A DNA stretch of 64,000 nt from Embleya scabrispora DSM 41855 (GTDB lineage: Bacteria; Actinomycetota; Actinomycetes; Streptomycetales; Streptomycetaceae): assembly GCF_000372745.1 (NCBI RefSeq), contig NZ_KB889618.1, positions 1 through 64,000 of the forward strand. The letters are read 5' to 3'. A program made the position numbers and the translations under genes. Each line of letters begins with the position of its first letter. Within the stretch, counting starts at the first letter, position 1. Shown here one piece after another: positions 1 through 64,000 of the stretch. The notes under the pieces were generated by a model. It was not told the origin of the DNA and searched no databases. It saw only the letters and a program-made list of their open reading frames with translations.

Positions 1-855
1 CCGTGCCAGCACCAGCACACCCACGCCCTCGGAGAAGCCGGTGCCGTCCGCCGCGGCCGCGAACGCCTTGCAGCGCCCGTCCGGAGCGAGCCCGCGCTGC
101 CGGGAGAACTCCACGAAGCCGTCCGGCACCGGAATCACCATCGCCCCGCCGGCCAGGGCCAGCGAGCACTCGCCGTTGCGCAGCGCCGTCACGGCGTGGT
201 GGATCGACACCAGCGACGACGAGCAGGCCGTGTCCATGCTGACCGTCGGCCCTTCCAGGCCGAGGACATAGGAGATCCGACCGGAGGCGACGCTGGTCAG
301 CATCCCGGTCATCGCGTAGCCCTCGACGCCCGTCGACGAGGCGTCGACTGTGGAGGCGTAGCCGGTGTACATCACGCCGACGAACACCCCGGTGTCGCTG
401 CCGCGCAACGAGCGCGGGTCCATGCGGGCCCGCTCGATGGCCTCCCACGTGGTCTCCAGCAGCAGTCGCTGCTGCGGGTCCATCGCCAGCGCCTCCCGCG
501 GCGAGATCCCGAAGAACGCCGAGTCGAAACCCTTGACGTCGCTGAGGAACCCGCCCTCCCGCGCGTAGAACTTGCCCATCGCATCGGGGTCCGGGTCGTA
601 CATACCGGCCACGTCCCAGTCGCGGTCGGCGGGGAACTCGGTGATCGCGTCGACGCCGTCGGCGGCCACCCGCCACAACTCCTCGGGCGTGGACACGTCG
701 CCGGGGTAGCGGCAGCCCATGCCCAGGATGGCGATGGGCTCGGACCGGCTCGATTCGAGCTCCTCGACCCGAGCGCGCGCCTTGTGCAGGTCGGCGGTGA
801 CCCACTTGAGGTAGTCGAGGAGCTTCTCGTCCTTGTTCGTCTGCCTGTCGCTCAT
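1..855 (-). CDS. Modular type I polyketide synthase, N-terminal part (docking domain + start of ketosynthase); runs off the window
   Basis: Only the first 285 residues are in the window; the gene continues past position 1. Residues 1-35 form a charged helical docking segment ([10 protein letters not shown], then [14 protein letters not shown]), typical of a PKS subunit that accepts a chain from an upstream subunit rather than a loading module. A ketosynthase starts near residue 38 ([13 protein letters not shown]) and carries the active-site Cys211 in DTACSSSL; the catalytic histidines lie beyond the edge. The enzyme would perform decarboxylative condensation on a carrier-bound polyketide in the cytoplasm. 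The ATG at 855 overlaps the TGA of the upstream regulator (ATGA), so the two are translationally coupled. The KS is intact as far as it can be read. Family assignment is certain; product and module composition cannot be judged. Confidence 0.96.
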
Positions 856-2243
856 GAGGACACCGCCCGAATCGAGTTCTCCAGTCCCGTGGCGGGACCC
901 TGCTTGGCCAGCACCGACGAGCCGAGCCGTCCTGCCAGGTACAGCGCGAGGTGCAGGCGGAGGTGGTCCTCGCGCAGGGAACGCCCGAGCAGTTGCTCCG
1001 CCTTCTTCACCCGGTAGACCACGGTGTTCTTCGCGATGTGCAGGTGTTTGGCCGTGACGGCGACACCCCGCTCGTTGTCCAGCAGGCACCGTACGGTCTC
1101 GCGCAACGCGGCCATCGTCCTGTTGTCGGCGGCGAGCGGGCCCAGTTCGCGGCGAACGAAGTCGGCGGTGGCCTCGGCGTCGTTGCCGAGCAGGATCACC
1201 AACTCCAGGTTGCCGTAGTCGCACAGCCTGGACGGACCGGGCTCGGTGATGCGGCCGACCCGTTCCGCGGTGACCGCCTGTTCGTGGGAGCGCTGGAAAC
1301 CGGCCACACCGTCTCCCGGCAATCCGGACGCGACGTGGATGTGCGCGGGCAGGTCCACCGGCTTGTCCGATCGCCCGAGCTCGCCCGGATGGTCGGTGGC
1401 GCGGCCACCCCACGCCCACAGCCGCCCCGGGCCCGCGGGGAGCAGCAACATCGACGAGCAGCCCACCTGGTCCAGCAGGCGCAGCGCCGTGGTCTCCAGT
1501 TCGCGTCTGCTGTCCGGGGTGACCTCGTCCTGCCACAGGACCAGCGCGACATGGTGCAGCGTCAGGTCGTATTGCAACCGACCCAGCGCCTTTCTCGTGT
1601 CGACGGGCTTGCCCTTCAGGATCGCCGACACCAACTCGAAGCGTTCGCCCACGGATCCGGCGAACCAGCGGTTGCGTTCGGCGGCGAATTTCTCGGTCAC
1701 CGCGGCGGAGAGGGTCTCCATTCCCTCGAACAGGTCGGCCGAGATGGAGCGCATCATGGCCGGCTGGTCCTGGGCGGGGATCTGCGCCTCGCAGAACTCG
1801 AACAACTCGTGGGTGAACCGCGCATGCGTGGCCCGGACACAACGCAGCAGGAGATCGACCGTCGTGTTGTCCGCGATGCGTTCCCGAATGGCATTCGTGA
1901 GCTCTGCGGAAAGCAGACCGGTAATGGCTCGCACGCCGCTGAGCCGCAATACGACCCAGAGCGCTATCGCCTCGATCAGTCTCGTTTCGCCATACGGTCT
2001 TCGGTCGAAGCGGGCGAACGATTCCCCGGCCGGCTCGGCCGGCAGCAGGCGACTGTTTTCGATGGCCCAACCGGTCGCACCCGAACCGACGCGGACGACG
2101 ACCTCCTCCACCAACTGCGCGTTGGTCGCCGGGAGGTGGAGTACGGAATCGTCGGTGGGGCGCAGCAGATGCAGCAGCGAATAGGTGGATGTGATCTGTC
2201 GTTGCGCAGGAATAGCAGCCTGCGATATCGGATAGGCCGACAA
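852..2243 (-). CDS. PucR/CdaR-type transcriptional regulator of the PKS locus
   Basis: A 463-residue protein ending in a PucR-type helix-turn-helix ([20 protein letters not shown], then a leucine-rich tail) preceded by a GGDEF-like/linker region. This is the usual layout of CdaR/PucR activators, which often control secondary metabolism. It lies immediately upstream of the PKS gene and overlaps it by 4 bp, so a pathway-specific role is a reasonable inference. The start is uncertain. TTG at 2243 has a GGAGG 7 nt upstream, but it lies inside the duplicated block 2185-2366 and its first codons include the very rare ATA. GTG at 2111 would give a 419-residue protein but has no visible ribosome site. 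No ligand is indicated. Confidence 0.82.
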
Positions 2244-2366
2244 CGAGTAGCCTCCGTACCGGAAAGCGAGCGCGACTGGTCGTCGGCAGCCTTACACGGT
2301 TCCATCCACGGTGGGTAATCGACCGGTAACCGCGCACCCGGGGCGAAATTACCGCCCGATGGGTGG
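2185..2366. repeat. Long direct repeat, copy 1 (duplicated promoter/leader region)
   Basis: This block aligns without gaps to 3848-4029 (constant offset 1663 bp). Identity is about 80% over the first ~107 bp and lower after that. It overlaps the 5' end of the regulator gene and fills most of the 2244-2542 gap. Best conserved are GGAGG before a TTG on the minus strand, the stretch around GATATCGCAGGCT (minus strand), and GGTAA-type half-sites near 2314-2330 and 2348-2355. Codon-position changes do not favour protein conservation, so shared regulatory DNA is more likely than shared coding sequence. The rest of the gap holds no recognisable gene. Confidence 0.85.
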
Positions 2367-2542
2367 CCGGGCCGGCGTGCGCGACCTGCGTGTCTTCGCG
2401 TTCGAGGCGGTATGCCCGGCCGATCGCCACCGGCGTGCCCCGGTCACCCCCGTCCCGCGCGGGTTCGGGCCGCGCAGGACGCGTGGCAGGCCGTGACGCT
2501 CCCCGCCGAGCCCTGCCGGCCGCCGGCGGGACGCGTCGTCCG

Positions 2543-3769
2543 TCAGTGTGTCGCGCGTCGGCCCTCGGCCATCACGGGCGCCGTCGCGGGGGGAGGAAGG
2601 TCCGCTCCGATCGACTTCGGTCGGTGTCGCCCGAATCGCCGTACCAGGGGCGTCTCCACGCACCGGTACAGGAGTGCGGAACACGCCAGTGCCACGCCGA
2701 GCACGGCGAGTATCAGGAGCACGCCGGTCCCCGACGAGAACGTGCGGGTGGGTCCGATCATGTCGGCGGCCTGCACGATGACGATCCAGTGGACCATGTA
2801 GAACGCGAAGGAGATCTCACCCAGGAAAACCATCGTCGGTCCGCGGAACACCGAGGCGGTGCGCTGCCGGTCCGCGACCGCGGCGGCGGCGATCAGGGGC
2901 GCGGTCCACACGGTCGCCACACCGGCCGTGCCCGCCAGGTACGGCTCGTACTGGGTGAGCACGTACCCGACGACGGCCAGGCCGAAGGCGGGGACCAGGC
3001 CGATGCGCGGCCATCGACCCGCCGCGACGATCCTGGCCAGCAGAATGCCCAGGACGAATTCGAGTGCCCGGGCCGGCGGGAAGAAGTACACGAACCACAC
3101 CTGGTCGAACGACACTTCGCCGGACACGGAGAAGGCGGTGAGCCGCGGCTGGTCGTTCACCACGAAGGTGGCGACGAGGAACACGCCCACGATCAGCGCG
3201 AGTACCCCCGCGAGCGCCGGCCACAGCCACTCCTCGCGGATCCGGCGCAGGACGGGCAGCAGAGCCGGAAAGATCAGGTAGAAGAAGAACTCGCAGCACA
3301 ACGACCAGCTCACCCCGTTGACCGCCGAGACGGTTCGGATGTCCGGGAACCACGACTGCTGCATGCTCGCGGAGGCGAGCCAGTCGACCATCCGGGTGGG
3401 CCGGTCCGTTTCGAGCACGAGCAGGGCCGCCAGGCCGAAGGTGATCAGGTGCATCGGGCCGATCTTCACCAGGCGACGGCGCCAGAACGAACCGGCCGTG
3501 TCGTCCGAGCGCGCGGTCCAGGTCAGGACGAAGCCGCTCAGGATGAAGAAGAAGCCGACGCCGTAGGAGCCCGACAGGGCGAATGTCTTCCTGAGTTCCG
3601 TTCCCGTGTCACCCGGGACGAGTCCGGTGTACCAGAGGATGTGCGTGGCGAAGACCATCATGGCCGCGAGGAATCGCAGTCCCGTCAACGACGGCAACCG
3701 TGCGGGCTCCGGATGTGTGGGCGCGTGCGTGCGGCCGACGCGGCTCGGGCCTGTTTCCCTGGTCACCAT
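2543..3769 (-). CDS. Acyltransferase-3 family membrane O-acyltransferase
   Basis: A 408-residue polytopic membrane protein of the acyltransferase-3 (OafA/MdmB) family. The N-terminal signature [16 protein letters not shown] supplies the conserved His, and about ten hydrophobic segments follow, with [10 protein letters not shown] at the third. Members transfer acyl groups from acyl-CoA to hydroxyls of sugars or macrolides; MdmB/CarE-type enzymes acylate 16-membered macrolides. Placement between a PKS regulator and a PKS acyltransferase suggests tailoring of the polyketide, but this is inference. The ATG at 3769 was chosen because the family signature starts about 30 residues later; the open frame extends further upstream through the repeat, where it is not coding-like. 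No strong ribosome site precedes 3769, and GTG 3766 is an alternative. Confidence 0.85.
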
Positions 3770-3847
3770 GTGATCGTCGGGGCTCGGAGTTCGTGAGCCG
3801 GTCCCGCGCCTCGCGGAGCGGGGCGCGTTGGATTCGATGGAAACCGG

Positions 3848-4029
3848 GTGGACGTGATCTGCGGACGCGCAGGAATAATAGCCTGCGATATCGGAAAGCC
3901 CGACAACGAGTGGCCTCCGTACTGGAAAACAGACGAGACTGGGAATCGGCAGCGTTGCACGATTTCTGCCGTACCGGGTAATCCTTCGGTAACCGCGTCC
4001 GTGCGGCGGAATTACCGCGCGGTGGGCGG
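3848..4029. repeat. Long direct repeat, copy 2 (between divergent genes)
   Basis: Partner of 2185-2366. It occupies most of the 325-bp gap between the O-acyltransferase (minus) and the free-standing acyltransferase (plus). Relative to the minus-strand genes, both copies sit upstream of a start codon. On the minus strand this copy also has GGAGG 7 nt before a TTG, which opens a 48-residue frame resembling the first 20 residues of the regulator before diverging. That frame may be a truncated regulator 5' end carried along in the duplication. The conserved GGTAA-type half-sites recur near 3977-3993 and 4011-4018, suggesting that one DNA-binding protein recognises both copies. Confidence 0.85.
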
Positions 4030-4094
4030 AAAAACGGAGGCGCGCGCTATTCTGCGATTCGCAGTCCGCTGATTGGCGATGACGAGGAGTACTC

Positions 4095-5429
4095 GTGACC
4101 GAGCCGACCACACAAGACGTCCTGATCGGAGTCGGCACCGGAGCCGGAGCCGGCACGGTGCCGTGGGTGCTGTCCGGGCGAAGCGCGCAGGGCCTGCGTG
4201 GTCAGGCGGCACGGCTGCTGGCCCGGCTCGAGTCCGACTCGGCACTGAATGTCGTCGACGACGTCGCCGAGGTGGGCCGATCGCTGGTGGCGGCCGGCGC
4301 GGCCTTCGAGTACCGGGCCGTGGTGCTGGGGCGCGACCGGGCGGAACTGCTCGCCGGCCTGCGGGCGCTCGTCGAGGAGCGGGGCGCGCCGAACGTGATC
4401 GCCGGCCGGGCGACCCGGCAGGCGCAGGCCGATGCCCGGCCGGTGTTCGTCTTCCCGGGCCAGGGCACCCAGTGGGTCGGCATGGCGGTCGAGCTGTTGG
4501 ACACCTCGCCCGCGTTCGCCCAGGAGATCGGGGCCTGCGAAAAGGCGCTGTCGCCGTACTTGGACTGGTCCCTGGAGGACGTGCTGCGGCAGGCGCCGGG
4601 AACACCGCCGCTGGACCGGGTGGACGTCGTGCAGCCCGTGCTGTTCTCGATGATGTTGTCACTGGCCCGGCTGTGGCGCAGGTTCGGCGTGGAGCCCAGG
4701 GCGACAGTCGGCCACTCACAGGGCGAGATCGTGGCCGCGCACGTCGCCGGTGCGTTGTCGCTGGAGGACGCGGCGCGGATCGTCGCCTTGCGCAGCAGGG
4801 CCCTGACGGCGATTCGCGGTCGTGGCGAGATGCTGACCGTGCTGGCACCCAACGAGCGGGTGCGAACGATGCTGGCCGACTGGGACGGCGCGCTGTCGGT
4901 GGCCGCGGTGAACGGCCCGGCCACCATGACCGTGTCGGGCGACGTGAGCGCGATGGCCGAGTTCGGCGCCGCGCTGTCCGCTGCTCGGATGATGCGCTGG
5001 CGGGTGCCGGGAGTCGACTTCGCCGCACACTCGGCGCACGTGGAGGACCTGCGGGAGACCCTGCTCGACCTGGCGGCCGGGATCCGACCGGCGCGCGGCG
5101 ACGTGCCGTTCTACTCGACGGTGACCGGACAGCGCATCGACACCGACGAGCTGGACGCGGAGTACTGGTATCGCAACCTGCGCCAGACGGTGAGGTTCGA
5201 CGAGGCCGTGCGTTCGCTGGTCACCGACGGCCACACGATCTTCGTCGAGTGCAGCGCCCAGCCGGTGCTCACGGTCGGGATGCAGGACATCGTCGAGGAA
5301 CTGGGCCGTTCGGCCGTGCTGATGGCGACGCTGCGCAACGAGGACGGCGGGATGGGCCGCTTCCTGGCCGCGGTCGCGGAAGCGTACGTGAACGGCGTCA
5401 CGGTGGACTGGACGGCGGCGTTCGCGTAA
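4095..5429 (+). CDS. Free-standing PKS acyltransferase (AT) with KS-AT linker
   Basis: A 444-residue discrete protein. Residues 23-110 (WVLSGRSAQGLRGQA onward) match the linker that normally joins KS to AT, and residues 116-410 are the AT. Visible motifs are PGQGTQWVGM, RVDVVQPVLF, nucleophile Ser208 in GHSQGE and His312 in VDFAAHSAHVE. RVDVVQP and GHSQGE are typical of methylmalonyl-type ATs, but the usual YASH specificity motif reads FAAH, so the extender unit cannot be assigned. It ends in VDWTAAFA, like an excised in-line AT domain. GTG at 4095 follows GAGGAG by 5 nt. It probably loads a carrier protein in trans, either complementing an AT-deficient module or adding an unusual extender; both roles are inference. 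Confidence 0.9.
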   Translation: MTEPTTQDVLIGVGTGAGAGTVPWVLSGRSAQGLRGQAARLLARLESDSALNVVDDVAEVGRSLVAAGAAFEYRAVVLGRDRAELLAGLRALVEERGAPNVIAGRATRQAQADARPVFVFPGQGTQWVGMAVELLDTSPAFAQEIGACEKALSPYLDWSLEDVLRQAPGTPPLDRVDVVQPVLFSMMLSLARLWRRFGVEPRATVGHSQGEIVAAHVAGALSLEDAARIVALRSRALTAIRGRGEMLTVLAPNERVRTMLADWDGALSVAAVNGPATMTVSGDVSAMAEFGAALSAARMMRWRVPGVDFAAHSAHVEDLRETLLDLAAGIRPARGDVPFYSTVTGQRIDTDELDAEYWYRNLRQTVRFDEAVRSLVTDGHTIFVECSAQPVLTVGMQDIVEELGRSAVLMATLRNEDGGMGRFLAAVAEAYVNGVTVDWTAAFA

Positions 5430-5500
5430 CCGGTCCCCGACCCGGCCTGCCGTCTGATCCCGCGGCTGTGCCGGGCCGGGCGCGCCGACTTCGGCCCGGA

Positions 5501-5700
5501 TCAGGTCGACGGCTCGCCGACGTGGGCCGGCAGGATCAGCCGGAAGGTGGCACCCTCGCCGGGCGCGGTACGCAGTTCCAGACGTCCGCCGTGCGCCTGG
5601 GCCAGGGACCGGGCGATGGCCGGGCCCAGGCCCAGGCCCGCGCCGGTTCCGGTTCCGCGTCCGCGCATGCTGCGCGGCGGGTCGGCTCCGTCCGGTGTGG
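5501..5700 (-). pseudogene. Sensor histidine kinase C-terminal remnant
   Basis: On the minus strand an open segment of about 60 codons reads GTGTGAGLGLGPAIARSLAQ, then AHGGRLELRTAPGEGATFRL, and ends ILPAHVGEPST-stop at 5501. This is the G2-box end of a HATPase_c kinase domain. The N and G1/F boxes, the dimerisation helix with its His and any sensor domain are missing upstream. It therefore appears to be a decayed 3' end of a two-component kinase. It occupies the 305-bp gap between the PKS-associated acyltransferase and the GntR gene and may mark an old recombination boundary of the cluster. Confidence 0.7.
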
Positions 5701-5734
5701 ACGAAGACGGCCCGCCGAGGTGGCGCGTGATCGG

Positions 5735-6391
5735 TCAGGCCGGCTCCGGGGTCACCGGGATCCGGCTGGTCATGCGTTCCATGCCGCTGACCCAGTTGTC
5801 GCGCAGCGCGGCCGTGGCGGCGGCCACGTCACCGGCGCGCAGGTGCTCGGCGATCCGGCAGTGCTCCTCCGCCTCGCGCTCCAGCAACGTGTCCTCACCG
5901 GCGATCAGGTGGGTGTAGCGGCGCATGCCCGCCTTCACGCTGGTCACCAGATCGAGCAACCGCTCGTTCGGGCATTTCCCGAGCAGCAGGTCGTGCCACT
6001 CGTCGTCGTGCCACTCGATCTCTGACTGCTCCGCCACCGGATCCGGGAAGCTGCGGGCAAGTCGTAGCAACTCCGGTGCCATCTCCCGCAGTTCATCCGG
6101 ATCCGAGAGCTCCAGGGCGAGCGACTCCAGCCCCGCGACGATCTCGCACAGCTCGCGGAACTCCTTGCTGCTGACCGGCGCGAACCGGAAGCCACGCCCC
6201 TGATTGCTCTCCAGGACGCCTTCGCCGGCCAAGGTGATCAGGGCTTCGCGCAGGGGGGTGCGGCTGACGCCCAACTCGGCGGCGAGCACCACCTCGTTGA
6301 TGTCCTTGCCTGCCGCGAAGTCGCCTCTGTCGAGGCGCAGAAGCAACTCCTCGCGGATCTGCTCCCGCAGAGGTCGCCGCTGGATGGCCAT
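5735..6391 (-). CDS. GntR/FadR-family (FCD) transcriptional regulator
   Basis: A 218-residue protein. The N-terminal winged helix (LREQIREELLLRLDRGDF, VLAAELGVSRTPLREALITL) is followed by an all-helical FCD ligand domain with candidate metal-binding residues (EWHDDEWHDLL and EEHCRIAEHL). ATG at 6391 has AAGGAG 8 nt upstream. It diverges from the large catabolic operon beginning at 6498, and the ~106-bp shared intergenic region contains an imperfect palindrome at 6466-6482. It is therefore the likely local repressor. FCD regulators usually bind small organic or sugar acids; the effector here is unknown. Confidence 0.9.
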   Translation of the reverse strand: MAIQRRPLREQIREELLLRLDRGDFAAGKDINEVVLAAELGVSRTPLREALITLAGEGVLESNQGRGFRFAPVSSKEFRELCEIVAGLESLALELSDPDELREMAPELLRLARSFPDPVAEQSEIEWHDDEWHDLLLGKCPNERLLDLVTSVKAGMRRYTHLIAGEDTLLEREAEEHCRIAEHLRAGDVAAATAALRDNWVSGMERMTSRIPVTPEPA

Positions 6392-6465
6392 GTGTCGGTT
6401 ACTCCTTGTGTCGATCGACGCCAATAACTGGTGCTTGACATGACGCACCGCACACACCTTGAATT

Positions 6466-6482
6466 ATGAATACAGAATACAT
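6466..6482. promoter_or_regulatory. Candidate GntR operator
   Basis: ATGAATACAGAATACAT is an imperfect 17-bp palindrome (pattern ATGnATnCnGnATnCAT) in an AT-rich patch just upstream of the GTG at 6498, between the divergent GntR gene and the catabolic operon. A TTGACA box lies at 6435-6440, but no well-spaced -10 element was found. Confidence 0.5.
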
Positions 6483-6497
6483 GAACGGGAGGTCGAC

Positions 6498-8486
6498 GTG
6501 CGGTTGACGCGAGTGCCGGGATTGCTGTTCGGGGGTGACTACAACCCCGAGCAGTGGCCGGAGGAGGTCTGGGCCGAGGACGCCAAGCTGATGGTCGAGG
6601 CCGGCGTGAACATGGCGACCGTCGCGGTCTTCTCCTGGTCACGCCTGGAACCCCGGCCGGGGGAGTACGACTTCGGCTGGCTGGACCGGGTACTCGACCT
6701 GCTGCACGGGCACGGCATCGCCGCCGACCTGGCCACCGCGACCGCGACCCCACCGCCGTGGCTGGTCCGCGAGCACCCCGAGGTGTCGCCGGTCGACGCG
6801 AACGGCACCCGGCTCGAATTCGGCTCCCGCCAGGGCTACTGTCCCAGCTCGCCGATCTTCCGGGCGGCCGCCGTGCGACTGACCCGGGCGATGGCGCGGC
6901 GTTACGCCGAGCACCCGGCCCTGGCCATGTGGCATATCGGCAACGAGTACGCGGACCACACGCTCGAATGCTTCTGCGACGAGTCGGCCCGGCACTTCCG
7001 GCGTTGGCTGAGCGGGCGATACGAGCACATCGACGGCCTCAACGCCGCCTGGGGCACCTCCTGTTGGGGTCAGCACTACACCGACTTCGAGCAGATCGCC
7101 CCGCCGCGCAAGGCACCGGGCCCGGTCAACCCGACCCAGGTACTGGACTGGCGCCGGTTCTGCTCGGACGCGCTCCTGGAGTGCTTCGAGGCGGAGAAGA
7201 GCGTGCTGCGCGAGGTCACCCCCGACATCCCGGTGACCACGAACTTCATGAGCATCCTGCACGGCCTGGACTACTGGAAGTGGGCCGGCGCCGAGGACAT
7301 CGTCAGCGACGACGCCTACCCCGACCCGGCCGACCCCACCTCGCACGTGGCCATCGCGCTCAGCTACGACCTGATGCGCTCGCTCAAGCGGCGCCCGTGG
7401 CTGCTCCTGGAACAGGCGCCGAGCGCGGTGAGCTGGCGCGAGGTCAACGTGCCCAAGCCGCCCGGCAAGATGCGCCTGGACAGCCTCCAGGCGCTCGCCC
7501 ACGGCGCCGACGGAGTGATGTTCTTCCAATGGCGCCAGGCCCGCTACGGACCGGAGAAGTTCCACTCCGCCCTCCTGCCACACGGTGGTGTCCACACCCG
7601 GGGATGGCAGGACACGCTACGCCTGGGCGGCGAACTGGAAAAGCTCGCCGAGATCGCCGGTACCCACACCACCGCGGACGTCGCACTGCTTTTGGACTGG
7701 TCCTCGTGGTGGGGACTGGAGGCCCCCGAGTCGATGCCGTCCAAGCGGCTGGAGCTCAAGCGACTCCTGGACGCCTGGTACGCGCCGCTGCACGCCCGCG
7801 GCATCACCGTGGACCTGGCCCCGCCGGACCGCGACCTGTCCGCCTACCGCCTGGTCATCGCCCCCAACCTCTACCTGTGCACCGACGAACAGGCGGAGAA
7901 CCTGCGGGCGTTCGACGGCGAGCTGATCGTCGGCCCGTTCAGCGGCGTGGTCGACTCGGCCGACCGGGTGCACCCCGGCGGCGCCCCCGGACCGCTGCGC
8001 GACCTGCTCGGCCTCAGCGTCGACGAGTTCTGGCCGCTGGCCGACGGAAGCACGCAGAGCGTGCGCCACGCCGACGGCACCCCGGGCACCGCGACCCGGT
8101 GGGCCGAGTGGCTGCGGCCCGAGGGGGCCACCCCGATCGCCGACTACGAGGGCGGCGACCTGGCCGGGCAGCCCGCGATCACCCGGCTCGGCCGGGCCAC
8201 CTACGTGGGCTGCGCCCTCGACGACGTCACCCCGATCCTGGCCGACGTGCTGACCCGCGCCGGCGTGCGCTCCGTCGCGGACGTACCGCCGGCGGTCGAG
8301 GCATGCCGGCGGACCGGGCCCGACGCCGACTACCTGTTCCTGCTCAATCACGGCACGACCACCGCGGCACTGACCCTGCGCGCCCCCGGCACGGACCTGC
8401 TGACCGGGCGCGACCTGAACGGCTCGATCGAGATCGGGCCCAGGGACGCCGTGGTGCTGCGCACCGCTCACGAGGGAGAGAAGTGA
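6498..8486 (+). CDS. GH42 beta-galactosidase
   Basis: A 662-residue glycoside hydrolase family 42 enzyme, normal in length. It opens with the family signature FGGDYNPEQWP. The acid/base is Glu150 in WHIGNEY and the nucleophile is Glu305 in LLLEQAPSAVSW. Cys115, Cys158 and Cys160 resemble three of the four zinc-binding cysteines seen in some members. A C-terminal trimerisation/beta domain follows. It has no signal peptide, so it would hydrolyse imported beta-galactosides in the cytoplasm. GTG at 6498 was chosen because GGGAGG lies 5 nt upstream; the frame is open to 6459. It is the first gene of the operon and its TGA overlaps the next GTG. Context suggests a galactoside that is not simple lactose, but the substrate is not known. 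Confidence 0.93.
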   Translation: MRLTRVPGLLFGGDYNPEQWPEEVWAEDAKLMVEAGVNMATVAVFSWSRLEPRPGEYDFGWLDRVLDLLHGHGIAADLATATATPPPWLVREHPEVSPVDANGTRLEFGSRQGYCPSSPIFRAAAVRLTRAMARRYAEHPALAMWHIGNEYADHTLECFCDESARHFRRWLSGRYEHIDGLNAAWGTSCWGQHYTDFEQIAPPRKAPGPVNPTQVLDWRRFCSDALLECFEAEKSVLREVTPDIPVTTNFMSILHGLDYWKWAGAEDIVSDDAYPDPADPTSHVAIALSYDLMRSLKRRPWLLLEQAPSAVSWREVNVPKPPGKMRLDSLQALAHGADGVMFFQWRQARYGPEKFHSALLPHGGVHTRGWQDTLRLGGELEKLAEIAGTHTTADVALLLDWSSWWGLEAPESMPSKRLELKRLLDAWYAPLHARGITVDLAPPDRDLSAYRLVIAPNLYLCTDEQAENLRAFDGELIVGPFSGVVDSADRVHPGGAPGPLRDLLGLSVDEFWPLADGSTQSVRHADGTPGTATRWAEWLRPEGATPIADYEGGDLAGQPAITRLGRATYVGCALDDVTPILADVLTRAGVRSVADVPPAVEACRRTGPDADYLFLLNHGTTTAALTLRAPGTDLLTGRDLNGSIEIGPRDAVVLRTAHEGEK

Positions 8487-9817
8487 CCCACCCCTACATA
8501 CCCAATGCCGAGCCGGCCGTGCGGGCCGAGATGCTGGCCGCGATCGGGGTCGAGTCCGTCGAGGACTTCTACACCGACATCCCCGCCGCGCTGCGCCTGA
8601 ACCGGCCGCTCGACCTGCCCGCGCCGATGGCCTCGGAAACCGAACTGGTCCGGCACATGCGCGGGTTGCTCGGACGCAACACCGACACCACCGAGGTGCT
8701 CAGCTTCCTCGGCGGCGGCTGCTACCCGCACCACGTGCCCGCCGTGTGCGACGAGGTCAACTCGCGCGGCGAGTTCCTCACCGCCTACGCGGGCGAACCG
8801 TACGAGGACCACGGCCGTTTCCAGGCGCTCTTCGAGTACGTCAGCATGATGGGCGAACTCCTGGAGCTGGACGTCGTCAACGTCCCCACCTACGACGGCT
8901 TCCAGGCATCCGGCACCGCGCTGCGGATGGCCGCGCGCTACACCGGCCGGTCCAAGGTGCTGGTCACCGCCGCGATCGGCGCGGACAAGCTGAGCAAGCT
9001 GCACGACTTCCTCGCGCCCGACATCGAGATCACCATGATCCCGGTCACCGAGAACGGCGAGGCCGGCGCGTTCACCGTCGACGACACCGTCGCCGCGGTC
9101 TACCTGGAGAGCCCCAACCTCTACGGCGTGGTCGAGACCCGGACCGCCGAGATCGCCGAACTCGCGCACAACCAGGGCGCGTTGCTCGTGGTCAGCGCGG
9201 ACCCGATCTCGCTGGGCGTACTCGCTCCGCCCGCCACGCTCGGCGCGGACATCGTCTGCGGCGACATCCAGTCGCTGGGCATGCACCAGAACTACGGCGG
9301 CGGCCACGCCGGCTACATCGCCACCCGCGACGAACCGCGCCTGGTCGCCGAGTTCCCCTCGCGCCTGTTCGGCATCGCACCGACCGCGGTGCCGGGCGAG
9401 TACGGCTTCGGCGACGTCTTCTACGACCGCACCTCCTTCGCGCTGCGCGAGGAGGGCAAGGAATGGGTGGGCACCGCCGCGTCGCTGTGGGGCATCACCG
9501 CCGGTGTCTACCTCGCGCTGATGGGCCCCGAGGGCATGCGCGAGCTGGGCGAGACGATCCTGGCCCGGACCCGCTACGCGATGGACGAGCTCGCCGCGGT
9601 CCCCGGTGTACGGGTGCGGCACGCCGCCGCCGTGCACTTCCGCGAGTTCGCGATCGAGGTGGCCGACACCGACGCGCTGCTCACCGCGCTGCGCGCACAC
9701 GGCATCTACGCCGGCATCGCGCTGGATGCCACAACGCTGCTGGTCTGTGTGACCGAGCGGCACACCAAGGACGACATCGACACGCTGGTGCGAGCGGTAC
9801 GAGAGGTGCAGGGCTGA
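8483..9817 (+). CDS. Glycine dehydrogenase (decarboxylating) subunit 1-like protein, divergent
   Basis: A 444-residue protein of the GcvPA family (PLP fold type I, small P-protein subunit), recognised by YIPNAEPAVRAEMLAAIGV at the N-terminus and a complete aspartate-aminotransferase-like fold. It differs from housekeeping GcvPA at usually invariant places: where the family has TAYTPYQPEISQG this protein has TAYAGEPYEDHG, and FLGAG reads FLGGG. GcvPA lacks the PLP lysine and works with GcvPB. It overlaps the beta-galactosidase by 4 bp (GTGA) and the next gene by one base, so stoichiometric expression is likely. No gcvT, gcvH or lpd lies in the window. It may have evolved toward another amino acid or amino-sugar acid; the reaction is unknown. 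Confidence 0.9.
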   Translation: MTHPYIPNAEPAVRAEMLAAIGVESVEDFYTDIPAALRLNRPLDLPAPMASETELVRHMRGLLGRNTDTTEVLSFLGGGCYPHHVPAVCDEVNSRGEFLTAYAGEPYEDHGRFQALFEYVSMMGELLELDVVNVPTYDGFQASGTALRMAARYTGRSKVLVTAAIGADKLSKLHDFLAPDIEITMIPVTENGEAGAFTVDDTVAAVYLESPNLYGVVETRTAEIAELAHNQGALLVVSADPISLGVLAPPATLGADIVCGDIQSLGMHQNYGGGHAGYIATRDEPRLVAEFPSRLFGIAPTAVPGEYGFGDVFYDRTSFALREEGKEWVGTAASLWGITAGVYLALMGPEGMRELGETILARTRYAMDELAAVPGVRVRHAAAVHFREFAIEVADTDALLTALRAHGIYAGIALDATTLLVCVTERHTKDDIDTLVRAVREVQG

Positions 9818-11373
9818 TGGGTGCCGTCGGAGAATCCTTCGCGAAGTTGCCGATCGAGGCCAAGCCGCCGCTGCGCCGGTTCCACCAGGCGCGCTGGGAC
9901 GAGCCGATCATCTTCGACCAATCCAGCCCCGGCCGGCGCGGCATCGGGGTGCCCGAGGCGGGCGTGCCCGCCGTCGAACTGCCCGCCAGCATCCGGCGCG
10001 AGACGCCGCCCGCGCTGCCGCAGATGTCCCAGCTGCACGTGCTCCGGCACTACATGCGACTGTCCCAGGAGACCGTGGGCGTCGACCTCGGCATCGCCGT
10101 CGGCCAGGGCACCTGCACGATGAAGTACAGCCCCAAGATCAACGACCGGTTCGTCAGCGACCCGAAGATCGCCGAACTGCACCCGGCACAGCCCGAGGAC
10201 AGCGTGCAGGGCGTGCTCGCGATCTACTGGCAGCTGGAGCAGATGCTCAAGGAGATCTCCGGCCTGGACCGGGTCAGCCTGCAACCGGGCTCCGGTTCGG
10301 CGGCGATCTACGCCAACATCGCGATGATCCGCGCCTACCACGCCTCCCGGGGCGAAGGCGAGCAGCGCGACCAGGTCATCACCACGATGTTCTCGCACCC
10401 CACGAACGCGGCCTCCCCCAAGACCGCCGGGTACGAGGTGATCACTTTGATGCCGGACGCCGACGGCTACCCGGACATCGAGGCGCTGCGCGCGGCCGTG
10501 GGCCCGCGTACCGCCGCGCTGATGATCACCAACCCGGAGGACACCGGGATCTACAACCCCCGGATCGCCGAGTTCGTCGAACTCGTGCACGAGGTCGGCG
10601 GGTTGGCCTGCTACGACCAGGCCAACGCGAACGGCATCCTGGGCATCACCCGGGCCGCCGACGCCGGGTTCGACCTGTGCCACTTCAACCTGCACAAGAC
10701 CTTCTCCACGCCGCACGCGTCCGGCGGTCCGGCCGCGGGTGCCTGCGGAGTCGCGGAGAAGCTGGTGCCGTTCATGCCCGGCCCGACCATCGAGTTCGAC
10801 GGCGAGCGCTACTTCCTGGACTCCGACCGGCCGCAGTCGATCGGCAAGAACCGGCCCTACCTGGGGGTCACCCAGAACGTGGTGCGCGCCTACGCATGGA
10901 TCATGGCGCTGGGCGCCGAGGGCCTGCGGCAGGTGGCCGAGACGGCGGTGCTGAACAACAACTACCTGATGCACAAGGTGTTGCAGATCCCGGGCGCCTC
11001 CGCCCACTGGGACAAGCGCCGGCTGGAGCAGGTCCGCTACTCGTGGCAGGGCCTGTACGAGGACACCGGCGTGCACTCGGAGGAGATCGGCGTGCGCGCG
11101 TCCGACTTCGGGGTGCACTACTGGACCAGCCACCACCCGTACCTGGTGCCCGAGCCGTTCACCCTGGAGCCGACCGAGTCGTACTCCAAGGAGGACCTGG
11201 ACGAGTACGCCGCGATCCTGGCGCACGTCGCGGACGAGGCGCGCAGCGATCCGGAGTTCGTCAAGGGCGCGCCGTACAACCAGACCGTGCACAAGATCGA
11301 CCCGACCTGCCTGGACGACCCGGAGCAGTGGGCGACGACCTGGCGGGCGTACGTCCGCAAGCACCTGTCGTGA
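9817..11373 (+). CDS. Glycine dehydrogenase subunit 2-like (PLP-binding) protein, divergent
   Basis: A 518-residue GcvPB-type protein. The PLP Schiff-base lysine is Lys294 in HFNLHKTFSTPHASGGP, and CTMKYSPKIN is conserved. Substrate- and cofactor-region motifs depart from glycine decarboxylase: the family's SAHGTNPA reads FSHPTNAAS, and YDGANLN reads YDQANAN. It would pair with the preceding gene as an alpha2beta2 decarboxylase. Canonical enzymes pass an aminomethyl group to lipoyl-H-protein; no H-protein gene is here, so the partner would be encoded elsewhere or the chemistry differs. Start ATG 9817 overlaps the previous TGA by one base; its own stop overlaps the next GTG. Confidence 0.9.
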   Translation: MGAVGESFAKLPIEAKPPLRRFHQARWDEPIIFDQSSPGRRGIGVPEAGVPAVELPASIRRETPPALPQMSQLHVLRHYMRLSQETVGVDLGIAVGQGTCTMKYSPKINDRFVSDPKIAELHPAQPEDSVQGVLAIYWQLEQMLKEISGLDRVSLQPGSGSAAIYANIAMIRAYHASRGEGEQRDQVITTMFSHPTNAASPKTAGYEVITLMPDADGYPDIEALRAAVGPRTAALMITNPEDTGIYNPRIAEFVELVHEVGGLACYDQANANGILGITRAADAGFDLCHFNLHKTFSTPHASGGPAAGACGVAEKLVPFMPGPTIEFDGERYFLDSDRPQSIGKNRPYLGVTQNVVRAYAWIMALGAEGLRQVAETAVLNNNYLMHKVLQIPGASAHWDKRRLEQVRYSWQGLYEDTGVHSEEIGVRASDFGVHYWTSHHPYLVPEPFTLEPTESYSKEDLDEYAAILAHVADEARSDPEFVKGAPYNQTVHKIDPTCLDDPEQWATTWRAYVRKHLS

Positions 11374-12472
11374 GAGTCGGCCTGATCGTCAACCCGGTGG
11401 CCGGCCTCGGCGGCGCGGCCGGGCTCAAGGGCAGCGACGGCGCCGACGTGCAGCGCGAGGCGCTGGCGCGAGGTGCGATCGCCCGGGCGGGGGAGCGCGC
11501 GGCGGTGGCCGTCCGCGCGCTCCTGGCCGCCCGCCCGGACGCCACCGTGGTCACCGTGCCCGGCGCGATGGGCGAGAGCTCCGTGCGCGCCGCCGGTGCG
11601 GTGCCCGAACTGGTGGCGTGCGCACCGGGGGAGCCGTCCTCCTCCGCCGACACCCGGGCCGGTGTCCGGGCGCTGGCGGCGGTGGACCTGCTGCTGTTCG
11701 CGGGCGGCGACGGCACCGCGCGGGACGTGCTCGACGCCGGGCCGACCGCTCCGGTGCTCGGCATCCCGGCGGGCGTCAAGGTCTACTCCGGCTGCTTCGC
11801 GGTCGGCCCGGCGGCGGCCGGACTGGCCGCCGCCGAGTTCACCGGGGACACCGCCGAGGCCGAGGTGGTGGACCTGGACGAACAGGCCTATCGCGAGGGC
11901 CGGGTCAGCCCCCGGCTCTACGGCACGCTGACCGTGCCTGCGGCCCGGGTGCGGCTGTCCGGCCGCAAGACCGGCTCCTCGGGCGCCGCGCCGGAGACCG
12001 TCGAGGGCATCGCCCGCGAGGTGGTCGCCCGGATGCGCCCGGGCGTGCGCTACATCCTGGGTCCGGGCACCACCACGCGCGCGGTCGGCCGCGCGCTGGG
12101 CGCCCGATCCACGCTGCTCGGCGTGGACGTGGTCGCCGACGGCGTGCCGATCGGGGTGGACCTGAGCGAGCGCGCGCTGCTCGACCTGGTGGACGGCCAC
12201 GAGGTGGAGGCGGTCGTATCGGTGATCGGCGGCCAAGGCTTCGTGCTCGGTCGCGGGAACCAGCAGATCAGCCCGTCGGTGCTGGCCCGCGTACACGGTC
12301 TGACCGTGCTCGCCACCCGCACCAAGCTGGCCGCGCTGGGCGGCCGGCCGCTGTTGGCGGACACCGGGGACCCGGCCACGGACGCGCGGTTGAGCGGCTT
12401 CGTCAAGGTGGTCACCGGCTACCGCGAGAGCGTCCCCTATCGAATTGTTCCTGCGAGCGAGGAGTGCTCTGG

Positions 12473-12476
<4 letters not shown>
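11370..12476 (+). CDS. AcoX/ATP-NAD kinase-like protein (COG3199 type)
   Basis: A 368-residue protein beginning VGLIVNPVAGLGGAAGLKG and carrying the diphosphate-binding GGDGTARD motif of NAD kinases and diacylglycerol-kinase-like enzymes. The long C-terminal half (ILGPGTTTRAVGRALG, VVSVIGGQGFVLGRGNQQ) fits the AcoX branch, found in acetoin loci and often of unknown activity. It may phosphorylate NAD or a small metabolite. It overlaps both neighbours by 4 bp (GTGA at 11370, ATGA at 12473), tying it to the P-protein pair and the dehydrogenase. Its presence among catabolic genes is unusual; the substrate is unknown. Confidence 0.82.
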
Positions 12477-13240
<764 letters not shown>

Positions 13241-13336
13241 CAATTCCGGCCCCGCTCCCGCCGCCACCGTCGGCGACGGGCGCGGGCCCGGTCCCAGCAC
13301 GTGCACGTCCCGCACCGATCCCCCCGGAGGCACATC

Positions 13337-14626
13337 GTGTCATTTTCCCGCGCAGCGAAGACCGTCGCCGTGCTGGCCGTCGGCGCCGCGATCGCCGCAA
13401 CCACCGGTTGCGGCGGGAGCAGCGGCTCCGGCTCCGGCTCCGGCAAGACCACCGTCACCTGGTCGACCTGGGGCAACCCGGAAGAGCTCGCCCGCTTCAA
13501 GGACTTCGAGAAGGACTTCGGCAAGCGCCACCCCGACATCAAGCTGAAGCTCCAGGCGGTGCCCTCCTACAGCGACTACCACTCCAAGCTGCTCACCCAG
13601 CTCTCCTCCAAGACCGCGCCCGACGTGTTCTACGTCGGTGACGACTTCATCGGCAAATTCGTCTCCGCCGGAGTGGTCTCGCCGCTCAACGACAAGATGG
13701 CGGCCCCCGACAGCAAGGCCAAGCCGGAGGACTTCTTCGACGGCCTGTACGGCGGCGCCAAGAAGGACGGGCAGATCTACGGCATACCCAACGACGCCAA
13801 CCCCGAGGTGCTCTGGTACGACAAGCAGGCGCTCAAGGACGCCGGCATCACCGAGGACCCGGCCGCGCTGAACGCCCAGGGCAAGTGGACGATGGCCACC
13901 TACCTGGAGATGAACCGCAAGCTCAAGGCGGCGGACAAGGCCGGCTCGATCTTCTACAACTGGTACGGCTCGACCTACAGCATGATCAACGGCTTCGGCG
14001 GCAAGGTCTACGACGGCGGCAAGTTCGTCGGCAACACCGACGCCAAGTCGCGCGAGGCATTGAAGACCTTGGCGGACGGCTACCAGAACGGGACCTTCCT
14101 GGTCGCCGACAACCTGCCCGAGGGCAATGGCTCGGACGTGCAGTTCATCAAGCACAAGGCCGGCTTCTCCGCGGGCGGTCGCTGGATGATCGACACCGTC
14201 AAGAAGGGACAGCAGGACAACTACGACATCGTGCCGTTCCCGTCCCAGACCGGCCAGCTGATGCCGCAGACGGTGGCCACCTCCTTCCTGGCGCTGAACA
14301 AGAACGCCAAGAACGCACAGGCGGCCTGGACGTTCCTGTCCGAGTTCGTCTCCAAGGACGGCCAGACCGTGCGCCTGAAGGGCGGCGGCAACGCGGTGCC
14401 CTCGGTCAAGGGCGCGGACAGCGTGGTGATGGAGGGCTACCCCGCGCACGCGCAGACCTTCGTCGACGCCCGTGACGGTGGCTTCGCCAACTACCCGGAG
14501 GAGGCCGGCGTCCCGGAGCTGACGGCGAGCATCAACGATCTGCTGATGAAGTTGTGGACCGGCAAGGTCGGCTTCGACCAGGCGATGAACGACCTCGGCT
14601 CGCTCGTCTCCGCCAAACTGCGCTGA
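13337..14626 (+). CDS. ABC sugar transporter substrate-binding lipoprotein
   Basis: A 429-residue family 1 extracellular solute-binding protein. It has a lipoprotein signal with cleavage before Cys in ATTGCGGS, a Gly/Ser-rich linker, then the binding fold (VTWSTWGNPEELARF, APDVFYVGDDF). It is anchored outside the membrane and captures an oligosaccharide or glycoside for the two permeases downstream. GTG at 13337 has GGAGG 8 nt upstream (spacer CACATC preceded by GG), whereas the frame extends to 13301 without a ribosome site. The ligand cannot be read from sequence; the flanking GH42 and GH63-like enzymes suggest a glycoside. Confidence 0.95.
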   Translation: MSFSRAAKTVAVLAVGAAIAATTGCGGSSGSGSGSGKTTVTWSTWGNPEELARFKDFEKDFGKRHPDIKLKLQAVPSYSDYHSKLLTQLSSKTAPDVFYVGDDFIGKFVSAGVVSPLNDKMAAPDSKAKPEDFFDGLYGGAKKDGQIYGIPNDANPEVLWYDKQALKDAGITEDPAALNAQGKWTMATYLEMNRKLKAADKAGSIFYNWYGSTYSMINGFGGKVYDGGKFVGNTDAKSREALKTLADGYQNGTFLVADNLPEGNGSDVQFIKHKAGFSAGGRWMIDTVKKGQQDNYDIVPFPSQTGQLMPQTVATSFLALNKNAKNAQAAWTFLSEFVSKDGQTVRLKGGGNAVPSVKGADSVVMEGYPAHAQTFVDARDGGFANYPEEAGVPELTASINDLLMKLWTGKVGFDQAMNDLGSLVSAKLR

Positions 14627-14638
14627 CCGGGGGCCGCC

Positions 14639-15598
14639 GTGACCACGTCCACGCTCAGCCGCACCACCGACGCACGGCGCCCGGCCACCGAAACGCCCGA
14701 ACGCCGCCGGTCCCTTCGGGGCCGGCGGCGCCGGGAACGGTGGTGGGCCGCCCTCTTCCTCGGGCCGCAACTGCTCGTCCTGCTGGCCTTCACGCTGGGA
14801 CCGCTGGGCTTCGCGGTCGTACTGGCCTTCATGAAGTGGGACGGCCTGGGGGAAAAGTCCTGGGTCGGCTTCGACAACTTCCAGACCCAGCTCTCCGATC
14901 CCACCTTCCGCGACGCGGTGCTGAACACGCTGACCCTGGGCCTGATCACGGTGCCGGTGGGTCTGGCGCTCGCCCTGCTGATCGCGATGGCGCTGAACAA
15001 CGTGCGCGGCAAGACCATCTATCGGGTGATCTACTTCCTGCCGGTGGTGACCAGCTCGGTGGCCGTCGCGGTGATCTGGCAGATGTTGCTGGCCAGTGGT
15101 GACCTGGGGATGCTCAACAACACCGTGCACGACTGGTTCGGCATCACCCTGCCGGACTGGCTCAACGATCCGGACTGGGTGATGGTCGCGATCGCCGCGG
15201 TGACCATCTGGTCCTCACTGGGCCTGAACGTGGTGATCTTCCTGGCCGGCCTCCAGTCCATCCCGGCGCACCTGACCGAGGTGGCCCGGATCGACGGCGC
15301 GGGGCCGGTCCGCGTCTTTCGGCACGTCACGCTGCCGCTGCTGTCCCCGACCATCTTCTTCTCCTTCGTGGTCGCGGTGATCAGCTCGTTCCAGGCATTC
15401 GACCAGATCTACGTGCTGGTCGACCCGGATCACAACGAGGGTGCCCGCACGATCGTCTACCAGGTCTACGACCTGGGCTTCAAGAAGTTCGAATTCGGCG
15501 CCAGCAGCGCCGCCGCCCTGCTCCTGACGCTGATGACGATCGTGGTGACCGTCGCCCAATTCGGCATGCAGAAGCGCTTCGTCCACTACGAGTCGTAA
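14639..15598 (+). CDS. ABC sugar transporter permease, MalF type
   Basis: A 319-residue inner-membrane permease with a basic N-terminus (about residues 1-35), six hydrophobic segments and the cytoplasmic EAA loop EVARIDGAGPVRVFRHVTLP that docks the ATPase. It lies 12 bp after the binding-protein gene and 12 bp before the second permease. GTG start at 14639. The ATPase is absent from the operon, as is common in Streptomyces, where one shared MsiK-type ATPase serves many sugar importers. Confidence 0.95.
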   Translation: MTTSTLSRTTDARRPATETPERRRSLRGRRRRERWWAALFLGPQLLVLLAFTLGPLGFAVVLAFMKWDGLGEKSWVGFDNFQTQLSDPTFRDAVLNTLTLGLITVPVGLALALLIAMALNNVRGKTIYRVIYFLPVVTSSVAVAVIWQMLLASGDLGMLNNTVHDWFGITLPDWLNDPDWVMVAIAAVTIWSSLGLNVVIFLAGLQSIPAHLTEVARIDGAGPVRVFRHVTLPLLSPTIFFSFVVAVISSFQAFDQIYVLVDPDHNEGARTIVYQVYDLGFKKFEFGASSAAALLLTLMTIVVTVAQFGMQKRFVHYES

Positions 15599-15610
15599 GA
15601 GAGGAGGGTC

Positions 15611-16453
15611 GTGATGGTCACTGCCATCCGCCGCCGTTTCGGCACCGTCGCACTGCACACCCTGCTCATCGTGGGCGGGCTGCTGATGATGTTCCCGTTC
15701 GTGTGGATGCTGCTCACCGCGTTCAAGAGCGAGGGGCAGATGATCCAGGATCCGCTGGCCTGGCTGCCGGACCCCTGGCGCACGGACAACTTCCCCGACG
15801 CCTTCGACGCGATGCCCTTCGGCCGTGCCTACTGGAACAGCTTTTACATCGCGGTGATCACGGTCGTGGTCACCCTGCTCACCGCATCGATGGCGGCCTA
15901 CGCCTTCACCCGGATCGAATTCCCCTTCTCCCGCTCGCTGTTCGTGGTCTTCCTGCTCACCCAGATGGTGCCCACCCAGGTCACTCTGGTGCCGCTGTAC
16001 GTGATGTTGTCGAAGCTCGGCTGGATCGACACCCACCTGGCGCTGATCCTGCCCGCCATCGCCAACCCGTTCGCGGTGTTCATGATGCGCCAGTTCATCC
16101 GGGCGGTGCCGATCGAGCTGGAGGAGGCCGCCCGGCTGGACGGCGCGAACCGCTGGACGATCTTCACCCGGATCGTGCTGCCCAACATCAAGCCCGGCAT
16201 GGCCGCGCTGGGCATCATCGTGTTCCTGAGCAGCTGGAACAGCTTCATCTACCCGTTGATCTTCCTCAACTCCGAGGACAAGTTCACCGTTCCGATGCTG
16301 CTCGCCTCGTTCAAGGGCCAGCACGGCGGACTGGACTACGGCATGCTCCTCGCCGCTTCGACGATCTCCGTGGTGCCGATGCTGATCGCGTTCGTGATCG
16401 GGCAGCGGAAGATCATCAGCAGCATGGCGGCATCCGGCATGGGAGGGCGGTAG
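15611..16453 (+). CDS. ABC sugar transporter permease, MalG type
   Basis: A 280-residue partner permease with six membrane segments and the EAA loop EEAARLDGANRWTIFTRIVLP. GTG 15611 follows GAGGAGG by about 5 nt. Its TAG is immediately followed by the ATG of the downstream glycosidase, and the ribosome site of that gene (GGGAGGG) lies within this gene's 3' end. Together with the previous two genes it forms a complete CUT1-type importer apart from the ATPase. Confidence 0.95.
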   Translation: MMVTAIRRRFGTVALHTLLIVGGLLMMFPFVWMLLTAFKSEGQMIQDPLAWLPDPWRTDNFPDAFDAMPFGRAYWNSFYIAVITVVVTLLTASMAAYAFTRIEFPFSRSLFVVFLLTQMVPTQVTLVPLYVMLSKLGWIDTHLALILPAIANPFAVFMMRQFIRAVPIELEEAARLDGANRWTIFTRIVLPNIKPGMAALGIIVFLSSWNSFIYPLIFLNSEDKFTVPMLLASFKGQHGGLDYGMLLAASTISVVPMLIAFVIGQRKIISSMAASGMGGR

Positions 16454-18079
16454 ATGTCCGCGCACGACCGCGACCCGATCGACTCGGTCGCGCTGGATCT
16501 ACGCGAACGGCCGTTCACCGACCGGGGTTCACGGCTTCTGGTGTTGGCAGGGCAGGACGGCGACCTGTGGGTCGCCCGGTCCGAGTACGAGACCCGGCTC
16601 ACCGACACGAGCGTGCTCACCGCGCTGCGGATCGAGTCGGCCGGCGGCGACCCGCTGCCGATCCGGGCCGCGCACCCGGACCGGATCTCCTTCGCGGGCG
16701 GCGTACACCTGGCCTTCGCCGACTCGGACACCCTGGTGCTGACCGGCACCGGCGCCCGGGCCCGGTGGACGGCCGCGGACGGCACCGAGCACGAGGCCGC
16801 GATCGAGGGCTGCCGGGTACTGGTCGGCGAGGCCGCCCCGGCGGACGGGCCGGCCGTCCTGGCCGCGGCTCGCGCGCGCTGGAGCGCCTGGTTCGACCGG
16901 ATGCCGGCGGTCCGCGCGGACCTGTACGAACGGGCCGCGATGGCGTGGTGGACGCTCGGGGTGAACCTGCTGCCGATCGGCTTCGCGGGCGGCCGGGAGG
17001 GCCTGGTCCCGTCCCGGTTCGGCTACGTCGGCGTGTGGAACTGGGACTCCTACTTCCACGCCATCGCACTGCGGCACGGTGATCCCGAACTGGCCCGGGA
17101 CCAGATCCGGATCCTGCTCGCACACCAGCGCGCCGACGGGTTGATCCCCGACGTCGTGCACGACGAGGGCGTGTTGGCGGAGACGACCGACCTGCCGCGC
17201 TCGGACCGGGCCCGGCTGGCCGAGCACGTCGGCCAGGCGCTGGGCGACGAAGCGGCACAGTCCGCCGCGGCGGGCGACGTGGTACCGGTGACCAAGCCGC
17301 CGCTGACCGCGTGGGCGGTCTGGAAGATCCATCGGGCGGCTCCCGACCTCGCCTTCCTGGCCGAGGTCTACGAGCCGATCGCCCGCTCCCAGGAGTGGTG
17401 GCTGACCCACTCCGACCCGGACGGCGACGGCCTGGCCGAATACCTGCACCCGTACTCCAGCGGGCTGGACGACAGCCCGGTGTGGGACTACGGCCCGCGC
17501 GCCGAGCCGCCGGACCTGAACGCTTATCTGGCGCTCCAGTTCGACGTGCTGGGCGACATCGCACAGGCCCTGGGCCGGGACCAGGACGCCGCGACGTGGC
17601 GGGAACGGGCCGCCGCGCACACCGAACTCCTGGTGTCCCGGCGGTGGGACGGCAAACGGTTCACCACCGTCTCGGCGGGCCGTGCGGTCCCGGTCCGCAC
17701 ACCGCTGGAACTGCTGCCGCTGCTCACCGGCCGACTGCCGCGCGAGATCGCCGACCGACTGGTCGAGGACCTGCGCTCGCCGAGCTTTTGGGGCGAACGC
17801 CCGGTGCCGACCGTGGCGTTCGACGATCCGACCTTCGACCCCGAGGCGATGTGGCGCGGGCCGGTCTGGCTCAACGTCAACTACCTGCTGATCGAGGGCC
17901 TGCGCCGATCCGGATACCCGGACGTGGCCGCGGAGTTGACCGAACGCACGGTACGGATGGTGGCCGAGGGCGGCGGGTTGTACGAGTACTGGAACCCGCT
18001 CACCGGCGGCCGGGCCGGGCGCGCGACGACCGGATTCGGCTGGTCCAGCGCGCTGTTCGTGGACCTGGCCCGGAGCTGA
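16454..18079 (+). CDS. GH63/MGH1-like (alpha/alpha)6-barrel glycosidase
   Basis: A 541-residue protein with an N-terminal beta domain (to about residue 140) and an (alpha/alpha)6 barrel. VWNWDSYFHAIALRHGD and the Trp-rich segments match bacterial GH63-type mannosylglycerate/glucosylglycerate hydrolases (MGH1-like). The candidate acid is the Asp in WNWDSYFHA, and YEYWNPLTG near the end carries a conserved Glu/Tyr. No signal peptide, so it is cytoplasmic. It may remove an alpha-linked glucose or mannose from the imported compound. Last gene of the operon, followed directly by a strong terminator. Exact family and substrate remain open. Confidence 0.8.
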   Translation: MSAHDRDPIDSVALDLRERPFTDRGSRLLVLAGQDGDLWVARSEYETRLTDTSVLTALRIESAGGDPLPIRAAHPDRISFAGGVHLAFADSDTLVLTGTGARARWTAADGTEHEAAIEGCRVLVGEAAPADGPAVLAAARARWSAWFDRMPAVRADLYERAAMAWWTLGVNLLPIGFAGGREGLVPSRFGYVGVWNWDSYFHAIALRHGDPELARDQIRILLAHQRADGLIPDVVHDEGVLAETTDLPRSDRARLAEHVGQALGDEAAQSAAAGDVVPVTKPPLTAWAVWKIHRAAPDLAFLAEVYEPIARSQEWWLTHSDPDGDGLAEYLHPYSSGLDDSPVWDYGPRAEPPDLNAYLALQFDVLGDIAQALGRDQDAATWRERAAAHTELLVSRRWDGKRFTTVSAGRAVPVRTPLELLPLLTGRLPREIADRLVEDLRSPSFWGERPVPTVAFDDPTFDPEAMWRGPVWLNVNYLLIEGLRRSGYPDVAAELTERTVRMVAEGGGLYEYWNPLTGGRAGRATTGFGWSSALFVDLARS

Positions 18080-18131
18080 GCACACCGCCCGCCGTCGTCG
18101 CCGGTTCCGGCGATGACGGCGGGCGGTGTGC
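18080..18131. terminator. Long bidirectional hairpin terminator
   Basis: Inverted repeat with arms of about 25 nt (GCACACCGCCCGCCGTC... and its complement), one mismatch and a two-base loop. It sits exactly between the convergent ends of the glycosidase operon (18079) and the DNA ligase gene (18137). No U-tract is visible on either side, as is common in actinomycetes. Confidence 0.9.
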
Positions 18132-18136
18132 GCGGT

Positions 18137-19201
18137 TCAGCGGGTGCCGAGCACGTCGGCCAGGTCGTAGCGGGCCGGTTCGGCGAGTTGTTCGTACGTG
18201 CACTCGGCCGGGTCCTTGTCGGTACGCCACCGGCGGAACCGGGTCGTGTGCCGGAACCGGTCGCCCTGGACGTGGTCGTAGGCCACCTCGCAGACCGACT
18301 CGGGCCGCAGCGGCACCCAGTCCGAGAGCCGGCCGCCCGACCAGCGGGTCACCGCACCGGGCAGCCGATCGGCCTCGTGCGCCTCGGCCTCGGCCCAGTG
18401 CGCCCACGGGTGCCCGGTCGGATCCGCCATCCGGTAGGGCGCCAACTCCTCGATCAGTTCGGCCCGCCGTGCCGCGGTGAACGCCGCGCTGACGCCCACG
18501 TGTTGCAGCCGACCCCGGTCGTCGTACAGACCCAGCAGCAGCGAGCCCACCACCGGGCCCGACTTGTGCTCGCGGTAGCCCGCCACCACACAATCCGCGG
18601 TGCGTTCGTGCTTGACCTTGACCATCGCCCGCTCGTCCGGCAGATACGGCCCGGCCGGGTCCTTGGCCACGATGCCGTCCAGACCCGCGCCCTCGAACCG
18701 GTCGAACCAATCCTGTGCCGTCGCCTGATCGGTGGTGGCCGGCGCCAGGTGGATCGGCGCCGGCACCTCGGCCAGCGCCCGCTCCAGCGCGGCTCGGCGC
18801 TCGGTCAGCGGACGGGCCGGATACGACTCGTCGCCCAGCGCCAGCAGGTCGAATACGACGAGGGACGCCGGGGTGGTCTCGGCCAGGTGCCGCACCCGCG
18901 AGGCCGCCGGGTGGATCCGGTCCTGGAGCCGGTCGAAGTCGAGCCGGCCGTCGCGCGCGATGACCAGTTCGCCGTCCAATACGCAGCGCGGCGGGAGCAG
19001 CCGCAACACCGCGTCCACCACATCCGGAAAGTAACGATCCAGCGGCTTGGTGTTGCGGCTGCCGATCAACACCTCGTCGCCGTCCCGGAAGACGATGGCC
19101 CGGAACCCGTCCCATTTGGCCTCGTAGTGCATGCCGGCGGGAATCCGCGCGGCCGCCTTGGCGAGCATCGGCTTGACCGGGGGCATCACGGGAAGGCGCA
19201 T
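18137..19201 (-). CDS. ATP-dependent DNA ligase (LigC/LigD-ligase type)
   Basis: A 354-residue ligase. The adenylated lysine is Lys29 in YEAKWDGFR, followed by the nucleotidyltransferase motifs IGSRN, VLDGELV and DGIVAKD, then an OB-fold with VPLRPESVCEVAYDH. Such short actinobacterial ligases (LigC) act in non-homologous end joining or base-excision repair. ATG 19201 gives the normal family N-terminus; upstream in-frame codons are not coding-like. It diverges from the LigD-type polymerase gene with 100 bp between, a common pairing. No Ku gene is in the window. Confidence 0.92.
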   Translation of the reverse strand: MRLPVMPPVKPMLAKAAARIPAGMHYEAKWDGFRAIVFRDGDEVLIGSRNTKPLDRYFPDVVDAVLRLLPPRCVLDGELVIARDGRLDFDRLQDRIHPAASRVRHLAETTPASLVVFDLLALGDESYPARPLTERRAALERALAEVPAPIHLAPATTDQATAQDWFDRFEGAGLDGIVAKDPAGPYLPDERAMVKVKHERTADCVVAGYREHKSGPVVGSLLLGLYDDRGRLQHVGVSAAFTAARRAELIEELAPYRMADPTGHPWAHWAEAEAHEADRLPGAVTRWSGGRLSDWVPLRPESVCEVAYDHVQGDRFRHTTRFRRWRTDKDPAECTYEQLAEPARYDLADVLGTR

Positions 19202-19301
19202 GCGCCTCAGTGTGCGCGGGCACCGCACCGGTCGCCTCCGCAGCGGCCGAACGGCCGCACGCCATCGGGACGAAATCGCTCGAATCTGCCTACCCTGAGG
19301 A

Positions 19302-20309
19302 ATGAGCGCTGCCGAGGAATTCGAGGTCGACGGCAGGTCCGTCCGGGTGAGCAACGTCGACAAGGTCTACTACCCCGCACGCGGCTTCACCAAGGGTGAC
19401 GTGGTCCGCTACCTGATCTCGGTCGGCGACGGTCTGTTGCGCGGCCTGCGGGATCGACCCACCACTCTGCAGCGCTTCCCGGACGGCGTGGGCGGCGAAT
19501 CGTTCTTTCAGAAGCGGGTGCCCAAGTCCCTGCCGGACTGGATTCCCACCGCCCGGATCACCTTCCCGAGCGGGCGGCACGCCGACGAGATGGCCCCGGA
19601 CAGTGTGGCCGCCCTGGTGTGGGCGGGCAACCTCGGCTGCCTGACCTTCCACCCCTGGCCGGTCCGGCGCGCGGCCACCGAGCACCCCGACGAACTGCGC
19701 ATCGACCTCGATCCGCAGCCGGGCACCGACTTCGCCGACGCGGTCCGTGCCGCACACGCGATGCGCGAGGTGCTGGCCGGCTACGGACTGACCGCGTGGC
19801 CCAAGACCTCCGGCGGACGCGGCCTGCACCTGTACGTGCCGGTCCGGCCCGAGTGGGAGTTCACCGACGTGCGGCGCGCGGTGATCGCACTGGCCCGCGA
19901 ACTGGAGGCGCGGATGCCCGACCGGGTGACCACCGCCTGGTGGAAGGAGGAGCGCGGCGAACGCATCTTCGTCGACTACAACCAGATGGCCCGCGACCGC
20001 ACCATCGCCGCCGCCTACTCGCCGCGCCCCACCGCCCGCGCCACCGTCTCGGCGCCGCTGACCTGGGACGAGGTCGACGACGCGCACCCCGACGATTTCG
20101 ACCTCGCCAGCATGCCCGAACGCTACGCCCGGGTGGGCGACGTGCACGCGGACATGCCGGAGCATGCCTTCGACCTGCGCCCGGCGCTGGAGTTGGCCGA
20201 GCGGCAGGCCCGCGACCACGGCGTGGGTGACATGCCGTACCCGCCGGACCACCCCAAGATGCCCGGCGAACCACCTCGGGTCCAACCCAGCCGCGCCCGC
20301 GAGCACTGA
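19302..20309 (+). CDS. LigD-type DNA polymerase/primase domain protein (PolDom)
   Basis: A 335-residue archaeo-eukaryotic-primase-like polymerase. Catalytic Asp135 and Asp137 lie in IDLDPQPGTDF, and SGGRGLHLYVP and FHPWPVR are family hallmarks. It adds nucleotides, often ribonucleotides, at broken DNA ends before ligation. It is a stand-alone version of the LigD polymerase domain; phosphoesterase and ligase domains are absent, the ligase being supplied by the divergent neighbour. ATG 19302 is preceded by TGAGGA. Likely part of an alternative end-joining repair set used in stress or spores. Confidence 0.93.
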   Translation: MSAAEEFEVDGRSVRVSNVDKVYYPARGFTKGDVVRYLISVGDGLLRGLRDRPTTLQRFPDGVGGESFFQKRVPKSLPDWIPTARITFPSGRHADEMAPDSVAALVWAGNLGCLTFHPWPVRRAATEHPDELRIDLDPQPGTDFADAVRAAHAMREVLAGYGLTAWPKTSGGRGLHLYVPVRPEWEFTDVRRAVIALARELEARMPDRVTTAWWKEERGERIFVDYNQMARDRTIAAAYSPRPTARATVSAPLTWDEVDDAHPDDFDLASMPERYARVGDVHADMPEHAFDLRPALELAERQARDHGVGDMPYPPDHPKMPGEPPRVQPSRAREH

Positions 20310-20334
20310 ACGGAAACGGAAGCAGTAACAGCAA

Positions 20335-20374
20335 CCGGAACAGCAACGGAATCCAAGCCGGAACAGCAACGGAA
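20335..20374 (+). repeat. 17-bp direct repeat in the DoxX leader
   Basis: CCGGAACAGCAACGGAA occurs perfectly at 20335-20351 and 20358-20374 (period 23 bp), within a purine-rich tract beginning right after the polymerase stop (20309) that contains further ACGGAA units. It lies directly upstream of the DoxX start at 20385, so it would be in the 5' untranslated region or an operator. Function unknown. Confidence 0.8.
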
Positions 20375-20384
20375 AGAGCTTCTT

Positions 20385-20993
20385 ATGTATCTGCCGCTCC
20401 GCGCCCCCGTGGCGTTTCACATCCCCGTGACGATCCGCAACCCGCTGTCCCCGCGCGCCCGATTGTCCGTACGCAAGGACGTTGGCCTGCTCGCCATGCG
20501 GGTCGGCACGGGAGGCGTGCTGTTCGCGCACGGTGCGCAGAAGTTGTTCGGCTGGTTCGGCGGACACGGCCTGGCCGGCACCGGTTCGGCGATGGAGCAC
20601 ATGGGCTTCCGACCCGGCCGGCAGAGCGCGATCGCCGCCGGCCTCGGCGAGGCGGGCGGCGGCGTGCTGCTCGCGCTCGGCCTGGCCACGCCCGCTGCGG
20701 GCGCGGCGGCGGCCGGCGCGATGGCGGGCGCGGTCGCGGTGCACGCGCCGGCCGGCTTCTTCGCGCAGTCGGGCGGCTTCGAATACCCGGCGTTCCTCGG
20801 CTTCGTCGCGGCCGGGCTCGGCCTCGCGGGGCCCGGGCGGTTCTCGGTGGACCACGTGACCTGCCATGCGCTGGACCGCCCGTGGGTGGTCGGCCTGGCG
20901 TTCACCAGCAGCGCCGCCGCGGCCGCCGCGGTGATCGGGCGGCGCCGGGCCGCGACCGCCGAGGCGGCGCGCGACGCGTCGGACTCGGCCTGA
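20385..20993 (+). CDS. DoxX-family membrane protein
   Basis: A 202-residue integral membrane protein. RVGTGGVLFAHGAQKLFGWF and GLGEAGGGVLLALGL are typical of DoxX, with four hydrophobic segments between about residues 35 and 180. Members associate with thiol/redox enzymes or act as quinone-linked subunits; the role here is unknown. ATG 20385 lies 10 nt after GGAAAGAG; internal ATG codons would truncate the cytoplasmic N-terminus. It converges on the PHP gene with 6 bp between stops. Confidence 0.88.
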   Translation: MYLPLRAPVAFHIPVTIRNPLSPRARLSVRKDVGLLAMRVGTGGVLFAHGAQKLFGWFGGHGLAGTGSAMEHMGFRPGRQSAIAAGLGEAGGGVLLALGLATPAAGAAAAGAMAGAVAVHAPAGFFAQSGGFEYPAFLGFVAAGLGLAGPGRFSVDHVTCHALDRPWVVGLAFTSSAAAAAAVIGRRRAATAEAARDASDSA

Positions 20994-20999
20994 GCGCCG

Positions 21000-22043
21000 T
21001 CAACGGGACATACCACTCCAGGCGAGCAGTCGGTCGACCGGCCACGTGGTGATCACCCGGTCCGCCGGCACCTCGCATTCCTCGGCCCGGGCGCAGCCGT
21101 AGCCCTGCCAATCGAGTTGGCCGGGCGCGTGCGCGTCGGTGTCGATCGAGAAGTACACGCCGGCGGCCAGCGCCCTGCGCAGCAGCCGGGACGGCGGATC
21201 CCGGCGCTCGGGGCGGCAGTTGATCTCCACGGCGGTGTTCGACTCGGCACATGCGGCGAACACCGCGTCGGCGTCGAACGCGGACTCCGGGCGCGGCTTG
21301 CCGTTGATCAATCGACCGGTGCAGTGGCCCAGTACGTTCACACGCGGGTTGCCCACGGCGGCCAGCAGTCGGCGGGTCATCGCCGGCTCCTCCATCCGCA
21401 ACTTGGAGTGCACCGAGGCGACCACGACGTCCAGGCGGGCCAAGAGGTCCGGGTCCTGGTCCAGCGAGCCGTCGTCGAGGATGTCGCACTCGATGCCGGT
21501 CAACAGCCGGAACGGGGCCAATTCGGCCGCGAGTTCGGCCACCACGTCCAACTGCGCGCGGAGCCGCTCGGCGGTCAGGCCGCGGGCCACGGTCAACCGC
21601 GGCGAGTGGTCGGTGAGGACGACCCATTCGTGCCCCAGGTCCCGCGCGGTGCGCGCCATCGCGTCGATCGGACTGCCTCCGTCGGACCAGTCGGAATGCA
21701 TGTGGCAATCGCCGCGCTGGGCGTCGAGCAGCGCCGCGCCGTCGGTGGGCACGGGTGACGGGCGGGCTTCCAGATCGGCGAGATAGCCCGGCACCCGGCC
21801 GGCGTACGCCTGCTCGACGACGTCCGCCGTCTTGGGGCCGACCCCCTTGAGTTCGCCGAGCGTGCGCTGCTCGATCCGGCGGCGCAGGTCCTCGGGGGCC
21901 AGCCCGGCCACCACGGCGGACGCGGTGCGGAACGCCTTGACCCGGTACGTGGGTGCCTGGTCGCGTTCGAGCAGGAACGCGATCCGGTCCAGTGCGGCCA
22001 CCGGGTCGGGGGTGGGCGGAGCGGGCGTGGGTCGTCGGGCCAT
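21000..22043 (-). CDS. PHP-domain protein with N-terminal helix-hairpin-helix region (PolX C-terminal-like)
   Basis: A 347-residue protein. Residues 10-85 resemble the HhH region of family X polymerases (LGELKGVGPKTADVVEQAY). From about residue 110 a PHP phosphoesterase domain carries metal ligands DCHMHSDWSDG, LTDHSPR, GIECDILDDG, ASVHSKL, GHCTG and DTDAHAPG. The polymerase palm is missing. PHP enzymes remove phosphates from DNA ends or small molecules, so a repair or phosphatase role is plausible given the nearby ligase and polymerase genes. Confidence 0.88.
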   Translation of the reverse strand: MARRPTPAPPTPDPVAALDRIAFLLERDQAPTYRVKAFRTASAVVAGLAPEDLRRRIEQRTLGELKGVGPKTADVVEQAYAGRVPGYLADLEARPSPVPTDGAALLDAQRGDCHMHSDWSDGGSPIDAMARTARDLGHEWVVLTDHSPRLTVARGLTAERLRAQLDVVAELAAELAPFRLLTGIECDILDDGSLDQDPDLLARLDVVVASVHSKLRMEEPAMTRRLLAAVGNPRVNVLGHCTGRLINGKPRPESAFDADAVFAACAESNTAVEINCRPERRDPPSRLLRRALAAGVYFSIDTDAHAPGQLDWQGYGCARAEECEVPADRVITTWPVDRLLAWSGMSR

Positions 22044-22194
22044 GGGGGGACTGTGGCCGCGCCGGGGAAAGGTAAACCGCGCGGAGGAGCCGAGCGGCGC
22101 CCGCAGATGGATCGCCGTGTGTGGGCGCGGTCCGGCGTCGGGCGGGTGTGGTGAGCGACTTACCGATGAAACCTGGATGTGTATGTGAACAGCC

Positions 22195-22383
22195 CTAGCG
22201 ACCGGGCTCCTCGTCCTTCAGGTACTTGCGGATCTCTTCGCGGAATTCGGGCGAGTCGGTGTGCCCGTGCACCGCCACGGCGTGCTGGGTGGCGGCCGCG
22301 ACGACCTCGTCCTCGGACCCGGCGATGGTGAGGGTGCACCCGGATTCACTGGGCATGTCCCGGCAATCGGCGACCTTGCGCAT
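22195..22383 (-). CDS. DUF1059 small protein
   Basis: A 62-residue protein matching the DUF1059 pattern: MRKVADCRDMPSESGCTLTI with two cysteines, then EDEVVAAATQHAVAVHGH. ATG 22383 has GGGAGGA 6 nt upstream on the minus strand, which decides the start. Cytoplasmic, function unknown. The 294 bp beyond it (22384-22677) hold no recognisable gene. Confidence 0.85.
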   Translation of the reverse strand: MRKVADCRDMPSESGCTLTIAGSEDEVVAAATQHAVAVHGHTDSPEFREEIRKYLKDEEPGR

Positions 22384-22677
22384 GATGTCCTCCCGGACTG
22401 GGCTCTCGTCCCCGAGGGGCACGGCCCCGGACCGGACGGCGCGAGGCCATGGTCACAGTTTAGTGCGCTTTGCGCCCGGGTTCGGGGTCTGTCTCAGGGC
22501 CCTGCGCTCGGCCTCCGGGCCGCTGCGGGCGGTGCGGCGGGGCGCCTTCGGGTGCCGTCGCCGGTGCGGGTGTCGGGTGGCCGGGCGGCCCGGTCCCGAT
22601 GCCGCGACCCGTGTTCGTTCGGGTCGCCGTCGGTGACCGGGCCGCCGGAGCGCGATCGGATCGGCGGGCAGCCGGGC

Positions 22678-23478
22678 TCAGCCGTTGGCGAACTCGTGGA
22701 CGCCCCACCAGCCGGTTTCGTCGCGGTAGATGCCGATGCCCGCCTCGGTGTGGGTCGGGTCGGTCTGGTTGCGGTAGTGGCCGGGGCTGTGTCGCCACAT
22801 GTCCTGGAACTTCTCGGCCGCCTGCCGGGCCGTCATCGCCGGGTCGCCCCACCACACGATGTTCTCGGACACACCGGTGCGGGCGCCGGTGACCAGGACG
22901 TCGACCTCGGCGCCGGAGTGGGCGAAGCCGGTGCGCCGCATGTGCTCGGCCCACGAGCGGGCGAAGTCGCCCAGGTCGGTGCTCGCCCGGAGCGGCCGCA
23001 GGCCGACCTTCGCGCGTTCGGCGTTGAGCAGTTCCAGGGACATCGCCTCGGCGTCGGCGATCGACTGGGACGCGGGCCGATTGCCACGCACGGTGGGATT
23101 GGCCCCGGGCGGCCCGTCCGCCGCCGACGCGGTGGTGGGGCGGGCGCTCTTCGTCGCCGAGGGCCTGCCGTCCGTGCCGGTGCCGTTCGCGCCGGCGGCC
23201 GGGGTCGGCTTGTGCGTCGCGGGCGCCGTGCCGGTGCTCGGGCTCGTACCGGTGCCGGACGGCTGCCCGGGTGCGGCCGAAGTCGGTGCCGCCGACGTGC
23301 TCGCCGCCGCCGACGCGGTGGCCGGCGCGGTGTCGGTCGGGGCCGCCGGGCGGGCCGCGCCGTCGTGCCGCTCGGCGGGCGAGCCGCAGCCGGCCAGCAC
23401 GAACGCGGCCAGTGCGGCGGCCAGGGTGGTGGACACGGCCCGGTGGTGTCGGATCTGCCGGTGGTGTCGGTACTGCAC
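22678..23478 (-). CDS. Secreted CAP/SCP-domain lipoprotein
   Basis: A 266-residue exported protein: basic N-terminus, hydrophobic core, lipobox LAGC at about residues 30-33, a long Ala/Thr/Pro-rich linker (residues 40-140), then a CAP domain of about 125 residues (LELLNAERAKVGLRPLRAS, FARSWAEHMRRTGFAHSGA, ENIVW, SPGHYRNQ). Start GTG 23478 was preferred because GAGGAG lies 9 nt upstream; TTG 23487 abuts that site. A shared promoter motif lies at 23537-23570. It stands just downstream of the sigma-CAP fusion gene and is a likely regulatory target. Biochemical role of the CAP domain unknown. Confidence 0.9.
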   Translation of the reverse strand: MQYRHHRQIRHHRAVSTTLAAALAAFVLAGCGSPAERHDGAARPAAPTDTAPATASAAASTSAAPTSAAPGQPSGTGTSPSTGTAPATHKPTPAAGANGTGTDGRPSATKSARPTTASAADGPPGANPTVRGNRPASQSIADAEAMSLELLNAERAKVGLRPLRASTDLGDFARSWAEHMRRTGFAHSGAEVDVLVTGARTGVSENIVWWGDPAMTARQAAEKFQDMWRHSPGHYRNQTDPTHTEAGIGIYRDETGWWGVHEFANG

Positions 23479-23536
23479 GATGCGCAACTCCTCGAAAGGT
23501 ACGGCTCGTCGACCGGCACGAGCGCCGGGGACACCT

Positions 23537-23570
23537 GGGAGAGCCGTGGGGCGCGGGTGGATAACGGAAA
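23537..23570 (-). promoter_or_regulatory. Candidate ECF-type promoter of the CAP lipoprotein gene
   Basis: On the minus strand TTTCCGTTATCC (23570-23559) is followed after 14 nt by GCTCTCCC (23544-23537). The same two boxes with the same spacing occur at 25482-25449 upstream of the sigma-CAP gene. The site would place transcription starts about 50 nt before the GTG at 23478. Confidence 0.6.
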
Positions 23571-23682
23571 ACGGCGCGGGATCTCGTCGGAGTCGGGCCG
23601 GCCGATCGGGCGGGCCGCGGTCGAGTGTTCGGGCCGGGGACGTGGGCCGGGCACGCGGACCGAGTGCGCGGGCCCGCGCGCG

Positions 23683-25398
23683 TTACGCCGGCGTCGCGAA
23701 CACCTGGGTCCACCAGGTCGTTCCGCCCGGGCCGACCGTGGCGCCGACGCCGATGTCGGTGTAGCCGCAATCGAGGATGTTGTCCCGATGGATCGGACTG
23801 GCCAGCCACTGCGCGACCACGTGCGAGGCGTCCGACCGACCCCGATCGAGGTTCTCGCCCCACTGTCGCCACCGGTAGCCGGCTGCGGTGATGCGGCCGT
23901 CGGCGCGTACCCCATCCGGGTTCAGGTGGTCGTAGAACCGCCGGGCGAGCATGTCGTCGGAGTGTTTGCGAGCGGCGCTGCGCAGCCGGTCGTCGACCCG
24001 GACCGGGGCGCACCCGTGCTCGGCCCGGGCGGCGTTGACCAGGTCCACGACCGCGCGTTCGAGCCGGGGCCGGGGGTCGGCGGAGGCGGTCGAGCGGGTG
24101 GCCGCGGGCTCCGTCGAGGGCGGCGGGGCGGTGGATGGCGCGGTGGCCGGTGGCGGCTCGGTGGCGGGCGATACGGAGGGCGCCGAGGCGGCGTCCGCGA
24201 CCGGCGGCTTCGCGGCGGGCGTGCTTCGGGTCGGTGGATCGTGGTGGGGGCGGACGACGATGACGACCGCGGCGAGGACGACCAGGCCGATCGCGGCGGC
24301 GCCGGTCGCGAGCCGACGGGGCCGGCGGGCCGGACGCGGCGCGGCATGGCCGGACGGGGCCGAGTCGGCTGTGGGCGGCGCGGCGGCCGAATCGGTGACG
24401 CCGGCCGGGCCGGGGTCGTCGGGCGGCCCCGGCGCGCCGCCCGGGCCAGGGTCCATCGCCGGGCCCGGGCCGCTCATCGAGCTTGCTTCGCCCAACGGGC
24501 CCGGGCCGCTCATCGAGCCCGGTCCACTCGTCGGATCCGGCCCGCCCATCGGACCCGCATGGGCGACCGCGCTCGGGTCGGCGAGCACAGTCGTGGCTCC
24601 GCTCGCCGACCATGGACCCCGGGCGAGCAGGTGCAGCAGGACGGCGGTGGGTGGCAGCAGGGCCAGGCCCGCGAGCAGGCCCTCGACCGGCGCCAGGCCG
24701 TACCGGTGGGCGCCGCACGCGCCGCATGCGCGGGCGTGGCGGGAGATGCGCTTGCGCCACAGCGGGGTCGGCCGCCCGTCCCAGGTCGCGAGCAGTGTGG
24801 TCGCCTGCGCGCAGCGGGGGTCGGCGGCGAGCGCGCGGACCACCACGCGGGCCGCCTCCAACTGCTCCTTCATGCGCTGGACCCGGACCGCCACGTGCGT
24901 CGCGGGCAGGTCCAGGGCGGCGGCGAGTTCGGCTCGGGTCAGGGTGCCGCCGGCCTCCAGCCACCACAGGGCGAGCAGTTCGCGGGTGTCCGGGTCCAGC
25001 CAGCGGGTCGCCTCGGCGACATCGCGGCGCTGTCCGGACAGGCCCAGCCGCAGGATGGTCAGGTCGGCGAAGTCGGCGGTCGGGTCCGGGTATTCGGCGA
25101 TCTCGTCGAGCGGTGTGGTGGTCGCGCGGCGGGCGTGCCGGCGACGCACCTGATTGATCGCGATGGCCACCAGCCAGGACCGAAAGCGCTCCGGATCGCG
25201 CAGGCCGTCGAGGCCGGACACCGCGCAGAGCATGGTCTCCTGCACCACGTCGTCGACGTCCGCGTGCCCGTTCAGCGCCCGGCCGACGATGTTGTACACC
25301 AGCGGCAACCAGGCGGCCACGAGCCGGTCGCGGGCACGCAGATCACCGCCCTGGGCCGCGACGACCAGAGCGGTGTTGTGCTCGTTGTCCACGTACAT
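23683..25398 (-). CDS. Sigma-70 (ECF-like) factor fused to zinc-finger-like motif, membrane span and extracellular CAP domain
   Basis: A 571-residue fusion. Residues 1-190 are sigma region 2 (VDDVVQETMLCAVSGL, RFRSWLVAIAINQVRR) and region 4 (LTRAELAAALDLPATHVAVRV). HARACGACGAH near residue 230 has the HxxxCxxC spacing of zinc anti-sigma domains. A Gly/Pro-rich stretch precedes a membrane segment near residue 375 (AAAIGLVVLAAVVIVV), then a Pro/Thr-rich linker and a CAP domain from about residue 445 (VVDLVNAARAEHGCAPVRV, SPIHRDNILDCGYTDIGVG). Sigma would face the cytoplasm and CAP the outside, as in membrane-tethered ECF fusions. ATG 25398 follows GAGGAAAG. It probably senses an envelope signal; proteolytic release is inference. 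Confidence 0.88.
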   Translation of the reverse strand: MYVDNEHNTALVVAAQGGDLRARDRLVAAWLPLVYNIVGRALNGHADVDDVVQETMLCAVSGLDGLRDPERFRSWLVAIAINQVRRRHARRATTTPLDEIAEYPDPTADFADLTILRLGLSGQRRDVAEATRWLDPDTRELLALWWLEAGGTLTRAELAAALDLPATHVAVRVQRMKEQLEAARVVVRALAADPRCAQATTLLATWDGRPTPLWRKRISRHARACGACGAHRYGLAPVEGLLAGLALLPPTAVLLHLLARGPWSASGATTVLADPSAVAHAGPMGGPDPTSGPGSMSGPGPLGEASSMSGPGPAMDPGPGGAPGPPDDPGPAGVTDSAAAPPTADSAPSGHAAPRPARRPRRLATGAAAIGLVVLAAVVIVVRPHHDPPTRSTPAAKPPVADAASAPSVSPATEPPPATAPSTAPPPSTEPAATRSTASADPRPRLERAVVDLVNAARAEHGCAPVRVDDRLRSAARKHSDDMLARRFYDHLNPDGVRADGRITAAGYRWRQWGENLDRGRSDASHVVAQWLASPIHRDNILDCGYTDIGVGATVGPGGTTWWTQVFATPA

Positions 25399-25448
25399 CC
25401 ACTTTCCTCGACCGGCGTGACGGGCCCGCTCCCGTCCATCCGCCACTC

Positions 25449-25482
25449 GGGAGAGCACTCGGGTCGGCGCGGATAACGGAAA
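25449..25482 (-). promoter_or_regulatory. Candidate autoregulated promoter of the sigma-CAP gene
   Basis: TTTCCGTTATCC (25482-25471) and GCTCTCCC (25456-25449) on the minus strand, 14 nt apart, identical in boxes and spacing to the element at 23537-23570. Expected start of transcription is about 45 nt before the ATG at 25398. Confidence 0.6.
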
Positions 25483-25483
25483 T

Positions 25484-25509
25484 CGCCGGACGAGTTCGCC
25501 GGACGAGTT
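25484..25509. repeat. 13-bp perfect tandem repeat
   Basis: CGCCGGACGAGTT occurs twice head to tail, directly upstream (minus-strand sense) of the candidate promoter box at 25482. It may be an activator or modulator site; no protein is indicated. Confidence 0.7.
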
Positions 25510-25555
25510 CAGAACGTACCGACCAGGCGTCGCCGGCCGGACGGCCCCCCCGAGA

Positions 25556-25609
25556 ACCGCCCCCGAATCCGCCCCGGGCCGCCGGTCGCGGCGCCGGTCC
25601 GGGGGCGGT
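25556..25609 (-). terminator. Hairpin downstream of glpD
   Basis: Perfect 10-bp arms ACCGCCCCCG (25556-25565) and CGGGGGCGGT (25600-25609), with a GC-rich loop that can itself pair, 16 bp after the glpD stop at 25625. No U-tract. Confidence 0.6.
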
Positions 25610-25624
25610 CGGGCGACCCGTGCG

Positions 25625-27199
25625 TCAGTTCGGCCCGGCGGCCAGCAGGCTCTCCACCCGGGAACGCACCTCGGGGGTGTCCAGCCCGCGAATGGTCACC
25701 GTGGTCCGGCGCCGCAGCACGTCGTCCACCGTCATCGCCCACTCGTGGTCGCGCGCGTAGGCGACCTGGGCCCAGATGTCCGGACCGTCCGGGTGGATGC
25801 GCTCGCCGAGTTCACGGTCGGTGCGCACCAGCGCGGCCAGGTCGTAGGCGAGGTTGCCGTAGTGCGAAGCGAGGTGGCGGGCCACCACCGGATCCACGCC
25901 GTCCTCGGCGGTGGCCTCGCCGAGCAGTCGGTGCGCCACTGCCTCGGGGTTCGCCGAGCCCGGCAGCGCCACCCGACGGAGGGGCGTCGCCATGTCCTCC
26001 TCCAGGGCCACGACGCCGGCCTTGGCCAGCTTGTCCAGCACGGTGCGGCCGATGTGCCGGTAGGTGGTCCACTTGCCGCCCGCCACCGACAACATGCCGC
26101 CGCGCCCCTCGGTGACCACGGTCTCCCGCTTGGCCTCGCTCGTGGCGCCCGCGCCGCCGGGCAGGACGCGCAGGCCGGCGAACGCGTAGGTGATGTCCTC
26201 GCGGCGCAGTTGCGCCGGGTCGACCGCGCTGCCCGCCTCGTCCAGGATCTGCGCGATGTCGGCCTCGGTGGGCGAGACCTTGCCGGGGTCGCCCTCGTAC
26301 GCCTCGTCGGTGGTGCCGAGCAGCAGGTGCTCCTCCCACGGAATCGCGAAGGACACCCGGTACTTGTCGATCGGGATGGTCAACGCGGCCCGCCACGGCT
26401 GCTGTTGGCGCAGCACCAGGTGCACGCCCTTGGACAGCCGGATGCTCGGCTCGGCCGTCGGGTCCTCCATCCGGCGCAGGTGGTCCACCCACGGGCCGGT
26501 CGCGTTCAGCACGACGCGCGCGTTGACGCCGAACTCGGCGCCGTCGAGCCGGTCGCGCAGTTCGGCGCCGGTGACCCGGCCGCCGGCGTCCTTGCGCAGG
26601 CCGACCACCTCGGCGTGGTTGAGCACCACCGCGCCGGCCTCGACCGCCGCGCGTACGGTGGTCACCGCCACCCGGCTGTCGTTCATCTGGTGGTCGCCGT
26701 ACACGGCGGCGCGGCGCAGGCCCTCCTGGCGCAGGGCCGGGACGAGTTCGAGCGCGTGCTCGGGGCCGATCACCTTGCCCATGCCGTCGCCGAAGGCGGA
26801 CAGGGCCGAGTACAGGAACACGCCGGCGCCGAGCTTGGCCGAGCCGTGCGGGCCGTCCTTGTAGACCGGGACCAGGAAGGACAGCGGCCGGACCAGGTGC
26901 GGGGCCACGTCGCGGGCCAGCGTGCGGCGTTCGCGGTGATTCTCCGCGACCAGCTTGAGATTGCCGGTCTGGAGGTAGCGCAGGCCGCCGTGCACGAGCT
27001 TGGACGACGCGGACGAGGTGGCGCCGGCGAAGTCGCCGGCGTCGACCATGGCCACCCGCAGTCCGGTCTGGGCCGCGGTCCAGGCCACCGCCGTGCCGAG
27101 GATGCCGCCGCCGATGACGAGCAGGTCGTGGGTGCCGCGCGAAAGTTCGGCACGGCTGTGGGCACGAACGGGAACGGTCGGATCCGTGGCGGTGCTCAT
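25625..27199 (-). CDS. glpD: Aerobic glycerol-3-phosphate dehydrogenase
   Basis: A 524-residue FAD enzyme oxidising glycerol-3-phosphate to dihydroxyacetone phosphate at the membrane and passing electrons to quinone. The N-terminal FAD motif is LLVIGGGILGTAVAWTAAQ; SSASSKLVHGGLRYL is the family signature, and SVAGGKWTTYRHIG and a C-terminal helical DAO_C domain are present. ATG 27199 was chosen; an upstream in-frame alternative start adds six residues without better support. It is transcribed away from glpF-glpK with the IclR regulator between, and a palindrome at 27275-27293 lies in its upstream region. Confidence 0.96.
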   Translation of the reverse strand: MSTATDPTVPVRAHSRAELSRGTHDLLVIGGGILGTAVAWTAAQTGLRVAMVDAGDFAGATSSASSKLVHGGLRYLQTGNLKLVAENHRERRTLARDVAPHLVRPLSFLVPVYKDGPHGSAKLGAGVFLYSALSAFGDGMGKVIGPEHALELVPALRQEGLRRAAVYGDHQMNDSRVAVTTVRAAVEAGAVVLNHAEVVGLRKDAGGRVTGAELRDRLDGAEFGVNARVVLNATGPWVDHLRRMEDPTAEPSIRLSKGVHLVLRQQQPWRAALTIPIDKYRVSFAIPWEEHLLLGTTDEAYEGDPGKVSPTEADIAQILDEAGSAVDPAQLRREDITYAFAGLRVLPGGAGATSEAKRETVVTEGRGGMLSVAGGKWTTYRHIGRTVLDKLAKAGVVALEEDMATPLRRVALPGSANPEAVAHRLLGEATAEDGVDPVVARHLASHYGNLAYDLAALVRTDRELGERIHPDGPDIWAQVAYARDHEWAMTVDDVLRRRTTVTIRGLDTPEVRSRVESLLAAGPN

Positions 27200-27274
27200 C
27201 ACGCGTCTTCTTTCCACTGGGCCGGTAGCGAAGCGGTGGGACGGCGTCCCGATCCGAATCTACGCGGTCGGCAT

Positions 27275-27293
27275 TGTCGAACGACGAACGACA
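27275..27293. promoter_or_regulatory. Candidate glycerol-regulator operator upstream of glpD
   Basis: TGTCGAACGACGAACGACA is an imperfect 19-bp palindrome with perfect TGTCG/CGACA ends, 76 bp upstream of the glpD start. The neighbouring IclR-family protein is the obvious candidate binder. Confidence 0.5.
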
Positions 27294-27422
27294 GTTTTCA
27301 TTGTCGGTCGGGCAACGGTCAAGTGCCGCCGGTCCGAGTGGGGGTCCGGTTGTGCCGCAAACCGGTCCGCACCCGGCACCGGACTCCGGGGCGGGTGTCC
27401 GAGATGAGGCTATATCGGGGCC

Positions 27423-28190
27423 TCAGTACGGGAAAGTCGCACCCAGGTCGCGCGAGATGGCGCGCGCCGCGTCGCGGACCGAGGCCACCAGCGTGGCGCG
27501 CGGCGCGCCGTCGGCGACGATCCGCTCCACCGCGCCGCTGATGCCCACCGCACCCAGCGGCGTGCCGCGCCGGTCGCGGATCGGCGCGGCGATGCCCGCC
27601 AGACCCAGGACCGACTCCTCGATGTCGCACGCCCAGCCGCGTTCGCGCACCGTCACACTCTCCGCGTCCATCGCGGCCGGGTCGGTCAGCGTGCGGGCGG
27701 TGAAGGCGACCGGGTCGCTCTCGTTCAACTCGGCGCGCGCGGCCGGGTCCACCGCGAGCAGCACCTTGCCCCACGCGGTGGAGTGCAGCGGCAACATCGC
27801 GCCGATCTCCAGCACCTGACGGCTGTCGTCCGGCCGGAAGACGTGGTGGATGACCAGTACGCCACCCTTGTGCAGAACCCCGATGCGCACGCTCTCGCCG
27901 CTCGCGCGGGCCAGGTCGTCCGCCCAGACCAGCGCCCGGGCGCGCAACTCGTGCACGTCGAGGTAGGAACTGCTCAGCCGGAGCAACTCGGCGCCGAGCT
28001 GGTACTTGCCGCTCTTGGCGTCCTGTTCGACGAACCCCTCCTGGTGGAGCGTGCGCAGGATGCCGTGCGCGGTGCCCTTCGCCAGACCCAGGGTGGTGGC
28101 CACCTCGCTCAGGCCGAAGCGCCGCTCGCCGCCGGCGAGCAGCCGCAGGATCGCCGCTGCGCGTTCGAGCGACTGGATGGGACCGGGCAT
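27423..28190 (-). CDS. IclR-family regulator of the glycerol regulon (GylR-like)
   Basis: A 255-residue protein with an N-terminal winged helix (SLERAAAILRLLAGGERRFG, LSEVATTLGLAKGTAHGIL) and a GAF-like effector domain (RIGVLHKGGVLVIHHV, LPLHSTAWGKVLLA, GLAGIAAPIRDRRG). Position between glpD and glpFK matches GylR of Streptomyces, a glycerol-3-phosphate-responsive regulator. ATG 28190 has AGGAG 5 nt upstream. An 18-bp tandem repeat starts 16 bp upstream of the gene, suggesting autoregulation. Confidence 0.9.
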   Translation of the reverse strand: MPGPIQSLERAAAILRLLAGGERRFGLSEVATTLGLAKGTAHGILRTLHQEGFVEQDAKSGKYQLGAELLRLSSSYLDVHELRARALVWADDLARASGESVRIGVLHKGGVLVIHHVFRPDDSRQVLEIGAMLPLHSTAWGKVLLAVDPAARAELNESDPVAFTARTLTDPAAMDAESVTVRERGWACDIEESVLGLAGIAAPIRDRRGTPLGAVGISGAVERIVADGAPRATLVASVRDAARAISRDLGATFPY

Positions 28191-28205
28191 ACCAACTCCT
28201 CCATC

Positions 28206-28241
28206 GAAGATCAGGTTGGCAATGAAGATCGGGTTGGCAAT
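28206..28241. repeat. Two tandem 18-bp units, probable regulator sites
   Basis: GAAGATCAGGTTGGCAAT (28206-28223) is directly followed by GAAGATCGGGTTGGCAAT (28224-28241), differing at one base. It lies 16 bp upstream of the IclR gene and about 400 bp before glpF. Two phased half-site pairs suit a dimeric IclR regulator and could control both directions. Confidence 0.75.
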
Positions 28242-28636
28242 GTAGAACAGCGGTCGTACCCATGCCGATCGGGTCCACGGCCCGCCCGCCGGGCCCGGCG
28301 CTCGCGGGAAGGGTCGGGAAACGAGATGTTCACGGACTCTTGACGGCGGCGCAACCCGCAGAGAACACTGCCGGACAGCGGTCGTCAATGTCGAATGCCA
28401 GTCAGAATCATCCGCCGGATCGAATGGACCGGCCCAACGGTTTCGATCCGCGTGCGATCGGATCCGCCCGGCGTGCGCACTCCACGGCACCGCAGCGGCG
28501 GTCTCCCCCGCGCCGCCCCGATGCGGCGGATTCCCGCATTCCCGCACGGCGCGTCGGTCCCGGCGCGCCATGCGTCCGTCCGGCGCCGAATCCCGGCGCC
28601 GTCCCACCCGTGCAGTCAAGAAGGGGCCGTGTTGTT
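28242..28636 (+). other. glpF upstream region
   Basis: About 395 bp without a convincing gene. A TTGACG at 28340-28345 could be a -35 element for glpFK but no good -10 follows at 17 bp. The region from 28400 is codon-like in one frame but lacks a start with a ribosome site and matches nothing recognised. Confidence 0.4.
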
Positions 28637-29347
28637 GTGACGAGCGACAAGATCTTCATCGGCGAGACCCTGGGTACGGCCATCCTGCTGCTCCTGGGCG
28701 TCGGCGTGTGTGCGGCGGTCACACTGAACCGGTCCAAGGCGCAGAACGCGGGCTGGCTGGCGATCACCTTCGGCTGGGGCTTCGCGGTCCTGGCCGGGGC
28801 ATACGCGAGCGTGTCGCTGTCCGGCGCACATCTCAATCCCGCCGTCACGTTCGGCATAGCCGTCAAGACGGGAGAATGGGACAAGGTGCCCGTCTACCTC
28901 GCCGGGCAGTTCACCGGCGCGGTGATCGGCGCCGTGCTGGCCTGGGCCACCTACCTGGGTCAGTTCAAGGAGCACGGTGAACCGGTGCTCGGGGTGTTCG
29001 CCACCTCGCCGGAGATCCGCAATCCGGTGCAGAACGTGATCACCGAGACGATCGCCACCACCGTGCTGGTCATCGTGATCCTCACCCAGGGCCTGACCGA
29101 CGGGCTCGCCCTGTCCGGCACCGGCATCCTGATGACCGCGCTTTTGGTGGTGGGCATCGGCCTGTCGCTGGGCGGTCCGACCGGCTACGCCATCAACCCG
29201 GTCCGCGACCTCGGGCCGCGCCTGGCACACTCGCTGCTGCCCATCCCCAAGAAGGGCGGCTCGGACTGGGCCTACGCGTGGGTCCCCGTGGTCGGTCCCA
29301 CCCTGGGCGGGCTGGCGGCCGGCGGGCTGTACCGGCTCGCGTTCTGA
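28637..29347 (+). CDS. glpF: Glycerol uptake facilitator (MIP family)
   Basis: A 236-residue aquaglyceroporin with six membrane segments and two half-helices. The first pore motif is canonical ([10 protein letters not shown]); the second reads [11 protein letters not shown], with Val replacing the usual Ala of NPA. The Asp after Arg is the glycerol-channel signature, so glycerol passage rather than water only is expected. GTG 28637 begins [20 protein letters not shown] about 12 nt upstream is a modest ribosome site. First gene of glpF-glpK, 59 bp apart. Confidence 0.94.
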
Positions 29348-29406
29348 AGTCCGCGCCCGCACCCGACGACCCCGACCTTTCCCTCGGATCCTTCGGAAGA
29401 GGAGCC

Positions 29407-30933
29407 ATGTCCGACACCTACATCGCCGCGATCGACCAGGGCACCACGTCCAGCCGCTGCATCATCTTCGGCGCGGACGGGCGCATCGTCGCCGTCGACC
29501 AGCGTGAGCACCGGCAGATCTTCCCGCGCCCGGGGTGGGTCGAGCACGACGCCGCCGAGATCTGGAGCGTGGTGCAGGCGGTGGTCGCCGGCGCGCTCGC
29601 CCAGGCGGGCATCCGTCGTGAGCAGATCCGCGCGCTGGGCATCACCAACCAGCGCGAGACCACCGTGCTGTGGGACCGCCACACCGGGGTGCCGGTGCAC
29701 AACGCGATCGTGTGGCAGGACACCCGCACCGACGCGCTGTGCCGAGAACTGGGCGGCAACGTCGGCCAGGACCGCTTCCGGGTGGAGACCGGGCTGCCGC
29801 TCGCCAGCTACTTCGCCGGACCCAAGATCCGCTGGCTGCTCGACAACGTCGAGGGGTTGCGCGAGCGGGCCGACCGGGGCGACATCCTGTTCGGCACGAT
29901 GGAGTCGTGGGTGGTGTGGAACCTCACCGGCGGCCCGGACGGCGGCGTGCACGTCACCGACGTCACCAACGCCTCGCGCACGATGCTGATGAACCTGGAG
30001 ACGCTGGACTGGGACGACCGGATCCTGCGCGCGATGGACGTGCCGCGTTCGGTGCTGGCCGAGATCCGCTCCTCCTCCGAGGTGTACGGCACCGCCCGCG
30101 GCATCCTGGAGGGCGTCCCGGTCGCCTCCGCGCTGGGTGACCAGCAGGCCGCGCTGTTCGGGCAGACGTGCTTCGAGGAAGGCGAGGCCAAGAGCACCTA
30201 CGGCACCGGCAGCTTCCTGCTGATCAACACCGGATCGCGGATCGTGCAGTCGCACCACGGCCTGCTCAGCACGGTCGGCTACCGGCTCGGCAAGGACGCG
30301 CCGGTCTACGCGCTGGAAGGCTCGATCGCGGTGACCGGGTCGCTGGTGCAGTGGATGCGCGACCAGATGGGACTGATCAGCACCGCGGCCGAGATCGAGA
30401 CCCTCGCGCTGACCGTCGAGGACAACGGCGGCGCCTACTTCGTGCCGGCCTTCTCCGGACTGTTCGCGCCCTACTGGCGCTCGGACGCACGTGGTGTGAT
30501 CGCGGGCCTGACCGCGTACGTGAACAAGGGGCACATCGCGCGGGCCGTCCTGGAGGCCACCGCGTGGCAGACCCGCGAGGTGGTGGACGCGATGGAGCGC
30601 GACTCCGGCGTCAAGCTCGCCACACTCAAGGTGGACGGCGGGATGACCGCCAACAACCTGCTCATGCAGACCATCGCCGACGTGTTGGACGCCCCGGTGG
30701 CCCGCCCGTTCGTGGCCGAGACCACCGCACTGGGCGCGGCGTACGCGGCCGGACTCGCGGTCGGCTACTGGCCCGACCTGGACTCGCTGCGGGCGAACTG
30801 GCACCGCGCCGCCGAGTGGACCGCGCGGATGGACGACGCCACCCGTGACCTGGGCTACCGCAACTGGCGCAAGGCGGTGGCGCGCACGATGGACTGGGTC
30901 GAGGAGGGCGACCCCGCACCCGAGCCCGCCTGA
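29407..30933 (+). CDS. glpK: Glycerol kinase
   Basis: A 508-residue FGGY kinase phosphorylating glycerol to sn-glycerol-3-phosphate with ATP in the cytoplasm. [54 protein letters not shown] and [14 protein letters not shown] are all canonical, and length is normal. ATG 29407 follows AGAGGAG by 3-4 nt. Product feeds GlpD encoded nearby. A hairpin terminator follows 20 bp after the stop. Confidence 0.97.
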
Positions 30934-30952
30934 CCCGCGTCGATGCCGGCCA

Positions 30953-30992
30953 CGCGCGTGGGCGCCGAGGGATTCCCCGGTGCCCACGCGCG
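30953..30992. terminator. Bidirectional hairpin terminator
   Basis: Arms CGCGCGTGGGCGCCG and CGGTGCCCACGCGCG (one mismatch, ~10-nt loop) between the convergent ends of glpK (30933) and the secreted hydrolase gene (31021). Confidence 0.85.
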
Positions 30993-31020
30993 GGCGTCGC
31001 CACCGAGCCGGCCCGGCCGC

Positions 31021-32304
31021 TCAGTGTGTGGGCAGGTGCCGGGCGAAGAACGCGTGGATGTACCGGCGCACCGTGGGCACCGATACGGCCGGGTCGATCG
31101 GGCCGATCAGGGCGATCCGGTCGGCGGCGGACATCAGGCCGGCGGCCTGGAGCCGGGGTGCGAAGACGGCGTGGTCGGTGAACACGTGGTGTGCGGCGGG
31201 CTCGACGCGGCGCAGGGGGACGGGCCGGCGGGAATGGGCGCGCAGCGCGGACCACGAGCGGTCCAGGTTCCGCCGGTCGGTGAAGCCGTCGGTGCCCAGC
31301 AGGAGCAGCGGCCGATCGGTGCCGTCGCGGGCGATCGCGTACAACTCGCCGTCCCGGCCGGGCCCGGGCGACGGGTGGTCCAGATAGCCTTCGAGGTTGA
31401 TCGCGGCGGCGATCCGGCGATCCTCGTACATCGTCTCGGCCGCGGTCGTGCCGCCCGCGGAGTGACCGTAGACGCCCACCCGCCGCAGATCCAGCGCCCG
31501 GTGCAGGCCGTCGGGCAGCGGCGCGCCGGTCGGATCCGGGTTCCCACCGCCGGCCAGGACCGTCAACCGGTCGAGCACGAACCGGGTGTCCGCGATCCGG
31601 GTGTCGATCATGGTGCGGAACATCCCGGGATCGGTGCGCGGGTCGAAGCGCAAGACGGTCCAGCGGACCCGGTCGTCGCGACCCTGCGTGTCGACCGGGA
31701 ACTCGACCACGGCGCCGTCGCCCGAGTGGTCGATGCTCACCACCACGTAGCCGCGGCTCGCCAATTCCTCGGCGACGCCGGTACCCATGCCGCGCGGGTC
31801 GCCGCCGCCGGGGCTGTACAGCAGCACCGGGCGCCGCTCGGTCCGCGCGGGCGCGTTCGTGTACGCATGGGTGGCCGTGGCCGCCCAGTCCACCCCCGCC
31901 GCGGGCAGTTGCGGGTGGGTCAGCGGAGCGGCCGTCACGAACGCCTGCCCGGCTCCGGCGCTCAGTTGCGGTGCGACCGGGCAGCCGCGCACGGTGCGGG
32001 CCGGGTAGAACACCGTGACCATCACCTCCCGCACCGGGATCGGCTCCCACGGGTCCGGTCGGGAGCGGTCGACCAGGTACAACGTGGTGGTTCCGACCGC
32101 ATACGGGCCGGTCGGCGGCGTGAGCCGCAGCATGCCGTCGGTCGCCGGCCCGGGCTCGTCGGATCGGGCGGGCACGGGGCGGGCGGACGCGGGGCGGGCG
32201 CGGGCGATGCCGCCCGCGAGGAGCAGTGCCGCCGCCGGCACGGCCGAGGCGATGACCCGCCGCCGGTCGATCCCGGCGGGCCCGTCGGCTTCTTCGCGAA
32301 CCAT
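31021..32304 (-). CDS. Exported alpha/beta-hydrolase (PAF-acetylhydrolase/esterase-like)
   Basis: A 427-residue secreted hydrolase with a Tat-type signal (DRRRVIASAVPAAALLLAGG). The domain has an oxyanion-forming LLYSPGGG, nucleophile Ser in YGHSAGGTT and a late His in AAHHVFTDH. Overall pattern resembles PAF-acetylhydrolase/polyester-hydrolase-like proteins. It would act extracellularly on esters or short lipids; substrate unknown. ATG 32304 has GAGGAG 6 nt upstream. A divergent ArsR-like gene starts 184 bp away. Confidence 0.85.
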   Translation of the reverse strand: MVREEADGPAGIDRRRVIASAVPAAALLLAGGIARARPASARPVPARSDEPGPATDGMLRLTPPTGPYAVGTTTLYLVDRSRPDPWEPIPVREVMVTVFYPARTVRGCPVAPQLSAGAGQAFVTAAPLTHPQLPAAGVDWAATATHAYTNAPARTERRPVLLYSPGGGDPRGMGTGVAEELASRGYVVVSIDHSGDGAVVEFPVDTQGRDDRVRWTVLRFDPRTDPGMFRTMIDTRIADTRFVLDRLTVLAGGGNPDPTGAPLPDGLHRALDLRRVGVYGHSAGGTTAAETMYEDRRIAAAINLEGYLDHPSPGPGRDGELYAIARDGTDRPLLLLGTDGFTDRRNLDRSWSALRAHSRRPVPLRRVEPAAHHVFTDHAVFAPRLQAAGLMSAADRIALIGPIDPAVSVPTVRRYIHAFFARHLPTH

Positions 32305-32488
32305 GGATACTCCTCGTGTCGTGGCGGGCGAACCGGCCGCGAGACCTCTGTGACCCGCGCCCTTGTGGCGTTCGATGCCTCCTGGGTGAATGCCGGGGGC
32401 ATGTCCCGAAGGCTGGCATCCGACGGGGACGACACGCGAAGGTTGAGGCTCGGGCCGAAAGGATGGCGCCGGGCCGGCAGGGAGAGTA

Positions 32489-33448
32489 GTGATCCGGATC
32501 CACTTCACCGCCGCCGACTTCGCCCGGATCCGGTTCGCCCCCCGACCGGCCCCGCTCCAGGAACTCAACGCGGCGCTGATGCGGATGGTCCGCCCGGACG
32601 ACGCGCTGCTCTTCGGCCGCTGGCGGCAAGGGCTGCTCCGGACCCTGCCGGCGGCCGTCGAACCGCTCGGGGACCTCGTCCCCGGCGGGCGGCCGCCCAT
32701 GTTCATCGACGTCTTCGACGATTCGCTGACCGAGGGCCTGGACACGGTCCGCGCCACCCGCCCGGAGATGGTGCGCACCGAGATCGAACGGGTGTACGCC
32801 GGGCATCCCGCGCCGCGCTGGATCCGCGACCTGCACCGCGGCGACGCGGACGCCTGGCAGGTGGTACGCCGCGCCCAGCACGCGGCCTTCGAAACGGTCC
32901 TGGGTCCGGTGTGGTCCCTGGTGCAGGACCTGCATCACACGGAATTCACCCGACATGCGCTGACCATGGCCGAACACGGGCTCGGCACGACCCTCGCCGA
33001 ACTGGTTCCGGGCAGCCGACTGCACGACGGGGTCTGGGAGTTCGCCGGTGCGATCGACGCGGACATCGAACTGCGCGGGCGCGGCCTGCTGCTCCTGCCC
33101 ACCTTCCACTGGAGTGCGCACCCGCTGGTGTCGAACCTGCCGGAACGGCCCGTGACCGTCACCTACCCGGCGGGGCCGGGCCTGCCGCTCACGCTCGCCG
33201 GGCCCGGCGGCACCGAGGACGCACTGGCCGCGGTGATCGGTCGGACCCGGCTCGACATCCTGCACCTGCTCGCCGCCGGGCACACCACCGGCGGCCTCGC
33301 CCGCCGGCTCCGGGTCGGCAACGCCACGATCTCCGCGCACACCGCCGCGCTGCGTGGCGCGGGGCTGATCACCACCACCCGGACCGGTCGGTCGGTCCGG
33401 CACGAACGCACCGCCCTGGGCGCCCTGTTGGTCGGACGGCACACGTGA
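32489..33448 (+). CDS. ArsR-like winged-helix regulator with DUF5937-type N-terminal domain
   Basis: A 319-residue protein. Residues 1-235 form a helical domain starting MIRIHFTAADFARIRFAPRP, as in many Streptomyces ArsR-like proteins of unknown ligand. The C-terminal HTH is RTRLDILHLLAAGHTTGGLA with RRLRVGNATISAHTAALR as recognition region. No metal-binding cysteine cluster, so metal sensing is unlikely. GTG 32489 follows GGGAGAG. It may regulate the divergent hydrolase. Confidence 0.88.
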   Translation: MIRIHFTAADFARIRFAPRPAPLQELNAALMRMVRPDDALLFGRWRQGLLRTLPAAVEPLGDLVPGGRPPMFIDVFDDSLTEGLDTVRATRPEMVRTEIERVYAGHPAPRWIRDLHRGDADAWQVVRRAQHAAFETVLGPVWSLVQDLHHTEFTRHALTMAEHGLGTTLAELVPGSRLHDGVWEFAGAIDADIELRGRGLLLLPTFHWSAHPLVSNLPERPVTVTYPAGPGLPLTLAGPGGTEDALAAVIGRTRLDILHLLAAGHTTGGLARRLRVGNATISAHTAALRGAGLITTTRTGRSVRHERTALGALLVGRHT

Positions 33449-33481
33449 GCGCGCCGGTCCCGGCGTAGGGTCCCGGCGCGC
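33449..33481. terminator. Hairpin terminator between convergent genes
   Basis: Perfect 9-bp arms GCGCGCCGG (33449-33457) and CCGGCGCGC (33473-33481), starting right after the regulator's stop and 24 bp before the convergent gene end at 33505. Confidence 0.75.
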
Positions 33482-33504
33482 GACGTGCGGTGGCGGAACG
33501 GGGG

Positions 33505-34473
33505 TCAGCGCACGATCGTCGGCGAGGCCGCCTTCGCCGCGAGCAGGCGGGGCGTACCCGATCCGTCGGCGGGGGTCGCGTAGACGTCGCGGCCCCGGCC
33601 GTACATCACGGTGTGGTCGTCCAGCCAGGCCGCCTGATCGTCGATGCTCTCCCGTTCGGCCAGTGGCGTCTCGCGCATCGTCGCCAGGTCCAGCACATGC
33701 AGTCGCCACGTGGTGGGGCCGGAGCGCTTCTTGAACGCGATCCGGGTCCCGTCCGGCGACAACGACGGGCACTCCAGGTTCTCCCGCACCGTGTGCGCCT
33801 CCCAGTTCGCGTAGTCGCCCTCGACCAGGTAGGTGCGGCCGTTGGTGGACACGGTGGCGTAGAAGCGGTTGTCGTCGGCGGCGAACGTGACGCCCCAGTA
33901 GTTGACGTCGGCGGATCGGTGGCGCTTGCCGTCGATGGTCAGCGGGATGGCCTCGATGTTTTGCAGCGTGTAGTCGGTGCGGGTGTCCAGGATGCCGGTC
34001 CAGGTGGAGAATCCGGTCTTGTTGTACGACTCGCCGGTGACGAAGACGGTCCAGGACACCATCCGTCCGCTGGCCGAGACCCGGGCCCGGCTCGGGGTGC
34101 CGGCGAGTTCGATCCGGCGCCGGACGTTCATCGCCCCGTCCACGATCAGCGCGTCGGTGCCGGGCAGCGGGCCGCCGCGGGTCTGGAGGCAGACGCCGGT
34201 GGCCGCGCCGACGGCGAAGCGTTCACAGCGCAACCCGCTGTCGGTGCGGGCCGGGCCGGTGGTGCCGGCCGGATCGATCGCGGTCGCGGCCACGGTGCGG
34301 TGGCCGCCCTTGCGGGCGGTGTCCACGAATACCAACTGCCCACCGGCGGCCAGGTCCAGTGGCCGGCGCTCGACCGCCGAATCGTCCTCGCGGTCGGCCG
34401 CGAAGGTCGAGTAGCCGACCGCCACGCCGATCAGCACCAGCAGGCCGAGCAGCAGGCCGAGGGCGCGCTTCAT
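33505..34473 (-). CDS. Membrane-anchored TolB/WD40-like beta-propeller protein
   Basis: A 322-residue protein with an N-terminal signal anchor (residues 4-25, ALGLLLGLLVLIGVAVGYS) and an extracytoplasmic beta-propeller built of TolB-like blades (ECPSLSPDGTRIAFKKR, DDQAAWLDDHTVMYGR). No catalytic residues are evident. Its ATG overlaps the stop of the upstream MFS transporter gene (ATGA), so the two are co-translated and probably functionally linked. The role is unknown. Confidence 0.85.
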   Translation of the reverse strand: MKRALGLLLGLLVLIGVAVGYSTFAADREDDSAVERRPLDLAAGGQLVFVDTARKGGHRTVAATAIDPAGTTGPARTDSGLRCERFAVGAATGVCLQTRGGPLPGTDALIVDGAMNVRRRIELAGTPSRARVSASGRMVSWTVFVTGESYNKTGFSTWTGILDTRTDYTLQNIEAIPLTIDGKRHRSADVNYWGVTFAADDNRFYATVSTNGRTYLVEGDYANWEAHTVRENLECPSLSPDGTRIAFKKRSGPTTWRLHVLDLATMRETPLAERESIDDQAAWLDDHTVMYGRGRDVYATPADGSGTPRLLAAKAASPTIVR

Positions 34474-35762
34474 CCGGTCACCTCCGGCAGTGGGGACCGC
34501 GACGGCAGCAACCGCCGGGCCACGACGAGAGCGCCGGTCAACCCGGCGCCCATGACGAGCAGCGCGGGGCCCGAGCCCCAGAGCGTCCAGGCCGCGCCGA
34601 AGAGCACCGAGGAGAACAGCCGGGCGCCGGCCTGGCCGGTCTGGAGCAGGGCCAGGCCACTGGTGCGCAGGTGTACCGGGAGCAGCGGCCCGGCGGCGGC
34701 CATCAGCACACCGTCCGTGGCGGCGTAGAACAGGCCCTGGAGCACGAGCACGCCGAGCAGCACGGTCCACATCAGCAGCGGGCCCGGCGCCCGGCCGCCG
34801 TTGGGTGCGGCGGCCACCGCGTAGGCCGCGAGCAGTGCGAGGTGGCCGCCCAGGAACACCCGGAACCGACCGACTCGATCGGCGAGTCGACCGAGCGGCA
34901 CCGCGAGCAGCAGATACGCGCCGGCGGTGCCCAGCGGCAGCAGCGGGAAGTAGCGGAGCGGGATGTCGAAGCCGTGTTGCAGCACCAGATACACGAACGT
35001 GTCGCCCACGGTGAGCAGTCCGAGCATCGTCGCGGCCACGCAGGTGCGCCGGAACGGGCGCAGCCGCAGCAGCGCGAACGCGGCCCGCAGCGACGATTCG
35101 CGCCGCGGTCCGGCCGGTTCGTGGTGGTCGCGCACGTACAGCGCCATCAGCAGTACCGCGAAGACGGCCACGCAGAAGCTCACCACGAACACGGCGTCGT
35201 ACGCGTCGTGGGTGGCCCACAACACGGCGAACGCGGCGAGCGGTCCGAGGAAGGCGCCGATCGTGTCCATCGCCCGGTGCACGCCGAAGGCCCGACCCAG
35301 GTCGGGCGCGGGGGTGCTGAGCGTGATCAGCGCGTCGCGTGGCGCGGTGCGCAATCCCTTGCCGGTGCGGTCCGCCGCGAGCACCAGGCCCAGCCCGGTG
35401 ACCGAGGAACCCGCCAGCGGGAGGCCGAGTTTGCACACGGCGGACAACCCGTAACCGGTGCCCGCGACCAGCTTGCGCCGGCGGGTGCGGTCGGCCACCT
35501 GGCCGCCGAGCAGACGCACGAAGGCGGTGACGCCGAAGTAGGTGCCGTCCAGGAGCCCGTACTGCAACGGGCTCAGCCCCAGGGTGAGCACGAAGTAGGT
35601 GGGCAGCACAGCGGTGACCATCTCCGAGGAGATGTCGGTGACCAGGCTGACGGCGCCGAGCGCGAGCACGTTGGCCGGGACGTTGCGCGCGAATCTGCGC
35701 GGTGCCTTGGCCGAGGCGATCCCACCGGCCTGATCCGCGCGCCGGGTGGCGGCGATGTACAC
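34470..35762 (-). CDS. MFS transporter
   Basis: A 430-residue major facilitator with about 12 membrane segments. VRLLGGQVADRTRRRKLV is the loop 2-3 signature and LGRLADRVGRFRVFLGG the matching loop 8-9. ISSEMVTAVLPTYF early in TM1 resembles a subfamily of putative drug exporters. GTG 35762 has GGGAGGACC about 6 nt upstream, which fixes the start although the frame stays open far upstream. Co-translated with the beta-propeller protein. Substrate unknown. Confidence 0.9.
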   Translation of the reverse strand: MYIAATRRADQAGGIASAKAPRRFARNVPANVLALGAVSLVTDISSEMVTAVLPTYFVLTLGLSPLQYGLLDGTYFGVTAFVRLLGGQVADRTRRRKLVAGTGYGLSAVCKLGLPLAGSSVTGLGLVLAADRTGKGLRTAPRDALITLSTPAPDLGRAFGVHRAMDTIGAFLGPLAAFAVLWATHDAYDAVFVVSFCVAVFAVLLMALYVRDHHEPAGPRRESSLRAAFALLRLRPFRRTCVAATMLGLLTVGDTFVYLVLQHGFDIPLRYFPLLPLGTAGAYLLLAVPLGRLADRVGRFRVFLGGHLALLAAYAVAAAPNGGRAPGPLLMWTVLLGVLVLQGLFYAATDGVLMAAAGPLLPVHLRTSGLALLQTGQAGARLFSSVLFGAAWTLWGSGPALLVMGAGLTGALVVARRLLPSRSPLPEVTG

Positions 35763-36010
35763 GAGCGGTCCTCCCTCGATCCGTCCGGGGACGGTGGACT
35801 CGGGTCGGGTCGGAGCGGTGCGAGTCGGAGCGGGGTGAGTCTGTATGGCATGAGTCGGTGGGGGATGGGTCGGAATCGCAAAAGGGGCGGGTCGGAAGCG
35901 GACGGGACGGAACGAGGTGGGTGGCAACAGCGGGACGCGCGGCGGTGGTTCGGGCCCGGTGCGGGCCGGCCGGGGAAGTGGTCGCCGGCCGGCCCGCACG
36001 ATCGATGGGC

Positions 36011-37645
36011 TCAGTGGCAGCCGACCGGCCCGAAGGAGTCGAGCTGCTTGCCGTCGTAGCGCACGAGCTGTCCGGAGTAGCTGCCGGCGGAGAGGGTCAG
36101 CTTGAGCACGGCCGGCGAACCGGTCACCCGCTTCTCGCTGTTGGGTTGCGGACTTTCGAAGTCGTACGGGTCCGCGCCACCGGTGCCCACGAGCAACTCG
36201 CGGATGCCGGCGGGGTCCGCCTTGGCCTTGGGGTTCTGCGGCGCGTAGCGCTCGTAGAGGTGGTCGTGCCCGTTGAGGATCAGATCGGTGTGCGCGTCGT
36301 AGAGCACCTGCCACGCCGTCTGACTGACCTTGTCCGCCTGCGGCCCCGAGCTGTACAGGGGCTTGTGCCAGTAGGCGGCCACGCAGCCCTGGGAGTTGTT
36401 CGCCAGGTCCGCCTTGAGCCACTGGATCTGCGCCGAGCTCGCCGACATCGACTGCTCGGAGTCGAGCGCGATGAAGTGCCAGCCGCCGCGGTCCCAGCTG
36501 TACCAGGTGGTGCCGTTGGGGGTGGCCCGGTCGCCGAAGTAGGCCTTGTAGCCGGCCTCGGACGGGTTGTCGTCGGCCTCGTGATTGCCGGGCGCGGGAC
36601 GGGTCTTGGCCTTGAACCGGCCCCAGGTGGTGTCGTAGTACTTGCGGTAGTCGGAGAGGCTGCCGGTGTCGTACTGGTTGTCCCCGAGCGTGATCACCTC
36701 GTCCGGATTGATCGCCTCGACCCGCCGCGCGGTCTGCTCGGCCCCGCACTCCTGGGCCGATGTGCAGCCCGGGTCGGAGATGTCGCCCGCCGCGACGACG
36801 GTGAACGAGGAGCCGCCGGCCTGCGGCGTGCCGACCACCGAGGCGCTGGGCGCGGACAGGTTGCCCGCCGCGTCGCGGGCGCGGACGGTGTAGGTGTAGC
36901 CGACTCCGGTGGTCAGGCCGGTGTCGGCGTAGGAGGTGCCGGCGCTCGTGCCGACCGTGACGCCGTCGCGCAGCACGTCGTAGCCGGTCACCCCGACGTT
37001 GTCGGTGGAGGCGGTCCAGCCCAGCGAGACGCCGGTGGGCGTGGTGCCGGTCACCCGCAACGCGGTGGGCGCGGTGGGTGCGGTGGTGTCCGGGCCGCCT
37101 TCGCCGAACACCTCGAACTCCCAGAGCGAGTAGCCGTATTCGGTGCCGCGTGTGGTCGCGTACACGCGCACGTGGCGACCGTGGGTGGACAGTGCGCCCA
37201 GGTCGTCGGTGCCGCCGTCGCCGGCGGAGGTGTTGTAGACCTTGGTCCAGGACGCGCCGTCGGGCGAGACCTCGATCCGGTACGCCTTGGCGTAGGCGGC
37301 CTCCCAGGTCAGCTTGACCCGGGAGATGGAGACGTCGGAGCCGAGGTCGACGCTCAGCCACTGGGCGCCGGACCCCTCCTTGCTCGCCCACCGGGTGGTG
37401 GTCTTGCCGTCCACGGCCTTGGCCGGGCCGAGCGTGGAGTCCTCGCTGGAGGAGGCGGTGGCGGGTTTGCCGCGAGAGAGCAACACCTCCGCGGCGGAGG
37501 CGGTCTGGCCGAAGGTCAGCACGGTCGCCAGCATGGCGATCACGGCGATGACGGCGGGAAATCTGGGCAGTCGGGACACGGCGCGCCGAGCGGTACGGAA
37601 CGGGGTACTTCGGCGGGTCGGGCGCGGGGGCAGGGACAGGTGCAC
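36011..37645 (-). CDS. Secreted metallophosphoesterase with F5/8 type C and fibronectin III domains
   Basis: A 544-residue exported enzyme with a signal peptide (to about residue 52, ending TASAA), a discoidin-like carbohydrate-binding domain (LSRGKPATASSSEDSTL to WEFEVFGEG), one FnIII domain (about 195-280) and a calcineurin-like phosphoesterase with AAGDISDPG, LGDNQY, APGNHE and NGHDHLYERY metal-ligand motifs. It resembles extracellular alkaline phosphatases. GTG 37645 has GGAGG 6 nt upstream. A palindromic operator lies 193 bp upstream. It probably releases phosphate from polymers bound by its carbohydrate-binding domain; the substrate is not known. Confidence 0.92.
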   Translation of the reverse strand: MHLSLPPRPTRRSTPFRTARRAVSRLPRFPAVIAVIAMLATVLTFGQTASAAEVLLSRGKPATASSSEDSTLGPAKAVDGKTTTRWASKEGSGAQWLSVDLGSDVSISRVKLTWEAAYAKAYRIEVSPDGASWTKVYNTSAGDGGTDDLGALSTHGRHVRVYATTRGTEYGYSLWEFEVFGEGGPDTTAPTAPTALRVTGTTPTGVSLGWTASTDNVGVTGYDVLRDGVTVGTSAGTSYADTGLTTGVGYTYTVRARDAAGNLSAPSASVVGTPQAGGSSFTVVAAGDISDPGCTSAQECGAEQTARRVEAINPDEVITLGDNQYDTGSLSDYRKYYDTTWGRFKAKTRPAPGNHEADDNPSEAGYKAYFGDRATPNGTTWYSWDRGGWHFIALDSEQSMSASSAQIQWLKADLANNSQGCVAAYWHKPLYSSGPQADKVSQTAWQVLYDAHTDLILNGHDHLYERYAPQNPKAKADPAGIRELLVGTGGADPYDFESPQPNSEKRVTGSPAVLKLTLSAGSYSGQLVRYDGKQLDSFGPVGCH

Positions 37646-37837
37646 GTCGTCCTCCAACGTTGAGGAGCCGATCGTCGTGCCTGAGCCGGGCAGGATGGTG
37701 CGCTCGAGTGGGCCGGAGAAGTGCCGTCGCGTGACTGACACCACCGCGGTCGGGTGGCCCGCGGTGCCCCAACAGGAGCCTCCGGTCCGGTTGTTGGCCC
37801 TGACGATCCCAAGGCGCCGCGCGCGCCGTCAAGACTT

Positions 37838-37856
37838 GTTAGGAAAGTTTACTAAC
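37838..37856. promoter_or_regulatory. Palindromic operator upstream of the metallophosphoesterase gene
   Basis: GTTAGGAAAGTTTACTAAC, arms of 9 bp with one mismatch around a central G, is strikingly AT-rich for this genome. The arrangement resembles ROK-type repressor sites found before secreted hydrolases in Streptomyces; no ROK gene is nearby. Confidence 0.65.
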
Positions 37857-37928
37857 AGGACTTCGGGTCGTCGCACATCGGTGGCGGGCCGTCTCGGCCC
37901 GCGCCGCGAAGGCGTTACAGGAAGGGGG

Positions 37929-38207
37929 TCACGGGGAGGACGGGTGGTCGAGGATCGGGCCGGGGTCGGCGGGCGCGTGATTGAGGACCAGGACGCCGAT
38001 CACCGTGGCCAGGGTGAAGACCAGCACGATCAGCGCGGCCAGGATCAGCCGGCGGCGGCGTTCGCGCCGTTGCCAGTCGCCGTGCGCGGTGCGGTACGCG
38101 TCGGGGGCCGGGTGGATGCCGGCGGCCAGCGTTTCCAGCGCCTCGCGCAGTTGTTGCTCGGTGCCGGCGGGGTTGCTCGTCGCCTCGGTGTCGGGCGGGT
38201 TGTTCAT
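37929..38207 (-). CDS. Small single-pass membrane protein, candidate anti-sigma/partner
   Basis: A 92-residue protein: a cytoplasmic-type N-terminal half (QQLREALETLAAGIHPAPDA), a basic stop (RRERRRR), one membrane segment (LILAALIVLVFTLATVIGVL) and a short outer tail. Its ATG overlaps the TGA of the sigma factor gene. Tail-anchored small proteins cotranslated with ECF sigmas often serve as anti-sigma factors; no zinc motif is present, so this is inference. Confidence 0.8.
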   Translation of the reverse strand: MNNPPDTEATSNPAGTEQQLREALETLAAGIHPAPDAYRTAHGDWQRRERRRRLILAALIVLVFTLATVIGVLVLNHAPADPGPILDHPSSP

Positions 38208-38875
38208 CGCCGTACCTCCATCGCGTGCGTGAGAGCGGCGATCCCACGCGCGGTGTGCGTCTTGACGGAGCCGACCGAGATGCCCATGGTCGACGCGATC
38301 TCCTTCTCCTTCAGTCCCAGCCAGTGGCGCAGCACGAGCGCCTCGCGCTGGCGCGCCGGCAACTCGCGCAGCGCGCGAATGAGCGCCTGCTGGTCGTCGC
38401 GCAACAGGGCCGAGGTCTCGGCCGAGGCCACCGTGTCCACGGGTTCCTCGACGTGTCGGCGGGCGACCTGGAGATGGCGTATTCGCATCCGGACCAGATT
38501 GCACACCACCGACCGCAGATACGCCGCGGCGGCCTCGGGTGTGCGCAGTTTGCGGAATTTGCGGTAGATCTCGTAGTAGGCCTCGGCGACGATGTTCTCC
38601 GGATCGTCGGCGCCGAGCAGGGTGGCGAGCCGGAGCATCGAGGGATAGTGCAGATCGAACAGCCGCGCGACCTGCACCTCGCGGTCGTATTCGGCCACAC
38701 CGGCGGCGAGTTGCGGCGCCGACGGCGCGACGTGCGGGGTCGGGCCCGGGATCTGTGCCGGGTCGGGCGCCTGCGCCGTGCCCGGGACCTGCGCCGTGGC
38801 CGGTGCGGGCCGCGCCGGGGCCGGCACGGCGCGCGGCTCCGGCGGCGCATCGGCATCGCGTCGCAGGCGTTTCAC
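38204..38875 (-). CDS. SigE-like ECF RNA polymerase sigma factor
   Basis: A 223-residue sigma factor. An Ala/Pro-rich N-terminal extension (residues 8-55) is followed by region 2 (LFDLHYPSMLRLATLLGADD, IVAEAYYEIYRKFRKL) and region 4 (LPARQREALVLRHWLGLKEK, then EIASTMGISVGSVKTHTARG). Its GTG overlaps the stop of the upstream sodium symporter and its stop overlaps the small membrane protein, forming a tightly coupled three-gene unit. A sigma factor cotranslated with a transporter suggests solute-linked signalling. Confidence 0.92.
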   Translation of the reverse strand: MKRLRRDADAPPEPRAVPAPARPAPATAQVPGTAQAPDPAQIPGPTPHVAPSAPQLAAGVAEYDREVQVARLFDLHYPSMLRLATLLGADDPENIVAEAYYEIYRKFRKLRTPEAAAAYLRSVVCNLVRMRIRHLQVARRHVEEPVDTVASAETSALLRDDQQALIRALRELPARQREALVLRHWLGLKEKEIASTMGISVGSVKTHTARGIAALTHAMEVRR

Positions 38876-40434
38876 GAGCCGTTCGCCTCCTTCCCCACGG
38901 TACCGCGGCCGGTCAGCCGGGACGGCAGGGCCGTGGTGTCCGTGCCGCGCGCCGCGCCGACCCGGTCGAACACCTCGGTCAGCGCCAGGGTGACCGTCAG
39001 GTTGAGGAGCAGCGCGGCGAGCCCCGCGTACATCTGCACGCCGTGACCTCCCAGTTCGACCCGGATCAGCGAGACGAAGCCCTCCCGTACGACCGCGACC
39101 GTACCGGCCAGCATGCCCACCGCCCAGCCCACCAGCAACGCCCGATGGTGCAGTCGCCGGGTGAACAGTCCGATCACCACGGCCGGGAAAATTTGCAGGA
39201 TCCACACCCCGCCCAGCAGTTGCAGGTTGATCGCGGCCTGGTCGCGCAGCCCGAAGACGAACGCCACCGCGCCCACCTTCGCGGTCAGCGACACCAGTTG
39301 GGCGACCCGCATCTGCCGCTTCGGAGTGGCCGTCGGATGGAAGTACTCGACGTAGACGTTGCGCACGAACGAGGTCGCGGCGGCGATCGACATCACCGCC
39401 GCCGGCACCAGCGCGCCGACGATGATCGCGCCGAACACCAGGCCCGCCGGGAAGGCCGGCAACAGCCGGTCGACGAGCAGCGGTACGGCCGCCTCGGCGG
39501 TGCCCGAGGGCGCGTCGACGCCGATCGCCAGCGCAGCGATGCCGAGTACGCCGAACATCGCCAGCACCGAGGTCCACGCGGGCAGCGCGACCGAAACCCG
39601 GCGCAGCGTGTCGGGGCCGGCGGCGGCGAACCCGGCGGTCAGGACATGCGGGTACATCAACAGCGCCAGTGCCGAACCGAGGGCCAGGGTGGCGAACCCG
39701 GCCTGCTGATGCGGGCCGAGCACCAACGACGCGCCGCCCGGCCCGCGCCCGGCGAGCCGCCGATCCGCGGCCTCGAACATCGGACCCGGCCCACCGAAGC
39801 GGCGCAGCACGAACGCGACCGCCACCGCGGCGGAGCCGAAGATGGCCACCCCCTTCAGCGCCGAGATCACCGTCGGCGCACGCAGACCGTGCCGATACGT
39901 GGCGATCGCGAGCCCGGCGAACAGCGCGACCATGCCCACGTCGCCGGCCGCGCCGCGCGGATGCAGCCCTGCGGCGGCCAGCACGGCACGGATGCCGAGC
40001 ACCTGAAGCGCCAGGTAGGGCATCGTGGCCAGGATCCCGGTCAACGCGACCACCAGGGCCAGCGCCGGCGAACCGTAGCGGCCCCGGACGAAGTCCCCGA
40101 CGGTCAGGTAGCCGTGCCGACGGGCCACCGACCACAGCCGGGGGAGCAGGACGAAGGCCATCGGACAGACGATCACCGTGTACGGGAGGGCGAAGAACGC
40201 CGACGCACCTCGCCCGTACACCTGGCCCGGCACCGCGGTGAAGGTGTACGCGGTGAAGATCGTGCCGCCGAGCAGGAACCAGGTCCAGACCGGGCCCAGG
40301 CCGCGATCGGCCAGCGCCCAGTTCTCCAACGAAGGCAGGTCGTGACTGCGGTGCAGCCGCGGCGCGGTAACGGCCAGTAGCGAGGCACCGCCGACGACGA
40401 TCACAAAGGCCGCGGTCATGGCCCCGTCGGTCAT
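38872..40434 (-). CDS. Sodium:solute symporter (SSS family, ActP/MctP-like)
   Basis: A 520-residue transporter with about 13 membrane segments. LENWALADRGLGPVWTWFLL and FTAYTFTAVPGQVYGRG are typical of SSS monocarboxylate/acetate permeases, as is ALVPAAVMSIAAATSFVRNV. A DUF3311 gene, the usual small partner, lies divergently 215 bp away instead of directly upstream. It may import acetate, pyruvate or lactate. ATG 40434 gives MTDGAMTAA; a second ATG five codons on is possible. First gene of the symporter/sigma/membrane-protein unit. Confidence 0.92.
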   Translation of the reverse strand: MTDGAMTAAFVIVVGGASLLAVTAPRLHRSHDLPSLENWALADRGLGPVWTWFLLGGTIFTAYTFTAVPGQVYGRGASAFFALPYTVIVCPMAFVLLPRLWSVARRHGYLTVGDFVRGRYGSPALALVVALTGILATMPYLALQVLGIRAVLAAAGLHPRGAAGDVGMVALFAGLAIATYRHGLRAPTVISALKGVAIFGSAAVAVAFVLRRFGGPGPMFEAADRRLAGRGPGGASLVLGPHQQAGFATLALGSALALLMYPHVLTAGFAAAGPDTLRRVSVALPAWTSVLAMFGVLGIAALAIGVDAPSGTAEAAVPLLVDRLLPAFPAGLVFGAIIVGALVPAAVMSIAAATSFVRNVYVEYFHPTATPKRQMRVAQLVSLTAKVGAVAFVFGLRDQAAINLQLLGGVWILQIFPAVVIGLFTRRLHHRALLVGWAVGMLAGTVAVVREGFVSLIRVELGGHGVQMYAGLAALLLNLTVTLALTEVFDRVGAARGTDTTALPSRLTGRGTVGKEANGS

Positions 40435-40649
40435 CCGTCACCGTCCGGATCGGCGTGCGAGCGCACTCGGGCACGGATTGCCGCGAGCGTACCGACTTTA
40501 GTGGCGTGGCCGAAAACATTCGCGATACCGGCCGGGCAACCTCCCCGAGATCCGCCCGACATCGCTTGTCAACCAAAAGGCGAGCCCGCGCAACTCTTCC
40601 ACAGGGGCGGCGAACCGGCGGCCCCAACCATCGAACCGGAGGAGGCGCG

Positions 40650-40895
40650 ATGACCGGGGATCGCCCCCCGCCCGCCGCCGCACGGGCCCGTGCGGCACGC
40701 CGGATCGCGGCCGGCGGCTGCCTCGTCGCACCCGTCGCGGCACTGCTGTGGGTGCCCGCGTACACGCGTCGAGAGCCGGAGTTGGCCGGCATCCCGTTCT
40801 TCTACTGGTACCAGCTCGCCTGGGTGCCGGGGTGTGCCGCCGCCATGTTCGTCGCCTACCTGCTGCTGCGCCGCCCTGACCGGCGACATCCCTGA
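40650..40895 (+). CDS. DUF3311 small membrane protein
   Basis: An 81-residue protein with two membrane segments (GGCLVAPVAALLWVPAY and PFFYWYQLAWVPGCAAAMFV), the second carrying the characteristic FYWYQ motif of DUF3311. These proteins normally accompany an SSS permease such as MctP. ATG 40650 has GGAGGAGG about 4 nt upstream. It is too short to be noticed easily but has excellent start signals. It precedes cstA on the same strand with 151 bp between. Confidence 0.88.
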   Translation: MTGDRPPPAAARARAARRIAAGGCLVAPVAALLWVPAYTRREPELAGIPFFYWYQLAWVPGCAAAMFVAYLLLRRPDRRHP

Positions 40896-41046
40896 CCGAA
40901 GCCGTCCGTGGCTCGATCGACGCCGTCCTCGGATCGGCCCGACCCGCCCCGCCCCGATCGCCCCGGATCGGCCGTCGCCCCCGGCCGATCCGATCCCGCT
41001 GTTTCCGTCCGTCGCTCTTTCGTCCCCTGCCCGATGAGGAGTACGC

Positions 41047-43230
41047 GTGCCCACCACGACCGGCACCCGCAGCCCCCGTTCGTACAACCCGAGAACGATT
41101 CTGATCTGGACGGTCGTCGCGCTGCTCGGCGCGGCCGGCTGGGGCGTGGTCGCCCTGGCCCGAGGCGAGGAGATCTCGGCCGTCTGGCTGATCTTCGCGG
41201 CCGTCGCCTCCTACGCGATCGCCTACCGCTTCTACTCCCGCTTCATCACCCAACGAGTGTTGGAACCGGACGACACCCGGGCCACCCCGGCCGAGCGGCT
41301 GGACGACGGCGTCGACTTCCAACCGACCGACCGCCGGGTGCTGTTCGGTCACCACTTCGCCGCGATCGCCGGCGCCGGACCGCTGGTGGGACCGGTGCTG
41401 GCCGCGCAGATGGGTTATCTGCCGGGCACCATCTGGATCGTGGTGGGGGTGATCTTCGCCGGGGCCGTGCAGGACATGGTGATCCTCTTCCTGTCCATGC
41501 GCCGGGACGGCAAGAGCCTGGGGCAGATGGCCCGCGAGGAGATCGGCCGGGTCGGCGGGATCGCGGCGCTGATCGCGGTGTTCGTGATCATGATCATCCT
41601 GCTCGCGGTGCTCGCCCTGGTCGTGGTCAACGCGCTGGCGAACTCGCCGTGGGGGACCTTCTCGGTGACGCTGACCATCCCGATCGCCCTGTTCATGGGC
41701 GTCTACCTGCGCTTCCTGCGGCCCGGGCGGGTGCTGGAGACCAGCGTGATCGGAGTGGCGCTGCTCCTGGCCGCGATCGTCGCCGGCGGGCGGATCGAGG
41801 ACACCGCGCTGGGTGACGCGTTCACCTGGAGTCCGACGACACTGGTGTTCTGTCTGGTCGGGTACGGCTTCGTCGCGTCGGTGCTGCCGGTGTGGCTGCT
41901 GCTGGCCCCGCGCGACTACCTGTCCACCTTCATGAAGGTCGGCACCATCGTGCTGCTGGCCGTCGGTGTGCTGGTGGCCGCGCCGAACCTGAAGACCGAG
42001 GCGATCAGTTCCTTCGCGGGCTCCGGCTCCGGGCCGGTGTTCGCCGGGTCGATGTTCCCGTTCCTGTTCATCACCATCGCGTGCGGCGCCCTCTCCGGCT
42101 TCCATGCCCTGGTCGCCTCCGGCACCACGCCGAAGCTGATCCAGAAGGAATCGCAGGTCCGGATGATCGGCTACGGCGCCATGCTGATGGAGTCGTTCGT
42201 GGCGATCATGGCACTGGTCGCGGCGTGTGTGATCGACCCCGGCCTGTACTACGCGATGAACGCCCCGGCCGGCGTGCTCGGCGCCACCGCGGAGAGCGCC
42301 TCGCACGCGGTGGCCGGCCTCGGCTTCACGATCACCCCCGACGACCTGCGTGCGGCGGCCTCGGCGGTCGAGGAGAAGACGCTGATCGCCCGCTCCGGCG
42401 GAGCACCCACGCTGGCCGTGGGCATGTCGGAGATCTTCGCCGACGTGTTCGGCGGTTCCGGGATGAAGGCGTTCTGGTACCACTTCGCGATCATGTTCGA
42501 GGCGCTGTTCATCCTGACCACCGTGGACGCGGGAACCCGGGTGGGCCGCTTCATGCTCCAGGACATGCTGGGCAACGTGTGGAAGCCGATCGGCCGGGTC
42601 AACTGGAAGCCGGGTATCTGGTTCACCAGCGCCGTCGTGGTCGGCCTGTGGGGCTACTTCCTCTACGCCGGGGCCACCGACCCGCTGGGCGGGATCAACC
42701 AGCTCTTCCCGCTGTTCGGCATCGCCAACCAGCTGCTCGCCGCGGTCGCGCTCACCGTGGCCACCACCGTGCTGATCAAGTCGGGCAAGCTGCGCTGGGC
42801 CTGGGTCACCGGTGTCCCGCTGGCCTGGGACGTGGCGGTGACCTACTCCGCCGGATGGCAGAAGATCTTCTCCGACGACCCGCGGGTCGGCTTCTTCGCC
42901 CAACGCGACCGCTACGCCGACGCGATCGACGCGGGCAAGGTGCTGGGCCCGGCGAAGAGCATGGACGACATGCACACGGTGGTGCTGAACTCCACCGTGG
43001 ACGGCGTGCTGATCGCACTGTTCCTGGTGCTGATCGCCCTGGTGATGGGCAACGCGGCCGTCGTGTGCGTGCGGGCGATCCGCACCGGCGGGCCGGTGCC
43101 CACCACCGAAACGCCCTACGTCGCGTCGACGCTGGTGCTCGAACCGGTGGGCGCTCCCCAAGAGAAGGAACTCGCCCGAATGGGGGCCGGCGGCGGTGAC
43201 GGCTCCGGTGACGAAGTGGGTCGGTTGTGA
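41047..43230 (+). CDS. cstA: Carbon starvation protein A (pyruvate/peptide transporter)
   Basis: A 727-residue CstA with about 16 membrane segments. DRRVLFGHHFAAIAGAGPLV and GPVLAAQMGYLPGTIWI are the family signature, and GALSGFHALVASGTTPKLI is also conserved; length is normal. The family imports pyruvate, and in some species peptides, during carbon limitation. GTG 41047 lies 6 nt after GAGGAG. The stop overlaps the GTG of the YbdD-like gene, giving the usual cstA-ybdD pair. Confidence 0.95.
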   Translation: MPTTTGTRSPRSYNPRTILIWTVVALLGAAGWGVVALARGEEISAVWLIFAAVASYAIAYRFYSRFITQRVLEPDDTRATPAERLDDGVDFQPTDRRVLFGHHFAAIAGAGPLVGPVLAAQMGYLPGTIWIVVGVIFAGAVQDMVILFLSMRRDGKSLGQMAREEIGRVGGIAALIAVFVIMIILLAVLALVVVNALANSPWGTFSVTLTIPIALFMGVYLRFLRPGRVLETSVIGVALLLAAIVAGGRIEDTALGDAFTWSPTTLVFCLVGYGFVASVLPVWLLLAPRDYLSTFMKVGTIVLLAVGVLVAAPNLKTEAISSFAGSGSGPVFAGSMFPFLFITIACGALSGFHALVASGTTPKLIQKESQVRMIGYGAMLMESFVAIMALVAACVIDPGLYYAMNAPAGVLGATAESASHAVAGLGFTITPDDLRAAASAVEEKTLIARSGGAPTLAVGMSEIFADVFGGSGMKAFWYHFAIMFEALFILTTVDAGTRVGRFMLQDMLGNVWKPIGRVNWKPGIWFTSAVVVGLWGYFLYAGATDPLGGINQLFPLFGIANQLLAAVALTVATTVLIKSGKLRWAWVTGVPLAWDVAVTYSAGWQKIFSDDPRVGFFAQRDRYADAIDAGKVLGPAKSMDDMHTVVLNSTVDGVLIALFLVLIALVMGNAAVVCVRAIRTGGPVPTTETPYVASTLVLEPVGAPQEKELARMGAGGGDGSGDEVGRL

Positions 43231-43496
43231 CGGGGCCGACCGCGGGCGCCGGTGATCGGGTTGCTCCGGCGGCCGTGACCGGGCCGACCGCGAGCGCCGG
43301 GCATCGGAGCGCTTCGGCCCGGCTGCTCCGGTGGATCCGGTGGTATCTACGGGAGATCTCCGGCGCGGCGGACTACGACCGGCACTGCCTGCGGCACCTG
43401 CGCGAGCACCCGGATCGGCCGGTTCCGTCCCGCCGGGCCTACGAATCCTGGCGGACCGGACGGCGTGAGGAGCACCCACAAACCCGCTGCTGCTGA
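43227..43496 (+). CDS. YbdD/YjiX-family CstA-associated small protein
   Basis: An 89-residue protein whose second half matches the YbdD pattern (GAADYDRHCLRHLREHPDRP, SRRAYESWRTGRR) and ends in paired cysteines; the first 30 residues are a low-complexity Ala/Thr/Gly extension. GTG 43227 overlaps the cstA stop. It is expected to support CstA-dependent pyruvate uptake. The 296 bp that follow (43497-43792) contain nothing recognisable. Confidence 0.88.
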   Translation: MTGPTAGAGDRVAPAAVTGPTASAGHRSASARLLRWIRWYLREISGAADYDRHCLRHLREHPDRPVPSRRAYESWRTGRREEHPQTRCC

Positions 43497-43792
43497 CCCT
43501 CGGCCACACCTCGGCGGAGGGAACCGACCGGGGAGTGGACGCAGCGGCCCGCGAACGCGTTCCCCCGAACGGGTGGCCGCGCTCGTGCACGGCGGGATCG
43601 CGGCGTTGCGCGTGTGTGCGGCCGACCGTGGTCGCGCCGCGTTGGATGGGGGCGTTCCGACGAGGGGGTCGGCCCGTCAGCCCGTCGACGGCGGGCCGTT
43701 GGCGCCGGTCGGTCACCCGGCTTCGAACGGGTGACCGACCCCGGACGCCGGCCGACCGTGACCGGAGCCGTTCGGGCACCGGAAGTCGTCGG

Positions 43793-45322
43793 CTACTCGG
43801 CCGCCGCGATCAGTTCCGCGCCCAGTTCGCCCAGTGCGGTCGCGAGCAGGTGGGTGTTGGCGCGTGGCACGGCCGGTACGACGGAGGCGTCCACGATGTG
43901 CAGGCCGGCCAGTCCGTGCACTCGCAGGTTCGCGTCGACGACGCTGGATCCGGGGTCGGTGCCGATCCGGCAGGTGCCGACGCCGTGGTAGAAGGCGTAG
44001 TGGGATCCGGCGAACGAGGCGCACAGTTCGTCGTCGGGCGTGTCCGACACGGCTCGGGCGGCGTTCGGGTCGAGGGCGAGGCCGGAGGCGGCCACCACGC
44101 GTGCGGCCAGGCGTACACCGATCGCGAGCCGTTCCAGGTTGTCGCGGTCGGCGGTGAACGGCCAGGAGATCCGGGCCGGTGCGTCGGGCGCCGCGCTCGT
44201 GGGGACGACCGATCCGCGGCCTTCGGGCAGTTGCAGGGCGACGCTGATCTCGATCTCGCGCGTGCCGTCGGGGTTGCGCCGTGCGACGGGGGTGAGTTGG
44301 AGGTCGTGCGTGCGTCCGGTGCCCGGGTGGGCCGTGGCGCGGGCGATGGTCTGGAGCGTGGGTCCGCCGTCGGGCACCGCGTCCGGGTGGACCGCCGCCC
44401 GGTACGACACGACCATGTGGTCGCTCAGATCGCGGCCCACCGCGGGCAGTTCGTGGACCGGTTCCAGGCCCAGCGCGGCGATGTCGCGGGCGGGGCCCAC
44501 GCCGGAGCGCCACAGCAGCAGCGGGTTCTGCACGACGCCCGCGGACAGCACGACGCGGCCCGCGTACAGGCGTTCGCCGTCGGCCAGTTCGATGCCCACC
44601 GCCTGTCCGTCGGCCAGCAGGACGCGGCGCACGTGGGCGTCGCCGCGTACGGTCAGGTTCGGCCGTGCGCGCGCGGCGTCGAGGTAGGCGACGGTGTTCG
44701 ACACCCGCTGCGTGCCGCGCCGGTTCATCGGGATCGGGCCCACGCCGGTGGACCCGGGGAGGCTGTGGTCGGGGCAGAACGGCAGCCCCGCGGCCACGCA
44801 TCCGTCGACGAAGCCGCGTTGCAACGGCGTCCAGTCCGCCTGCGGGTGTCGCAGGATCGGGATCGGCCCGCGGTCACCGTGGTGGGGTTGGTCGCCGAAG
44901 TCCAGGTCCTGCTCGATGCGGTTGAGGTACGGCAACATCCGTTCCCAGCGCATCCCCTCCGGCCACGACGCGAAGTCCTCCGGCTCCGGGCGCATCGCCA
45001 CCGCGCCGTTGGTCGCGGACGAGCCCCCGACGCCGCGCCCGCGCGCGTAGTTGAGCATGCGTCCGCCAGTGGAGGCGACCTTGTCGCCCCAGTTGTACGG
45101 CCACGCCACCGGCCGCGACAGGTGCCGCAGTTCGTCCGGCAACGCGTCGGCCCGGTGATCGGGGCCGGCCTCGACCAGCAGAACCGAGCGGTCCGCCCGC
45201 TCCGACAACCGGGCGGCCAGCACACACCCGGCCGAGCCCGCGCCGATCACGACGACATCGAAGGTGCCCGGTCCGCCGCTCGGGGCCGCACCGGTATGGG
45301 GGTTTGCCTGGATGGCTGACAT
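43793..45322 (-). CDS. GMC-family FAD oxidoreductase
   Basis: A 509-residue glucose-methanol-choline oxidoreductase: FAD motif VVVIGAGSAGCVLAARLSE, RGRGVGGSSATNGAVAMRP, catalytic His in FYHGVGTCRIGTD, C-terminal PRANTHLLATALGE. It probably oxidises an alcohol or sugar hydroxyl. ATG 45322 has AGAGGA upstream. It follows a TIM-barrel isomerase on the same strand with ~100 bp between. GMC plus TIM-barrel pairs occur in routes that oxidise a glycoside at C3 and then cleave it, a possible but unproven role here. Confidence 0.9.
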   Translation of the reverse strand: MSAIQANPHTGAAPSGGPGTFDVVVIGAGSAGCVLAARLSERADRSVLLVEAGPDHRADALPDELRHLSRPVAWPYNWGDKVASTGGRMLNYARGRGVGGSSATNGAVAMRPEPEDFASWPEGMRWERMLPYLNRIEQDLDFGDQPHHGDRGPIPILRHPQADWTPLQRGFVDGCVAAGLPFCPDHSLPGSTGVGPIPMNRRGTQRVSNTVAYLDAARARPNLTVRGDAHVRRVLLADGQAVGIELADGERLYAGRVVLSAGVVQNPLLLWRSGVGPARDIAALGLEPVHELPAVGRDLSDHMVVSYRAAVHPDAVPDGGPTLQTIARATAHPGTGRTHDLQLTPVARRNPDGTREIEISVALQLPEGRGSVVPTSAAPDAPARISWPFTADRDNLERLAIGVRLAARVVAASGLALDPNAARAVSDTPDDELCASFAGSHYAFYHGVGTCRIGTDPGSSVVDANLRVHGLAGLHIVDASVVPAVPRANTHLLATALGELGAELIAAAE

Positions 45323-45425
45323 GCGCGATTCCTCTACTTCCACTTTCCCGACCAAGGATTGACCACGGAGAGCACGGACCGACCACGGATGACCACGGTG
45401 TGCCGTGCGAGGAGCCTCGCCCCGG

Positions 45426-46244
45426 CTACCCGAAGCGCGTCGTCGCCGATTCCCAGACCGAGCGCGACGATGCGAGGGTGGCGTCGGCGAACTCGTGGAG
45501 GTCGGCGGTGCGCCATGACTCGGAGAGGAGTTCCACGCTGACCACCCCGTCGTAACCCTTCGCCACGAGCGTCGCGCAGAATCGGTCGAGGTCCAGGACA
45601 CCTCTGCCGGGCAGGACGCGTCGGTGCATGGACTCGTGGTGCGCGTCGTCCGACATCGGTGCGGGCGCGTCCGCGAACTGCACGAAGCCGACGCGATCCA
45701 ACGGCAGCGCGGCCAGATCCGCCCATGTGCTCGGGCCGCGGAAGAAGTGCCAACTCTCCACGACCAGGCGCAGGCCGGGGTGCGCCACACGATCCAGCAG
45801 GCGCAGCGCCTCGGGGATCGAGTCGACGTGCCGGGTGGGCAGGAACTCCAGGGACAGGCCGATGTGTTCCTCGGCAAGGGACCGGACACAGGTGGCGGTG
45901 TTCGCCACCACGTCGTCGTCGATCTCACCGGTGACCACACACAGGACCTGTGCCGGGCGCAGCACCCTCGCCACCCGCAGTATCTGTTCCAGGCCGCGCA
46001 GCGTGCTCGCCTTGTTTGCGGAGATCGACAGCGAGACCAGTTCGTGGCAGGGCAGGCCGTGGTGCTCCAGGCGCGCGGCGAGGTCGCGCGGGGACAGGCC
46101 GTCGCGTTCGTGCGCGAGGACGGAGAGGATGTCGAGCCCCACGTGGTCGTAGCCGGCGGACGCCGCCGCCTCGATCTGCCGCGGGAGGGTGGGCGGCAGC
46201 CCGTAGTAGGTCGAATGGTTGAAGGTGTTGAAGCTGTAGCGCAT
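45426..46244 (-). CDS. Sugar phosphate isomerase/epimerase-type TIM-barrel protein
   Basis: A 272-residue AP-endonuclease-2-like TIM barrel: MRYSFNTFNHSTYYGLP, metal-ligand Glu in LSLEFLPTRH, VVESWHFFRGPS, and a late Glu in VSVELLSE. The family isomerises or epimerises sugars or cleaves 3-keto-glycosides, using a divalent metal. ATG 46244 has GAGGAG 5 nt upstream. It diverges from a GntR regulator with a perfect palindrome between. Substrate unknown. Confidence 0.85.
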   Translation of the reverse strand: MRYSFNTFNHSTYYGLPPTLPRQIEAAASAGYDHVGLDILSVLAHERDGLSPRDLAARLEHHGLPCHELVSLSISANKASTLRGLEQILRVARVLRPAQVLCVVTGEIDDDVVANTATCVRSLAEEHIGLSLEFLPTRHVDSIPEALRLLDRVAHPGLRLVVESWHFFRGPSTWADLAALPLDRVGFVQFADAPAPMSDDAHHESMHRRVLPGRGVLDLDRFCATLVAKGYDGVVSVELLSESWRTADLHEFADATLASSRSVWESATTRFG

Positions 46245-46380
46245 CGATCTCCTCGCGGGTGGTGGGGGAGCCGGGGCCGGACGCGCGTGGTGGCCGACAT
46301 GTCCCGCCCCGATCGGGCGAGATGACCGGGTAGCGGTCGTGCGGGCATGAGGGTCCGCATTCGCGACGCTCCAACACATC

Positions 46381-46396
46381 CAACATAGCCATGTTG
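46381..46396. promoter_or_regulatory. Perfect-arm palindrome, candidate GntR operator
   Basis: CAACATAGCCATGTTG has 6-bp perfect arms separated by 4 bp, between the divergent isomerase (46244) and GntR (46477) genes. Spacing is typical of FadR-type dimers. Confidence 0.6.
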
Positions 46397-46476
46397 AGCG
46401 TTGCCGGCTATCTTCCTGCTCGGATCCGCGAAGGACGAGACTCCCTTGACGGCCTTACATAGCTAAGATCGCGCGC

Positions 46477-47283
46477 ATGACGAGCGATTCGGATGCCATC
46501 AGGACGGAGCCCCTCGCGGTGCGCGAGGGGCCGGACCGGGTCCGCTACGCGGCCATCGCCGAGGTCGTCGCCGACGCGTTGCGGCGCCGCATTCTCGAAG
46601 GCGATCTGGCGGACGGCGACGTGCTGCCCAAGCAGGACGAGTTGATGGCGGAGTTCGACGTGGGTCGGACCACGCTGCGTCAGGCCATTCGCATCCTGGA
46701 GACCGAGGGGCTGCTCACCGTCCGGCGCGGCAACATGGGCGGTTCGGTGGTGCACCGGCCCACGCCCGAGGACGCCGCGCGCATGTTCGGCATGGTCATG
46801 CACGCCCGAAAGGTGTCGCTGGAGGATTTGGCCCGGGCCCTGCGGCGTCTGGAACCGGTGTGCGTGGCGCTGTGCGCCCAGCGGGAGGACAGGCTGGAGG
46901 CCGTGGTACCGCGGTTGCGCGAGATCCACGCGCGGATGGCGCCGACCGTCGACGACGGGCTCGCCTACATCCGGGCGAGCCGCGAGTTCCACGAGGCGAT
47001 CGTGGCGGCCTGCGGGAACCGGACGATGCAGATCCTGCTGGGCATGGTGGAAACGCTCTGGGCGCGCCAGGAGCAGATGTGGGCCGAGCGCTCGGCGAGC
47101 GAGGTGGGCACCGACACGCGCCTGCTCGGCGTCCGCGAACATCAGCACCTGATCGACCTGATCGCCGACGGCGACGACACCTTGGCCTACCGGTACGCGG
47201 TGCGCCATCTGGAGAGCGCGCACGCCTATCCGCTGCAGGAGTACGCGGTACGCCCGGTGCAGTCGGGGCCGTTCCCGGGCTGA
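46477..47283 (+). CDS. GntR/FadR-family (FCD) regulator
   Basis: A 268-residue regulator: wHTH residues 25-100 (VVADALRRRILEGDLADGD, LMAEFDVGRTTLRQAIRILE), then an FCD domain with probable metal-binding residues (SREFHEAIV, REHQHLIDLI). ATG 46477 has no strong ribosome site, consistent with a short or leaderless transcript. Likely controls the divergent TIM-barrel/GMC genes and itself through the 46381 palindrome. Ligand unknown. Confidence 0.9.
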   Translation: MTSDSDAIRTEPLAVREGPDRVRYAAIAEVVADALRRRILEGDLADGDVLPKQDELMAEFDVGRTTLRQAIRILETEGLLTVRRGNMGGSVVHRPTPEDAARMFGMVMHARKVSLEDLARALRRLEPVCVALCAQREDRLEAVVPRLREIHARMAPTVDDGLAYIRASREFHEAIVAACGNRTMQILLGMVETLWARQEQMWAERSASEVGTDTRLLGVREHQHLIDLIADGDDTLAYRYAVRHLESAHAYPLQEYAVRPVQSGPFPG

Positions 47284-47292
47284 GCCCTGCGA

Positions 47293-47385
47293 TGCGCGGC
47301 GGCCTGGGCCGCCGCCGTCGCGCAGACCGTGGACCGCTTCGGCGGCATCGACATCCGCCCCGCCGCCCCGATGACCTTCCACTGA
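47293..47385 (+). pseudogene. Possible SDR remnant
   Basis: Directly downstream of the GntR gene, a short open stretch reads AAAVAQTVDRFGGIDI, the pattern just before the NNAG motif in short-chain dehydrogenases, then loses similarity and stops. A well-formed ribosome site GGAGG with GTG at 47432 (SEQQRVVYRALTR) also leads into a frame with no recognisable product before the convergent LacI gene. Both may be scraps of a deleted catabolic operon. Evidence is thin. Confidence 0.3.
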
Positions 47386-47518
47386 ACGCCCACCCACCCG
47401 CCCACCCGTCCACCACCCGGAGGACAACACCGTGAGCGAGCAACAGCGCGTCGTCTACCGAGCCCTCACCCGGTCGCGCGGACGGGCGGGCTTTCGCGCG
47501 ATCCGGTTCGGGAGGGCG

Positions 47519-48553
47519 TCAATCGGCGACGCGGGCTGCCCGGCGGCTGGAGTCGCGGACGACCAGCTCGGGCCGGAGCACGATGCGCTGATGGATGTGG
47601 TCGTCGTCGGCGGTTGCCTCGGTCTCGGCGAGCAGCAACTCGGCGGCCGTGCGACCGATGCGGGCCGCGGGCTGGCGTACCGAGGTCAGCGGGACGGCGG
47701 CCGCCGCCGCGAACTCGATGTCGTCGTAGCCGACCAGGGCGATGTCGTGGGGCACCCGGACGCCGGCGGCGTACAGGGATTGCAGCACGCCGAGCGCCAG
47801 CAGGTCGTTCGCGCAGAACACGGCCGTCGGACGCGGTGACATGCCCAGGAGTCGGGCCCCGGCGTCGCGGCCGGCGGCCACGTCCGGGCGGTCGGATTCG
47901 ATGGTGATCAGCGCGTCGTCGGCGAGCCCGCCCTCGCGGACGGCATCGAGTCCGCCGGTGAACCGGTCGCGGACCTGGGCAAGGTGGGCGGGGCCGCCGA
48001 CGTAGGCGATCCGCCGGTGCCCGGAGGAGACGAGGTGGCGAACCGCCATGGCTCCGCCGAGGACGTCGTCGACCGAGACGGAACAGCCCTGATCGGCGGG
48101 CAGCGAACGGTCGACCAGGACGAAGGGAATGCCCCTGGCCCGGAGGAGTTCGACGGTACGTCCACTGGTGTCCGCGGGAGTCACCAGGACGCCGCGGACC
48201 CTCTGCTCGGCGAAGAGCGACAGGTAGTCGGCTTCGTCGGCTGTGCTGCCCGCGCTGTTGCAGACCATGACGCCGAGACCGACGTCGCGCAGCGTGCGTT
48301 CGGCGCCCTTGGCCACATCGGCGAAGAACGGGTTGGCCAGGTCCAGGACGAGCATGGCGACGATGCGGCTGTGCCCGGCGCGGAGCTGCCGCGCGGTCTC
48401 GCTGCGGACGTAACCCAACTGCGCTATCGCCGCGCGTACCCGGCCCCGGGTGTCGTCGGAGACGAGTTCGGGGTTGTTGATGACGTTCGAGACGGTCCCG
48501 ACGGAGACGCCGGCCACACGCGCGACGTCCTTGATACCCGCTTTGCCGCTCAC
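47519..48553 (-). CDS. LacI-family repressor of the rhamnose regulon
   Basis: A 344-residue LacI/GalR protein: HTH GIKDVARVAGVSVGTVSNVI, hinge ETARQLRAGHSRIVAMLV, periplasmic-binding-like core (ANPFFADVAKGAE, FVLVDRSLP, NDLLALGVLQS, GYDDIEFAA). GTG 48553 was preferred over ATG 48571 because GGAGG lies 8 nt upstream of it. It diverges from rhaI; the TGAAACGTTTCA site in between is the textbook LacI-family operator. Effector is probably rhamnose or an intermediate. Confidence 0.92.
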   Translation of the reverse strand: MSGKAGIKDVARVAGVSVGTVSNVINNPELVSDDTRGRVRAAIAQLGYVRSETARQLRAGHSRIVAMLVLDLANPFFADVAKGAERTLRDVGLGVMVCNSAGSTADEADYLSLFAEQRVRGVLVTPADTSGRTVELLRARGIPFVLVDRSLPADQGCSVSVDDVLGGAMAVRHLVSSGHRRIAYVGGPAHLAQVRDRFTGGLDAVREGGLADDALITIESDRPDVAAGRDAGARLLGMSPRPTAVFCANDLLALGVLQSLYAAGVRVPHDIALVGYDDIEFAAAAAVPLTSVRQPAARIGRTAAELLLAETEATADDDHIHQRIVLRPELVVRDSSRRAARVAD

Positions 48554-48672
48554 GTGCGCCGCCTCCGTCATCGTTTCAAGTCGGTTGTTGACTGTTCGTT
48601 CATGGTAGGCGCAGCGCCGGCCGCCCCTGGGCATCCCGGGGTTGGCGCTTTCCGGCGCGGGCAACGCGCCCG

Positions 48673-48701
48673 TTGACAGCGGGCTGATTCGTGGATAGCT
48701 T
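48673..48701 (+). promoter_or_regulatory. rha operon promoter
   Basis: TTGACA at 48673-48678 and TAGCTT at 48696-48701, spaced 17 bp: a consensus -35 with an acceptable -10. Transcription would start near 48708, about 85 nt before the rhaI ATG. Confidence 0.75.
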
Positions 48702-48711
48702 ACGCCGAAAT

Positions 48712-48723
48712 TGAAACGTTTCA
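48712..48723. promoter_or_regulatory. LacI-family operator
   Basis: Perfect 12-bp palindrome TGAAACGTTTCA placed just downstream of the predicted start of transcription, where repressor binding would block rhaI expression. A half site (CGTTTCA) lies at the lacI start near 48572. Confidence 0.85.
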
Positions 48724-48791
48724 GTGTATGCCCCGAGGTTGCCCGAAGGCTGCCCACAACGTTTCGGGACTGCTCACACCATGGAGTCGAG

Positions 48792-49958
48792 ATGGCATCC
48801 ACGACCGCGGTGCGTGCCGCGCTGAAGACTCAGCGGATCGAGACGCCCTCGTGGGCGTACGGGAACTCCGGGACGCGGTTCAAGGTGTTCGCACAGCAGG
48901 GGGTGCCGCGGGACCCGTTCGAGAAGCTGGCCGACGCGGCCCGGGTGCACGCGTTCACCGGAATCGCCCCCTCGGTGTCGCTGCACATTCCCTGGGACAG
49001 GGTCGACGACTTCACGGCCCTGGCCGAGCACGCGGACGACCACGGGGTGACCGTCGGGGCGATAAACAGCAACGTGTTCCAGGACGACGACTACATGCTG
49101 GGATCGGTGACCAACCCGGACCCGCGCATCCGCCGCAAGGCGATCGATCACCTGCTGGAATGCGTCGACATCATGGACGCGACGGGCTCCCGGGATCTGA
49201 AGCTGTGGTTCTCGGACGGTACGAACTACCCCGGTCAGGACGACATCCGAGCACGTCAGGACCGGCTGGCGGAGGCCCTGGCACAGGTGTACGCGCGGTT
49301 GAGCGGCGAGCAGCGGATGATTTTGGAGTACAAGTTCTTCGAGCCCGCGTTCTACACGACCGACGTGCCGGACTGGGGCACGGCGTACGCGCACTGCCTC
49401 AAGCTGGGCGAGCGGGCCAAGGTCGTCGTCGACACCGGGCACCACGCGCCGGGAACGAACATCGAGTTCATCGTCGCGCTGCTGCTGCGCGAGGACAAGC
49501 TCGGTGCGTTCGACTTCAACTCGCGGTTCTACGCCGACGACGACCTGATGGTGGGGGCGGCCGACCCGTTTCAGCTGTTCCGCATCATGCACGAGGTCGT
49601 GCGCGGCGGCGGGCTCGACGCGGACACCGAGGTCGCGTTCATGCTCGACCAGTGTCACAACATCGAGCCGAAGATCCCGGGCCAGATCCGCTCGGTGATG
49701 AACGTCCAGGAAGCGACCGCCAAGGCGCTGCTCGTCGACGCCGAGGCGCTGGAGGCCGCACAGCGGGCCGGCGACGTGCTCGGCGCGAACGCGGTGCTGA
49801 TGGACGCGTACAACACCGACGTACGCCCGCTGCTCGCCGACCTGCGCGGCGAACTGGGCCTGGCGCCGGACCCGATGGCCGCCTACGCGGCATCCGGCTA
49901 CGCGGAGCGGATCAGGGCCGAGCGCGCCGGCGGTACGCAGGCCGGTTGGGGAGCCTGA
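48792..49958 (+). CDS. rhaI: L-rhamnose isomerase
   Basis: A 388-residue TIM-barrel isomerase converting L-rhamnose to L-rhamnulose. The family pattern is clear: IAPSVSLHIPWDRV, GAINSNVFQDDDYMLGSVTN, LEYKFFEPAFY with metal-ligand Glu, VVVDTGHHAPGTNIE, and FNSRFYADDDLM. ATG 48792 is preceded by GGAGTCGAG. It is first in the rha operon, 49 bp before the fused aldolase gene. This is the actinobacterial/RhaI type (Pseudomonas-like) rather than E. coli RhaA. Confidence 0.93.
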   Translation: MASTTAVRAALKTQRIETPSWAYGNSGTRFKVFAQQGVPRDPFEKLADAARVHAFTGIAPSVSLHIPWDRVDDFTALAEHADDHGVTVGAINSNVFQDDDYMLGSVTNPDPRIRRKAIDHLLECVDIMDATGSRDLKLWFSDGTNYPGQDDIRARQDRLAEALAQVYARLSGEQRMILEYKFFEPAFYTTDVPDWGTAYAHCLKLGERAKVVVDTGHHAPGTNIEFIVALLLREDKLGAFDFNSRFYADDDLMVGAADPFQLFRIMHEVVRGGGLDADTEVAFMLDQCHNIEPKIPGQIRSVMNVQEATAKALLVDAEALEAAQRAGDVLGANAVLMDAYNTDVRPLLADLRGELGLAPDPMAAYAASGYAERIRAERAGGTQAGWGA

Positions 49959-50007
49959 TCGCCGCGATCGACCGACCACCTCCGTACCGACCCAAGGGGC
50001 ACACCTC

Positions 50008-52059
50008 ATGAAGCCACCGACGAACCCGGCGGTGGAAACACTGCTGAACCGCTCCCACGCCCTGGGCGCCGACCCGCGCAACACCAACTACGCCGGAGGC
50101 AACACCTCCGCCAAGGGCACCGCACTCGACCCGGTCGCCGGCCACGCGGTCGAACTGATGTGGGTCAAGGGCTCGGGCGGCGACCTGGGCACCCTGACCG
50201 AGGGCGGCCTGGCCGTCCTGCGCCTGGACCGGCTGCGCGCGCTCGTCGACGTCTACCCGGGCGTCGACCGCGAGGACGAGATGGTCGCCGCGTTCGACTT
50301 CTGCGCGCACGGCAACGGCGGCGCCGCGCCCTCGATCGACACCGCGATGCACGGTCTGGTCGACGCCGCGCACGTGGACCATCTGCACCCCGACTCGGGG
50401 ATCGCGCTCGCCACCGCGGCGGACGGCGAGAAACTGACCGCCGAATGCTTCGGCGACACCGTGGCGTGGGTGCCGTGGCGCCGTCCCGGCTTCCAACTGG
50501 GCCTGGACATCGCGGCGATCAAGGCGGCGAATCCGCGGGCGATCGGCTGCGTTCTCGGCGGCCACGGGATCACCGCCTGGGGCGAGACCTCCGACGAGTG
50601 CCAGGCCAATTCGCTGCACATCATCCGCACCGCCGAGGCGTTCATCGCGCAGCGGTTCGACGCCGCCCGACACCCGTTCGGAGAACCGCTGCCCCGATAT
50701 GCGCCGCTCCCCGAGGCGCGGCGTCACGCCCGGGCCGCGGAACTCGCGCCGCTGCTGCGCGGGTTGGCGTCCACCGACCGGCCGCAGGTGGGGCACTTCA
50801 CCGACGCCGACGTGGTGCTGGACTTCCTCGCCCGCGCCGAACACCCGCGCCTGGCCGCGTTGGGCACCTCGTGCCCCGACCACTTCCTGCGCACCAAGGT
50901 GCGTCCGCTCGTCCTCGACACCGCGCCCGAGGCTCCGCTCGACGAGGTGGCCGCGCGCCTGCGTGAGTTGCACGCCGCCTACCGCCGGGAGTACGCGGCG
51001 TACTACGCCCGCCACGCCGGCGAGGATTCGCCCGCGATGCGTGGTGCCGACCCGGCGATCGTGCTGGTGCCCGGCATCGGGATGTTCTCGTACGGCAAGG
51101 ACAAACAGACCGCCCGGGTGGCCGGAGAGTTCTACGTCAACGCGATCGACGTGATGCGTGGCGCGGAGACCGTCTCGACGTACGCTCCCATCGAGGAGGC
51201 CGAGAAGTTCCGCATCGAGTACTGGGCGTTGGAAGAGGCCAAGCTCGCCCGGCTGCCCGAGCCCAGGCCGCTCGCCACCCGGGTGGCGCTGGTCACCGGC
51301 GCCGGCTCCGGCATCGGTAGGGCGATCGCGAAACGCCTCGCCGCCGAGGGCGCGTGCGTGGTGGTCGCGGACCTGAACGCCGAGAACGCGGCTGCCGTCG
51401 CGGCCGAACTGGGCGGAGCGGACCGGGCGGTGGCGGTCACCGTGGATGTGACCGACGAGGAGCGGATCAAGGCCGCGTTCGCCGAGGCCGCCCTCGCCTA
51501 CGGCGGTGTGGACCTGGTCGTCAACAACGCGGGCATCTCGATCTCCAAGCCGCTGCTGGAGACCACCGCCCGCGACTGGGACCTCCAGCACGACATCATG
51601 GCCCGCGGCTCGTTCCTGGTCTCCCGCGAGGCCGCCCGGTTGATGATCGACCAGCGCCTGGGCGGCGACATCGTCTACATCGCCTCCAAGAACGCCGTGT
51701 TCGCCGGGCCGAACAACATCGCCTACAGCGCCACCAAGGCCGACCAGGCCCACCAGGTACGCCTGTTGGCCGCCGAACTCGGTGAGCACGGCATCCGCGT
51801 CAACGGCGTCAACCCGGACGGCGTCGTGCGCGGATCCGGCATCTTCGCCGCGGGCTGGGGTGCTCGGCGGGCTGCCGTCTACGGCGTCGAAGAGGACAAG
51901 CTCGGCGAGTTCTACGCCCAACGCACCCTCCTCAAGCGCGAAGTACTGCCCGAACACGTCGCCAACGCGGTCTTCGCCCTGACCGGGGGCGACCTCTCGC
52001 ACACCACGGGGCTGCACATCCCCGTCGACGGGGGAGTCACCGCGGCCTTCCTGCGCTGA
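50008..52059 (+). CDS. Bifunctional rhamnulose-1-phosphate aldolase/short-chain dehydrogenase (RhaD-RhaE fusion)
   Basis: A 683-residue fusion. Residues 1-420 form a class II aldolase domain (NTNYAGGNTSAKG, metal-binding DHLHPDSGIAL, GGHGITAWGE). Residues 424-683 form an SDR (ALVTGAGSGIGRAIAKRL, NNAGISI, YSATK, GLHIPVDGG). The aldolase cleaves L-rhamnulose-1-phosphate to dihydroxyacetone phosphate and L-lactaldehyde; the SDR oxidises lactaldehyde to lactate. Length is normal for this actinobacterial/alpha-proteobacterial type. ATG 50008 is preceded by AAGGGG. Confidence 0.93.
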   Translation: MKPPTNPAVETLLNRSHALGADPRNTNYAGGNTSAKGTALDPVAGHAVELMWVKGSGGDLGTLTEGGLAVLRLDRLRALVDVYPGVDREDEMVAAFDFCAHGNGGAAPSIDTAMHGLVDAAHVDHLHPDSGIALATAADGEKLTAECFGDTVAWVPWRRPGFQLGLDIAAIKAANPRAIGCVLGGHGITAWGETSDECQANSLHIIRTAEAFIAQRFDAARHPFGEPLPRYAPLPEARRHARAAELAPLLRGLASTDRPQVGHFTDADVVLDFLARAEHPRLAALGTSCPDHFLRTKVRPLVLDTAPEAPLDEVAARLRELHAAYRREYAAYYARHAGEDSPAMRGADPAIVLVPGIGMFSYGKDKQTARVAGEFYVNAIDVMRGAETVSTYAPIEEAEKFRIEYWALEEAKLARLPEPRPLATRVALVTGAGSGIGRAIAKRLAAEGACVVVADLNAENAAAVAAELGGADRAVAVTVDVTDEERIKAAFAEAALAYGGVDLVVNNAGISISKPLLETTARDWDLQHDIMARGSFLVSREAARLMIDQRLGGDIVYIASKNAVFAGPNNIAYSATKADQAHQVRLLAAELGEHGIRVNGVNPDGVVRGSGIFAAGWGARRAAVYGVEEDKLGEFYAQRTLLKREVLPEHVANAVFALTGGDLSHTTGLHIPVDGGVTAAFLR

Positions 52060-52092
52060 GCACGCCGAAGCGCAGCGGCGACACGGAAGGCC

Positions 52093-52143
52093 GGCCGTGC
52101 CGCTCCCCGCCGGATGAGGGTTCGCCGGGAGAGCGGCACGGCC
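52093..52143. terminator. Intra-operon hairpin
   Basis: Perfect 13-bp arms GGCCGTGCCGCTC (52093-52105) and GAGCGGCACGGCC (52131-52143) with a 25-nt loop, in the 128-bp gap between the aldolase fusion and rhaB. It could attenuate or process the transcript, or end a shorter one. Confidence 0.65.
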
Positions 52144-52187
52144 ACGCCACACGCCAGACCCCAACCGAAACGATTGCCGAGGCCGCC

Positions 52188-53726
52188 ATGTCCCATCCCG
52201 ATCAGCTCGCAGGCTTCGCCGCAGTGGACCTCGGAGCGTCCAGCGGACGAGTGATCGTCGGCAGAGTCGGGCGCGAGGCCATCGACCTGAGCGAGGTCCA
52301 CCGCTTCGCCAACACGCCGGTGAGTGTCGGCGGCGTGTTGCACTGGGACATTCTGAATCTGTACGCGGGGGTGCTCGACGGCCTGCGCGCGGCCGGACGG
52401 GTGGCCGGGCAGACGGCCGGGCGGATACGCAGCGTCGGCATCGACTCCTGGGCGGTGGACTACGGCCTGCTGGACGCCTCCGGCGCGCTCCTCGGCAACC
52501 CCGTGCACTACCGCGACGCACGCACCGACGGAGTCCCGGAAAGGGCGTACGCGACGGTGCCACCCGACGAGCTCTACGCCAGGACCGGCATCCAGCACGC
52601 CCCGTTCAACACCATCCACCAGTTCCTCGCCGCCCGCGGCACACCCCAGTTCGCCGCAGCGCGCCGCGCGCTGCTGATTCCCGACCTGCTCGCGTACTGG
52701 CTGACCGGCCAGGCCGGGACCGAACTCACCAACGCTTCCACCACCCAGCTTCTCGACCCGGCCACGGGGCAGTGGGCCGACGACGTGGCCAGGCGCCTCG
52801 GCATCGACACCACACTGTTCCCGGCACTGCGCGAACCCGGCGACCACGGGGGCTTCCTGCGCGACGACGTGCTGATCGAGACCGGCCTGACCGGCCCGGT
52901 CGCGCTGACGGCGGTCGGCTCGCACGACACCGCGTCCGCCGTCGTCGGCGTACCGGCCCGGGACGCGCGTTTCGCCTACATCTCCAGCGGCACCTGGTCG
53001 CTCGTCGGTCTCGAACTGGACGAGCCCGTCCGCACCGAGGACAGCCGCCGCGCCAACTTCACCAACGAACTCGGCGTCGACGGCACGATTCGCTATCTGC
53101 GCAACATCATGGGCCACTGGCTGCTCCAGGAGTGCATGCGCCAATGGACCCATGAAGGACGACCCCAAGACCTGACGACCCTGCTCGCCGCGGCGGCCGA
53201 CGTGCCCCCGCTCGGATCGATCATCGACGCCGGCGACCCGGGCTTCCTCGCTCCGGGGGACATGCCCCGGCGCATCGCAAAGGCGTGCGCGGCCGCGGGT
53301 GACCCCGCGCCCGGCACGCCCGCCGAACTCGCCCGGTGCATCTTCGACAGCCTGGCGCTGGCCCACCGCGAGGCGATCACCGACGCGCAGCGCCTGTCCG
53401 GACGCGGCGTCGACACGGTGCACATCGTCGGCGGCGGCGCACGCAACGCACTGCTGTGCCAGGCCACGGCCGACGCCTGCGGCCTGCCGGTGGTGGCGGG
53501 ACCGGTGGAGGCCGCCGCACTGGGCAACATCCTGGTGCAGGCCAGGTCGCACGGAGCCGTGCGCGGCTCACTCGCCGAGTTGCGCTCGCTGATCCGCCAC
53601 ACCCAAGCTCTGCGCACGTACTCGCCCCGTGGCACGCGGGCTTGGGACGCCGCGGCACAACGCCTGGCCGCGCGCCGCGCCCGCCGACCCGCCGCGATCA
53701 CCGGGAAGCCCGCGACCCCCTCCTGA
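52188..53726 (+). CDS. rhaB: Rhamnulokinase
   Basis: A 512-residue FGGY kinase phosphorylating L-rhamnulose at O1. AAVDLGASSGRVIVGRVG, SVGIDSWAVDYGLLD, VGSHDTASAVVGVP, YISSGTWSLVGLE and HIVGGGARNALLCQ are RhaB-type. ATG 52188. The C-terminus has an Arg/Ala-rich tail. It completes isomerase-kinase-aldolase chemistry. No rhamnose transporter, mutarotase or rhamnosidase is next to it. Confidence 0.93.
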   Translation: MSHPDQLAGFAAVDLGASSGRVIVGRVGREAIDLSEVHRFANTPVSVGGVLHWDILNLYAGVLDGLRAAGRVAGQTAGRIRSVGIDSWAVDYGLLDASGALLGNPVHYRDARTDGVPERAYATVPPDELYARTGIQHAPFNTIHQFLAARGTPQFAAARRALLIPDLLAYWLTGQAGTELTNASTTQLLDPATGQWADDVARRLGIDTTLFPALREPGDHGGFLRDDVLIETGLTGPVALTAVGSHDTASAVVGVPARDARFAYISSGTWSLVGLELDEPVRTEDSRRANFTNELGVDGTIRYLRNIMGHWLLQECMRQWTHEGRPQDLTTLLAAAADVPPLGSIIDAGDPGFLAPGDMPRRIAKACAAAGDPAPGTPAELARCIFDSLALAHREAITDAQRLSGRGVDTVHIVGGGARNALLCQATADACGLPVVAGPVEAAALGNILVQARSHGAVRGSLAELRSLIRHTQALRTYSPRGTRAWDAAAQRLAARRARRPAAITGKPATPS

Positions 53727-53848
53727 ACAGGTGATGTCGCCCCCCCGCGGCATCCGCCGCGGACGGTCCCGGGACGGGGCCGGTTGCGTACCATCACCGA
53801 GGGTCGACGGCCCGACGCCGTCGCGGGAACGACAGGGGTGCACCGGAC

Positions 53849-54460
53849 ATGCACGGACCGGCGGGGGACTCGAAGGCACCCACGGGCCTGCGCGAGCGCA
53901 AGAAGGCGCGGACCCGGCAGGTGATCTCCTCGGTCGCGTTCGACCTGTTCGAGGAGCAGGGTTTCGAGCAGACCACGATCGAGCAGATCTGCCGTCGGTC
54001 CGAGGTGGCTCACCGCACCTTCTTCCGCTACTTCCCGACCAAGGAATCCCTGCTGTTCGGCTGGGACTTCGGCAACCTCATCCTGGACGGGTTCGCCGCC
54101 GCGCCCGCCGACCTGGACCTGGTGTCCGCGCTGGAGTACGCGATGACGGTCAGTCAGGGCAACCTCGAGGAACAGGCCGAGCAGACCACCCGCCGGCAGG
54201 CCCTGCGCCGCCGCTTCATGGACATCCGCGCGGTGCACGACCACGGCGTGGCGTTGATCGACCTCGTCAACCAGCGGATGGTGTCCACCGCCGCCGCCCG
54301 GCTGGGCGTGGACCCGCGCGAGGACCTGCGCCCGCACGCGCTGGGCGCGCTCGTGGCGGCGATGACCCGACGCCGGGTGATCGACGGCGTCGACCCCGGG
54401 TCGATGGCCCTGTGGGCCGACGCCTTCCGGACGCTGCTGCCGGCGCCGACGGACGGCTGA
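53849..54460 (+). CDS. TetR-family regulator, edge of the azoxy cluster
   Basis: A 203-residue TetR protein: N-terminal HTH (ARTRQVISSVAFDLFEEQGF, then TTIEQICRRSEVAHRTFFRYF) and a helical ligand domain. It converges on the decarboxylase gene with 21 bp between stops. It is probably the local regulator of the azoxy biosynthesis genes, though control of rha genes cannot be excluded. Confidence 0.88.
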   Translation: MHGPAGDSKAPTGLRERKKARTRQVISSVAFDLFEEQGFEQTTIEQICRRSEVAHRTFFRYFPTKESLLFGWDFGNLILDGFAAAPADLDLVSALEYAMTVSQGNLEEQAEQTTRRQALRRRFMDIRAVHDHGVALIDLVNQRMVSTAAARLGVDPREDLRPHALGALVAAMTRRRVIDGVDPGSMALWADAFRTLLPAPTDG

Positions 54461-54481
54461 GCGCTGCCCCTCGGGTTCGCC

Positions 54482-56167
54482 TCAGGTGACCACTCGTGGG
54501 CGGGGCCGGCGCGGTGGGTCGGCCGTCGGCTCCGGGGGGAACGCGCCGGGCCGATGCAGATCCGCGATCAACTCGTCCACCAGCTCCCTGCTCAGGTGCC
54601 GCATCACATACAGGTGCACGTACGTGCGCGGCACGCCGTTCACCGGCACGGTCTCGCCGGCGAGCGAGTAGCGGTGGACGATCTCCGCGCGCGGTTGCCG
54701 AAAGCGCACCGTCAACGCCTGTGGGCTGCGCGCCACCCACAGGTCCCGGCCGAGCCGGTGCTGGAGGTCGAGCAGGCGCTCGTGCGCGTACCCGGCCAGA
54801 CGATCGCAGCCCGCCGCCAGCCGGACCTGATCGTCGTAGGAGTGCCGGGCCAGGTGGTCCCACATCAACAGCGCGGAGAAGCCGTTGCGCGAGCCCGCGA
54901 ACGTGGTGTCGGCGGCGCCGATGTACTCCGAGGACTTGGGCGGGGTCATCTGCAGGCCGGTGCGGGTCATGAACACGCCGCAGGCCCACGGCGTACCGAA
55001 CCACTTGTGCCCGCTCATCGTCAGCGAGTGCACGTCGGCGATCCGGAAGTCGAACACGGGCGGCGCCTGGTCCACCATGCCCACGTTCCGGGCCATCTCC
55101 AGAAACGGCGCGTACCCGGCCCCCAGCGCACCGTCGATGTGCAGCCAGTACCCCGAGCGCTCGTCGTGGTCGTCGGTCGCGGCCCGCCGGATCCGCCGCC
55201 GGTGCAGCCCGTATTCGGTGCAGATCCCGCGCACGGTGCGAGCCACCGCCGCGACGTCGTCGTAGGCGCCCTTGAACGTGGAGCCGTAGTTCAGGCTGAC
55301 CAGGATCGGATACCCGCGGCAGGCGAAGAAGCGCACCAGGGTGGCCAGCCGCTCGATGTCGATCGCGCCGTCCGCGGTGCTGGGCACCTCGGTCGGCCAG
55401 GGAGCCCCGGGCCGAAGCGGGTTCTCGTTCGGGTAGCGGGTGCTGCCGACCGCATGGAAGGTGTCGATGGCCAGCGCCCGCACGGCCTTGGTCAGCGAGT
55501 AGTGGGTGTCCTCGGAGAAGAACGCGATCGGATGGAAGGCGTTGGGGCCGTGCTCCTCACCCTTCGGAGCCTGTTCGTAGGTGAGCACTCCCGTGCCGCG
55601 GTCGTGCGCGCGCAGCCGCTTGCCGGCGAGGTAGTCGCGCGCGTTCCACAGACCGTAGAGGTTGCCCTCGCTGGAGCCCATGGTGAGCAGATAGCCCCAG
55701 TACGACTCCGGGTCGCGCTCGTCGTGCGGCCACTTGGCGTGCCACAACGATGCGAAGTAGTCCAGCACCGCCCGCTCCAGCACCTTGGAGTTGAGCGTGT
55801 ACGAACTGGACTGGAACGGATCGCCGACGTTGTTGAGGTGCCGGTCGAGATAGTGGGCCAGGCGCGGCCGGTAGTCCAGGTCGCTGGTGACCTGGTAGCC
55901 GGCGAAGTTGCGAGTCTGCGTGTCGATGTGGCTGCGGAACAGCGCCTCGGCCTCCTCGTACTGTCCGGGATCCAGTCCGCCCGGCGGCAACTGCACCTTG
56001 GCGTGCGGCACTTCCGGAACGCCGATGTAGGCGTCCCGGGGATCGGCGGACGGGGGAGTGCCGTACGGTAGGCCGCCGACGAGCCGCAGGTCGCTGAAGG
56101 TCTTCTGCCACGGGGCGTCCTCGGGCCCGAAGGGGATGTCCGAGGGGGCTTCGGCGTCGTGTGCCAT
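54482..56167 (-). CDS. PLP-dependent group II amino acid decarboxylase (VlmD-like role)
   Basis: A 561-residue decarboxylase. The PLP lysine (about residue 388) is in TMSGHKWFGTPWACGV, with SLNYGSTFKGAYDD and YWLHIDGALGAGYAPF before it and MGSSEGNLYG near the N-terminal third. It resembles histidine decarboxylase-type proteins. In valanimycin biosynthesis the valine decarboxylase VlmD forms the starting amine, and this gene fills that place. Substrate (valine or another amino acid) is not decidable from sequence. ATG 56167 with AAAGGA upstream. Last gene of the minus-strand azoxy operon. Confidence 0.88.
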   Translation of the reverse strand: MAHDAEAPSDIPFGPEDAPWQKTFSDLRLVGGLPYGTPPSADPRDAYIGVPEVPHAKVQLPPGGLDPGQYEEAEALFRSHIDTQTRNFAGYQVTSDLDYRPRLAHYLDRHLNNVGDPFQSSSYTLNSKVLERAVLDYFASLWHAKWPHDERDPESYWGYLLTMGSSEGNLYGLWNARDYLAGKRLRAHDRGTGVLTYEQAPKGEEHGPNAFHPIAFFSEDTHYSLTKAVRALAIDTFHAVGSTRYPNENPLRPGAPWPTEVPSTADGAIDIERLATLVRFFACRGYPILVSLNYGSTFKGAYDDVAAVARTVRGICTEYGLHRRRIRRAATDDHDERSGYWLHIDGALGAGYAPFLEMARNVGMVDQAPPVFDFRIADVHSLTMSGHKWFGTPWACGVFMTRTGLQMTPPKSSEYIGAADTTFAGSRNGFSALLMWDHLARHSYDDQVRLAAGCDRLAGYAHERLLDLQHRLGRDLWVARSPQALTVRFRQPRAEIVHRYSLAGETVPVNGVPRTYVHLYVMRHLSRELVDELIADLHRPGAFPPEPTADPPRRPRPRVVT

Positions 56168-56217
56168 CAGGGCCGGTCCTTTCGCTTCGCTACACGATGT
56201 CCGGTGCGTCGACCGGG

Positions 56218-57729
56218 TCACTGCACCGTCGGGGTGAGGTTGCCGGCGGCATCCGTCGGCCGCGGATCCGCCGTCGTGGCCGGATCGGGGGTCGGCCGGG
56301 CCGGGTCGGGCATGCCGCCCAGGCGCGCGTACCGCTCCGGTCGGGCCACGCGCATCCGGTACGCGAACCCGACGCCGGCAGCGGTGACCGCGGGCAACAA
56401 CCAGGGCAGCGCGGTGACCACCGGATTCGTGGTCCCGGTCAGCACGTCGAAGTTGCACACCACGAGTACGGCCGCGACGGTCAGTCCCACGGCACCCGAC
56501 ACGGGCGCGACCAGGGTCTGCCACCGACTCTCGTGGCGACGCCGGAAGTAGCCCACCACGGCCACCGACGCCAGCGCCTGGAGCAGGATGATGCCGAGCG
56601 TGCCCAACCCCAGCATGCTCGTCGACATGTTCACGTACGGATCCAGGCCGGCGCCGGCGAACGCGACCACCAGCACCGCACTGAAACCGCTCTGCACCAG
56701 GCTCGCCCGATGCACCGAGCCGTGCCGCCCGTGCGCCGCGCACAACCGGGCCGGCAACAACCCGTCCCGGCTCAGCGCGTACATGTAGCGGTTGGCGGCG
56801 TTGTGCAGCGCCAACCACGCGGCGAACAGGCTCGTGCACAGCAGCACCTGCATGGTGATGGTGGCCGGGTGGCCGAGATAGTCGTCGCCGAGCCGGAAGA
56901 ACAGGTCGCCCAGGTGCTGTTCGGCCTCGGCCCGAACCCGGCCCGGGCCCACCGCGCCGACCGCGACCCAACTGGTGAGCGCGTAGAAGGAGGCGACCAC
57001 CACCACGGCGATCACGGTGGCCCGCGGCACGCTGCGCCGTGGCGCCTTGGCCTCCTCGCCGTACAGCGCTGCGGATTCGAAGCCGAGGAACGACGCGAAT
57101 CCGAACATCACCGACACACCCAGCCCCGGGGCGACCACATGGTCCGGGGCGAAGGACGTCAGCGGCAACGACGCCGTGCCGTGCCGGCTCAGGACGGCGA
57201 TGTCCAGCGCGAGCAACATGGCGATCTCGCAGATCATGCACGCGGACAACAACCGCGCGCTGAACTCCGCCTCGCGGTAGCCCAGCGCGCCCACCACGAG
57301 CAGACCGACGAACGCCCAGACCTCCCACGGCAGATCCAGACCGTGACCCGCGGCCACGTCCTGGGTGAAGTAGGCGAAGGCGCCCAGGACCCCGACGGTT
57401 GCCGCGTTGTACGCCAGCACCGCCAACAGCCCCGCGCCGGCCGCGATCGGGCGGCCGAGACCGTGCGCGATATGCGCGTAGAAGCCACCCATGTTGCTCA
57501 TCCGCCGGGCGATCGCGGCGTAGCCCACGGAAAAGCAGAGCAGGGTCAGCCCGGCGAAGACGAACATGGCCGGAACCCCGGGACCGGTGCCGATGGCGAA
57601 GGACAGCGGGACGGTGAACACCATCGCGGCCAGCGGCGCGGCGGCCGCGATGATGATGAACACGATCTTCGGCGTGGTCAGCGTGCGCCGGAAGTCGGTG
57701 CCCGGCGCGGTGGATGCGGAGCCGGCCAT
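56218..57729 (-). CDS. APC-family amino acid permease
   Basis: A 503-residue permease with 12 membrane segments (KIVFIIIAAAAPLAAMVFTV at TM1, FGFASFLGFESAALYGEEA at TM6, a typical APC motif). It lies between the diiron oxygenase and the decarboxylase with start and stop one base apart, so it belongs to the operon. It probably imports the amino acid precursor or exchanges it for the amine; export of product is an alternative. The C-terminal tail (about 40 residues) is Pro/Thr rich. Confidence 0.9.
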   Translation of the reverse strand: MAGSASTAPGTDFRRTLTTPKIVFIIIAAAAPLAAMVFTVPLSFAIGTGPGVPAMFVFAGLTLLCFSVGYAAIARRMSNMGGFYAHIAHGLGRPIAAGAGLLAVLAYNAATVGVLGAFAYFTQDVAAGHGLDLPWEVWAFVGLLVVGALGYREAEFSARLLSACMICEIAMLLALDIAVLSRHGTASLPLTSFAPDHVVAPGLGVSVMFGFASFLGFESAALYGEEAKAPRRSVPRATVIAVVVVASFYALTSWVAVGAVGPGRVRAEAEQHLGDLFFRLGDDYLGHPATITMQVLLCTSLFAAWLALHNAANRYMYALSRDGLLPARLCAAHGRHGSVHRASLVQSGFSAVLVVAFAGAGLDPYVNMSTSMLGLGTLGIILLQALASVAVVGYFRRRHESRWQTLVAPVSGAVGLTVAAVLVVCNFDVLTGTTNPVVTALPWLLPAVTAAGVGFAYRMRVARPERYARLGGMPDPARPTPDPATTADPRPTDAAGNLTPTVQ

Positions 57730-57730
57730 G

Positions 57731-58708
57731 TCAGGTCAGCCGCAGGATCTCGACGGCTTCCGGCAGGCCCATGTACGCCAGACGGATCGCCGCCATCTCG
57801 TCGGTCCAGCGCTCGGCCGTCGCGTAACGCTCCTCGGCGTCGGTGTCCACCAGCCGAGTCCCCGGCCAGACCTCGTAGTCGCCGACCAGATCGGCGTGAC
57901 GGCGCAGGCCCTCCTGGAACAGGTGCTCGCGGACCATGATGTATTTCCGGTCCGGGATGGTGTCCCACAACAACCGGCCGCGCCGGATCACCCGCAACAG
58001 CCGGTCGCGCGACTCGGGATGACGCAGCAGATGCTCGCGCACGATGGAACTGCCCACCGTCAGATGGCGGATCTCGTCGATCGCCGCCCCCCGGGCGATG
58101 GCCGCGGCGGCCGGGTCGAGCAGGCACCACTTGCGCTCGCTCAACTCGGCCGCCGGCGCCAACACACCCTCGATGACGATGGTGAACACCGCGACGCCGC
58201 CGATGAAGTCGCCGTCGTCGCGGACCGTGCGCACCGCGAAGTCGAGAATCGGGTCCAGCACGTCGTGCCGGTAGTCGGTGCTCAGCTCGTCGATCGTCGC
58301 GTGCAGGTCGGCGGCGGGCACGCCCATCTCCACCAGGTGCCCGCGGAAGACCATCGAGTGCCGGGCCTCGTCGAGCAACTGGGTGGCGAAGAAGTCCAGT
58401 TCGGCGAGCCCGGGAGCACTCGCCACATAGTGCGCCAGCGCCCGGGTGCCCTGCGCCTCGGCAACCGAGCGGCAACCCAGTTCCAACAGTTGCGCATCGC
58501 GCAACGGGCCGTCCACGCACATGTGTGCCGGCGTGGGCTCGGCCGCGGTGTGCCCGGTCCGCGCCCGGTCGCGCAGTGTGCCCTGGGCGACCCCGCGCAG
58601 CCAGTAGGCCAGATCGCACTGTTCGGCGGTCAACTCCAGGTTCATCGCGCCGTCGAGCAGGCCCGGCGCGGTGTCCCAATCGGTCTCGGGCGGTATGGAC
58701 GTTGCCAT
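57731..58708 (-). CDS. vlmB: VlmB-like ferritin-fold diiron protein
   Basis: A 325-residue helical protein with paired iron-binding motifs: Glu114-x-x-His117 in DEARH, Glu180 in FTIVIEGVLAP and Glu212-x-x-His215 in DEIRH; Glu84 (VAEAQGTRALAH) may complete the site. VlmB homologues are conserved in azoxy clusters and are thought to act in the oxidation steps forming the azoxy group. Its place between flavin reductase and permease agrees. ATG 58708 has GGGAG about 9 nt upstream. Exact reaction not established here. Confidence 0.85.
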   Translation of the reverse strand: MATSIPPETDWDTAPGLLDGAMNLELTAEQCDLAYWLRGVAQGTLRDRARTGHTAAEPTPAHMCVDGPLRDAQLLELGCRSVAEAQGTRALAHYVASAPGLAELDFFATQLLDEARHSMVFRGHLVEMGVPAADLHATIDELSTDYRHDVLDPILDFAVRTVRDDGDFIGGVAVFTIVIEGVLAPAAELSERKWCLLDPAAAAIARGAAIDEIRHLTVGSSIVREHLLRHPESRDRLLRVIRRGRLLWDTIPDRKYIMVREHLFQEGLRRHADLVGDYEVWPGTRLVDTDAEERYATAERWTDEMAAIRLAYMGLPEAVEILRLT

Positions 58709-58737
58709 GACGGGATCTCCCGGTTCGTGGGGGTGAC

Positions 58738-59343
58738 TCAGTCGAGGGTGGTCGTGGTGTCGGTGCGCCAGCCCTGGCGGCGGCGCACCCCGTGGAACTC
58801 GACGTCGTGCAACCGGCCGGCGAAGCCGATCAGCGGCCGACCCGAGCCGGCGCGGGCGTGCACGATCTCCGCCACCAGCAGGTGCTCGCCCGCGCCCAAC
58901 GGCACGTGATTGCGCAACCGGCAGTCGAACCAGGCCAACGCGTCCACCAGCAGCGGGATGTCGGTGCCCGGATCGAGCTCGGACCGGACCAGATCGAACT
59001 GGGCGATCCCGGGCGGACGGCGCGGATTGGCGAACCAGTCGGCGAGCAGGGCCTGGCGCGAGGAGAGCACGTTGACGAAGAACCGGCCGCTGCGCCGGAT
59101 CAGCTCGGTCATCGGCGAGCCGCCGCGCAGGCACACGCCGAGCCGCAGCGGCTGTTGGGAGAGCACCGTGGTGGTGGAGACCGTGGCGCCGTGCGCCGAC
59201 TCCTGGTGGGCCGAGGTCAACACCGCAACGCCGGTGGGCAGCAGCCGCGACATCTCACGCAACTCCCGCGCCCGGTCGCCCTGGGGCCGGGGCCGATCGG
59301 CGAGTCCCAGTGCCGGCTCCGGGCCGGTCGACTCCGCACTCAT
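58738..59343 (-). CDS. vlmR: VlmR-like flavin reductase
   Basis: A 201-residue flavin reductase-like domain protein: LLPTGVAVLTSAHQESAHGA, TTTVLSQQPLRLGVCL, FFVNVLSSRQALLADWFANP, then a GDHL-related GEHLLVAEIVHA. It supplies reduced flavin to the N-hydroxylase (VlmH-like) encoded two genes upstream. Start overlaps the stop of the VlmO-like gene (ATGA). Canonical partner of VlmH in valanimycin biosynthesis. Confidence 0.9.
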   Translation of the reverse strand: MSAESTGPEPALGLADRPRPQGDRARELREMSRLLPTGVAVLTSAHQESAHGATVSTTTVLSQQPLRLGVCLRGGSPMTELIRRSGRFFVNVLSSRQALLADWFANPRRPPGIAQFDLVRSELDPGTDIPLLVDALAWFDCRLRNHVPLGAGEHLLVAEIVHARAGSGRPLIGFAGRLHDVEFHGVRRRQGWRTDTTTTLD

Positions 59344-59876
59344 CGGCTCGGCCGGGCGGCGGAGGCCGCCGCCGGGGTCGATGCCGCGGTGGCCGCCGGG
59401 GTCGATACCCGCCCCGGATCGGTGCCCGGGCGGCCCTTGCCGAACAACCGCCGTGACAACCGCGCGAAGTCCTCGTCCGGGGTCGGCTCGAAGGGCAACG
59501 CGAAGGGCTTGAGGAAATTGCCGAACACGCCCCGATCGGCGCACAGGTGGATGGGGATCGCCAGCAGCGCCCACTCCGCACCGCTCAGCCCGATCCACAC
59601 ACCGATCACCGCCGCCTGGGTGATCAGGCTGTGCATCGTGTTGTAGGCGATGTAGTAACCCTTGGGGATGCGCTTGGTGGTGCTGCGCCGGAAGGCGATC
59701 GCCCCCGGGATGTAGCCGATGAGGTCGATGTAGACGAACAGCAGGACGGCCGGCAGCCAGCGCACGTCGCCGCTGTGCGCGATGAACAGCGCCAGCGAGA
59801 CGCCCAGCCCGACCAGGTATTCGCCGCGGTGGAGGCGGAAGGTGGTGGGGGAATCGAACACGTTGACCTGATCCAT
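59340..59876 (-). CDS. vlmO: VlmO-like integral membrane protein
   Basis: A 178-residue protein with several hydrophobic segments (YLVGLGVSLALFIAHSG, WLPAVLLFVYIDLIGYIPGA, AAVIGVWIGLSGAEWALLAI) and conserved-looking polar residues (AYNTMHSL, HLCADRG). The last 40 residues are Ala/Thr/Pro rich. Position between VlmH- and VlmR-like genes matches VlmO, a membrane protein common to azoxy clusters and implicated after seryl transfer. No other family was recognised, so the name rests mainly on context. Confidence 0.75.
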   Translation of the reverse strand: MDQVNVFDSPTTFRLHRGEYLVGLGVSLALFIAHSGDVRWLPAVLLFVYIDLIGYIPGAIAFRRSTTKRIPKGYYIAYNTMHSLITQAAVIGVWIGLSGAEWALLAIPIHLCADRGVFGNFLKPFALPFEPTPDEDFARLSRRLFGKGRPGTDPGRVSTPAATAASTPAAASAARPSR

Positions 59877-59904
59877 CTGAACTCCACTGGTCGAGGGTGC
59901 CGGT

Positions 59905-61041
59905 TCAGATCCGCAGCGGTCCGCCGTTGAAGTACTCGACGAGGTGCGGCGAGGAGGAGGTCCGGCCGGGCGGGTGGAAGGCCAAGGGGTGCAGGGCCGA
60001 GGACAGGTAGGCGATCTCCGGCGACTTGATGAAGGCGATGCCGCCGAGGAGTTCCACCGCCTGCTCGGACACCGTCGCCAGCGACTTTTGAATGGCGAAC
60101 CGGGCGGTCAGTGCCGCGGCGACGGATTCCTCGCCGGTGACGCCGTCCCGCAGCGCCCGGGCGGTGCCCTCGGTCAGGCCGACGGCCGCTTCCAGCTGGA
60201 TGCCCAGCGCCGCCCGGTCGGTGACCGTGCCGCGTTCGCGCTTCATCACCGATTCGGTCAGCGCCGACGCCGCGCCCACGTAGGCGGAGGTGATCAACAA
60301 CTCGAACCAGACGAAGGTGGCCTCCTGGAGGTCGTCCAGCCGGCTGGGATCGTCGGCCGTGCCCCGGATCACCAGGTGCTCGGGCACGTGCACGTCGTGC
60401 AGTCGCACCTCGTCGCTCTGCGCGGCGGCCAGTACCGGACTGTCCCAGAACGGATGCACCGAGATCCCGGCGGAGTCCGCCGGGATCAACAGCACCGCCA
60501 GCGAGGTCCGGCCGTCCGCATCGGGCACCGTGACGCTGGCCGTGAGCAGATCCATGGAGCGGGAGAGGCTGCACGGCTTCTTCGAGCCGTTGACGACGAA
60601 CCCATCCGCGACCGCCTCGGCGGTCACCGCCGGGCTCAGGATGTCCTGTTGGGTGCGCCCCTCGGCCCAGCCCGAGGCCAGCAACATGCCCTCGGGCGCG
60701 ATCCGGGCGAGCACCTGCTTCTGCTCCGGCGTCGGCGGCACCACGCGGTCCGCGAGGGCGAACAGCATCGCCACGGTGAAGTTGTGCATGGTGGCGCCGG
60801 CCGCCAGCGATGGCGAGTACGCGCCCAACGCCCGGGTGACCCGGACGGCGTCCAACGCGTCCGCACCGATGCCGCCGTAGGCCCGGGGCACGAGCAGACC
60901 CGCGCCGCCGTGCTCCTTGAAGATGTCCACCACGGGACTGCCGCTCGCCTCGCGCTCGGGCATCGGCAGTGCGTCCAGTGCCTTCAGCAGGCCGGGATGA
61001 TGCCGTTCACAGGTCTCGCGGGCGATGTCGAGAGAAAGCAT
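59905..61041 (-). CDS. vlmH: VlmH-like flavin-dependent amine N-hydroxylase (acyl-CoA dehydrogenase fold)
   Basis: A 378-residue acyl-CoA-dehydrogenase-like protein (LLVPRAYGGIGADALDAVRV, VADGFVVNGSKKPCSLSRSM, QAVELLGGIAFIKSPEIAYL). VlmH, the two-component isobutylamine N-hydroxylase of valanimycin biosynthesis, belongs to this fold and needs VlmR, whose homologue is in the same operon. It should turn the amine made by the decarboxylase into a hydroxylamine. ATG 61041 has GGAGG 9 nt upstream. First gene of the minus-strand operon. Confidence 0.88.
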   Translation of the reverse strand: MLSLDIARETCERHHPGLLKALDALPMPEREASGSPVVDIFKEHGGAGLLVPRAYGGIGADALDAVRVTRALGAYSPSLAAGATMHNFTVAMLFALADRVVPPTPEQKQVLARIAPEGMLLASGWAEGRTQQDILSPAVTAEAVADGFVVNGSKKPCSLSRSMDLLTASVTVPDADGRTSLAVLLIPADSAGISVHPFWDSPVLAAAQSDEVRLHDVHVPEHLVIRGTADDPSRLDDLQEATFVWFELLITSAYVGAASALTESVMKRERGTVTDRAALGIQLEAAVGLTEGTARALRDGVTGEESVAAALTARFAIQKSLATVSEQAVELLGGIAFIKSPEIAYLSSALHPLAFHPPGRTSSSPHLVEYFNGGPLRI

Positions 61042-61275
61042 CCGGGGTTGCCTCCGGTATTTGATGGGAATGCCGTGGGCTCACCGTCACACGACACTCT
61101 GACTGCCGCCTGACATCATTCTGATGAAAGGAGAACCGACATCGGTGGCGATGCTTCTGACACGGTGATGACGCCCGACTGACAGTCGACCGACAAACTC
61201 GCACCGGCATTGCGTGCGACGGTGCTCCGCATCATCATGAGCGGTGGATCGTGACACCGCTGACCAGGAGCCCAA
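61042..61275. other. Divergent azoxy-cluster promoter region
   Basis: 234 bp between the VlmH-like and VlmA-like genes. It must carry both promoters. CATCATTCTGATG (61114-61126) is a short inverted repeat and related CATCA/TGATG words recur toward 61240, possible TetR-type sites. No consensus -35/-10 pair was convincing. Confidence 0.45.
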
Positions 61276-62289
61276 ATGACACAGGGAACAGTGACAGAGG
61301 CGGCGCACGCCTCGGCGGAATACGCGCTCGAAGCGATACGCAAATACACCCGTGCGGAAAACCCGAGTTCCTTCCTCGCGGTCAACCGGGGGAATTCGTA
61401 TTTCACACTTCCGGGACGCCCGGGAATCATCGTCTACCGCCCCGCCGGGAAATACCTGGTTCAGTTCGGCGGACCCTTCGCGCCGGACGAGTCCTACGTG
61501 GACCTCATGCGCGCGTTCACCGAGTACACCGTGGCACACGGCCGGCGTCAGGCGATCATCCAGCTCCAGCTGCACGACGCCCGCATCCACGCCCGGCACG
61601 GCTACACGGTGAACCAGGTGGGCGCGTCCTACGCCGTCGACCTGGGCGCCTTCACCGTCGCCGGCACCCGGTACATGCAGCTGCGCAACAAGATCTCGCG
61701 GGCCCTGCGCAGCGGCCTGACCGTGGTGGAGGCCGACTACGAACAGTGGCAGGAGGGCGTCGCGGACATCGACCGGCGCTGGCTCCCGCTCAAGGGCGAG
61801 GGCGCCCGTCCGCTGGAATACCTGGTCGGCCAGACGGGCGGGGACATGCAACGGCTGCGCCGGTTGTTCCTGGGCCACATCGACGGCGAGGCCATCGGAT
61901 ACGTCTCCTATTCACCTGTGTACGGCACGTACGACGGATGGATGCACGACCTGAGCCGGCGTCTTCCGGAAAGCCCGGCCGGTGTCATGGAGGCCTGCAA
62001 CAAGGCGGCGATCGATACCTTCCGGGCCGAGGGAGTGCCCTGGCTGCATTTCGGCTTCACGCCGTTCACCACACTCGAGGAGGAGCGCGAGATGCCCGGC
62101 CACAGCCTCGGCTTCAAGTGGCTCATGCATTACCTCTGGGAGAACCAGGTCGTCTACCCGGCCTCGTCCCAGCTGGCCTATAAGGACAAATGGAACCCGA
62201 CGCTGGTCACCACGGAGTACGCGGGATTTCCGGACGGGGCCAGTGCGGAGGGTTTCGTGAACATCTGGCGGGCCGCGAACGCGATGTGA
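61276..62289 (+). CDS. vlmA: VlmA-like seryl-tRNA-dependent seryl transferase (DUF2156/LPG-synthase fold)
   Basis: A 337-residue protein of the DUF2156 (phosphatidylglycerol lysyltransferase-like, double-GNAT) fold: SSFLAVNRGNSYFTLPGRPG, FGGPFAPDESYVDLMRAF, DGWMHDLSRRLPESPAGVME and HFGFTPFTTLEEE. VlmA transfers serine from seryl-tRNA to isobutylhydroxylamine, giving the O-seryl intermediate. Soluble, with no MprF membrane part. ATG 61276 is preceded by AGGAG. It opens the plus-strand arm of the cluster. Confidence 0.88.
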   Translation: MTQGTVTEAAHASAEYALEAIRKYTRAENPSSFLAVNRGNSYFTLPGRPGIIVYRPAGKYLVQFGGPFAPDESYVDLMRAFTEYTVAHGRRQAIIQLQLHDARIHARHGYTVNQVGASYAVDLGAFTVAGTRYMQLRNKISRALRSGLTVVEADYEQWQEGVADIDRRWLPLKGEGARPLEYLVGQTGGDMQRLRRLFLGHIDGEAIGYVSYSPVYGTYDGWMHDLSRRLPESPAGVMEACNKAAIDTFRAEGVPWLHFGFTPFTTLEEEREMPGHSLGFKWLMHYLWENQVVYPASSQLAYKDKWNPTLVTTEYAGFPDGASAEGFVNIWRAANAM

Positions 62290-62362
62290 CGAGTCGGGAA
62301 ACAAACGAAAACGTGATCGGGATCCACCGTTCGGACCCCACCCGAACCTTCGGGAGATGGAG

Positions 62363-62569
62363 ATGTCGATGAGCGCGAACACGACCACGAATGTCGAGAG
62401 CGGCTCGATCGAGGCCATGCGGGAGCAGTTGACCTCGGGCTTCCTCGCGTTGTGCGCCGACCCGGACGACGCAGCGGCGGCCGGCCGCGCGGACGGCGCG
62501 CTGCACGCGCTGGATGTCCTGCTGGCGACGGCCGCGGAGGGTTCACAGGCCGAGGGCCTGTTCGAGTAG
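62363..62569 (+). CDS. Small hypothetical protein of the azoxy cluster
   Basis: A 68-residue acidic, Ala-rich helical protein (SIEAMREQLTSGFLALCADP, then DDAAAAGRADGALHALDVLL). ATG 62363 has GGGAG 6 nt upstream; ATG 62357 and 62369 are alternatives in the same frame. No known domain and no Ser carrier site is obvious; one Cys is present. It follows vlmA on the same strand and its 3' end overlaps the PrpD-like gene by 27 bp tail to tail. Possible partner or chaperone of a pathway enzyme; this is speculation. Confidence 0.6.
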   Translation: MSMSANTTTNVESGSIEAMREQLTSGFLALCADPDDAAAAGRADGALHALDVLLATAAEGSQAEGLFE

Positions 62570-64000
62570 CGCACGCAGCCGTGTCGGGTCGGTCCGCGCC
62601 AGCCCCGGCCACTGCCGGGTCACCGCGGCCGGCCCGCCCAGCGCACGGAACTTCGCAGCGATCAACTCACGGTGACATGACCGTAGTTCCGGCCCGATGC
62701 CACCCTTGGGGATGCGGTACTCGCGGACCAGGACCCGACCGTCGCGCAGTTCGACCCGCACCCGGGCCGGCGTCGGCTTCTCGGCGGCGGTGAAGTCCTC
62801 GGCCGGTGCGCCCGGCGCGGGAGCGAGGTCGAGCAACTCCGCGCCGCCGAACTCCGCCAGCCAGGCCCGTCCCGCAGCGCCCGCCTGCCGCAGCGCCTCC
62901 CCGAACGGCGCGTCACCGGCCAGCAGTTCGCGAGTCATCTCGCGATCGTGCACGAGTCGGACCTTGGCCGCGAGCCGCCAGCGCTCGGGTGTGTCGACCC
63001 GGGGCGTGGTGAAGTCCTCGATGACCAGTTGCCCGGTCAACAGCGCGGTGGCCACCGGGTAGGGGGTATCGAGTACCAGGGCGCCGATCGGTGTCCGCGG
63101 CCCGTCGAGATAGGGCCCGGCCTTGCGGGCGGCGAAGAGCGTGTAGACGGAGCACTCCACGACTACCTCGTGCACGTCCTCCACCGCCCACGTGCCCAAC
63201 TCACGGTGCAGGTCGATGGCGCAATCGACGGCCGCGTCGATGCCGGGACCGCCGGGGTGCAGCTTGAACGAGAGCGTCTCGGTGTGCCAGCGCCGGCCCA
63301 GGCCCAGGGCCGGCGCATCCGGCAGCGGAACGGTGGCGAACCGGGCGAGGAAGCCGTCGGGATGCTCGACGATGTCGGCCGCGCCGTGCAGGCCGCCGGT
63401 CGCGGCGTCGCAAGCGTCCAGGCCCATTCGCACGGCGACCGGGACGTGCAGCAGTCGGGCGTCGCCCGCGATGAAGCCGCGCAGCAGGGTCCACGGCGGC
63501 GCGCTCAGGGCCAGTGCGAGGGCGTCGAGCCACCGTCCGGCAGGGGCCCGTTCGCACGCGAGCCGGCCGGCGACCGCGCCGACGACATGGGTGTGCAGCG
63601 CGGTCTGCCCGCGGAACGGGCCCAGGGTGGCCGCCGAGGTGATCCGCGCGGAGCATTCGTCGGCCAGGATCACCGCACGCAGCAACTCGGCGCCGGACAG
63701 CCCGAGAGCATGTGCGTACGCGAGCGGGACACCCACCGTCGAGGGGCCCAGATGGCCGGCGTAGGCGGTGTCGTCGAGGTTGAGCCAGGCGCCGACGCCG
63801 CTCAGGACGCGCGCGGACTGGGCGGTGTCGGCCTGGAACGGGACGCCCAGCGCCCGAACCAGACGGTGTCCGTCCGGCTGTCGCAACCCGGTTCGGATCG
63901 CCGCGACCTGGGAGAGCACGTGGGTGGCGGCGAAGTCGACCACTCGCGGCGGGACATCGGACAGTTCCAACCCGGCTGCCCAGTGGGCCAGTTGCTCCAG
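62543..64000 (-). CDS. vlmK: VlmK-like MmgE/PrpD-family dehydratase, 5' end outside the window
   Basis: 485 residues are visible; the frame is open to the window edge (LEQLAHWAAG precedes ELSDVPPRVVDFAATHVLSQ), so the start lies beyond 64000. MmgE/PrpD signature regions include LDDTAYAGHLGPSTVGVPLA, FRGQTALHTHVVGAVAGRL, TETLSFKLHPGG and a C-terminal GGIGPELRSC. VlmK of valanimycin biosynthesis belongs to this superfamily and dehydrates valanimycin hydrate phosphate to give the dehydroalanine end; a VlmJ-type kinase would be expected outside the window. Convergent overlap of 27 bp with the small protein gene. Confidence 0.88.
   Translation of the reverse strand: MEQLAHWAAGLELSDVPPRVVDFAATHVLSQVAAIRTGLRQPDGHRLVRALGVPFQADTAQSARVLSGVGAWLNLDDTAYAGHLGPSTVGVPLAYAHALGLSGAELLRAVILADECSARITSAATLGPFRGQTALHTHVVGAVAGRLACERAPAGRWLDALALALSAPPWTLLRGFIAGDARLLHVPVAVRMGLDACDAATGGLHGAADIVEHPDGFLARFATVPLPDAPALGLGRRWHTETLSFKLHPGGPGIDAAVDCAIDLHRELGTWAVEDVHEVVVECSVYTLFAARKAGPYLDGPRTPIGALVLDTPYPVATALLTGQLVIEDFTTPRVDTPERWRLAAKVRLVHDREMTRELLAGDAPFGEALRQAGAAGRAWLAEFGGAELLDLAPAPGAPAEDFTAAEKPTPARVRVELRDGRVLVREYRIPKGGIGPELRSCHRELIAAKFRALGGPAAVTRQWPGLARTDPTRLRALLEQALGL

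Follow-up and report, generated by a model that had tools for sequence, protein, structure and literature searches.

A valanimycin-type azoxy gene cluster in Embleya scabrispora DSM 41855 with a one-module polyketide synthase that probably lengthens the azoxy acid

Introduction

Azoxy compounds form a small, biologically potent group, and little is known about which genes set their two ends. The stretch of Embleya scabrispora DSM 41855 DNA analyzed in the present study (64,000 nucleotides of contig C58; hereafter the window) ends in azoxy genes. The question raised by this locus is which amine enters the molecule and what happens to the azoxy acid after the N-N core is made. We conclude that positions 54482-64000 are, by homology, a nearly complete valanimycin-like azoxy (N-N) gene set, and that a one-module polyketide synthase (PKS) probably lengthens the azoxy acid.

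Results

Gene content and phylogenetic placement

The features of the cluster are summarized in Table 1. The cluster occupies 54482-81921 of C58 (27 kb, ending at about 81.9 kb), and only 54482-64000 lies in the window; it continues for approximately 18 kb beyond, into polyketide genes. Past position 64000, the VlmJ-like kinase and SARP are followed by a block that includes a luciferase-like oxidoreductase (LLM), a thioesterase, and an AMP ligase. The rest of the block encodes a one-module type I PKS, an ACP, a SnoaL-like protein, an MFS efflux pump, a P450, and an HTH regulator. Genes were called with a custom codon-usage script. The SARP was truncated to 153 aa in the first gene call; reading upstream gave the intact 256-aa protein.

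Table 1. Features of the azoxy cluster up to the SARP gene (window coordinates; C58 coordinates where marked).
Feature	Position	Strand	Evidence
VlmD-type PLP amino-acid decarboxylase, 561 aa	54482..56167	-	Pyridoxal_deC, E=1.4e-11
APC-type amino-acid/amine permease	56218..57729	-	AA_permease_2, E=3.9e-29
VlmB-like diiron oxygenase (predicted hydrazine to azoxy)	57731..58708	-	phmmer E=1.7e-157 to PDB 6d9f/8wvr, full length
VlmR-like flavin reductase	58738..59343	-	Flavin_Reduct, E=4.3e-28
VlmO-like membrane N-N bond-forming enzyme	59340..59876	-	Relatives; VlmO iron residues
VlmH-like amine N-hydroxylase, flavin monooxygenase	59905..61041	-	Acyl-CoA dehydrogenase/DszC-like family
VlmA-like seryl-tRNA-dependent transferase	61291..62289	+	LPG_synthase_C, E=1.1e-51
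Small helical-hairpin protein, 70 aa	62357..62569	+	HMM; directly downstream of vlmA
VlmK-like MmgE/PrpD dehydratase	62543..64063 (window cuts at 64000)	-	MmgE_PrpD N and C domains
VlmJ-like kinase	C58 64060-65013		DAGK_cat/YegS_C; adjoins vlmK
SARP, VlmI-type, 256 aa	C58 65695-66465		59% to SARP beside the S. abikoensis cluster

All genes named in a preliminary description of this DNA were present with good coding signal and, for most, family evidence. The VlmH, VlmR, VlmA, VlmB, and VlmO homologues it had placed together were all found, with family or relative matches, and its decarboxylase, PrpD-family VlmK-like dehydratase, and APC permease carry Pyridoxal_deC, MmgE_PrpD, and AA_permease_2 domains. 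The span it proposed (53849-64000) held for the core; the TetR start did not, the true end is at approximately 81921, and the small gene at 62357-62569 (+) had been overlooked. The TetR gene (53849-54460) is probably outside the cluster; a search of 89 loci at E≤1e-6 turned up no relative. Only generic TetR matches (31-39%) were obtained, away from the azoxy core. The small gene reaches into vlmK at its stop codon.

The top PDB matches of the VlmB-like protein, 6d9f and 8wvr, are annotated 'Putative VlmB homolog'. The VlmO-like protein matched no Pfam or NCBIfam family and was recognized through its relatives. The iron residues of VlmO are D51, H82, H110, and D114 (PMC11705231); all four are conserved here at the same positions and are invariant in 9 of 9 aligned sequences, the window included. 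A VlmH/VlmR pair and VlmA and VlmB homologues co-occur with it in the window. Identities to the Kitasatospora setae-type locus (G531) were 54% for VlmR, 66% for VlmO, 74% for VlmH, and 66% for VlmA.

This gene grouping is not a chance one, since VlmO was matched in only 9 of 394 genomes sampled from the class (a count that takes in the source genome of the window and one short, weak match), and VlmH and VlmB were also present in 75 of 88 compared sequences, nearly all of which had been picked for having VlmO. In a VlmH+VlmB+VlmO tree (a quick tree, supported by SH-aLRT alone, with VlmA outside it), the window falls into one clade (99% SH-aLRT) with the K. setae-type cluster and three others, together the four other decarboxylase-bearing clusters found. 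Judged by these homologies, the core in the window is a valanimycin-type azoxy core.

Source of the amine

The closest solved relative of the decarboxylase is L-methionine decarboxylase (7cif, E=1.9e-144), and the enzyme is 57% identical to the decarboxylase of the K. setae-type azoxy cluster. Six pocket residues of S. viridifaciens VlmD have been published (PMC7794544). By our own placement, five of the six are shared (V93, V114, T392, W394, and S426), and N510 replaces D. We rejected identity as a methionine decarboxylase although this is the nearest solved relative, because its pocket has the letters A, L, A versus V, V, T. The VlmD pocket letters are not fully diagnostic, since three of the six sites are occupied by other residues in the K. 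setae-type enzyme. Since five of the six pocket residues are those of VlmD, isobutylamine, which is also the amine of valanimycin, is the probable amine here.

The permease is 68% identical to the APC permease of the K. setae-type cluster, and an APC permease was present in 23 of 80 named azoxy loci. The earlier proposal that the decarboxylase and permease set a different amine is less supported in view of these pocket residues and of the occurrence of such a permease both in the K. setae-type cluster and at the 23 loci. Decarboxylase and fatty-amine genes were mutually exclusive among 73 named core loci: 60 had an aminotransferase or aldehyde dehydrogenase (AldDH), 3 a decarboxylase, none both, and 10 neither. 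Locus counts are biased to close kin because the best 80 of 231 VlmO relatives were used, and flanks of ±10 kb lead to undercounting of the PKS block. No match to AldDH, class III aminotransferase, or KASIII was detected at ≥40-45% identity in C58 50001-85000.

The polyketide synthase block

By Pfam, the PKS of this cluster has the order KS-AT-DH-ER-KR-ACP, with a weak ER. Homologues of the block (PKS, AMP ligase, ACP, thioesterase, LLM, P450, SnoaL, and MFS) lie beside azoxy cores in several genera. Varying subsets share a contig with an azoxy core in XM4193, G133, Parafrankia colletiae, Salinispora mooreana, Streptomyces sclerotialus, and S. atratus. In a search with the DH region of the PKS, at least 5 of 394 genomes matched at E≤1e-40 (three candidates scored per genome). 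Among the matches listed, which do not include the Parafrankia PKS (genome G284, at an azoxy locus), three exceeded 50% identity, all at azoxy loci, and two at 42-44% were in genomes without a VlmO match.

The S. atratus PKS is 56% identical to the C58 PKS over the KS-AT part. It is a complete 1,043-aa KS-AT-ACP protein, followed by an AMP ligase and located beside a full fatty-amine set. Since this PKS is only KS-AT-ACP, and several other relatives have lost DH or ER motifs, one malonyl extension of the azoxy acid is suggested. More than one round of extension, or more reduction, is possible because DH, KR, and a weak ER are retained in the C58 PKS, as are DH, ER, and KR motifs in its Parafrankia and S. 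sclerotialus homologues.

These same retained domains and motifs, together with an AMP ligase whose closest relatives are long-chain acyl-CoA ligases, would also fit a PKS that builds a separate acyl or alkyl chain, destined for the amine or for an ester/amide partner. We consider this unlikely. Here the decarboxylase already accounts for the amine, as do AldDH/aminotransferase/KAS genes in other PKS-bearing azoxy clusters; no such reductase or aminotransferase homologue was found in C58 50001-85000, and the short S. atratus PKS and the loss of DH or ER motifs in several relatives argue for extension of the azoxy acid.

From the dehydratase, the product had been expected to resemble valanimycin. 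VlmK and VlmJ agree with this; however, the expectation is incomplete, since directly after the core comes a block of PKS, AMP-ligase, and thioesterase genes that accompanies azoxy cores. A stricter form, in which valanimycin itself is made and the block is an unrelated neighboring cluster, has several points in its favor. Every valanimycin step but VlmL is encoded, and the K. setae-type locus of the same clade has, in 60 kb, no PKS or AMP ligase homologue and the LLM gene alone from the block. In S. abikoensis, also of the decarboxylase type, the block is represented next to vlmJ by no more than a distantly related PKS (38%) and part of a P450. Even so, we find this reading rather improbable, because homologues of the block genes adjoin, in varying subsets, azoxy cores in several genera and the PKS relatives above 50% identity among the matches listed (394 genomes) are all at azoxy loci. 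The different PKS and P450 fragment of S. abikoensis lie 0.3-1.8 kb beyond vlmJ, which counts against a clean contrast. Extension of the azoxy acid is the reading we prefer.

Among the loci read, no second decarboxylase-type cluster carried the PKS block on its own contig. Streptomyces sp. WM6378 was rejected as proof of a contiguous 27-kb cluster elsewhere: its parts are spread over separate contigs, the ends of the four contigs tested share no exact overlap of 21-200 nt, and other genes continue beyond the SARP on its contig C68. In the open literature on elaiomycin, KA57-A, maniwamycin, and jietacin biosynthesis, judged mostly from listings, we recognized no text testing the PKS.

Dehydration genes and the missing synthetase

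The VlmJ kinase predicted to lie past position 64000 was found just outside the window. In the K. setae-type cluster, the VlmK that neighbors VlmJ is 64% identical to the VlmK-like protein of C58, for which a PDB search gave no match at 1e-5. The seryl-tRNA synthetase (SerRS) predicted alongside the kinase is absent from the cluster. No second SerRS (VlmL) was found in the genome (98.3% complete), the single SerRS being on another contig (C169). The S. abikoensis cluster and the K. setae-type one each include a SerRS gene; in WM6378, two additional copies lie next to vlmK. Loss of the dedicated synthetase and the overlap of the small gene with vlmK might indicate a decaying, silenced cluster; this is very unlikely, since the remaining core genes are open and well coded, XM4193, S. 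mooreana, and S. atratus likewise combine a PKS-bearing azoxy locus with a single SerRS in the genome, and azodyrecin clusters are active without an aminoacyl-tRNA synthetase (PMC9379638). The lost synthetase offers a natural test of the need for VlmL.

A small protein linked to vlmA

The product of the small gene, 70 aa here, is approximately 55 aa in its relatives. At 36 of 51 azoxy loci, its HMM found a match immediately after vlmA; the model was trained on regions then counted, and the independent evidence is 7 matches at locus edges and the lack of stray matches, with no unrelated match in 25,681 six-frame segments. Structure prediction gave two helices (mean pLDDT 79.6), and dN was lower than dS in all 6 pairwise comparisons among four sequences. 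Because the protein runs in frame into ACP-like sequence in Actinosynnema sp. ALI-1.44, it may be a docking element to a carrier protein. We found no mention of it in the azoxy literature examined. This protein is a concrete candidate for a missing pathway component.

Discussion

Proposed pathway

The VlmD-type decarboxylase would convert valine to isobutylamine, or yield a near short branched amine, which VlmH/VlmR would hydroxylate. VlmA would then add serine from the seryl-tRNA of the cell's ordinary pool, since VlmL is missing. VlmO may form the N-N bond and VlmB oxidize the hydrazine to the azoxy group. VlmJ would phosphorylate the serine hydroxyl and VlmK eliminate it, giving a valanimycin-like azoxy-acrylate. 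These steps draw on close homologues of enzymes tested by others.

For the later steps, we rely on gene content and co-occurrence. The AMP ligase may activate the carboxylate, before or after dehydration by VlmJ/VlmK; the discrete ACP and PKS would add one malonyl unit, and the thioesterase would release the chain. Loss of CO2 from the beta-keto acid may then give a C4 enone or alcohol bearing an isobutyl-azoxy group. Tailoring would presumably fall to the LLM oxidoreductase and P450, regulation to the SARP and HTH proteins, and export to the MFS pump.

Since the polyketide genes probably lengthen the molecule, the cluster likely makes an azoxy compound that is new but related to those already known. 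As a tentative joint reading, we speculate that this is the first azoxy-polyketide hybrid on an amino-acid-derived short branched amine, namely, a chain-extended valanimycin (an isobutyl-azoxy vinyl ketone or a reduced form) made without a dedicated SerRS, and that the hairpin of approximately 55 aa is an unrecognized, widespread partner of the seryl transferase, possibly a carrier-protein docking element. 

Comparison with known azoxy systems

The valanimycin cluster (vlm; Streptomyces viridifaciens, Kitasatospora setae) shares VlmD, H, R, A, B, O, J, and K and a SARP with the C58 cluster, which differs in having no VlmL. In S. viridifaciens, ilvBNCE adjoins vlm (PMC4353338), whereas the C58 cluster has no room for these genes between the small gene and vlmK. 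The core proteins are 54-74% identical to those of G531, in the same VlmH+VlmB+VlmO clade; however, the C58 cluster adds the AMP ligase/PKS/ACP/thioesterase/P450 block, which has no labelled homologues in 60 kb of G531.

Elaiomycin is of serine-plus-acetate origin. S. atratus JCM 3386, which we take to be the ElaO strain, carries an elaiomycin-type cluster that shares the azoxy core, discrete ACP, type I PKS, AMP ligase, and a distant thioesterase. Its amine genes are AldDH, aminotransferase, and KASIII/ACP/KAS genes, in contrast to the decarboxylase of the C58 cluster, and its PKS is shorter. Furthermore, the S. atratus genome gave no VlmK match at E≤1e-20, and VlmJ was not labelled in the approximately 60 kb read, whereas both are present here. 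The KA57-A azx cluster of S. rochei appears in a list as 'azoxyalkene and type I PKS' (PMC6662830), and to that extent has the azoxy plus type I PKS combination in common with the C58 cluster. The azodyrecin cluster (ady; PMC9379638) shares the VlmA/B/H/O/R core and the absence of an aminoacyl-tRNA synthetase. However, it differs in its alanyl unit, fatty amine, methyltransferase, and desaturase, with no PKS or VlmJ/K among the described genes.

The compared clusters may be read as assemblies of exchangeable parts: an amine supply by either a decarboxylase or fatty-amine genes, a fixed N-N core, VlmJ/K dehydration, and a PKS set. Since it joins a decarboxylase-type core to a PKS set that elsewhere accompanies azoxy cores using fatty amines, the C58 cluster is a test case for the role of the PKS.

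Cluster extent and gene content

The genome comprises 11,390,904 bases in 190 contigs, and C58, the contig that begins with the window, is 205,374 bases long. Genes were identified from gene calls and Pfam and NCBIfam scans; VlmO, which has no family in either library, was assigned from its relatives. The genes named in the preliminary description were all recovered in this way. The azoxy cluster that it placed at 53849-64000 is real, but does not end there: its genes continue to 81921. We set the right border at the last gene whose homologues also occur in further azoxy loci, an HTH/MLTR regulator (57-84%; Streptomyces sp. WM6378, Salinispora mooreana, Parafrankia, L034, and L037), which is followed by a glycosyltransferase gene. 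On the left, a TetR gene (53849-54460) had no relative at E≤1e-6 in the 89 azoxy loci searched, and Pfam places sugar-catabolism genes left of 53.8 kb (LacI-type regulator, aldolase/SDR, and FGGY kinase). This adjoining island spans 45426-53726 and also encodes a xylose-isomerase-like barrel protein and a GntR regulator; its aldolase/SDR is a class II fusion.

Genes of the azoxy cluster and the PKS block on contig C58
Product	Position	Strand
Decarboxylase	54482-56167	minus
APC permease	56218-57729	minus
VlmB	57731-58708	minus
VlmR	58738-59343	minus
VlmO	59340-59876	minus
VlmH	59905-61041	minus
VlmA	61291-62289	plus
Small protein	62357-62569	plus
VlmK	62543-64063	minus
VlmJ-type DAGK kinase	64060-65013	minus
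SARP, 256 aa	65695-66465	plus
Luciferase-like (LLM) oxidoreductase	66963-67937	minus
Thioesterase	67989-68780	minus
AMP ligase	68777-70405	minus
PKS, 2,099 aa	70452-76751	minus
ACP	76741-77097	minus
SnoaL-like	77510-77896	plus
MFS efflux	78084-79547	plus
P450	79658-80857	plus
HTH/MLTR regulator	81115-81921	plus

Azoxy core and its relatives

The cluster belongs to the valanimycin clade of azoxy clusters, is larger than first noted, and is of an already known kind. Identities to the valanimycin locus of G531, a Kitasatospora setae-type genome, are 66% (VlmA), 74% (VlmH), 66% (VlmO), 54% (VlmR), 72% (VlmB), 57% (decarboxylase), 68% (APC), 64% (VlmK), and 54% (VlmJ). The O-R-B gene order in G531 agrees with the K. 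setae accessions E4N6B1 (VlmO) and E4N6B3 (VlmB) (PMC11705231). Along its whole length, the window VlmB aligns with a protein of solved structure, "Putative VlmB homolog" (6d9f/8wvr). D51, H82, H110, and D114, the likely iron ligands of VlmO (PMC11705231), occupy identical positions in the window VlmO and are invariant in all nine aligned sequences, window included.

In a VlmH+VlmB+VlmO tree (870 columns, quick method; 50 of 75 rows remained after removing those at least 90% identical to a kept row), the window was sister to WM6378 L031 (95%), and a single clade (99%) united the five clusters that carry a decarboxylase (window, two of WM6378, S. abikoensis, and G531). In WM6378, two decarboxylase-type core sets and a PKS block are scattered over several contigs. 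Of 394 class genomes, 9 gave a VlmO match, among them the genome of the window and one whose match is weak and spans 51 residues; the best 80 of 231 relatives in GTDB contigs were used. Among four genomes of the genus, only the window's own carries VlmB. A previous survey found 179 VlmA/VlmH pairs in 3,146 actinobacterial genomes, with VlmJ/VlmK pairs and SerRS genes near particular VlmA groups (PMC9379638), and antiSMASH 8 has an azoxy rule (PMC12230676).

Absence of VlmL and a small conserved gene

A VlmJ kinase and a seryl-tRNA synthetase (SerRS) had been suggested as partners to look for past 64000. The VlmJ-type kinase is present there, but the SerRS is not: a genome-wide search found no second SerRS that could be VlmL, and the sole copy, on C169, scores 79.9 bits, close to the top-scoring SerRS in most of the other genomes covered and unlike cluster copies (about 27-48 bits). 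WM6378, S. abikoensis, and G531 have three, two, and four SerRS genes, respectively, with copies within or beside azoxy genes; S. abikoensis has the order vlmA, small gene, SerRS, vlmK, vlmJ on one contig. The small gene of the window overlaps vlmK. By eye, the DNA of its extra C-terminus matches the vlmK 3' end of WM6378 C68. A deletion is the simplest reading of these features. Since the genomes of Streptomyces sp. XM4193, S. atratus, and S. mooreana have one SerRS each and azodyrecin clusters have none (PMC9379638), the pathway is not necessarily silenced by this loss.

The small gene lies directly downstream of vlmA on the same strand. An HMM built from regions downstream of vlmA matched 36 of 51 loci with VlmA (88 sequences searched) and seven locus edges where VlmA is presumably just outside, and nothing else among 25,681 six-frame segments. 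Among the 15 VlmA loci without a match is one whose downstream sequence is 48 bases long. P, D, L, and L are common to twenty aligned copies, and AlphaFold predicts two helices in the window protein (residues 6-32 and 37-65; mean pLDDT 79.6). In all six pairs among four copies dN was lower than dS, although only about 1.6-2.5-fold. In Actinosynnema sp. ALI-1.44 (L047 680-1285, minus), the frame runs on into ACP-like sequence (by eye). A limited selection of azoxy literature yielded no mention of this protein, and the gene merits a test.

PKS block

Varying subsets of PKS, ACP, AMP ligase, thioesterase, LLM, P450, SnoaL, and MFS homologues adjoin azoxy cores on one contig in XM4193, G133, Parafrankia colletiae, S. 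mooreana, S. sclerotialus, and S. atratus. In 45 of 73 named core loci, among the matches listed, one or more of the PKS, AMP ligase, and LLM genes lie within 10 kb on either side. The DH region of the window PKS was matched in 5 of 394 class genomes (E≤1e-40) by a search that did not list the Parafrankia PKS; matches at azoxy loci were the window, G133 (51%), and G285 (54%), and two genomes without a VlmO match gave 42-44%. WM6378 carries the entire block (61-84% identity) on C289, separate from its azoxy contigs. These gene neighbourhoods indicate that the PKS block is part of azoxy clusters. In the other loci examined, no contig combined this block with a decarboxylase-type core. S. abikoensis, of the decarboxylase clade, encodes beyond vlmJ a different, single-module PKS of 1,288 aa (KS, AT, and, by eye, ACP; 38% to the window PKS), and a 129-aa P450 fragment (L022 17234-17623) directly follows vlmJ of its otherwise complete valanimycin-type cluster; the PKS may thus be part of that cluster too.

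Eight aligned PKS copies retain KS and AT motifs (GHSIGE/GHSVGE and HAFH; malonyl type). XM4193 and G133 lack the DH His and, like WM6378, the ER motif region, which is unrecognisable in S. mooreana; the KR Asn is Phe or Ser in five of seven copies with KR. All motifs examined are retained in Parafrankia and S. sclerotialus. The most informative copy for the PKS family is that of S. atratus, complete at 1,043 aa, with an AMP ligase directly after it and the full fatty-amine set (AldDH, class III aminotransferase, cyclase-like, KASIII, ACP, and KAS) at the locus. The four-carbon end of elaiomycin derives from serine and one acetate carbon. The valanimycin locus of G531 showed no PKS or AMP-ligase homologue in the surrounding 60 kb, neither takes part in the described azodyrecin pathway (PMC9379638), and KA57-A has a cluster entered as "azoxyalkene and type I PKS" (PMC6662830). 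Among the few of these cases whose products are known, PKS presence thus tracks a lengthened acid end. We infer that the PKS would extend the azoxy acid by one malonyl unit, possibly followed by decarboxylation. For the window, this single extension is the weakest step: its PKS is longer and has DH and KR domains with a weak ER match (Pfam), whereas the S. atratus copy has only KS, AT, and ACP.

Amine supply

Among the matches listed, 73 named loci have VlmH and VlmB: 60 carry the aminotransferase and/or aldehyde dehydrogenase of the fatty-amine set, three the decarboxylase, ten neither, and none both. G531 holds another VlmK/VlmJ pair at L187 (C1:3070240-3074694), accompanied by an aldehyde dehydrogenase (71%) and an additional SerRS ~11 kb off; this is probably a second azoxy cluster, of fatty-amine type.

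The modelled pocket of S. viridifaciens VlmD comprises V94, V114, T397, W399, S431, and D515 (PMC7794544). By spacing and alignment, the window decarboxylase has V93, V114, T392, W394, S426, and N510; we infer where D515 falls, as well as the shift of one residue between the two valines. The corresponding letters in 7cif, a methionine decarboxylase, are A, L, A, W, S, and E. The pocket letters are not fully diagnostic, since they differ within the decarboxylase clade (L, I, A, W, S, and D in G531; I, V, A, W, S, and D in S. abikoensis). WM6378 C351 terminates, immediately after the small gene, in the start of a frame that is presumably acetolactate-synthase-like; C51 and C351 presumably hold ilvB/N/C-like frames. 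ilvBNCE adjoins the vlm cluster in S. viridifaciens (PMC4353338). The VlmD-like pocket letters, the WM6378 frame, and the position of ilvBNCE make valine the likely substrate. K. setae VlmD was assayed as an aliphatic amino-acid decarboxylase (PMC9643649), and VlmD accepts other substrates besides valine (PMC7794544). The suggestion of a different amine, determined by the decarboxylase together with the permease, was not supported, given the VlmD-like letters and a permease common in azoxy clusters (at least 45% identity in 23 of 80 named loci, among the matches listed).

The decarboxylase-permease pair also occurs in a non-azoxy cluster of G676 (L162/L163), G445 (L164/L165), and G583 (L166), with decarboxylases 77-79% identical to the window's. 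Its neighbours in G445 include an AurF-type N-oxygenase, ACP, class II tRNA-synthetase-like, nitronate monooxygenase-like, and PPTase genes; G583 and G676 are similar by gene size and order alone. This amine-supply pair thus seems to be used by another N-oxidation pathway as well.

Since the decarboxylase and the fatty-amine set never co-occur in the 73 named loci, the window appears to replace the usual fatty-amine supply by amino-acid decarboxylation, and in this amine source it is like valanimycin.
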